Origin: Anaerolineales bacterium
GTDB taxonomy: Bacteria; Chloroflexota; Anaerolineae; Anaerolineales; Anaerolineaceae
Assembly: GCA_020060485.1 (NCBI GenBank)
Contig: JAGVAB010000125.1
Span: forward strand, 1 to 27,977
Length of the DNA stretch: 27,977 nucleotides
Reading direction: 5' to 3'
In this document: positions 1-27,977 of the stretch, piece after piece
Numbering within the stretch: the first letter of the stretch is position 1
How the letters are laid out: each line of letters opens with the position of its first letter
Notes under the pieces: generated by a model
What the model was told of the DNA's origin: nothing
The model's input: the letters and a program-made list of their open reading frames with translations, nothing else
Databases searched by the model: none
Position numbers and translations under genes: made by a program

Positions 1-2748
1 ATCCTCAAACCCGCTCCCGAAAATGTGCAGGAACTGTATCTGGGGTCTTTGATGGCCCTGGGGATTGACCCGCACAAGCACGACATCCGTTTTGTGGAAG
101 ACAACTGGAATTCGCCTGCCCTGGGCGCCTGGGGCCTGGGTTGGGAAGTGTGGCTGGACGGCCAGGAAATCACCCAGTTCACCTACTTTCAGCAGGCCGG
201 CGGCCAGATGGTTGATCCGGTGGCGGCTGAGCTGACTTACGGTCTCGAGCGCATCGCCATGCCCCTGCAGCGCGTGCGCCATTTTCGCAAGCTGCAGTGG
301 AGCCCGGAGCGCACCTATGGCGATGTGAATTATCAGGCTGAATATGAACATAGCAAGTATTATTTCGAGGTGGCCGGAGTGGAGCGTGTGCGCCAGATGT
401 ACGAGCTGTTCGCACAAGAAGCCGGGCAATGTCTTTCCGAAGGTTTGGTACTGCCGGCCCACGATTATGTACTCAAATGCTCGCATACCTTCAATATTCT
501 GGATACGCGCGGCGCTGTGGGTGTGACCGAACGCCAGGCCATGTTCTCGCAGATGCGCGACCTGGCCACGAAAGTTGCCAGGTCCTTTGTGGAGCAGCGC
601 CAGGAACTGGGCTTCCCCTGGGTGGTGCAAGCTGTCGAAGACACAGCAGTCGAAGCGCCGGAGACCATTGAAACACCCGATGCCCCGGCGGAATTCCTGC
701 TGGAGATCGGCACTGAAGAATTGCCCGCCGCCGATCTGGAATCTGCCCTGGCACAATTGGGCGAGATGGTGCCCGCCTTGCTGGACGAGCTGCGCTTGTT
801 GCACGGCCAGGTGCGCGTGCAAGGCACGCCGCGCCGCCTGGTGGTTTCGGTGGCTGATGTTTCTCCCCAACAGCCCGACCAGACGACTGTGGTCAAGGGG
901 CCGCCTGCCAGCCGGGCATTTGATGTCGATGGCAAACCTACCCCGGCTGCCGCAGGTTTTGCGCGTGGCAAGGGAATTGACGTGGCCGATTTGCAGGTGC
1001 GCGAGATCGATGGCGGTGAGTATGTGGTTGCCCTGGTCAGCGAGCAAGGCCGTTCTGCGCCGCAGGTGCTCAGCGAGCGCCTGACCACCCTGGTCAAGGG
1101 CATCCATTTTGACAAGAACATGCGCTGGAACGCCTCCAACGAAGGCTTTTCGCGGCCGGTGCGCTGGTTATTGGCCCTGTTTGGCGGGCAGGTGGTGCCA
1201 TTTGAATATGCCGGGATGTGCTCCGGGCGCGTGACGCGCGGTCTGCGTTTCCAGGAACAAAGCGAGTTTTCAGTGGCTGGCCCGGCAGAGTACTACACCG
1301 TCTTGCAGGCTCAGGGTATCATCCTCGATCCGGTGGAGCGCAAGGCAGCCATCGCTGCCCAGGTGCAAAAGCTGATGGCCGAGGTGAATGCCAGCCAGGA
1401 GCTGGACGAAGGCTTGCTGGATGAGGTCAATATGCTGGTGGAAGCGCCCACTGCCCTGCGCGGTACGTTTGAGGAAAAACATCTTGAACTGCCGCCAGAA
1501 GTGCTGATCTCGGTGATGAAGAAGCACCAGCGTTATTTCCCGGTCAAGGATGCCAGCGGCAAACTGATGCCATATTTCGTCACTGTGCGCAATGGCGGCG
1601 ATCAGTATCTGGAAACCGTGGCCGATGGCAACGAGCAGGTGGTGCGGGCGCGCTTTGCGGACGCGGCTTTCTTCATTGCCGAAGACTTGCAGCAGAACAA
1701 ATCGCTGGAAGACCTGCTGCCCCGCCTGGATACGCTCATCTTCCAGTACAAACTGGGTTCCATGCTCGACAAGAGCAAACGCATTGAAGACGTGGTGGCA
1801 GATCTGCTGGCGCAGTTTGCGGTAAGCCCTGAAGAAAAAACGGCGGCGCTGCGGGCGGCCCATCTGTGCAAGGCCGATCTGGTCTCGCACATGGTGGTCG
1901 AGATGACCTCGCTGCAGGGCGTGATGGGCCGCCATTACGCCGGTCTGCTGGGTGAAGACAAGGCCGTGGGCCAGGCCATCTTTGAGCATTATTTACCGCG
2001 CACATCTGGTGATGCCTGCCCGCAGTCGAAGGCTGGCTTGTTGATCAGTCTGGCTGACCGCCTGGACACCCTGGCAGGTTTGTTTGCAGCCGGTTTGGCG
2101 CCAACCGGAACCAAAGACCCCTTTGCCCAGCGCCGCGCCGCTCTGGGACTGGTGCAGAACCTGGTGGAAAAGGATCTCGACTTTGATCTGCGCCAGGGGC
2201 TGGCTTTGGCAGCCAGCAAATTGCCGCTGGAAGCTTCGCCAGAAAGCCTGGCAGCCTGCCTCGACTTCATTGTCGGCCGCCAGCGCAACGACCTCATCGA
2301 ACGCGGTTTTCGGTATGACGTCGTGGACGCGGTGCTGGCCGCCCAGCGTCACAACCCGGCCGGTGCGATGCGCGCCGTGCAGCAGCTTGCTGCCTGGGTA
2401 GAACGCCAGGACTGGTCTGCCACCATCCTGCCGGCGTACTCGCGCTGTGTGCGCATCACCCGCGATCAAACGGAACAATTTGCCATTGCCCCGGACAGCT
2501 TTACGGATGATGCCGAGCGGGCGTTATACACCGCCTTGCAAGCAGCACAGTCCGGTAGACAGTCTGGATCGGTGGACGATGCCCTGAATGCTTTCCTGCC
2601 GCTGGTGCCGGTGATCAATGCCTTCTTCGAAGCCGTGCTGGTGATGGATGAAAATGCAGCCGTGCGCGCCAATCGTCTGGGTTTGTTGCAACAGGTGGCG
2701 GGGATGCTGGAGGGCACTGCGGATTTGTCTTATCTGGAAGGGTTCTAA
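1..2748 (+). CDS. glyQS: Fused glycyl-tRNA synthetase alpha-beta (5' partial)
   Basis: Charges tRNA-Gly with glycine in the cytoplasm. The reading frame is open from base 1 and the opening residues (ILKPAPENVQELYLGS) are already inside the alpha subunit, so the true start lies upstream. The alpha (GlyQ) catalytic part runs to about base 640 and contains the class II stretch GAWGLGWEVWLDG and EITQFTYFQQ. A Pro/Glu/Thr-rich linker (about 650-700) then joins it to the beta (GlyS) part, which begins EFLLEIGTEELPA and ends with a DALR-type anticodon-binding helical domain. In most bacteria the two subunits are separate genes; a single fused chain is known from chlamydiae and some other lineages. 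It is the only plus-strand gene supported here and ends at a bidirectional-looking hairpin. Confidence 0.97.
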   Translation: MLKPAPENVQELYLGSLMALGIDPHKHDIRFVEDNWNSPALGAWGLGWEVWLDGQEITQFTYFQQAGGQMVDPVAAELTYGLERIAMPLQRVRHFRKLQWSPERTYGDVNYQAEYEHSKYYFEVAGVERVRQMYELFAQEAGQCLSEGLVLPAHDYVLKCSHTFNILDTRGAVGVTERQAMFSQMRDLATKVARSFVEQRQELGFPWVVQAVEDTAVEAPETIETPDAPAEFLLEIGTEELPAADLESALAQLGEMVPALLDELRLLHGQVRVQGTPRRLVVSVADVSPQQPDQTTVVKGPPASRAFDVDGKPTPAAAGFARGKGIDVADLQVREIDGGEYVVALVSEQGRSAPQVLSERLTTLVKGIHFDKNMRWNASNEGFSRPVRWLLALFGGQVVPFEYAGMCSGRVTRGLRFQEQSEFSVAGPAEYYTVLQAQGIILDPVERKAAIAAQVQKLMAEVNASQELDEGLLDEVNMLVEAPTALRGTFEEKHLELPPEVLISVMKKHQRYFPVKDASGKLMPYFVTVRNGGDQYLETVADGNEQVVRARFADAAFFIAEDLQQNKSLEDLLPRLDTLIFQYKLGSMLDKSKRIEDVVADLLAQFAVSPEEKTAALRAAHLCKADLVSHMVVEMTSLQGVMGRHYAGLLGEDKAVGQAIFEHYLPRTSGDACPQSKAGLLISLADRLDTLAGLFAAGLAPTGTKDPFAQRRAALGLVQNLVEKDLDFDLRQGLALAASKLPLEASPESLAACLDFIVGRQRNDLIERGFRYDVVDAVLAAQRHNPAGAMRAVQQLAAWVERQDWSATILPAYSRCVRITRDQTEQFAIAPDSFTDDAERALYTALQAAQSGRQSGSVDDALNAFLPLVPVINAFFEAVLVMDENAAVRANRLGLLQQVAGMLEGTADLSYLEGF

Positions 2749-2813
2749 ATTCAATTTATAAAGTAGAATGTACAATTTATAAATGCAGAAGTTGGTTGAT
2801 CTGTGATAAATTT

Positions 2814-2836
2814 CTCCCCGCGTGTTTAGCGGGGAG
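2814..2836 (+). terminator. Hairpin terminator after glyQS
   Basis: An 8-bp perfect stem (CTCCCCGC / GCGGGGAG) with a 7-base loop lies 66 bases after the glyQS stop and is followed by TTGTTT. It sits between two converging genes, so it could serve both. The same stem sequence recurs at 4641-4670. Confidence 0.7.
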
Positions 2837-2849
2837 TTGTTTAAAAGGA

Positions 2850-3210
2850 TTATAATCCTGCGTTCTTTTTTGTGGTTTTAATGATGGAGGTCAGCAGCTT
2901 AATGAGTTCTGTGCAATCTGCATTGATGCTTTCGAACTGGTTTTCTCCAATGTAATCTGTTTCTTTGAGAAGCTCCAACCAATAACTTGTTTCAAAAGCT
3001 TCTTTGAGCGAGATGTTGAGTTTGGCGATGAACTCTTTTTTTGCTTATCGCGTGAAAGGCCTCGGTCACGTTTGCGCCAATGCTGGTGCCGCAGCGCAAC
3101 AGTTGCTTTGACATCACATATTCCTGTTTACTGTCGCACAAGAACTTGTACAAATTTACAATGCGTATCGCAAACACCTTGCTTTTCGTACTGACGATAT
3201 TGTCAGGCAT
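2850..3210 (-). pseudogene. Four-helix-bundle protein (S23 / 23S rRNA intervening-sequence family), frameshifted
   Basis: The family is a small four-helix-bundle protein first known from 23S rRNA intervening sequences; its role is unclear. From the ATG at 3210 the frame reads the family signature LSKQLLRCGTSIGANV-like (seen as MSKQLLRCGTSIGANV), then goes out of frame at a run of seven A residues (about 3036-3042 on the plus strand as T7). Removing one A restores SKKEFIAKLNISLKEAFE, and the frame then continues through WLELLKETDYIGENQFESI to a stop at 2850. The repaired length is about 119 residues, the normal family size. The break is therefore a single-base homopolymer change: a real mutation, a sequencing error, or less likely slippage-dependent expression. 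Confidence 0.85.
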
Positions 3211-3266
3211 CTAAATTCCCCCGATTATCTTGGTCTAATATTCAATTTTGAATTCTAATTTGTAAG

Positions 3267-4331
3267 TTATAAATTATTAAGATTGGTGTCCGGTTCCTTG
3301 TAGCGCTTGTAATAATGGGTGAAGTTGAGGGCGGTGATCAGGCGATTGAACCAGGGAATGCCCAGCAGCAGATGAAAGAGGGCATAAAGCGCCCAGGTGA
3401 TCCACAGGAGACCAGCGATTTGCACAACCAGGCGAGCTGTCATGGATGACGCCAGGGTGGTCATTCCAACCAGCTTGCCCAGCCAGCCCAGCAAAAGAGC
3501 GCCATATGGCAGCGTGCCCAACCACACCAGCAGGGCGATCAGCACATAGTTGGCCTCAATGGCCTGCACCGGGCACAGGTTCATGCAGCGCATACAGCTG
3601 TGACAGGAGAATGTCCAAAAAGGGCGATCCTGCGCTTTACCTGTCATGCGGATGGCCTGCGAGGGGCAATGTTTGGCGCACAATCCACAGCCAATGCAGT
3701 GATGCGAGGCATACAACAGCTTGGACAGGAAGAAACGCCCCAGGAGCAGATAGCCCAAGGACAGCGGCAGCAAGAGCAGCCCGATGGACAGCGGCAGCCA
3801 GCCTTGCAGCCGCCGTTGGCCGCCAAGTACACCCTGAAAGAAATCCAGAGCGGTTGATTGCGAACGGGCAATGATCTGTCGGCTTGTCTGTTCATCATAG
3901 CCGGAATGAATGGCCGTCCAGTTGGTGGGCATATTGATGCCCTTGATTCCGCAAATCCGGTAGTCTTTCAGGCGCAGGATGCAGGCCACCAGCCTGGCAG
4001 CTGTGCCTTCCATGCCGGGTATCAGCTTTGACCCCAGAAAACTGCCGCCGCGTGTGGCGCACACCAATGCATGTCTGCCAGACTGGCGCGGCAGACGCAA
4101 GGCAAAGCGGATCACCGGCCAGGGGGCGGTAAAGCCATGCGTGGGGAAGAAGAAAGCTGTCAGGGTTTTGCCATCCGAGTCGTCTTCTGCTGAATTGCGG
4201 GGCGGATGGCTGATGTCGTTCAGGGTGGTGGCTGCACTGCTGTCGCGGGCAGCCTGGTCAAGCCAGCAGGCCACCCGGTAAGAGTTGCCGGTGCCGGAGT
4301 AGTAGTTTATAAGAACATGAGCGTATGTCAT
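3267..4331 (-). CDS. Flavodoxin-ferredoxin fusion membrane protein (EFR1-like)
   Basis: Probable electron-transfer protein, 354 residues. The N-terminal flavodoxin-like domain carries the FMN-phosphate loop type motif YYSGTGNSYRVA near residues 11-22. Two 4Fe-4S ferredoxin motifs follow: CxxCxxCxxxC at about residues 212-222 (CIGCGLCAKHCP) and at about 243-253 (CHSCMRCMNLCP). Hydrophobic segments lie near residues 180-200, just before the clusters, and at about 263-285 and 300-325 after them, so the protein is likely anchored in the membrane. I chose the ATG at 4331 because GAGG lies five bases upstream; a GTG two codons earlier is also open. The electron donor and acceptor cannot be told from the sequence. 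Confidence 0.85.
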   Translation of the reverse strand: MTYAHVLINYYSGTGNSYRVACWLDQAARDSSAATTLNDISHPPRNSAEDDSDGKTLTAFFFPTHGFTAPWPVIRFALRLPRQSGRHALVCATRGGSFLGSKLIPGMEGTAARLVACILRLKDYRICGIKGINMPTNWTAIHSGYDEQTSRQIIARSQSTALDFFQGVLGGQRRLQGWLPLSIGLLLLPLSLGYLLLGRFFLSKLLYASHHCIGCGLCAKHCPSQAIRMTGKAQDRPFWTFSCHSCMRCMNLCPVQAIEANYVLIALLVWLGTLPYGALLLGWLGKLVGMTTLASSMTARLVVQIAGLLWITWALYALFHLLLGIPWFNRLITALNFTHYYKRYKEPDTNLNNL

Positions 4332-4337
4332 TTGCAC

Positions 4338-4751
4338 CTCAACTTTTGACTGCCGGAAATTTCTGGTGAAATGGGATAATGCAAATTTTATCTAGCCAGC
4401 TGATACTTTAAGTGTCGTTGCGAAACGGGGCGGAATTGGTCATCCTTTTCAGGTTATTTTAAGACAATAGCCCCATTGAAGCAATCGCCTCTCTGTTTTG
4501 GATGCTCCGCGGCCACAACCCGAAAAAAGCTCTCGGGTTTCGCGATGACAGCTCCCGTTTAAATTTTGATAAAGAACAAAGTTAACTGTAAGGTGGTTAG
4601 AATTTTTATGATGATGATGAGATATGTTTCATTCAAAAGATTTCTCCCCGCCGATTAATGCGGGGAGAAAGAAGTTTATTTATCCTTTTTGTTTAAGAAA
4701 ATCGTTTTCATTACTATTTTGTGGATTTAGCAATTAGGAATTCTGAGTTGC
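4338..4751. other. Intergenic stretch with two hairpins
   Basis: No convincing gene. It holds a 7-bp stem-loop at 4517-4539 (AACCCGA / TCGGGTT, 9-base loop) and the strong terminator-like hairpin at 4641-4670. The remainder is AT-rich with no clear promoter that I could pick out. Confidence 0.6.
4641..4670 (-). terminator. Strong hairpin after the propeller lipoprotein gene
   Basis: An 11-bp perfect stem (TTTCTCCCCGC / GCGGGGAGAAA) with an 8-base loop, followed on the minus strand by TCTTTT. It lies about 80 bases after the stop at 4752. Its core stem is the same as that of the glyQS terminator, with a different loop. Confidence 0.65.
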
Positions 4752-6194
4752 TTAATCCACCGGCTCCAGCCAGTAGTTTTTGGAATCACCCTCGGCAGTC
4801 CAGCCGATCTTGCCGGTGCTGTAGCCCTGCACCTTCCACCATACCCAGCCATTGGCGCACACCGGGCCTTCCAGGATCTTCATCATTGTGCCGGGCTGGA
4901 AGAGGGTCAGGATGGTTGCAGCGGAATTTGGCTCGCTGCGAATGCGCTGATTCTCGTAGGGGAACATGGCCACCCGGGCGCGGTCGCCAACGTGCAGACG
5001 GGTGGGCGGTGCGCCGGTGCATGCCTCATAGACCGAAAGGGTCAGGGTGGGCGGCAGGGTCAGGGTGGGCATATTGCTGCCGGTGACCGCCTCGGCCACC
5101 ACCCGGTTCATGGAAGTGTCAATGCGGTAGACGGTGGCATTGGCCTGGCCAATCACCCACACCGCTCCCGCCTGGGAGAAGATCTCGTTAACATTGCCGC
5201 TGACATTAATGATGGAGAAGATCTGCCGCTGGCGGGCATCCACTTTGGCAACCGAGCCGCGGTCGAACAGTACCCAAATGGCGTCCTGGGTGGTAGCCAG
5301 GTCGATGGCCTTGCCGCTGATTCGGGAAAGGTCGATCTCGGCCAGTTTTTCACCTGTGGCGCCATCCAGCTGGATCAAGGTGGTCTCCAGCAAGGAGTTG
5401 ATCAGCCACAAGCCCTCCTGATTGGTGGCGATGCGCAAACCGCCATCCCAAATCCCGAATTCGCCAATTTCCTGCAATTCATTGGTTTCGGCGTCAATGC
5501 GGTAAATGGTGCTGAACTTGCTGCCGCTGGCTACCACCCACACAGAGCCGGATTGGAAAGCAATATCCGTAACCGGCGCGCCGGTGTCGATATATTGCTC
5601 GATCTCATTGCCGTCCGGGTTGATGCGCACCACACCGCCATTGGGGTTGGTGTTATCCGGGTTGGAACTGGCTTCGCGTACACCCACCCAGACTGCCCCC
5701 TCGCCCACGGCCACCGTCAACACCTCCATCGAATTAATGGTGATGATGGTTTCTGTCTGGTTGGTCTCGGGGTCAATCCGCATGATCTGGTTCTGGGTGG
5801 TATCGGCAACCCACACCGCGTTCGGTTGGACTGCGATCTGCATGGGGCGTCCACCGACAGGAATGGTGGCCTGCACTTCCAGGCTGCGGGAATCATAGCG
5901 AATGATGTTACCGTCCATCCAGTTGGAGACCCATACCGAATTGGTTACCGGCTCCGGTGTGGATTCAGGTTGAGCGGCTTCTCTGGTGGCAGTGGGGGTC
6001 AGCGTGCTGGTGCTGGTGGCGGTTGGCATACTGGTCTCTGTCACTGCCGGAGGTATGATCATCGACGGGATCACCACAGGCAGGGCAGTGGCCTGCGCCT
6101 GGCCAAAGGACAACAACCCCTGCGGCAAGACACAAGCCGTTACCAGAACCAGGGTCAAGGAAAGGATCAAAAGCGAATTAAACTTGTGTTTCAT
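4752..6194 (-). CDS. Beta-propeller lipoprotein with C-terminal SH3-like domain
   Basis: Predicted 480-residue exported lipoprotein. The start is a lipoprotein signal (MKHKFN, hydrophobic core, then VTAC with Cys21). A Thr/Ser/Pro-rich linker follows (about residues 35-75). The bulk is a series of about seven repeats, each with an AVWV- or SVWV-type strand and a segment such as IMRIDPETN, typical of YVTN/SMP-30-like beta-propellers. The last ~90 residues (CTGAPPTRLHVGDRARV to WTAEGDSKNYWLEPVD) look like a bacterial SH3 domain with the RxEP and GxxMKILEGP pattern. The upstream TTG at 6233 is rejected because a good promoter (6243-6271) would leave almost no leader for it. Likely an extracellular binding protein; the ligand is unknown. 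Confidence 0.85.
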   Translation of the reverse strand: MKHKFNSLLILSLTLVLVTACVLPQGLLSFGQAQATALPVVIPSMIIPPAVTETSMPTATSTSTLTPTATREAAQPESTPEPVTNSVWVSNWMDGNIIRYDSRSLEVQATIPVGGRPMQIAVQPNAVWVADTTQNQIMRIDPETNQTETIITINSMEVLTVAVGEGAVWVGVREASSNPDNTNPNGGVVRINPDGNEIEQYIDTGAPVTDIAFQSGSVWVVASGSKFSTIYRIDAETNELQEIGEFGIWDGGLRIATNQEGLWLINSLLETTLIQLDGATGEKLAEIDLSRISGKAIDLATTQDAIWVLFDRGSVAKVDARQRQIFSIINVSGNVNEIFSQAGAVWVIGQANATVYRIDTSMNRVVAEAVTGSNMPTLTLPPTLTLSVYEACTGAPPTRLHVGDRARVAMFPYENQRIRSEPNSAATILTLFQPGTMMKILEGPVCANGWVWWKVQGYSTGKIGWTAEGDSKNYWLEPVD

Positions 6195-6242
6195 GGCATT
6201 TTCCCGTAAGAGGCGATCTGGAAAGCTTTTCAATTAACAATC

Positions 6243-6271
6243 AGTATAATACGTTCTTGCCCTGGATACAA
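6243..6271 (-). promoter_or_regulatory. Sigma-70-like promoter of the propeller lipoprotein
   Basis: On the minus strand TTGTAT (6266-6271), 17 bases, then TATACT (6243-6248). The predicted transcript start near 6236 gives a leader of about 40 bases to the ATG at 6194. Confidence 0.6.
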
Positions 6272-6343
6272 ATCCTGAGAGCGGCGATCCAGAGGGTTCA
6301 TATTACTGGATGTGCAAGTTTGAAGCCAGGTTGGCGGCAGAAT

Positions 6344-6841
6344 CTACTCCAGCAGTTTCTGCAAAGCGCCAAAAGAAACGACATCGTTGATGGCTTCCAC
6401 AAAGGGGATGTGGCTTGGTTCAACACTGGCCAGCGCACCGCGCAGCAGGATCGGCGTCAGGTCCACATCCTGTGCGCCGCGGCAAGTGGAGAGCACACAA
6501 TATTCGGCGCAAAACCCGGTGAGGATCACCGTGTCAACCCCTTGCTGGCGCAGTTCGTTTGCCAGGGGCGTCTGGTTGAAAGCATTGCCATAGGTTTTTT
6601 GGATGTGCAGGTCTTCGGGCAGAATGTGCAGCGATTCCGGCAGGTCGTAGCCCTTTTCGCCGGGCAGCAAATTGTCCTCTTGATCCATGTGCTGCACGCT
6701 GATCACCGGAAAACCCTTCTTGCGAAACAGCGCAATGGCGGTATTGATGTATTCGATGGCATCTTTCAGCGATTGTGAAGTTCCCGGGCTGATCTCAAAG
6801 AAAGCTTTTTGAACATCGATCACCAACAGGGCAGGTTTCAT
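6344..6841 (-). CDS. Isochorismatase-family cysteine hydrolase
   Basis: 165 residues, normal length for the family, which hydrolyses amides or related bonds (nicotinamide, isochorismate, N-carbamoyl compounds). The expected Asp-Lys-Cys triad can be placed: Asp9 in LLVIDVQ, Lys82 in HIQKTYGNAF, and Cys115 in TGFCAEYCVLST. Cys111 in the same motif is an extra cysteine. A strong ribosome site (GGAGGA) lies six bases before the ATG. It stands alone between two unrelated genes, so the substrate cannot be inferred; a nicotinamidase-like or ureidoacrylate-like activity is possible. Confidence 0.88.
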   Translation of the reverse strand: MKPALLVIDVQKAFFEISPGTSQSLKDAIEYINTAIALFRKKGFPVISVQHMDQEDNLLPGEKGYDLPESLHILPEDLHIQKTYGNAFNQTPLANELRQQGVDTVILTGFCAEYCVLSTCRGAQDVDLTPILLRGALASVEPSHIPFVEAINDVVSFGALQKLLE

Positions 6842-6919
6842 CTGTTCCTCCAGCTATTTATCATCATTCAGGGCAGGTGAATGTGCGCTGTGGGTTACCG
6901 CAGCCGGGCTCGGGCAGCC

Positions 6920-7303
6920 TCAACTGGCGTTTTCTGCGAACGTTGCCAGCCAGGCTCTTGCCTTATCCAAATCGAGAAAAAGGCGGGCCCGCAGCCCGCG
7001 ATTGATCACCACCGTCTCCCAAAATTCAGCATCCCCGACCATGCCGGGATGGCAGACAATGGCTACTCTGGCAACATGCGGCACGTTGGCAGCCAGGAAT
7101 TCTCCGTATTTGAAAGTGTCCAGCGTGCTGAGGGTATAGGCTAACTGCCGTTCATCGCACAGCACGCGCGTGCAGCCGGACGCAACCGCTGCTTCCAGCA
7201 CGGCCATGGCATAGTTTGTCGTTTGCTCCAGATTTTCGTCCCTGCCGGAGGCTGTCACGATCAGGATGTCATCTTCAACCGTTATTGTGTGTTCAATTGC
7301 CAT
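6920..7303 (-). CDS. STAS/SpoIIAA-like small protein, probably leaderless
   Basis: 127 residues, soluble, alternating beta strands and helices (ITVEDDILIVTASG, then VLEAAVASGCTRVLCDER, then VARVAIVCHPG). This layout resembles SpoIIAA/STAS-type domains found in stand-alone proteins of unknown role. There is no Shine-Dalgarno sequence before the ATG. A perfect TATAAT lies only nine bases upstream (7313-7318), so the transcript would begin at or within a few bases of the start codon. The family assignment rests on fold-like pattern and is tentative. Confidence 0.75.
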   Translation of the reverse strand: MAIEHTITVEDDILIVTASGRDENLEQTTNYAMAVLEAAVASGCTRVLCDERQLAYTLSTLDTFKYGEFLAANVPHVARVAIVCHPGMVGDAEFWETVVINRGLRARLFLDLDKARAWLATFAENAS

Positions 7304-7312
7304 AGTGAAACC

Positions 7313-7318
7313 ATTATA
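7313..7318 (-). promoter_or_regulatory. -10 element close to the start of the STAS-like gene
   Basis: A perfect TATAAT on the minus strand, nine bases before the ATG at 7303. The best -35 candidate, ATGACC at 19 bases, is weak. If used, the mRNA is leaderless or nearly so. Confidence 0.45.
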
Positions 7319-7396
7319 GCGTAAGAAAGGGCTGTATGGTCATGATTCCTGCATTTATCCTATTTTGATTCCAGCTGCAGAAGACGTCTATCGGAA

Positions 7397-7765
7397 TTAT
7401 TTCTTCCTTTTATTCGCCGCCTTGCCCAGGTTTTCCTGGACGCGGAACGCGGTGATCCTGCGGATCAGGTCAAAAGGCAGCGGCTGATCCAGCGGGAACT
7501 GCACCGCACCCTTGGAACCGGCGTAACCCGCCAGCTCGCTGCGGAAGTTTTCCAGCCCGGAGGGAGCGGGGTAAAAGCCGATGTGGGTTTTATAGGCCGC
7601 AAAGTGTACCAGGTTGCCCTGCAGGACGAAAGTGGGAATGCCATACTTGATGGCTTCCTGCGCCTCGGGCGCCGTCTCGCGGATGACACTGCGCAGCTCT
7701 TGCAGGACGGCCTGCACATCTTCGGGAAAAGCAGAGATGTATTCGTCAATTGTGGTTGGGGGCAT
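7397..7765 (-). CDS. DUF1801 / YdhG-like protein
   Basis: 122 residues from the ATG at 7765, which has AAGGAA six bases upstream; the longer open frame to 7834 is not needed. The sequence follows the DUF1801 pattern: TIDEYISAFPEDVQAVLQELRSVIRETAPEAQE, then IKYGIPTFVLQGNLVHFAAYKTHIGFYPAP, then a basic tail (GKAANKRKK). Members include the iron-chaperone-like YdhG group, but the biochemical role is not well fixed. It is the last gene of a three-gene cluster, 46 bases after the DUF4332 gene. Confidence 0.85.
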   Translation of the reverse strand: MPPTTIDEYISAFPEDVQAVLQELRSVIRETAPEAQEAIKYGIPTFVLQGNLVHFAAYKTHIGFYPAPSGLENFRSELAGYAGSKGAVQFPLDQPLPFDLIRRITAFRVQENLGKAANKRKK

Positions 7766-7811
7766 AAGAAGTTCCTTATAAAGAGAAAAGCCAATTTGTT
7801 CATGAGAGCTT

Positions 7812-8468
7812 TCAATTTTCCAAGCCGGCCACATACCCGGCTGATTGTACCCAGCGCTTCACGTCGCGCAAACCGATATTGCCCTTGAAGAAGCGGCCGT
7901 CAGCATTGATCTGGCGCAGGGTCTCGCACAGTTTGTCTGCATCTGCGGCAGCCAGATCCTCGGCGCTCTCGATGCCCGTCTTGCGCAGCATGCGCGCCGC
8001 AGTGGGGTTGGTCCACTGTACGCGCGTCAGGCCGGCCAGTTTCACAAGCTCCGCGAGCACAGCCTGATCCACCTCCGCCGTTTGCGCAAGGTGGTTCGCA
8101 TCTGTTTCATACAGCTCGGCGGTGGTGCGGATGCTGTGACCAGCCAGTTTGACGATCTCCTCCGCCGGCAGCCAGTCGAAGTCAACCAGCTTAAACGGCT
8201 GGGGAAAATAGCTTTCCACTTCGCGCCGCAGCAGGACCAGGTATTGCTGGTCGATGCCAGTGCGGTTGGCCAGGGCTTGCAGGCGTTTGGCGTTCTTCAG
8301 TTCGCTGCGCAGACCAGCCAAAGTGAGGATGCCCTGTTGTTCCAGGGCGGCAAATTTCACTTCAATGTCATCCAGCAGGCATGCGCGGCTGGGCACCAGG
8401 TCGGTTTCCGTAATGCGTTGGCGCAAATCGGCCAGGCTGAGCTTCTCATCGTCAATATGGTATCTCAT
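7812..8468 (-). CDS. DUF4332 helix-hairpin-helix protein
   Basis: 218 residues, no signal or membrane segment. Several Leu/Ala-rich helix-hairpin-helix-like units are visible (GILTLAGLRS, GIDQQYLVLLRREVE, AGHSIRTTAELYE, LAGLTRVQWTNPTAARMLRKTGIESAEDLAAADADKL), which is the layout of DUF4332 proteins that resemble the HhH repeats of DNA-repair and polymerase proteins. DNA binding is therefore possible but not shown. Its ATG overlaps the stop of the upstream NTF2-like gene by four bases (ATGA), so the two are translationally coupled. Confidence 0.8.
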   Translation of the reverse strand: MRYHIDDEKLSLADLRQRITETDLVPSRACLLDDIEVKFAALEQQGILTLAGLRSELKNAKRLQALANRTGIDQQYLVLLRREVESYFPQPFKLVDFDWLPAEEIVKLAGHSIRTTAELYETDANHLAQTAEVDQAVLAELVKLAGLTRVQWTNPTAARMLRKTGIESAEDLAAADADKLCETLRQINADGRFFKGNIGLRDVKRWVQSAGYVAGLEN

Positions 8469-8860
8469 GCGGCACCTTCTGTTGGTTTCATATCGCCTTT
8501 GGCGTAGCTAAATCTTTCACAGATCAAATCATCCTTCACCTGGAAGATATCCACCCCGCGCAGGTGGTTTTCGCCCCAATCAAGTTTCCAGCGCAAAATG
8601 CAGCGCTCGCCATAGCCGAAGATATCTTCAACCGTCATGCGCACATCTGCCGCCTGGCTGAAGAAATCCTCCCAAAAGCGGGTAACAGCCTGTCTGCCTT
8701 TGTAAACAGATCCATCCGGGGCAGGGGCATGGTCTTCAAAGATGCAATCCTGGCTGATGAGCTGCATCATGCCTGGCACATCATGGCGATTGAAAGCTTC
8801 CTTGAAAGCCAGCACAGTGCGCATCGCAGATTCCACTTTTGACATTTGGATGGGGCTCAT
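8465..8860 (-). CDS. NTF2-like / SnoaL-like protein
   Basis: 131 residues with the typical cone-fold sequence order: an N-terminal helix (AMRTVLAFKEAFNRHDVPGMMQLIS), CIFEDHAPAPDGSVYKGRQAV, FWEDFFSQAADVRMTVEDIF, then the strand GERCILRWKLDWG and LRGVDIFQVKDDLICERFSY. Families of this fold include SnoaL cyclases, limonene epoxide hydrolases and many of unknown function. GAGGTG lies eight bases before the ATG. It is the first gene of the NTF2-like / DUF4332 / DUF1801 cluster and overlaps the next gene by four bases. Confidence 0.85.
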   Translation of the reverse strand: MSPIQMSKVESAMRTVLAFKEAFNRHDVPGMMQLISQDCIFEDHAPAPDGSVYKGRQAVTRFWEDFFSQAADVRMTVEDIFGYGERCILRWKLDWGENHLRGVDIFQVKDDLICERFSYAKGDMKPTEGAA

Positions 8861-8948
8861 CTTCGTTTCACCTCAGGCATCCCCGGTTGTATCTTCTTCA
8901 TACTTTAAGATGTATCCTGGCTGACGTTGGCTACCTTGTGACATGGCT

Positions 8949-8982
8949 GCGCATCTCCATTCAACAATTAAAGGAGATGCGC
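8949..8982. repeat. 10-bp inverted repeat between convergently read ends
   Basis: A perfect stem GCGCATCTCC (8949-8958) / GGAGATGCGC (8973-8982) with a 14-base loop, about 90 bases after the alcohol dehydrogenase stop. Neither side has a clean T-run, so it may be a factor-dependent terminator or an RNA-stabilising hairpin. Confidence 0.5.
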
Positions 8983-9069
8983 CTGGGAAAAAATATTTGA
9001 GCCTCATTTCCTGACAACAGGTTTTCGACACAGGTAAAACAGACCGGCAGCAGGCGACCAGCGCAGGCT

Positions 9070-10278
9070 TTAGAAACTGCGCTGGAGAATGTCGATCACA
9101 TCCTGATAGCCAACCATGCGCGGGTTGGTCTTCAGGGTGGGGTCTTCCAGGGCCTGATTGGCCATTGCCGCAAAATCACCGGGAATGGCACCCACGTCCT
9201 GCAAACGGGTGGGCAGGCCGATTTCCGCCCGCAATTCACGCACGGCTTCAATGCCGCGCAAGGCGGCCGCTTTGGTATCCAGGTTCTCAATGCGCAGGTT
9301 AAACGCCCGGGCGATGTCTTTCAGGCTGTCCTGGCGCACCAGCAGATTGAACTGCATCACCTCTGGCAGAATGAGGGCATTGGCGACCCCGTGCGGAATC
9401 TTGTAGCGGGCGCCGATCTGGTGAGCGATGGCATGGCACACCCCCAGGCCGGCATTGGAGAAAGACATGCCCGCCATGTAGGAAGCCTCGGCCATCTTGC
9501 GCCGGGCGTACAGGTCTCTGCCGTTGCCAACCGCCAATGGCAGGTAGGCTGCCACCAGTTGAATGGCGCTGTAGGAAAGTGCCTGGCCCAGCGTGCAAAC
9601 CCCCTTAGCCAGATACGACTCCACCGCATGGGTCAACACGTCAATGCCGGTGGCGGCAGTGATGGCCGGCGGAATGCCCACTGTCAGCGTCGGGTCGATC
9701 ACAGCGATGTCGGGAATGAAAAATTCATGCTGGTGCGGGATTTTGATATGGGTCTGGTCATCGGTGATGACGGTGATATCGGTTACTTCCGAACCTGTAC
9801 CGGCTGTTGTGGGCACCGCCACCAGCTTCACCCGCGGGGTGAGTTTATTCATGTTGCAAATGGATTCGCCGATACAGGCGGGGTTGGAACAGAAAACCGC
9901 GATCGCCTTGCCGGCATCGATCACCGAGCCGCCCCCAAAGGTCAGCACGGTATCACAGCCGGAGGCTTTCAAAACGTCCATGCCCTTCTGCACCACCTGC
10001 ACTGTGGGGTCCGGGGTGACGTCATCGAACACCTGGTATTCGATTGAGCGCCGCTTCAGAGAGCGCAGCATGGGCTCCATCAAACCCAGGCTGATGATTT
10101 GACGATCTGTGACCACCAGCACCTTGTGAGAATTTAATTTCTCCAGATAATCGCCAATTTGTACCGATATGCCATCCCCCACCAGGGTGGTTGGCGGTAC
10201 GCGGAAATGGTAACTGTTTGCCACACCCATTTGGTCAGCAGTAAGGGTGATCACCTCTTCAAGTATCGAATGATCCAT
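9070..10278 (-). CDS. Iron-containing (type III) alcohol dehydrogenase
   Basis: 402 residues from the ATG at 10278 (AGGAG eight bases upstream). The family oxidises alcohols or reduces aldehydes with NAD(P) and a divalent metal, usually Fe2+. The nucleotide-binding motif FGGGSVIDAGK is near residues 114-124. The metal ligands of the family can be placed as Asp213 and His217 (GIDVLTHAVESY), His282 (GVCHAIAHQIG) and His296 (IPHGVANALILP). TTAGTGSEVTDITVI is also the family pattern. It is a single gene with its own candidate promoter at 10390-10420. Substrate not predictable; 1,3-propanediol, butanol and lactaldehyde type enzymes share these motifs. Confidence 0.93.
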   Translation of the reverse strand: MDHSILEEVITLTADQMGVANSYHFRVPPTTLVGDGISVQIGDYLEKLNSHKVLVVTDRQIISLGLMEPMLRSLKRRSIEYQVFDDVTPDPTVQVVQKGMDVLKASGCDTVLTFGGGSVIDAGKAIAVFCSNPACIGESICNMNKLTPRVKLVAVPTTAGTGSEVTDITVITDDQTHIKIPHQHEFFIPDIAVIDPTLTVGIPPAITAATGIDVLTHAVESYLAKGVCTLGQALSYSAIQLVAAYLPLAVGNGRDLYARRKMAEASYMAGMSFSNAGLGVCHAIAHQIGARYKIPHGVANALILPEVMQFNLLVRQDSLKDIARAFNLRIENLDTKAAALRGIEAVRELRAEIGLPTRLQDVGAIPGDFAAMANQALEDPTLKTNPRMVGYQDVIDILQRSF

Positions 10279-10595
10279 CGAGCTTGCTCCTGGCCTTGCT
10301 GTTGATAATGCCTCTCCCGCTTGCAAGAGAAGGTGACGATTGAAATTTTCAGATCATAAACCGCTCGGGACATCAAAACATACAACAATATTATACAGAA
10401 AAACAAGCAGTATTTGTCAGTTATTTTTGCAGGCTTTCCGGAAATTACCATGATACACGGTTGTTCCCCCAAGACGCTTTTCATATTTGACCTAAACCAG
10501 ATATGGAGTTGCAGTGCGCCCCGCTTACCAAACGGCCTGAAGCAGAAAAGATATCCACTGGAACATTCAAAAAATCGATTCTTTGAGAAGTATGG
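10279..10595. other. Intergenic region carrying the dehydrogenase leader
   Basis: No gene supported. It contains the ribosome site and leader of the dehydrogenase (roughly 105 bases) and a promoter candidate. The rest, up to the stop of the MazF gene, shows nothing I recognise. Confidence 0.5.
10390..10420 (-). promoter_or_regulatory. Candidate promoter of the alcohol dehydrogenase
   Basis: CTGACA (10415-10420), a 19-base spacer, then a perfect TATAAT (10390-10395) on the minus strand. The spacer is longer than optimal, which would suit an activated promoter. Confidence 0.45.
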
Positions 10596-10967
10596 TTAAC
10601 CGCCGCCTGTTTCGTGGTGCTCCATCAAGGTTTGCAGAAACCGCATACCAGCCAATACCTGCTCAATCCGCTGTTGGGATAACGACCCAATATACTCACC
10701 GATCTGCGCTTTATCGACTGTGGATACTTGTGAGACCACCACAACACTTTGCTTGGGTAAATTTGCTTCGCCGACTTCAAGGAGCACATTCCCAGGCGCT
10801 TTGGCCCGCTTTGCATTTGTGGTCAATGCACAAACAACCACAGTGTTGATGCGGCTGCGATTAATGACATTGTCCTGAATGACTACATGGGGGTGGGTAT
10901 AGCCTGGTTCCAATTCACCCGGCTCGCTCAACGTTACCCAGTAGATATCACCCTGGTTGACGATCAT
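10596..10967 (-). CDS. MazF/PemK-family endoribonuclease toxin
   Basis: 123 residues with the PemK-like pattern: QGDIYWVTL near the N-terminus, THPHVVIQDNVINRSRINTVVVCALTTN, then NVLLEVGEANLPKQSVVVVSQVSTVDK and a C-terminal helix. The family cleaves single-stranded mRNA, usually as the stable half of a toxin-antitoxin pair. The expected MazE-like or ribbon-helix-helix antitoxin is not seen. Instead a 40-codon ORF overlaps its start by four bases (ATGA). It could be a toxin with a minimal or unusual partner, or a relic whose antitoxin has decayed. Confidence 0.9.
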   Translation of the reverse strand: MIVNQGDIYWVTLSEPGELEPGYTHPHVVIQDNVINRSRINTVVVCALTTNAKRAKAPGNVLLEVGEANLPKQSVVVVSQVSTVDKAQIGEYIGSLSQQRIEQVLAGMRFLQTLMEHHETGGG

Positions 10968-11086
10968 TCACTCTCCATAAATTTGTGTAGCAGTTTTTCC
11001 GTTTTGTTCAGGCATCCTTGCAGTATAACAAACCTTTTCAAGGATGATCGTCTGTAATCGTGCTGGATATGTATGTGGACGATCAT
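10964..11086 (-). CDS. Possible 40-residue ORF coupled to the MazF toxin
   Basis: Starts at the ATG at 11086 and ends with a TGA that overlaps the toxin's ATG (ATGA), the spacing usual for antitoxin-toxin pairs. The product is basic, with a C-terminal stretch NKTEKLLHKFMESE that could form an amphipathic helix. It is far shorter than usual MazE-type antitoxins (about 70-85 residues) and has no recognisable DNA-binding part. No good ribosome site precedes it, and the predicted transcript start is only about ten bases upstream. It may be a real small partner, the remnant of an antitoxin, or chance. Confidence 0.3.
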   Translation of the reverse strand: MIVHIHIQHDYRRSSLKRFVILQGCLNKTEKLLHKFMESE

Positions 11087-11103
11087 AACCCAAGCCTGTA
11101 ATG

Positions 11104-11131
11104 ATTATATCCACACTCCAAATGAAATCAA
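11104..11131 (-). promoter_or_regulatory. Candidate promoter of the MazF unit
   Basis: TTGATT (11126-11131), 16 bases, TATAAT (11104-11109) on the minus strand. The start near 11097 would place both the 40-codon ORF and the toxin on one transcript. Confidence 0.5.
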
Positions 11132-11156
11132 AGATGAATGAAAAATCACACGCATC

Positions 11157-11750
11157 TTATGGACTGGCAGCAGGCGGGGGCAGCAAAAACCGGGCAACGG
11201 CAGCTTGTGGAATTTCATAAGGGCTGCCAAACCCGTAATCTATGCGAATAATCTTTCCCTGCCGGATTTGCAGGGTAATGCTCGGTTCGCCTTCCAGTGC
11301 AGTTGTGAAAACAATGGCGTACTCTCCTGCCGGATAGTCAGCGTCCGAATATGCTTTGTCTGAAACCTGGTAGACAGCAAACAGTTCTGATACATCCAAC
11401 CCGGCCCAGTTTCCAATGTCTTCCTTTCGAATGAAGTGACCTTCAGGGCCAAGAAATGGCAAAACTTCCACTGGCGTACCTTCCATTTCGGTAGCCAAAC
11501 ATTTGGGTGGCCCGCCAAGCCCTTCGGCGAATGTGCAATTGGTCTGAGTAAAATCGAGAATGGAACGCAACTCATCAACATCCCCTTCAAGTGTAGTGGC
11601 GATGACCGCATCGATCTCAGAAATGCCGGTTTGGCTCTCGGGCTCATCAGTGGCTCTATTAGCTCCAACCTGAAAATTTACACACGCAGATAACAGAACA
11701 ATGCTTGTCATCAAGGCAAACAAGAAACCACATCTCCATTTGGTTAACAT
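11157..11750 (-). CDS. Lipoprotein of unknown function
   Basis: 197 residues. The N-terminus is a lipoprotein signal ending in LLSAC (Cys23), so the protein is likely lipid-anchored on the outer face of the membrane. The mature part has a conserved-looking segment ISEIDAVIATTLEGDVDELRSILDF, two cysteines that could pair (NCTFAEGLGGPPKC), and a C-terminal strand-rich region (EYAIVFTTALEGEPSITLQIRQGKIIRIDYGF). I do not recognise a named family. The start is set by GGAGG seven bases before the ATG. A second lipoprotein gene lies about 130 bases upstream, but I see no overlap or shared domain. Confidence 0.75.
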   Translation of the reverse strand: MLTKWRCGFLFALMTSIVLLSACVNFQVGANRATDEPESQTGISEIDAVIATTLEGDVDELRSILDFTQTNCTFAEGLGGPPKCLATEMEGTPVEVLPFLGPEGHFIRKEDIGNWAGLDVSELFAVYQVSDKAYSDADYPAGEYAIVFTTALEGEPSITLQIRQGKIIRIDYGFGSPYEIPQAAVARFLLPPPAASP

Positions 11751-11882
11751 TAAAGCACCTCCTCGGCAATATCAGGCTGGTTGCCCTGCCATGCTTTGTG
11801 CATGTTGCAAGGCACATTGACCATTCACAACATATCCCGCAGGTAACTTGAATGTATTTGAAGAATGAACTGGCAAATGGTT

Positions 11883-12599
11883 CTATTCAACCTTTAGCGA
11901 TTCCACGATTTGGCGGAAGATGGTCAGGTTTGCTTCATCGATCATGCGATAGACATCGCGCCAATCTGTGTCAGTGCTGACCTCGACATTATTCGGGTTG
12001 CCAAAAATGGTCAACACATAATTCTCCTCATCGATCAAAATCACTTCTCTCCCGTAGACTGGCTGCGTTTGCGCGGTTTCTGACAGGGTGGCAATATATT
12101 CAAATCCCTTGAACCTTCCAAGATCAAGCTGCCGAACGCGAATAATCCTGCCCCTTGCACCAGAAAGTGATTCGCCGTCTTGCAGGTTGGCCAATGATTG
12201 GTAGGTTTCATTCCAGTACGGGTTTTGATCGTTCCCCGAAAATTGGATGACGATATTGTAGGAATTCCTGACCCCGGAAGGTTGTTCTGGAGGCTCGCCG
12301 TATGGGTATACAACGTCAGACCCGACCTCCACCCGAAGGGTTTGATCCGAGACATATTCCTCTGGGCCGAACCAATTGGATGGAAATTCGAAGCTCAGCC
12401 CAAAGGCGCTGTTGGTGTACTGATTCTGCAGTGATGGTTGAGCCAGCTCTGTTGAAGAACCAAGGGTGGAGATTTGAGTCTCTGCAATTGGGGCAGGCTC
12501 GGTGGCAGGCGGGGGCGCAGGGTCAACAGTCGCCCGCGGCATACAGGCAGTAACTGTGAAGAAGAGCGCCAATAAAAATACGGGGCAGTTTCTTTTCAT
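11883..12599 (-). CDS. Lipoprotein with PsbP-like domain
   Basis: 238 residues. A lipoprotein signal ends in TVTAC (Cys19), followed by a Pro/Ala-rich linker (about residues 25-40). The remainder begins YTNSAFGLSFEFPSNWFGPEEY, the entry pattern of PsbP-like or DUF1795-like domains (F-G-hydrophobic-F-P-x-x-W), and ends with the helix DWRDVYRMIDEANLTIFRQIVESLKV, also typical. These domains are common in secreted proteins of unknown role. AAGGAG lies six bases before the ATG. Confidence 0.75.
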   Translation of the reverse strand: MKRNCPVFLLALFFTVTACMPRATVDPAPPPATEPAPIAETQISTLGSSTELAQPSLQNQYTNSAFGLSFEFPSNWFGPEEYVSDQTLRVEVGSDVVYPYGEPPEQPSGVRNSYNIVIQFSGNDQNPYWNETYQSLANLQDGESLSGARGRIIRVRQLDLGRFKGFEYIATLSETAQTQPVYGREVILIDEENYVLTIFGNPNNVEVSTDTDWRDVYRMIDEANLTIFRQIVESLKVE

Positions 12600-12920
12600 C
12601 TTGTTCTCCTTGGAGATAAAGACGAATTATCGGGTCAATTTGTTCCCCCAGGCAGGCGAGTTTGCAAAAATCCTGTCAATGAAAGGCGCACTCAAAAATG
12701 CTCTTACAGTCTCATGCCATTCGTTGATTATGCTATGATTTCAAAAAGCGTCTTTGAATTTGAAACGCGCCTTAACTTGCATTCTCTCTGTTCCTGGTTT
12801 GAACCGTTAGCCTGGATTTACGGGATGCGCATTTTATATTAACCTCACCCCTACTATCCATCACGCTATTTCCCAAAGAACAAAAAGAAATGGACCGTAC
12901 AAAATGGAAAAAAGCACCTT
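12600..12920. other. Intergenic region without a recognised gene
   Basis: About 320 bases. It contains the ribosome site of the PsbP-like lipoprotein gene and an imperfect inverted repeat near 12745-12772 (AAGCGTCTTTGAA... TTGAAACGC). A GATAAT near 12630 could be a -10 element, but no convincing -35 goes with it. Confidence 0.45.
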
Positions 12921-13232
12921 CTATTTTTCGAGGTCTTCTACAAATGCCAGGTATTGTTTTCGATAGGCAGCGAATGCTCGCCGACCTTCAGGCGTAAGTT
13001 GGCTGATCGTACTTGGATACTTTCCTTTGAACTTCTTGAGAATGGTAATATAACCGCCTTCTTCAAGTTTGCTCAGATGGGCAGACAAATTCCCCTTGCT
13101 TAATCCGGTAGCCTGCAGAAGGTAGGTGAAGTCGGCATTTTCACAAGCCGATAATACCGCCACAATGGCAAGCCGTGAGGGTTCATGGATCAATCTGTCG
13201 AGATTGGCAAGGTTTTTGATCTCATCTGCCAT
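12921..13232 (-). CDS. Winged-helix transcriptional regulator
   Basis: 103 residues from the ATG at 13232. The sequence is a compact winged helix: LIHEPSRLAIVAVLSACENADFTYLLQATGLSKGNLSAHLSKLEEGGYITILKKFKGKYPSTISQLTPEGRRAFAAY in order gives helix, recognition helix (SKGNLSAHLSKLEEGG) and wing (KKFKGKYPSTISQLT), as in the HTH_27/MarR-ArsR-like family often paired with membrane proteins. It starts within the stop of the preceding membrane-protein gene (TAATG), so it is translated from the same message and probably controls that promoter (13930-13958). The longer upstream reading frame is a shadow of the neighbour. Confidence 0.88.
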   Translation of the reverse strand: MADEIKNLANLDRLIHEPSRLAIVAVLSACENADFTYLLQATGLSKGNLSAHLSKLEEGGYITILKKFKGKYPSTISQLTPEGRRAFAAYRKQYLAFVEDLEK

Positions 13233-13900
13233 TATGACTCTCTCTTCATGGTCAATGCAACTGCTCGCAAAGTTAACACTCCGCTTGTTGTGAGGAGGAA
13301 GAACCAAATGAGTCCAAACACGAGAGAAGACATCCCAAAACTCAATGGCAGAAACAGCATGACCGTTGACAGCACCCCGCCAATCACCCCAAGCCAAAGA
13401 TAGCGCCGCAAATCGATATCCCGTCCCATGGCAAACAGGGTATAGCCAAAGCTCCATCCGGTGGCAGTCCAGAGCATGTGCAAAATGAAATTTTTTTCCA
13501 CCCATCCCAGTTGACGCAAACCCAGGCCGATTGCAATCCCGCCCAGTAAAATGACTGTGGAAATCACATTGATCCGGCGCGGGACGATCCAGCGCGAGGG
13601 TTTGACCATGCCGCTTTCACGCCATAGCCAGCGCCTGCGGAGAATATCCATTACCCGAACCATACCCCACACAGCCAGTGGCATGAGAACCACAGGCAGC
13701 ATCCCAACCCACGCGGCCCATCTTCCAAACGTTTTGACCATATAGCCGATGAACCGAAGCCAGAAGGGTTCAAATCCAATCCAGACCGCCAGGCCGCCAA
13801 AACCAAACAGCGCCGCCAGCTGCAAATCCCGGAGGCCATCTGCATATTCATAGCGGCGCGTTTTTTGAATCAATTGCTCCACATTCGATTGAGACATCAT
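13232..13900 (-). CDS. Multi-pass membrane protein co-operonic with a winged-helix regulator
   Basis: About 222 residues. Five or so hydrophobic segments are visible: LAALFGFGGLAVWIGF, AAWVGMLPVVLMPLAVWGMV, VISTVILLGGIAIGLGL, a segment around LHMLWTATGWSFGYTLF, and YLWLGVIGGVLSTVMLFLPL plus SSLVFGLIWFFLL. The N-terminal 25 residues are charged and cytoplasmic. I do not recognise the family; small membrane proteins of this kind are often encoded beside regulators of the neighbouring type. AGAGG lies seven bases before the ATG at 13900, which favours that start over the next ATG at 13897 or the TTG at 13906. Confidence 0.8.
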   Translation of the reverse strand: MMSQSNVEQLIQKTRRYEYADGLRDLQLAALFGFGGLAVWIGFEPFWLRFIGYMVKTFGRWAAWVGMLPVVLMPLAVWGMVRVMDILRRRWLWRESGMVKPSRWIVPRRINVISTVILLGGIAIGLGLRQLGWVEKNFILHMLWTATGWSFGYTLFAMGRDIDLRRYLWLGVIGGVLSTVMLFLPLSFGMSSLVFGLIWFFLLTTSGVLTLRAVALTMKRES

Positions 13901-13929
13901 AACCAACCTCTCTTGACCAACTTAAAGAG

Positions 13930-13958
13930 AGTATAACAAATTTAGTACATATTGTCAA
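13930..13958 (-). promoter_or_regulatory. Near-consensus promoter of the membrane protein-regulator operon
   Basis: Perfect TTGACA (13953-13958), 17-base spacer, TATACT (13930-13935) on the minus strand. The start near 13923 leaves a leader of about 22 bases with AGAGG. Such a strong core suits repression by the operon's own winged-helix regulator, but I could not identify an operator with confidence. Confidence 0.8.
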
Positions 13959-14094
13959 CTAGTTTATGATATAAACCAAACATAAATACTTGCCTGCAAG
14001 CAGACTGCCCCCAATGCCTGCAATCGCTTTAAAAAAGAGTTCATTGATTGTTTGGTCGGAAGAAAGCCTTGTGCCTGATGCAAATCATCATGAC

Positions 14095-14973
14095 TCAATG
14101 CCCATAAACACTCAGCACTTCGCTTGCCCTTTCGCTGATGAAGGCATTCGAGCGGTTCTTTGCGCCGGTGGAGACAATGAAGGCGAACGGCTTTTCCAAT
14201 TCCCATTCTCCGTTCTTCTGCTTTGCGCGCAGCAGGTGCAGAGCGCGGGCGGTGCGGCTGTCGCGCACCTCTTCGCGGGCCAGCAGCCACAGGATCTCGA
14301 GGAAATCACTTTTCCAGGAATTGGGGAAGGCTAGCTTGTCGATGTCGCGGTGCAGCAACTCATCCCTGCGGTGCGAGCTGAAGCACACTTCGTGGTGCAG
14401 CACGAACTCAATGCAGTTTTCGATGAAATGCTGGGCTTCTTTTGTTCTCTCCGTCCGGGGGATAAAGGAAATCCCCTTGAGCAGCTTGATCACGCCCCAA
14501 TAACAGGTGTGGCTGCCGTAACAGGAAATATTGCCCAGATAAGGATAAGCCCTGGCCGTCTTGTAGCCACCATCGTCAAAGCGCTGGTACTGGTCAAAAA
14601 AGGCAATGATGTCATTGAGCATTGCGGTTTGGTCAGTCTGGAAATAGTGGTGCAGGTAGATCATGTTGCCGTTCAGGCAGGGGATGGGGAAATGGCTCAT
14701 GCCCGGGATGCGGAAGATGCCGTGTTCGGGGGCGTAGAACTGCTCCGTGACCAACTGCATGGCCGGACGGACCTGCGGCAGGTCAGCAGGAGCTTTGAGG
14801 TCTGCCAGCAGGAGCAGGGTCCACAGGGTGGCCTTGTACTTGGGGGTGTAGTACAGATAGTCCGGGTGAATGCGGTGATCTTCCTCGTCGTATCCCCAGC
14901 GGAAAGCCTCGTCCTGTTTGGCCAGAATATTGTCGATCAGGTCTTTGCGCAGCGCTGTTATCTCTTGGTCCAT
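14095..14973 (-). CDS. Terpenoid cyclase / prenyltransferase-fold protein
   Basis: 292 residues, soluble. The sequence is mostly helical with repeats of the alpha-6/alpha-6 barrel type, for example YLYYTPKYKATLWTLLLLADL, VTEQFYAPEHGIFRIPGM, FDDGGYKTARAYPYLGNISCYGSHTCYWGVIKLLKG and ISERASEVLSVYG. This is the pattern of squalene-cyclase-like or prenyltransferase-like stand-alone proteins. The DxDD motif of true squalene-hopene cyclases is not seen, so cyclase activity is doubtful. It might be a sugar- or peptide-processing barrel instead. AAAGGA lies seven bases before the ATG. Confidence 0.72.
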   Translation of the reverse strand: MDQEITALRKDLIDNILAKQDEAFRWGYDEEDHRIHPDYLYYTPKYKATLWTLLLLADLKAPADLPQVRPAMQLVTEQFYAPEHGIFRIPGMSHFPIPCLNGNMIYLHHYFQTDQTAMLNDIIAFFDQYQRFDDGGYKTARAYPYLGNISCYGSHTCYWGVIKLLKGISFIPRTERTKEAQHFIENCIEFVLHHEVCFSSHRRDELLHRDIDKLAFPNSWKSDFLEILWLLAREEVRDSRTARALHLLRAKQKNGEWELEKPFAFIVSTGAKNRSNAFISERASEVLSVYGH

Positions 14974-15054
14974 ACACTATTCCTTTGATATAGGGTTTGT
15001 TATGTTTTGAGAATCCAGGAAGAGTCACAAGTGTCTTGAAATTTCACTGGGGAG

Positions 15055-15106
15055 ATGGGCGGACGCCATCCGCCCATACGAAAGAACAAATTGGGTTGCC
15101 AACCCA
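15055..15106. repeat. Two adjacent palindromic hairpins
   Basis: First, ATGGGCGGA (15055-15063), 5-base loop, TCCGCCCAT (15069-15077). Second, TGGGTTG (15092-15098) / CAACCCA (15100-15106). They lie between the hydrolase gene and the cyclase-fold gene, with no T-run. They resemble short intergenic palindromes used as RNA stabilisers or mobile palindromic units. Confidence 0.5.
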
Positions 15107-15179
15107 CCCTACTCAATTATGCTGCGCCACATGGCGGCGCCAGCGGACAGGTGAATGATAATGGATTACAGGGTTCCTA

Positions 15180-16328
15180 TTACTTGATATCAGCAAGATT
15201 ATTGCTGCCTGTCAGCACATCTTCCTGCATGATCTTCTGCATTTTTTCGGGCTCTTCAAAGAGTGGGCTGTGCGCCGACTGCTCAAACGTGTAAAAACCT
15301 TTGACGGGTGCCTCTAATCTCTCAAAATAAGATTTGGCCTCCGTATAGGAACAGGTGTAATCATAGATTCCATGAATAAAATAGACAGGAAGACCAAGCT
15401 CAGGAATTTTTTGAGACAGGTCGGTGTTGATCATTTCATCCCACATGGAACTGATGCCGGACTGTGATTTGCCGCGCCACATGTTGACCTTTTCTGTCAA
15501 TGTGTAATCCCGACTTGTCAGCGAAGGTAAAAAGATGCCGGTGACCACCGATTTCATGTCGCGTGTCGTGCCAATGCCAAGACTATGCATTGCCACATCA
15601 CGCACGGCTCGATATGCATCCGGCATGCCGTCTGTCATGGTGACAGGCGCGGCCTCAAGCTTTTGGGCCATCTTGCTGTTTCCATTTTCTTTGAACTGCT
15701 CAAGCATGTAATCATACGCCAGCGCTTCGGATTTGAGCTGGTTCGACATTTGTGCCACGCCGATATAGGCGTAGTAAAGCTCTGGCGCTTGTGCAGCTGT
15801 ATGTATGCCAATAAAGGTGCCCCCCGAATGTCCCATCAGGTATATTTTTTCCTTGCCAAAGCGATTGCGAAGGTAATTTGTGACCTCCAGCGTGTCTGAG
15901 ATCATCTGCTCCAGAGACATTGATTCGGGTGGAATATCGGCGCCGTAGGAGATGCCTGAGCCGCGCTGTTCCCACCAGACGATGGTGAAATATTCTTCGA
16001 GACCGGTGGGGTATCTTTGGGTTAGAAAGTAATCTGGCAGGCCGCCATGAAGATAAAGCAGCACAGGGTTGGCTGCATCCTTGCTCTTTATGAACATCCC
16101 CTGGCGCACACCGTTGATGTCAACAAAGACCTTTTCAGAAATGCTGCCCGTCAACAGGTTCCCGTTTTCATCCAGAAAGGGTTGCGGCTGTCCGGGACTC
16201 AAGATGCGCAATACGCCCAAAAGAACAAGCATACAAGCCAATAAGGCCGAAATAGTGATCAGCATAAACCGTCCCGCCTTTCGTGGAAAGGATTGAATGG
16301 AAAACCGTTTGTTCCTTGTTTCTGTCAT
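15180..16328 (-). CDS. Membrane-anchored alpha/beta hydrolase (proline iminopeptidase-like)
   Basis: 382 residues from the ATG at 16328 (GGAG eight bases upstream). An N-terminal transmembrane anchor (residues about 20-40, FMLITISALLACMLVLLGVL) precedes an extracytoplasmic catalytic part. The oxyanion region is LYLHGGLPDYF, followed by the proline-iminopeptidase signature WWEQRGSGISYG. The nucleophile elbow is GHSGGTF with Ser168. A later Asp lies in FIHGIYDYTCS and a His in EQSAHSPLFEEPEKM, completing a likely Ser-Asp-His triad. Family members are aminopeptidases or esterases. The cap domain contains the usual insertion with helices. No partner gene is obvious. Confidence 0.9.
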   Translation of the reverse strand: MTETRNKRFSIQSFPRKAGRFMLITISALLACMLVLLGVLRILSPGQPQPFLDENGNLLTGSISEKVFVDINGVRQGMFIKSKDAANPVLLYLHGGLPDYFLTQRYPTGLEEYFTIVWWEQRGSGISYGADIPPESMSLEQMISDTLEVTNYLRNRFGKEKIYLMGHSGGTFIGIHTAAQAPELYYAYIGVAQMSNQLKSEALAYDYMLEQFKENGNSKMAQKLEAAPVTMTDGMPDAYRAVRDVAMHSLGIGTTRDMKSVVTGIFLPSLTSRDYTLTEKVNMWRGKSQSGISSMWDEMINTDLSQKIPELGLPVYFIHGIYDYTCSYTEAKSYFERLEAPVKGFYTFEQSAHSPLFEEPEKMQKIMQEDVLTGSNNLADIK

Positions 16329-16438
16329 TGGGTTGTCTCCAAATACTGTTAAGACCATAAAAACCGGATCAGGGCAAGAATGTGTTCCAAATCTGCCAGG
16401 GCAACAAGCATTTCGTGTAGGCGGCGATACTTGCCTGA

Positions 16439-16933
16439 TCAACTCGCGCTGGCCAGAAACCCTTCAACATCGGCAATGAAGGTCAGCGTACCGCCCTCGA
16501 TGCGTTCTGTCAGTGCGTCCAGGTCGCCGAAATCCGGGTCATCTACCAGGGTGTGGCTGATAATGGCATCCTCGCCTTTGAGGGTCTTAACAAGGCGGTA
16601 TTTGTCCCAGCCGCTTTCCCTGATCAACTGCCAGTATTTTTTCTGGAACTGTTTGTTATACCCGACCAGGCTCACCTCAAAGCGAAATTCTTCATACAGG
16701 AAGACAATAGCGACCTTTAAGCCGCGTTCTTTCAAAGATTGCGGCATGAAGGCAAAATAGGTCATGTCCATATAGCCTTGATAGAGGTTCGTTACAACAT
16801 CCTCTGGATACTTTTTCATGAGATGGGTGCGCAGATCCATCATGTACTCCATCAGGCCGCGATAGGCGCTTTGGATTACGCCCGCTTGCAGTTGGGCTTT
16901 GTAGTCTTGCATGGCTTCTTGCAGGGTTGGCAT
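16439..16933 (-). CDS. Uncharacterised protein of about 164 residues (possibly DUF7000-type)
   Basis: The start at 16933 is set by GGAGGAG five bases before the ATG. The product is soluble, helical at the N-terminus (TLQEAMQDYKAQLQAGVIQSAYRGLMEYMMDLRTHLMKKYP) and ends with alternating strands (KVAIVFLYEEFRFEVSLVGYN, ISHTLVDDPDFGDLDALTERIEGGTLTFIADV). The pattern resembles a small family (DUF7000) met in Gram-positive bacteria, with no known activity; I am not certain of this. It lies about 110 bases upstream of the hydrolase gene and could be in the same transcript. Confidence 0.7.
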   Translation of the reverse strand: MPTLQEAMQDYKAQLQAGVIQSAYRGLMEYMMDLRTHLMKKYPEDVVTNLYQGYMDMTYFAFMPQSLKERGLKVAIVFLYEEFRFEVSLVGYNKQFQKKYWQLIRESGWDKYRLVKTLKGEDAIISHTLVDDPDFGDLDALTERIEGGTLTFIADVEGFLASAS

Positions 16934-17085
16934 TGGAACTCCTCCAGTATTCATGAGTGTGAGGCGGCAGGCCGGTTATTTTTTGTGGTTCGACAACGCA
17001 CATTGCCAGTTTAATTATATGCATAGTGCCAATTGCTAATGTTTCCATTTTTGCCGCAAATTGCGGCGCAGAATTAGGTGGCGAT

Positions 17086-17724
17086 CTAAATACCATACTT
17101 CTTGACAAGCGCTTTGGCTTTGCGCTTTGTCTTGGGGCTGATACTCGATACGCCAGTCTGGATGAATTCATCAACACCCTGGTCGCGAATCTGATGATAT
17201 ATACCTTCGAGTACATTCAAAACATCACACTTGAGTACAGCTTTTTGCTTCTCGGTATAATGGCAAGAATTGTCCATGTCCAGTAAACGGGCAATGATTG
17301 GCTTGCGCAATTCGGGTTTGTGATCAAGGATTTTTCGGCTGTTTTGAATGCAGCATTGCCCTGTCATGAATTTTTCGTCATTGATGTGCTCAAAATAAGC
17401 GTTAAGAACTTTTGAAAACCGGTTTTCTTCGTCAACCAGGGTCAGGTTTGCCAGGATGGTCAAAGCAAAATCGCGGTGGTATGAATTCTTGTGATCGAGC
17501 AAAGCAGCGATCTCGTCCCAATAGGGATAAAAAAGTTCCGGTTTTTGCTGACTGGCTTTTGCTGTCACGTAGAAGCAGTGGTAATACACCATGATATGGG
17601 GGTGGGTCAGCATCTGGTTGATGATCTCAGCCCGGATTTGAGCGTCAGCCAGTGCCAGCTGTACGAACCAGTCGATATCGAAGTCCTTTGCGGAGATTTT
17701 CTCGATCAATTCAAGGGTATTCAT
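17086..17724 (-). CDS. Helical-repeat (HEAT/ARM-like) protein
   Basis: 212 residues, all-alpha in appearance with HEAT-like units such as QIRAEIINQMLTHPHIMVYYHCFYVTAKA, YWDEIAALLDHKNSYHRDFALTILANLT and VLKCDVLNVLEGIYHQIRDQG. It ends with a basic tail (SPKTKRKAKALVKKYG). HEAT-type proteins act as protein-binding scaffolds; the partner here is unknown. The start is supported by AAAGGA four bases before the ATG. The gene stands alone. Confidence 0.72.
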   Translation of the reverse strand: MNTLELIEKISAKDFDIDWFVQLALADAQIRAEIINQMLTHPHIMVYYHCFYVTAKASQQKPELFYPYWDEIAALLDHKNSYHRDFALTILANLTLVDEENRFSKVLNAYFEHINDEKFMTGQCCIQNSRKILDHKPELRKPIIARLLDMDNSCHYTEKQKAVLKCDVLNVLEGIYHQIRDQGVDEFIQTGVSSISPKTKRKAKALVKKYGI

Positions 17725-17985
17725 ATCTTCCTTTGTGCCTGATGTTTTTGATAAAAACCGGATTAAGGTATTCCAATTCCATGCTGTTTGTGGAGCAGGG
17801 GCAAGAGACTTGATTGTCCGGCAGCTCTGCCTGCTCTATAACTTTGTCAATGCATATCAAGATGAAAAAAATTTCAAAACAAAACCAGCAGAGCAGGTAA
17901 GAACTGACAGAAACCAACAGGAGTATTACTGGTAATGAACTCACCTGGAAAAAGCAAACCACCAATTCATGCAAATGCCAATCGG

Positions 17986-18774
17986 TTAATCTTGATCCAG
18001 CCCGTCTCCGCTCTCGATCAGTTTCTTCAGGCGCTGCATGAAGCGCGCCGCCGGCGCACCATCAATCACATCGTGATCAAAACTGATCGTAACGCTCTGG
18101 TATTCACGCACCTCAATCCGGTGATTGACAACCCCCGGTTTTTCAGCCAGGCCGCCCAGGGTCAATTGCAGGGTGTGGTTGGGAACCGGCAGCGCCCAGC
18201 CGCTGCCGCGGCCAAACATGCCCACCGAACTCAGCAGCACGGTGCCGTAGTAGTCCTTGATCAGTTGCGGGTTCATGAACAACACTTTGAGAAAGAGCCG
18301 CCGCAGAAATGCCGGCAGGCGCACAAACCAGTCGATGAACTTTGATTCCTGGCTGCTCTGGTGCTGGCTCTGAAAGGCTGTGATCTCCTCCTGAAGCTCG
18401 GCCAGGCTCTTGCGGTTCACGGCGCGGATGATGTGCGGACGGATCGTCTTCTGGCCGTCCACTTCAACCTCGAACAACATGTTCACATCCACCTCGTCGA
18501 AGATGACCAACTGGTTGCGCCAGTTTCGATAGGCGTGCATTTGCCGGTCGACGTCAATGGCTTTGCCCAGGCAAGCCAGAAAGAAGACCGAAAAAGACAA
18601 CGCCTGGCCGGTGTGTGCCCGGTACTGGCGGATCTTTTGGCGCGCCCCGCTGATGTCGAACTCCACCAGGCCGTGGATGGTGTGCTTTTTGAGTCCCAGT
18701 TTGCCGCCATCCACCATTAACTGACGGGTGCGGGGGTAGGGGATGACCAACTGGTTTGGGAGTTTGGGTTTCAT
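17986..18774 (-). CDS. Stand-alone 2-oxo acid dehydrogenase E2-type acyltransferase
   Basis: 262 residues covering only the catalytic domain of the dihydrolipoamide acyltransferase family (chloramphenicol acetyltransferase fold). The catalytic HxxxDG is present as DHDVIDG with His234 and Asp238. No lipoyl domain and no E1/E3-binding domain precede it, and there is no room for them, so it probably does not work in a dehydrogenase complex. It starts within the last four bases of the preceding glycosyltransferase gene (ATGA), so the two are translationally coupled. That suggests acylation of a glycosylated product, which is inference. Confidence 0.85.
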   Translation of the reverse strand: MKPKLPNQLVIPYPRTRQLMVDGGKLGLKKHTIHGLVEFDISGARQKIRQYRAHTGQALSFSVFFLACLGKAIDVDRQMHAYRNWRNQLVIFDEVDVNMLFEVEVDGQKTIRPHIIRAVNRKSLAELQEEITAFQSQHQSSQESKFIDWFVRLPAFLRRLFLKVLFMNPQLIKDYYGTVLLSSVGMFGRGSGWALPVPNHTLQLTLGGLAEKPGVVNHRIEVREYQSVTISFDHDVIDGAPAARFMQRLKKLIESGDGLDQD

Positions 18775-20084
18775 GGTTTTGCAGGTTCTCCCAAGTAGCG
18801 CTGGACGAGTTTGACCGCGTTGCCCACGCCATCTTCTGCGTGAATGGCTGCGCCAACGCGGGCGCTGCGTTCTTTCATCGCAGAGTCATTTACAGCTATG
18901 CGAATAGCCTGCGCCAGGCGTTCGGCGGTCAGGTTTTTCTGGGGGATGGGATCAGGGCCCAGCCCCATGGCTTTGATGCGCGCCCCCCAGAAGGGTTGAT
19001 CGAGAATGAAAGGCACGATCACGGAAGGCACCCCGGCGCGCAGCCCTTCGGCTGTGGTTCCGGCTCCGCCATGATGCACCACGGCCGCCATGCGCGGAAA
19101 CAGCCAACTGTGCGGGGCAAAATCCAGCAGGAAGACAGTCTCCGGCAGGCTTGCAGGGCGGATGCCGCCCCAGCCGGTGGCCAGTACGCCGCGCTGCCCG
19201 CTTTGGGCCAGCGCTTCCAGCGTCAGGGCAGCCAGTTCCTCTGGTTTTTGGCCGGTCATGCTGCCAAAGCCGATATACACCGGCGGGGTGCCGGCATTCA
19301 GGAAGGCTTGCAGTTCTGGCGAGGGCTGCCAGTCGGATTGATCGGTCAAACCACCCGCCGAGCTTGTCGAGGCTTTTGAATGGCTGTCGAGATAGAAGGT
19401 ACCGGTGATATGCACGCTGTCCGGCCAGTCTGCCGGGTGCGGGATAATGCCGGGGCTATACGCGCTGAGCATCGGGGTGAATCGTAATGTGCGGTAAAAC
19501 CTGCGGAAATTTGTGGCGGGCAGGCCCAGGCTCTGGCGAAAATCCCGCACGAACGGCAGATACCACTGCCAGATCACCCGCAGCATGGCCAGGCCAGACA
19601 CATGGTTATGCAGACCGCCCAAATCTCGTTGAACAGGCCAGGACGGCGCGGCAAAAGCCCTGGTCGGCAGCAGCGGGGTCGGCTCGACATGCATCAGGGG
19701 AATGTGCAACTTCTCGGTGATTGCTTGCCCAAATGCGCTGAAAACTCCCAGGCAAATGAGGGCGTCTGCATCCCGGCAGGCGGCAAAGGCATCGGCTGCC
19801 ATTTCCTGAATAACAGGGGCGATCATGGTGCGGATGGTGCGAATTGATTTGAGGGGATTACCGCCGCCTGTTTCCATGAACTCCCGACCGGTGTCGCTGG
19901 CCATGATCTGCTGTACATCCCCGCGCAGGGGAAAGAAATCCAGACCGTGCTGGCCCACAAGATCGGCAAAGTCTGCCGGGGCGGCCAGGCGCAGCGCATA
20001 CCCCGCCGCTTGCAAGCCCTTGCCCAGGGCAATACAGGGCTGGATATCGCCTCGCGAACCTGCTGCAAAGATGGTGAGATTCAT
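18771..20084 (-). CDS. UGT/MGT-type family 1 glycosyltransferase
   Basis: 437 residues from the ATG at 20084, preceded by AAGGATCAGG. The family transfers a nucleotide-activated sugar to a small hydrophobic acceptor such as a sterol, a carotenoid or a macrolide. The N-terminal Rossmann start is NLTIFAAGSRGDIQP, typical of sterol 3-beta-glucosyltransferases and related enzymes (G-S-R-G-D-x-x-P). The C-terminal nucleotide-sugar site is HHGGAGTTAEGLRAGVPSVI (about residues 337-356), followed by DQPFWGARIKAMGLG. It is soluble or membrane-peripheral. It overlaps the downstream acyltransferase by four bases. Confidence 0.92.
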   Translation of the reverse strand: MNLTIFAAGSRGDIQPCIALGKGLQAAGYALRLAAPADFADLVGQHGLDFFPLRGDVQQIMASDTGREFMETGGGNPLKSIRTIRTMIAPVIQEMAADAFAACRDADALICLGVFSAFGQAITEKLHIPLMHVEPTPLLPTRAFAAPSWPVQRDLGGLHNHVSGLAMLRVIWQWYLPFVRDFRQSLGLPATNFRRFYRTLRFTPMLSAYSPGIIPHPADWPDSVHITGTFYLDSHSKASTSSAGGLTDQSDWQPSPELQAFLNAGTPPVYIGFGSMTGQKPEELAALTLEALAQSGQRGVLATGWGGIRPASLPETVFLLDFAPHSWLFPRMAAVVHHGGAGTTAEGLRAGVPSVIVPFILDQPFWGARIKAMGLGPDPIPQKNLTAERLAQAIRIAVNDSAMKERSARVGAAIHAEDGVGNAVKLVQRYLGEPAKP

Positions 20085-20202
20085 CCTGATCCTTAATCGC
20101 CGGGGATACGCATGCAACAAAAACATTACCCGCCGGGCTGGATTCCGTTCACAAACCGGGTTTCAACAGGGTAATTATATACTTCTTCTGGAGCGGGGCG
20201 GC

Positions 20203-20230
20203 AAAAAAGGGCAGGTCAACGACTCGCCCT
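20203..20230 (-). terminator. Weak terminator after the two-TM protein gene
   Basis: On the minus strand AGGGC (20226-20230), a 13-base loop, GCCCT (20208-20212), then a T-run. The stem is short. It lies between the two-TM gene stop and the glycosyltransferase gene. Confidence 0.4.
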
Positions 20231-20276
20231 GGTGAAAGAAATGTCAACGCTCTGCCCGCAATTACCCCCTGAGCCT

Positions 20277-20801
20277 TTACATTTTCTCCAGGGACAGAAT
20301 CTGAAGATGTCCTTCCAAATAATACACAACATACCCGGCGCCGTCTTCCAGTTCAGCAAAGGTATCATCCGGCAAACTGAAAATTTTACCGGCGAGGTGC
20401 ATTTCGGTGACTACGTAAGTGGATGGGGGAGCGTCCACGTTCTCGCTGCTGCGTTCCACACGGGCGATGCGGGCTGTTCCTTGCGCCGCGGCCACTTGAA
20501 TTGGCCGCGACGGCTTGACTCCCAGGAAGATCAAAGGCAAACCGAACAACATGAAGAACCCGCCGCCGATCGCCCATCCCACCCAGTTGGGATCACCTGC
20601 CAAAAACAGTTTGCCGGCATCGATCAAGAAGGCCACACCGCCTCCGCACGCCACAAGCACGCCGAATAACAGCATGATGATTTTGGCAGTTCTGCGTTTG
20701 GTCTTCAGTCGGGCAGCCTGGCGGGGCGACAAAGCACCGTTGCGATTGTATGTCAGATCTTCATCAGTAAAATCGAGACTTTTCATCAAATTGCTGGTCA
20801 T
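20277..20801 (-). CDS. Two-transmembrane protein of unknown function
   Basis: 174 residues. The first ~40 are charged and cytoplasmic. Two transmembrane segments follow (IIMLLFGVLVACGGGVAFLI, about 42-61, and WAIGGGFFMLFGLPLIFLGV, about 75-94). The rest is a soluble beta-rich tail (GTARIARVERSSENVDAPPSTYVVTEMHLAGKIFSL, then YVVYYLEGHLQILSLEKM). The tail resembles the short beta domains of small membrane-associated proteins, but I do not assign a family. AAGGAGGGAGCG immediately before the ATG is a very strong ribosome site. Confidence 0.75.
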   Translation of the reverse strand: MTSNLMKSLDFTDEDLTYNRNGALSPRQAARLKTKRRTAKIIMLLFGVLVACGGGVAFLIDAGKLFLAGDPNWVGWAIGGGFFMLFGLPLIFLGVKPSRPIQVAAAQGTARIARVERSSENVDAPPSTYVVTEMHLAGKIFSLPDDTFAELEDGAGYVVYYLEGHLQILSLEKM

Positions 20802-20811
20802 CGCTCCCTCC

Positions 20812-21009
20812 TTAATTGGTCAAGATCGCATCCTGATCGCTTTTCACGAGAATGATTGATGGCGGTGAATCCGGCAGATTCTCATTAAAAATTTGCGAAT
20901 TTTTCATCAGTCCAGGGATGTAATTTTTCCTAATTGTACCATATTTATCTAAATAACACATCTGTTTCTCAACAGGCTGGAGCAACACTTCATAGCGGAC
21001 GCAATTCAT
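20812..21009 (-). CDS. Possible small protein coupled to the exported protein gene
   Basis: 65 residues, no recognised domain. Its ATG at 21009 overlaps the stop of the upstream gene (ATGA), which is the main argument for it. The product is rather hydrophilic (NCVRYEVLLQPVEKQMCYLD and on). It could equally be a chance open frame in a stretch of low coding signal. Confidence 0.3.
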   Translation of the reverse strand: MNCVRYEVLLQPVEKQMCYLDKYGTIRKNYIPGLMKNSQIFNENLPDSPPSIILVKSDQDAILTN

Positions 21010-21746
21010 TTCTCATCCAGGGTCAACTTTCCAAAATCAAAACACGAATAGCTCTTGTAGATCTCTTGACGGTTGACTTCCTGGACTTCACCATCCCGCG
21101 TGACCAGGACTTTTACAGCAAAAGAAGAGCGCATATCGCAGCCCATCCTTTCGTCAGACTCGTCAAACAGGTAAACATAAAAACCGTCCACCGTCTCTTC
21201 GACATGGGTTTCCTCAATCTGCCTTACCAGATACACAACGTTCTCATTGGGGTCGATATCATACCGTGCTGAAAGTGAGGTCATTGCCATCGCATAACTT
21301 AAGGCTTCATCAACCGATTCAATGGGCGCAAAGATCTCCTTAAATTCAGATCTTTTGATGACCAATTTGTAGTTGCCGTCCTGAAAGATTGCAAAACTTC
21401 GATATCTTGCATCCAGGCCTTGAGGTTTTCGGAAATAATCCTTATCAGGAGGATCGCCATTTTCATGGATACATTCCACTACCACATAAGGCGGCTGCAA
21501 CCCGCCAACATAAAACCTTGGTGAAGCGATTTTGTCACAGCCAAGAGTGACAAGCTCCGGGCAAGATTCTTGCAGTTTTCCCTCACATCCAAGGTCTTTC
21601 AATCGCTGTCCATTAATTGACCAGTCCAGCGGAGGATATTCAATGACGACTACCTTTCGATATGCAAGCAAATATGAAGGAATCCATGAACAGCTCAGTG
21701 ATATCAACACTGGAAAAATGATCTTAAGCAAACGGTACTTGCACAT
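21006..21746 (-). CDS. Exported protein of unknown function
   Basis: About 246 residues from the ATG at 21746 (weak AAGAGA ribosome site); an ATG at 21779 is also possible. The N-terminus (CKYRLLKIIFPVLISLSCSWIPSYLLAYRK) is a signal peptide or membrane anchor. The mature part has several cysteines (DLGCEGKLQESCPELVTLGC) and ends in a strand-rich region with ESDERMGCDMRSSFAVKVLVTRDGEVQEVNRQEIYKSYSCFD. No known family recognised. The gene lies on the minus strand just after the DUF4256 gene, with about 140 bases between. Confidence 0.65.
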   Translation of the reverse strand: MCKYRLLKIIFPVLISLSCSWIPSYLLAYRKVVVIEYPPLDWSINGQRLKDLGCEGKLQESCPELVTLGCDKIASPRFYVGGLQPPYVVVECIHENGDPPDKDYFRKPQGLDARYRSFAIFQDGNYKLVIKRSEFKEIFAPIESVDEALSYAMAMTSLSARYDIDPNENVVYLVRQIEETHVEETVDGFYVYLFDESDERMGCDMRSSFAVKVLVTRDGEVQEVNRQEIYKSYSCFDFGKLTLDEK

Positions 21747-21882
21747 TCTGTTATCTCTTGGGAACGGGCTGTTGATCATGCGCCCAACGATCAATGGCAG
21801 GATGGGTGGCAACTCAACCTGCTGTCTCTTTCCTGGATCGCAGTGAATCAAACCTGGCAGAATGCCGTAGTCACTGCAAAAT

Positions 21883-22446
21883 TCAGACCCTTAGCAAACC
21901 GCGAAACCCCCGGGCGCCATAGTATGAGTCTGCGCCATTGTGGTAAACAAACACCTGGTCGTAGCGACGGTCCATAAACAGGGCGCCGCCGAGTTTGCGA
22001 ATGCCGGCAGGTGTTTGAATCCAGCTCGAGGTTTTTGTGTCAAACTCTCCCAGCTTCTGCAACGCTCGGTATTCTTCTTCCCTCAAAAGCTCAATGCCCA
22101 TGGCTGCCGCCATATCAACAGCAGAATTATCCGGTTTGTGCTCTTTCCTTGATTCCAGCGCCTGGCGGTCATAACAAAGACTTCTGCGACCTTTAGGGCT
22201 TTCAGCAGAACAATCATAAAAGATGGTTCCGTCCGTTTCGGGATCGCGGCCAACCACATCCGGTTCGCCGCCTGTTCGTTCCATTTCGTGCAGTGACCAC
22301 AGCTTTTCAGGGTTTGCTTCCAGCCTTGCCCGCACCGCAGCCCATGCAAGGCCTTCATGGCGACTCATATTTTTCTCGAAACGGGTTTGCAATGTTCCGA
22401 GCAGTTCTTCTCGTTGTTTTGGGGATAAGTCTTTCATATTATTCAT
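21883..22446 (-). CDS. DUF4256 domain protein
   Basis: 187 residues from the ATG at 22446, or 184 from the ATG at 22437. Characteristic stretches are RHEGLAWAAVRARLEANPEKLWSLHEMERTGGEPDVVG, FYDCSAESPKGRRSLCYDRQALESRKEHKP, AAAMGIELLREEEYRALQ, and SWIQTPAGIRKLGGALFMDRRYDQVFVYHNGADSYYGARGFRG. The family has no known function and is often found in accessory DNA. The promoter (22453-22481) would place the transcript start on or next to the first ATG, giving a leaderless message; for the second ATG the AAAAGGA would lie upstream of the transcript start. Confidence 0.85.
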   Translation of the reverse strand: MNNMKDLSPKQREELLGTLQTRFEKNMSRHEGLAWAAVRARLEANPEKLWSLHEMERTGGEPDVVGRDPETDGTIFYDCSAESPKGRRSLCYDRQALESRKEHKPDNSAVDMAAAMGIELLREEEYRALQKLGEFDTKTSSWIQTPAGIRKLGGALFMDRRYDQVFVYHNGADSYYGARGFRGLLRV

Positions 22447-22452
22447 CCTTTT

Positions 22453-22481
22453 ATCGTATCGCAGTTGGATGAGTGTGTCAA
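22453..22481 (-). promoter_or_regulatory. Promoter of the DUF4256 gene
   Basis: Perfect TTGACA (22476-22481), 17 bases, TACGAT (22453-22458) on the minus strand. The same TTGACA / TACGAT arrangement stands before the TfoX-like gene. It indicates that this gene has its own transcript. Confidence 0.65.
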
Positions 22482-22535
22482 ACAGATGAATGCCTGAACG
22501 ATGCAGGCAGGTTTGCATCAACTCCTGCGCCCTGG

Positions 22536-22859
22536 TCAGGACTTTTTCTTTGGCTTGGGGGGAGGAAGTTCTTTTGCAGTGATTCTTATCAGATTGCTAA
22601 ACCATTCTTTGTCCTCCACCTTGTCGTCAAGAAGAAAACTTAATTTTGCGCCCGGGTATGGCGGCGCTTCAACAACTTCGCCGATAAATGACCTTCCGCT
22701 ATCCGTTGGCTTAACAAAGACCTGGTTATCACATACCAAAGCGACGATCTTCCCATCGCTATAAATAGCGTATTCGCCAAACATTTTTCTGTAATGGATT
22801 CCCCCTGCGTTCTCAATTTGATCCACTACGAACTTTACAAAATTCTCATCAGACGACAT
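22536..22859 (-). CDS. TfoX N-terminal domain protein
   Basis: 107 residues, matching the stand-alone N-terminal domain of the competence regulator TfoX. The family signature RKMFGEYAIYSDGKIVALV is near residues 24-42, followed by QVFVKPTDSGRSFI and PYPGAKLSFLLDDKVEDKEWFSNLI. The Lys-rich tail (PPPKPKKKS) is typical of these small proteins. Its molecular role outside true TfoX regulators is unknown. AAGGAG lies six bases before the ATG. Confidence 0.9.
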   Translation of the reverse strand: MSSDENFVKFVVDQIENAGGIHYRKMFGEYAIYSDGKIVALVCDNQVFVKPTDSGRSFIGEVVEAPPYPGAKLSFLLDDKVEDKEWFSNLIRITAKELPPPKPKKKS

Positions 22860-22901
22860 TTGTTCTCCTTGTCTTTTTTCTTGTGAAAACTACCAGTTCT
22901 T

Positions 22902-22931
22902 ATCGTATCCCGGTTAAACCGGGGGTGTCAA
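22902..22931 (-). promoter_or_regulatory. Promoter of the TfoX-like gene
   Basis: Perfect TTGACA (22926-22931), 18-base spacer with an embedded short palindrome (CCCGGTTTAACCGGG), then TACGAT (22902-22907), minus strand. The leader to the ATG at 22859 is about 35 bases and carries AAGGAG. The palindrome in the spacer could be an operator. Confidence 0.65.
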
Positions 22932-22954
22932 ATGGATCTTTGGCTGAAGTAACG

Positions 22955-22982
22955 AGCAGGGTGGATCGGTGGACACCCTGCT
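22955..22982 (-). terminator. Hairpin downstream of the DHFR-like gene
   Basis: A 9-bp stem AGCAGGGTG / CACCCTGCT with a 10-base loop, 100 bases after the stop at 23084 and just upstream of the TfoX-like promoter. No T-run follows on either strand, so it may be a factor-dependent terminator or only a stabilising hairpin. Confidence 0.4.
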
Positions 22983-23083
22983 GACTCTACTTGCTTTTAC
23001 GAACAGCTGGTATGCACCTTTGCAAGAACGAAATGTGTCACCTTGTCCCTGTCCTCAGAGGCCCGACACGGCGCGAATATTCA

Positions 23084-23677
23084 TCAATTTCCGGTTGTGA
23101 TTGCGCCTGCGCGTTCGTAATTCACGATAATGACACCCTTTGAGGTGACATTGCTTTCCGTCACCTGGAATGTCATCGGGATCGTGCCATCGGCAAACAA
23201 CCGTTTTCCAGCGTCCAGCGTTACCGGATAGATCATCAGCCAGAAAGCATCTACCAGATCATGCCTGATCAGCGTTTGAATGAGATTACCACTTCCCCAA
23301 ACATGCAAATCCGGCCCTTGCTGTTGCTTGATTTTGGCGACTTTTTCTGCAACATCGCCGTTTAGAAACACAGACGGCGGCCATGCGCCAGACGTTATGG
23401 TATTCGAGGCGACGTACTTGGTCGCCGCGTTGACGCCAGGCCATGCGTCTGCATGTTGCGGCCAGTACGGTGCCCAAATTTCAAAGGTTTTGCGCCCCAT
23501 TAAGAGGTCGAACGGCATATTCATCTGCTTTCTCAGGGCTGTTCCAAGAATCGCATCGGAATATGGCGCTATCCACCCGCCATACGCGAAGCCGCCGCTG
23601 GTATCTTCATCTGGCCCGCCCGGGGCTTGTATGACACCATCAAGGGAGATATGCTCAAGCACAATAATTTTTCTCAT
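23084..23677 (-). CDS. Dihydrofolate reductase-fold protein (RibD C-terminal-like)
   Basis: 197 residues. The order of motifs follows stand-alone RibD_C/DHFR-like proteins: RKIIVLEHISLDGVIQAPG, LLMGRKTFEIWAPYWP, KYVASNTI, then LHVWGSGNLIQTLIRHDLVDAFWLMIYPVTLDAGKRLF. The family binds NADPH; the substrates of the stand-alone forms are mostly unknown, and folate reduction should not be assumed. AAGGA lies eight bases before the ATG. An attC-like site lies immediately upstream (23713-23846), as expected for a mobile cassette. Confidence 0.9.
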   Translation of the reverse strand: MRKIIVLEHISLDGVIQAPGGPDEDTSGGFAYGGWIAPYSDAILGTALRKQMNMPFDLLMGRKTFEIWAPYWPQHADAWPGVNAATKYVASNTITSGAWPPSVFLNGDVAEKVAKIKQQQGPDLHVWGSGNLIQTLIRHDLVDAFWLMIYPVTLDAGKRLFADGTIPMTFQVTESNVTSKGVIIVNYERAGAITTGN

Positions 23678-23712
23678 GACTGAGTTCCTTCATGTCTGGA
23701 TTACTCAAAGTT

Positions 23713-23846
23713 TGCCAACGGCTGGCGTTACCGGGTGCCGGCGGGATTTGGCGGGACAAACTCCGAGCGTAGATTCCGCTTTTCGGGGCTGAATCCCCTG
23801 GGGCAGGGCGAAAGCCCTCGCCCGTCCGCTACACGCAATGTTGGGC
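23713..23846 (-). repeat. attC-like site 1
   Basis: On the minus strand it begins with GCCCAAC (23840-23846) and ends with GTTGGCA (23713-23719), 134 bases, between the GNAT stop (9 bases away) and the DHFR-like start (35 bases away). Inside the ends are matching arms, GCGTGTAGCGG near the left and CCGGTAACGC near the right. The centre holds two short hairpins (AGGGCTTTCGCCCT and GGGGATTCAGCCCC). This layout, with complementary ends carrying the AAC/GTT triplets and a structured centre, is that of an integron recombination site read in the same direction as the genes. Confidence 0.72.
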
Positions 23847-23855
23847 CGCTCTTTG

Positions 23856-24350
23856 TTATGTTTCTGTTTTTCGCAGCATCAACAATGAATCTCCTTTATC
23901 TGCATATTCCAGAAAACCACATTTCCGATATAACCTTATTGCGTGGTTATCTTTTGAAACCATGAGACTTAGTTTTTGAATGTTGTGCTTTGACGCATGA
24001 TTAATCAGCCATTCAATCATTTTCTCCCCAATTCCTTGACGCCGATAGTTTTTATGGACTGCGATTGCGATTGCAGGTACCGTTTCATTCATATACCCCC
24101 TGATGCAATTGTCGTCCGTGTAAAATCTATACCAGGCTGCTCCGGCTGGCATTGAATCAACAAGAGCAATTACCGCAGCGTCTCCTTCTCTTTTACCCCA
24201 ATCAACAAGCCCATTACTTACGCCTGGATCGGTGAGGCCTTCTTTAAACGAAGGCTTATTTGGGTTAGGTCGCCAAAACACTGCTTCATAAAGCATTTCT
24301 CTCATGAATTGTATATCCGATGGTTTTGATGTTCTCAAACGTATATTCAT
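23856..24350 (-). CDS. GNAT-family acetyltransferase
   Basis: 164 residues, the normal single-domain length. The acetyl-CoA site (motif A) reads AIAIAVHKNYRRQGIGEKM with RRQGIG at residues 103-108, and motif B reads NHAIRLYRKCGFLEY (135-149). The family transfers an acetyl group to amines. An N-terminal segment RLRTSKPSDIQFMREMLYEAVFW is also typical. The start has AAAGGA four bases upstream, only about 15 bases after the end of an attC-like site. The stop lies nine bases from the next attC-like site. Substrate unknown; cassette-borne GNATs include some that modify antibiotics. Confidence 0.92.
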   Translation of the reverse strand: MNIRLRTSKPSDIQFMREMLYEAVFWRPNPNKPSFKEGLTDPGVSNGLVDWGKREGDAAVIALVDSMPAGAAWYRFYTDDNCIRGYMNETVPAIAIAVHKNYRRQGIGEKMIEWLINHASKHNIQKLSLMVSKDNHAIRLYRKCGFLEYADKGDSLLMLRKTET

Positions 24351-24363
24351 GTTTTCCTTTAGC

Positions 24364-24467
24364 GGGCCAACGGCTTGCGTTACCTACGCTGCGGCGGGCG
24401 CGGATATTTTTGGAATACCCTTCACAAATATATTATACTAACCCCCACTCCTCACGCAAAATAAGTC
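24364..24467 (-). repeat. attC-like site 2 (left end degenerate)
   Basis: The minus-strand right half is well preserved: CCGC...GGTAACGCAAGCC-GTTGGCCC ending at 24364. It contains the block GAATA-type AGTATAATA (-10 like, 24432-24437) and TTCCAAAAATAT, both also present in the other two late sites. The left end should read like GCCCAAC but appears as GGACTTAT near 24467, so the AAC triplet is lost. It is likely inactive or an old copy. Confidence 0.55.
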
Positions 24468-24592
24468 CTCATCAACGGGAGGGCATATTTTAACATCGGC
24501 CGAAACTTGTAGCAGGTGATGCGACTCAGCCCGTGCCGCAGAGATCAAAATTGCAACCATTTTCTTGACGCCAGATTTCATAGCCCGTAACT

Positions 24593-24608
24593 CACGCCGG
24601 AAGGCGTG
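24593..24608 (-). terminator. Short hairpin after the CPBP protease gene
   Basis: CACGCC / GGCGTG with a 4-base loop, 18 bases after the stop at 24626. The stem is only 6 bp and no T-run follows, so the call is weak. Confidence 0.3.
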
Positions 24609-24625
24609 GAGTGGGCCGCCCAGGG

Positions 24626-25495
24626 CTATACTGTTTCAATCGATGAGAGCGTCTCTTCTCTTTTGGCTTCTATCTTTTCCAGCCCTTGCCGAAAATCAGC
24701 AAGCAGCTCATCTTCTCGATAGAAAGCGTATCCGGCGAGTGCACATCCAACGATCACCCACACCACCATCCGCCAGATTTCATACTGTTCGGACGTGGGA
24801 GATAATAACTGGCTCATAAAAAAATTCGAACTAAAATGCATGAGAATTGCCGCAAGAATACTCCGCCGGGTTTTGATGTATAGCAATGTCATGAAAAATG
24901 ACAAGCCTACTACACTTAAAACGTACAGCCCAAAGGTTTCCAATTTCTGGGATTGCCCCGCCATGAAACACCAGGGCAGATGCCAAAGCCCCCATATCAG
25001 CCCCAATATCGCGGAACCTCGTATAAACCCAAACCGTACCAACAGCGGATCCAATGCATAACCGCGCCAGCCAAATTCTTCATTCAATGGCCCTGACCAC
25101 AGATACAAAAATAGCGCTAGTGGTATCAACAGCGGATTTGTGAGCAGGGTTTGCAAAGCGGCCATGCCTGGCAAGTCTCCCCCAAAAAGCAGGCTTATTC
25201 CTGTGACCACTACTGCCAGCAGCGGGCTCAGTAACAAGGGTATCAAAAACCACCACCCAAGACGGCGAAAATCGATACAGCGTGCAAAATAATCCCGACG
25301 TTGAACCGGTGTATACGTTTTGAACACCATAATGAGTCCCATGAATGACGGCGCTGGTCCTCCTGCCAGAAACAGTGCCAATCCAATGCCTCTTGACTGA
25401 TCTAGCTGGAAAATTCCAATGGGAAAATAAAACACCCATGTCCACGCAAGTGCGCCAATCATAAAAATGATCAAATGTTTGGACTCTTTTGCCAT
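24626..25495 (-). CDS. CPBP-family (Abi/Rce1-like) intramembrane metalloprotease
   Basis: 289 residues with about seven hydrophobic segments. The family motifs are all present: EE and R of motif 1 in NEEFGWRGY (Glu139, Glu140, Arg144), the His of motif 2 in LIWGLWHLPWCF (His172), and motif 3 in ILMHFSSNFF (His220, Asn224). Members cleave prenylated or bacteriocin-related substrates, or act in immunity to bacteriocins. The C-terminal tail is charged and cytoplasmic (KIEAKREETLSSIETV). No clear ribosome site. It lies downstream of an MccF-like peptidase gene, which also belongs to a peptide-antibiotic resistance family. Confidence 0.92.
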   Translation of the reverse strand: MAKESKHLIIFMIGALAWTWVFYFPIGIFQLDQSRGIGLALFLAGGPAPSFMGLIMVFKTYTPVQRRDYFARCIDFRRLGWWFLIPLLLSPLLAVVVTGISLLFGGDLPGMAALQTLLTNPLLIPLALFLYLWSGPLNEEFGWRGYALDPLLVRFGFIRGSAILGLIWGLWHLPWCFMAGQSQKLETFGLYVLSVVGLSFFMTLLYIKTRRSILAAILMHFSSNFFMSQLLSPTSEQYEIWRMVVWVIVGCALAGYAFYREDELLADFRQGLEKIEAKREETLSSIETV

Positions 25496-25631
25496 TTCAC
25501 TAAACCCTCAAATTCCAAAATTTTCGTCTTTGAACGTATTGTATCCTTGTAGAGGTGACTCGGATTTGCGAAGGTAAAATTTTTTTGGGCAGTCTGGCCT
25601 GCATGATGTCAGGGTTAGCTTGCAGCCTATC

Positions 25632-26618
25632 TCAATGTTCGAGTATGTTGATCTCAACGTGACTTTCATTTGCATCAACAGTCACTTTTCCTCCAATGGG
25701 CAAGGTAACGATTGGGGTTGTGTGGCCGAAGTCCACATTTGCGATGACGGGAATATGATCCAACTCTTTTTTTGCTTTTATCACGTTCCTTAATTGTTCG
25801 CTTGAAACTCTTGATTCGATTTGGAATCTGCCAATCAAAATTCCCTTGACCTTTGAGAATCCTTTGCAGTCGATCACAGATTGAAGATTACGGTCAAATT
25901 CTGCCAGGGAAACTTCTTTCGTCAAACTGTCATCTTCCATTAAGATAATGGTGTCTTCAAGTTTTGGCAGGTAAGCAGTGCCTTGTAACAAGTTGAAAGT
26001 GCATAAATTGCCTCCTATTAACGTTCCGGCGGTTTTTCCTGAATTGATCATCCAGTATCCGTCATTCGGTATGAATTTCCTGTTCTCCTGGTCAAGATAC
26101 CATTCGTCATCTGACCAATATTTTGCCGGTTCAAGTTTATAAGGGATTGATGCTTGTAAACATTTTTGAAAATAATCCAGTGTATATTCCAGCCCTTTTT
26201 TCATACCCAGGCTGGAGAAGTGCGGCCCATAATACGTTGTCATTCCTGTTTTTGCGTATATTGCATTGGAAAGAGCTGTGATATCTGAGTATCCACAAAG
26301 TATTTTGGGGTTCTTTTCAATCAGTGCGTAATCGATTTTGTTGATCAGTTGATTGGAGTTGTATCCACCAATGACGGTAAAAATACCCCTGATTGATGGA
26401 TCGGCAAATGCTGCATGCAAATCTTCAAGTCTGGCAGAAATCGATGAAGAAGCGAACTCATCCATTTCATAGATGTTTTCCCCAAAAACAATTTCCAGAC
26501 CTAAATACTGAAAATTTGCTATTGCGATATCTTTGACTTCATCCGAAATCAATCCCATACTTCTTGATGGTGCGATAACACAAATCTTGTCTCTTGATTG
26601 AAGTTTGTCCGGTATCAT
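25632..26618 (-). CDS. LD-carboxypeptidase, peptidase family S66 (MccF-like)
   Basis: 328 residues from the ATG at 26618 (AAGGA four bases upstream). The family cleaves L,D- or peptide-nucleotide bonds; the branch with MccF gives immunity to microcin C. The Ser-Glu-His triad can be placed as Ser88 in IGGYNSNQLI, Glu228 in IILMEDDS and His299 in VDFGHTTPIV. Also seen are the N-terminal IAPSRS motif, GIFTVIGGYNS and GTLIGGNLCTFNLLQGT. The gene is clearly richer in A+T than the left half of the window. It lies 136 bases upstream of the CPBP gene. Cell-wall recycling is the alternative role. Confidence 0.92.
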   Translation of the reverse strand: MIPDKLQSRDKICVIAPSRSMGLISDEVKDIAIANFQYLGLEIVFGENIYEMDEFASSSISARLEDLHAAFADPSIRGIFTVIGGYNSNQLINKIDYALIEKNPKILCGYSDITALSNAIYAKTGMTTYYGPHFSSLGMKKGLEYTLDYFQKCLQASIPYKLEPAKYWSDDEWYLDQENRKFIPNDGYWMINSGKTAGTLIGGNLCTFNLLQGTAYLPKLEDTIILMEDDSLTKEVSLAEFDRNLQSVIDCKGFSKVKGILIGRFQIESRVSSEQLRNVIKAKKELDHIPVIANVDFGHTTPIVTLPIGGKVTVDANESHVEINILEH

Positions 26619-26774
26619 TTTATCCTTCTCATCGCACGAAGCGATTTTGCTATGTATTTTCAATGGTTCGACTTTAGAGGTCTTAAACCTGAAATTTGCG
26701 CCAAGAATGAACACTATCCCACAACATTAACATTTGAATTTTACAGAAACACATGCATTTACAAAACCCGATCT

Positions 26775-27170
26775 TCAACCTTTGAATATCTTTAAGAGAA
26801 AAGCAATGGATAAAGCCGCAAGCAAACCCCAAATCAGGATAATGACAAGAGCAGCTACTCGGTTTACAGGTTTGCCTTGATTTATGATTTCTTGTGCCTT
26901 TTCTCGACTCTCAGCCATTACATTTTCGGGGATCATCGACAGTGCTATTGTTATTCCCAGGGGGATGAGTATCAAGTCGTCCAAATAGCCCAGGACGGGA
27001 ATAAAATCCGGAATTAAATCAATTGGTGAAAAAGCATACCCAACCACAACACCAGCAAAAATTCTGGCATATAAAGGAACTCGTTTATCTCGATAAGCCA
27101 GATAAAGAGCATAGGTTTCGACTTTCAGTTTTTTGGCTTGCTGTTTCCAATCTTCAATGGAAATTCTCAT
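26775..27170 (-). CDS. YkvA-family (DUF1232) membrane protein
   Basis: 131 residues. The DUF1232 signature is present: LYARIFAGVVVGYAFSPIDLIPDFIPVLGYLDDLILIPLGI (two hydrophobic stretches around the SPIDLIPDFIP core). A second hydrophobic segment lies at the C-terminus (AALVIILIWGLLAALSIAFLL). The first 30 residues are charged and helical. Function unknown. An attC-like site ends 47 bases upstream of the ATG. The ribosome site is poor (AGAAAGATC). Confidence 0.9.
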   Translation of the reverse strand: MRISIEDWKQQAKKLKVETYALYLAYRDKRVPLYARIFAGVVVGYAFSPIDLIPDFIPVLGYLDDLILIPLGITIALSMIPENVMAESREKAQEIINQGKPVNRVAALVIILIWGLLAALSIAFLLKIFKG

Positions 27171-27216
27171 AAAATGATCTTTCTCTGTGACTTGTGGAAA
27201 TTGTATATTTCAAACC

Positions 27217-27337
27217 GCCCAACGGCTTGCGTTAGCGGCAGGCAGGCAGACAAGAATATTTTTGGAAATGATTAACACAATGTATTATACTCACCCCCGC
27301 TCCCCGCGTAATTATTGAAACGCCTTTGTTGTTGGGC
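27217..27337 (-). repeat. attC-like site 3
   Basis: The clearest member of the late group. On the minus strand it starts with GCCCAAC (27331-27337) and ends with GTTGGGC (27217-27223), 121 bases. The inner arms are GCGTT on the left and CCGCTAACGC on the right. It carries the shared blocks AGTATAATA (TATAAT at 27284-27289), TTCCAAAAATATTC and CCTGCCTGCCGCTAACGC. It lies between the DUF2200 gene (with its terminator) and the YkvA gene. Confidence 0.7.
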
Positions 27338-27371
27338 AAGCTGTGTGCTTCGCAAGAGCGCCTTCTTAATA

Positions 27372-27399
27372 AAAAACAGGGTGGGTCAGCGACCCACCC
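27372..27399 (-). terminator. Rho-independent terminator after the DUF2200 gene
   Basis: On the minus strand GGGTGGGTC / GACCCACCC, a 9-bp perfect stem with a 3-base loop, followed by TGTTTTTT. The stop of DUF2200 is 18 bases upstream. It lies just before attC-like site 3. Confidence 0.9.
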
Positions 27400-27416
27400 T
27401 TCTGACTCAAAACGCC

Positions 27417-27782
27417 TTACGAGCCACGCAAAATCTTTTCCATTTTCCTGCCTTTTGCCAATTCATCCACCAACTTATCCAAATACCTGACCTGCTGCGT
27501 CAGAGGATCCTCGATTTCCTCCACACGATACCCGCAGATCACTCCGGTAATGAGGTGTGCATTGGGGTTTAGCGAAGCATGTTGGAAGAATGTTTCAAAA
27601 GTCGCATTTTCCTCTATTAGTTCCTGAAGTTTCTTATTATCGAAGTTTGTTAACCATTCTATGACCTGATGCAATTCTTCTTTGGTTCTGCCTTTCTTTT
27701 CTATCTTGGCAAGATACATCGGATAGACGGATGCAAAGGTCATTTTTGCAAAACGTTGATGATGTGTGTTGGAGTTTTTCAT
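27417..27782 (-). CDS. DUF2200 family protein
   Basis: 121 residues with the family's characteristic opening: [38 protein letters not shown], then [57 protein letters not shown]. Function unknown; it is a small soluble protein often met on mobile or accessory DNA. The ATG at 27782 has AAGG five bases upstream. Its ATG overlaps the stop of a reading frame that comes from the truncated transposase (ATGA). An attC-like element lies directly upstream. Confidence 0.92.
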
Positions 27783-27813
27783 AGACACCTTGAAATTGGT
27801 TTCATTCTTAAGG

Positions 27814-27903
27814 CACTAACGGCTTGCGTTAGCGGCAGGCAGGCGGGCGTGGATGGTTTTGGAATACCTTTATTATACTCACTCACGCTACCGGGTGTTA
27901 AGA
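27814..27903 (-). repeat. attC-like site 4 (left half replaced by transposase sequence)
   Basis: On the minus strand the right half (CCTGCCTGCCGCTAACGCAAGCC-GTTAGTG, with TTCCAAAACC and a perfect TATAAT at 27872-27877) matches sites 2 and 3. The left half is instead coding sequence of a transposase (the LTPGSVSE part, 27878-27901), so the left end is not a true attC end. A GTTAAGA (27897-27903) would pass as a degenerate end, but that may be chance. Confidence 0.5.
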
Positions 27904-27977
27904 AGAATTCCACTGGCTGACCCTGTTCGGTCACCATGATATGGATCTTCAAACCATAGAAATAGCGTCTTTTGCTG
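27878..27977 (-). pseudogene. IS982/IS5-like transposase fragment (runs off the window)
   Basis: Reading from the right edge the minus strand gives [18 protein letters not shown] then [15 protein letters not shown], typical of the middle of DDE transposases of the IS982 type. It is cut off at its right side by the window and at 27878 by the junction with the attC-like sequence, after which homology ends. The frame stays open through the attC-like DNA to a stop that overlaps the DUF2200 ATG, but that part is not transposase. Confidence 0.7.

Follow-up and report, generated by a model that had tools for sequence, protein, structure and literature searches.

A probable worn remnant of an integron cassette array in a genome of the Anaerolineae (Chloroflexota)

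Described systems and the present locus

Clusters of attC sites lacking an integron integrase are known as CALINs (cited passages of PMC9024848 and PMC8618304). Integrons of Chloroflexota are listed, not described, in the cited portions of PMC8618304 and PMC9668308. Cassette traffic in the Chloroflexi is of practical interest because the cited part of PMC5732528 names them as the proposed origin of sul4, a gene known from integrons. The stretch of DNA analysed here (the window; 27,977 nucleotides from an Anaerolineae genome) most probably carries a worn remnant of an integron cassette array, which within the window is a CALIN. Remnants of integron arrays are a known kind of element, to which the window adds another case; the most interesting aspect is the split across the host's family, in which attC sites are present and the integrase is mostly absent.

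Like the CALINs of the cited passages, the window has at least two attC sites within 4 kb, in one direction, with cassette-type genes and no integrase in view; unlike them, it has half sites and sites that have lost their fold, and the absence of intI is known for the window, not for the genome. The chromosomal integrons of other Anaerolineae (for example L078, L080 and L122, as well as L329 and L330 in the host's family) have the same attC family according to a covariance model; in these, however, intI adjoins the array and the scores of most sites are much higher. The CALINs of virulent phages, as presented in the cited part of PMC9892861, also have attC without intI, and the R' motif of the window was also found in viral contigs with dense attC runs; however, a Pfam scan of 30 window ORFs matched no phage family.

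The four attC sites and the genes beside them

The initial annotation described four sites in one direction between minus-strand genes, which was confirmed by motif matches and by an independent covariance model, built here from 30 hand-picked attC rows of relatives, none from the window. The right-hand motif TAACGCNAGCCGTTRGNC, with up to three mismatches, has four matches, all on the minus strand (23713, 24365, 27217 and 27814), against 0.15 expected, and 0 of 100 shuffles reached four. In the window, the model's four best matches are the same four sites (39.9, 22.8, 19.2 and 13.7 bits; the fifth reaches 8.9), so that the covariance-model check proposed for the attC structure came out positive with a model made from relatives.

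23712-23847, minus strand: attC site 1, after the GNAT gene; the only one to match the relatives' model over its whole length (39.9 bits, E 6.4e-9)
24364-24467, minus strand: attC site 2; right half L'-R' at 24364-24383 and a diverged left half without the R'' triplet (19.2 bits for 24364-24400); left end judged by eye on an alignment with site 3
27216-27338, minus strand: attC site 3; both the outer and the inner arms preserved, with a loop and a spacer that differ from those of relatives (22.8 bits, E 1.4e-4)
27813-27880, minus strand: attC site 4; right half only, the left half replaced by an IS fragment (13.7 bits for 27813-27932)

The division into two full sites (23713-23846 and 27217-27337) and two right-half sites was upheld by the model, for the site at 27217-27337 through its outer and inner arms. 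Site 1 has GCGT/ACGC plus an inner stem that matches in part, with 15 of 19 model pairs standard, and site 3 has GCGT/ACGC with a longer spacer and 9 of 9 arm pairs standard. Both carry the AAC/GTT triplets in the R'' and R' arms, while sites 2 and 4 keep R' only and are weak matches (E 1e-3 and 0.028, respectively). Compensatory base pairs were found at 7 of the 19 pairs. With a crude arm score, the site at 27217 beats 100 of 100 shuffles, the sites at 23713 and 27814 are not separated, or not clearly, from shuffles (41/100 and 8/100 equally good, respectively), and at 24365 the left arm was not found. An Rfam search at gathering thresholds, whose families may or may not include attC, gave no match in the window.

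Sites 2 and 3 have inner halves that resemble no other attC seen here, and sites 2-4 have a private inner part in common, which found no attC elsewhere. Site 4 as a DNA query in the 147 family genomes has matches in 14, 12 of them via its right end. A viral scan with a pattern of the private inner part was dropped, the pattern being too AT-rich to be meaningful. TATAAT is present in the loops of sites 2-4.

The stable bottom-strand fold that was looked for was not found in any of the four sites, whose single-strand folding is no better than that of shuffles on the minus strand (z 0.31, -0.95, 0.77 and -1.04), with plus-strand values of -1.06 to 0.29. Because 7 of 8 relatives' attC, picked by hand for this comparison, do fold better than shuffles (z -2.6 to -4.3), the window sites look decayed.

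The genes beside the sites, with their Pfam matches, are as follows.

23084-23677, minus strand: RibD_C (DHFR-like fold) gene, PF01872; downstream of site 1, no site behind it
23856-24350, minus strand: GNAT acetyltransferase gene, PF00583 (4.8e-15); with site 1, a cassette of ~650 bp
24626-25495, minus strand: CPBP/Rce1-like protease gene, PF02517
25632-26714, minus strand: peptidase S66 (LD-carboxypeptidase/MccF type) gene, PF02016 and PF17676
26775-27170, minus strand: YkvA (DUF1232) gene, PF06803
27378-27400, minus strand: terminator-like hairpin after DUF2200 (10 pairs, then GTTTTTT), a consensus match only
27417-27782, minus strand: DUF2200 gene, PF09966 (1.7e-53); with site 3, a cassette of ~600 bp

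The gene previously named DHFR-like keeps that fold; its Pfam family, however, is RibD_C. The order of gene then attC in one direction was found for GNAT with site 1 and DUF2200 with site 3, the two candidate cassettes, and three genes occupy the interval from site 3 to site 2. Neighbouring sites of the model are separated by 0.65, 2.85 and 0.6 kb, and thus lie within the 4 kb that defines a CALIN of two or more attC. The GNAT stop does lie 9 nt from site 1, as annotated; however, the distance of 20-50 bases claimed from site to start codon did not hold throughout, the values measured from the right-hand motif being 35, 14, 46 and 31 nt for RibD_C, GNAT, YkvA and DUF2200 (from the ATG at 27782), respectively. 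The site-gene spacings resemble those of relatives' cassettes, in a comparison with 110 of 260 relative attC rows (rows of at least 68 bits, without viral contigs and without one row cut at its end).

Further left, four minus-strand genes are possible or probable former cassette genes.

21883-22521, minus strand: DUF4256 gene, PF14066; probable former cassette gene without a site
22536-22859, minus strand: TfoX_N gene, PF04993; possible former cassette gene, no attC link seen
16439-16954, minus strand: DUF7000 gene; its homologue is an attC cassette in G458, which suggests a former cassette
14095-14973, minus strand: ORF of unknown family; in G441 its homologue (2e-138) forms an attC cassette, again suggesting a former cassette

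No recognisable attC site was found by the model beside seven such further-left ORFs, which counts against the array reading.

attC sites and integrases among relatives

The window sites are assigned on sequence grounds to a Chloroflexota-type attC family because the model also matches close to integron integrases in other Anaerolineae. Of 30 integrase loci, 8 have matches of 96-139 bits no more than 1.4 kb from intI, 7 of the 8 on the usual side and strand (one of the eight, L095, is also a row of the model), and 148 kb of control regions gave no match. Together with the placement at gene boundaries, the cassette-like spacings and the homologues before attC in relatives, this proximity supports the integron-type reading of the sites.

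Homologues of several window genes stand near relatives' attC. A DUF2200 gene 90% identical to that of the window is present in an attC-bearing locus (L004) of G004, a genome of the host's family whose GlyRS is only 65% identical. Homologues of DUF4256 are followed by attC in G004 and G441 and by a half attC in G368, those of CPBP directly precede attC in G454 and G456, and those of RibD_C belong to attC regions in G323 and G325 with no attC immediately after them. Window-gene homologues were not significantly more frequent in attC regions (14 of 169 ORFs) than in controls (6 of 141; p 0.17); genes from 21883 on gave 10 versus 1, a split made post hoc. Of the 169 ORFs, 77 from intI-less regions were scanned separately. 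The 25 families listed for 91 cassette proteins of a wider set do not feature those of the window prominently. A plasmid search returned 20 records with gene-level matches only, DUF4256 and DUF2200 being among the matches listed. Window positions 15000-27977 share a single 27-nt DNA match with the closest relative (G421), which thus offered no empty site for comparison.

An attC family that is distinct and structured extends across the Anaerolineae. In the host's family, attC was found in at least 59 of 147 genomes, a lower bound with at most 23 candidates scored per genome and strict filters, and intI above cut-off in 4 of the 147, one of them broken; the exact R' pattern was rejected as a counter, being too narrow (1 of 41 relatives). 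In the class, integron integrase was above cut-off in 98 of 396 genomes, a sample that includes some genomes of the family sample. Among 28 genomes selected by locus, intI was above cut-off in 18, which is not a prevalence figure. Given the family's split between sites and integrase, comparisons of related genomes can test whether CALINs originate by loss of intI or by delivery in trans.

No integron integrase was found within the window by profile search and tblastn. The description as integrase-less therefore stands for the window only, which ends 0.16 kb past site 4, within the IS fragment, where the integrase side of a minus-strand array would begin. The array could accordingly be the distal part of a complete chromosomal integron, continuing past the IS fragment to attI and a working intI beyond 27977. 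In G349 and G456, of the same family, intI is intact and has attC on its usual side, and draft genomes overstate CALINs according to the cited part of PMC9024848. This reading is, however, unlikely: intI is above cut-off in only 4 of the at least 59 attC-bearing family genomes, the closest relative has attC and no intI match, and the window sites are decayed, as expected without an integrase. The choice between CALIN and distal chromosomal integron rests on the sequence past 27977.

A much less likely reading has the cassettes still mobile, sites 1 and 3 being usable substrates on which an integrase from another cell or a phage, or some other recombinase, would act in trans. An outside IntI can capture CALIN cassettes (cited part of PMC9668308), near-consensus attC (98-127 bits) occur in five family genomes without detected intI (G441, G454, G381, G458 and G421), and DUF2200 is shared at 90%. 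Against this, the window sites fold no better than shuffles, and the IntI profile gave no other recombinase in the fetched intI-less regions; its only matches there were the first 32 residues of an IntI in G454 and, weakly (E 0.009), a stretch of L004. That the sites are dispersed intergenic repeats merely resembling attC is scarcely credible: 71 of the 121 listed family matches (a set without those below 40 bits and without the partial matches of G331 and G339) stand alone, the next match being more than 4 kb away, and sites 2-4 share their private inner part, but the independent model matches, the proximity to intI, the compensatory pairs and the placement at gene ends speak against it, as do the 50 clustered matches, which all share their neighbours' direction.

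Proposed history and the right end of the window

For the preferred reading, a worn array remnant, the following history is proposed. From what the integron literature describes, the cassettes would once have been joined head to tail by the integron integrase (IntI), recombining the folded attC strand at G|TT of R'. IntI may since have been lost, may lie beyond 27977 or may never have been resident. Decay of the sites would have followed, through altered bases, lost left halves and an IS982 truncation, leaving some genes with no site between them. At present these would be ordinary accessory genes, with expression predicted to come probably from local promoters. More speculatively, and rather doubtfully, the host's family might live on integron cassettes without owning integrons, keeping and exchanging attC while the delivery and shuffling of cassettes would fall to integrases from neighbours or phages, or to a different recombinase, the window being one decaying stop.

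The right end of the window has two further features.

27878-27977, minus strand: IS982-family transposase gene fragment, running off the window; best tblastn match against plasmids 72.7% over 33 aa, to a protein annotated as IS982-family transposase
27872-27901, minus strand: promoter-like TTAACA-18-TATAAT, spanning the joint of IS and site 4 and facing DUF2200; 11/12, a consensus match only

The former left part of site 4 is occupied by IS982-type transposase code, the truncated transposase cutting the site at a joint placed from the alignment and the transposase match. Promoter-like consensus matches number 13 against 9.9 expected. A promoter borne by attC was rejected: relatives' listed sites have no TATAAT within them, the joined pattern occurs in 0 of the 396 class genomes, and the first hexamer of the site 4 match belongs to the transposase coding sequence.

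Four attC sites and their genes

The right-hand motif TAACGCNAGCCGTTRG is present four times in the window, among the right-end genes and always on the minus strand, in agreement with the four same-direction sites of the initial annotation; 0.15 copies are expected, and none of 100 shuffles contained four or more. Three of the copies are directly repeated, 2852 and 597 bases apart. The proposed check with an attC covariance model, made here as R1 from relatives' sites and run unfiltered on the window, returned the four sites as its top four matches (39.9, 22.8, 19.2 and 13.7 bits), the fifth match having 8.9 bits (E 0.46). Full ends had been claimed for two sites, which holds end to end for site 1 and for both arm pairs of site 3, and the other two keep the right half, as described.

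Minus-strand features of the right end of the window
Site 1, 23712-23847, minus: R1 match over full length, 15 of 19 pairs standard
Site 3, 27216-27338, minus: both arm pairs kept, loop and spacer unlike those of relatives
Sites 2 and 4, minus: right half kept
Right-end genes, ~21.9-28.0 kb, all minus, short: DUF4256, TfoX_N, RibD_C, GNAT, CPBP (Rce1-like), peptidase S66, YkvA (DUF1232), DUF2200

Site 1 begins 9 nt after the GNAT stop, as annotated, and the 20-50 bases given from a site to the next start apply to RibD_C (35 nt), YkvA (46 nt) and DUF2200 (31 nt), GNAT being closer (14 nt). Across 110 sites of relatives, the preceding stop lies a median of 27 nt away (n = 95 with an ORF on that side) and the next start a median of 33 nt (n = 78 with an ORF there). 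GNAT and site 1 form a clean cassette of ~650 bp, DUF2200 and site 3 a cassette of ~600 bp in which a terminator-like hairpin separates the gene from the site, and the 2.85-kb piece from site 3 to site 2 contains three genes. The right 38 nt of half sites 2 and 4 recur in attC of the host's family of Anaerolineae, in G349 adjoining the integron integrase gene intI. The left half of site 4 is coding sequence of an IS982-family transposase (72.7% over 33 aa), which continues beyond the window's end. This truncation has brought TTAACA of the transposase code up to TATAAT of site 4, and the two make a good promoter-like match (27872-27901) directed at DUF2200.

The suggested single-strand folding did not favor the sites, as none of the four beat shuffles (minus-strand z 0.31, -0.95, 0.77 and -1.04). 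The window's four sites are attC by descent; however, because they are predicted to fold no better than shuffles, unlike seven of eight relatives' sites modeled as single-stranded DNA (z -2.6 to -4.3; the exception, L004, z -0.41), they are probably poor or dead as recombination substrates.

The attC type in relatives

An exact scan of genome contigs with TAACGCAAGCCGTTRGRC found 56 loci; the titles of 37 name Chloroflexi, Chloroflexota, Anaerolineae, Anaerolineales, Anaerolineaceae or Caldilineales. Many of the 56 share an architecture of ~130 nt: GCCYAAC, 3 nt, GCGTG, a long inner stem, TAACGC, 5 nt and GTTRGGC. Thirty relatives' sites, excluding those of the window, were aligned to build R1; RNAalifold gave 19 pairs for this alignment, of which 7 show one or more double compensatory changes, and unpaired bases on the left arm, as in classical attC.

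Among 30 loci fetched by integrase matches, R1 detected sites scoring 96-139 bits no more than 1.4 kb from the integrase match in eight (including L095, itself a row of the model) and weaker matches in four more (L090, L084, L118 and L096), with no match at E up to 1 in 18. In seven of the eight strong loci (the exception is L115), the site lies on the opposite strand, 5' of the integrase gene, which is the placement in ordinary integrons. Control regions of five family genomes, 148 kb in all, gave no match at E up to 0.05, and 18 further loci, around glycyl-tRNA synthetase (GlyRS) and window-gene homologues, gave two matches at E up to 5, both in L131, one of which is the half site after DUF4256 of G368 (below).

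Shared cassette genes

The 77 ORFs scanned in attC regions of the family that lack intI include RibD_C (5), Rce1-like (3), SnoaL_2, DUF1801 and GNAT (2 each), DUF4256 and DUF7000 (1 each), all present in the window too. In a wider set of 91 cassette proteins, TIR_2 and methyltransferases are the commonest (4 each), and DUF4256 is the only window family among the 25 families listed. The 77 ORFs, from attC regions L321-L328 (G454, G458, G325, G323, G441, G421, G420 and G413), also include one Pfam CAT, one APH and one IS200-like transposase; CAT and APH are families including drug-modifying enzymes. In the window, nearly all likely genes of 3267-22521 are on the minus strand too, DUF1801, SnoaL_2 and DUF7000 of relatives' attC regions among them, and R1 recognized no attC there.

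The GlyRS of the window assigns it to the class of G011, with MAGs titled Anaerolineae; the closest is that of G421 (87% over 738 of 915 residues), the remainder reaching 68% at most. In G004, of the same family, one minus-strand locus contains DUF4256, a 98-bit attC, a RibD paralogue, DUF2200 and a 27-residue RibD_C piece, the latter 89% identical to the window's. Because DUF2200 is 90% identical between the two and GlyRS 65%, sequence identity points to horizontal movement as the way in which they would have come to share DUF2200. DUF2200 is found in 34 of 147 family genomes, mostly at 63% identity or less, and R1 matches at E up to 0.01 in 3 of 20 DUF2200 loci: L258 (G004), L267 (G420) and, weakly, L261. 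Before DUF2200 in G004, inspection by eye showed a short inverted repeat (L004:4313-4385) that resembles attC but is of a different type; R1 does not call it (5 bits at 4338-4366).

Other window-gene homologues are also followed by attC, or half an attC, in relatives. In G441, a DUF4256 cassette adjoins one homologous to window ORF 14095-14973; attC follows within 76 nt of the DUF7000 homologue of G458 and of the CPBP homologues of G454 and G456, the last beside an intact intI; and in G368 (L131:1347-1473), DUF4256 is followed by an attC left half lacking its right half (36.4 bits), a mirrored counterpart of the half sites in the window. Because of these homologues, the window cluster may be the still site-bearing end of a longer former-cassette run reaching back to window position ~14 kb, in which R1 recognized no site; the excess of window-gene homologues in attC regions over controls is not significant.

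Integrase scarcity and wider occurrence

As annotated, the window lacks intI, with no profile match and nothing better than E 0.05 by tblastn; the integrase platform of a minus-strand array would lie above 27977, beyond the window. An integron integrase above cut-off is present in 4 of 147 genomes of the family, that of G292 with G421 as a member (split in G350), with shorter matches in G329 and G345, versus 98 of 396 in the class sample (Fisher p 7e-11), a contrast made smaller, not larger, by the overlap of the two samples. At least 59 of the 147 family genomes carry R1 sites, among them G421, and the integrase exceeds the cut-off in 4 of the 59. GlyRS was detected at E 1e-250 or better in 109 of the 147; therefore, missing contigs alone do not explain the scarcity. 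Among the matches listed, 121 attC in 45 genomes comprise 71 solitary sites and 50 with a neighbor within 4 kb, all 50 on the neighbor's strand.

Proposed origins of CALINs, clusters of attC sites lacking the integrase, are intI loss, rearrangement and off-target insertion (PMC8618304). In an attC region of G454, a frame matches the beginning of IntI over 32 residues, and in G350 (G350:C3:190556-191493, L331) the integrase is split over two frames with two attC on its usual side, apparently a CALIN in the making; these remnants point to intI loss in progress. The family pattern fits intI loss after an ancestral integron, plus some continued cassette arrival. Published listings already include Chloroflexota integrons (PMC8618304, PMC9668308), and the window element is of a known kind; among the titles and abstract openings listed for integrons, attC and CALINs in this phylum, none describes such an attC/intI split in Chloroflexota.

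Closely packed attC of the same type also occur on viral contigs: L065:814-5138 (10 R1 matches in 4.3 kb), L075:38-3070 (9 in 3.0 kb) and L077:822-2951 (7 in 2.1 kb). Phage CALINs have already been reported (PMC9892861). By eye, some of these viral sites seem to lie inside reading frames, with putative Cys-x-x-Cys codons in the loop. Six Chloroflexota-type R1 matches, two of them cut by the contig ends, lie on a 4.3-kb contig (L035:1-4300) whose bin is labeled a Bathyarchaeota archaeon; this reflects either transfer or a binning error.
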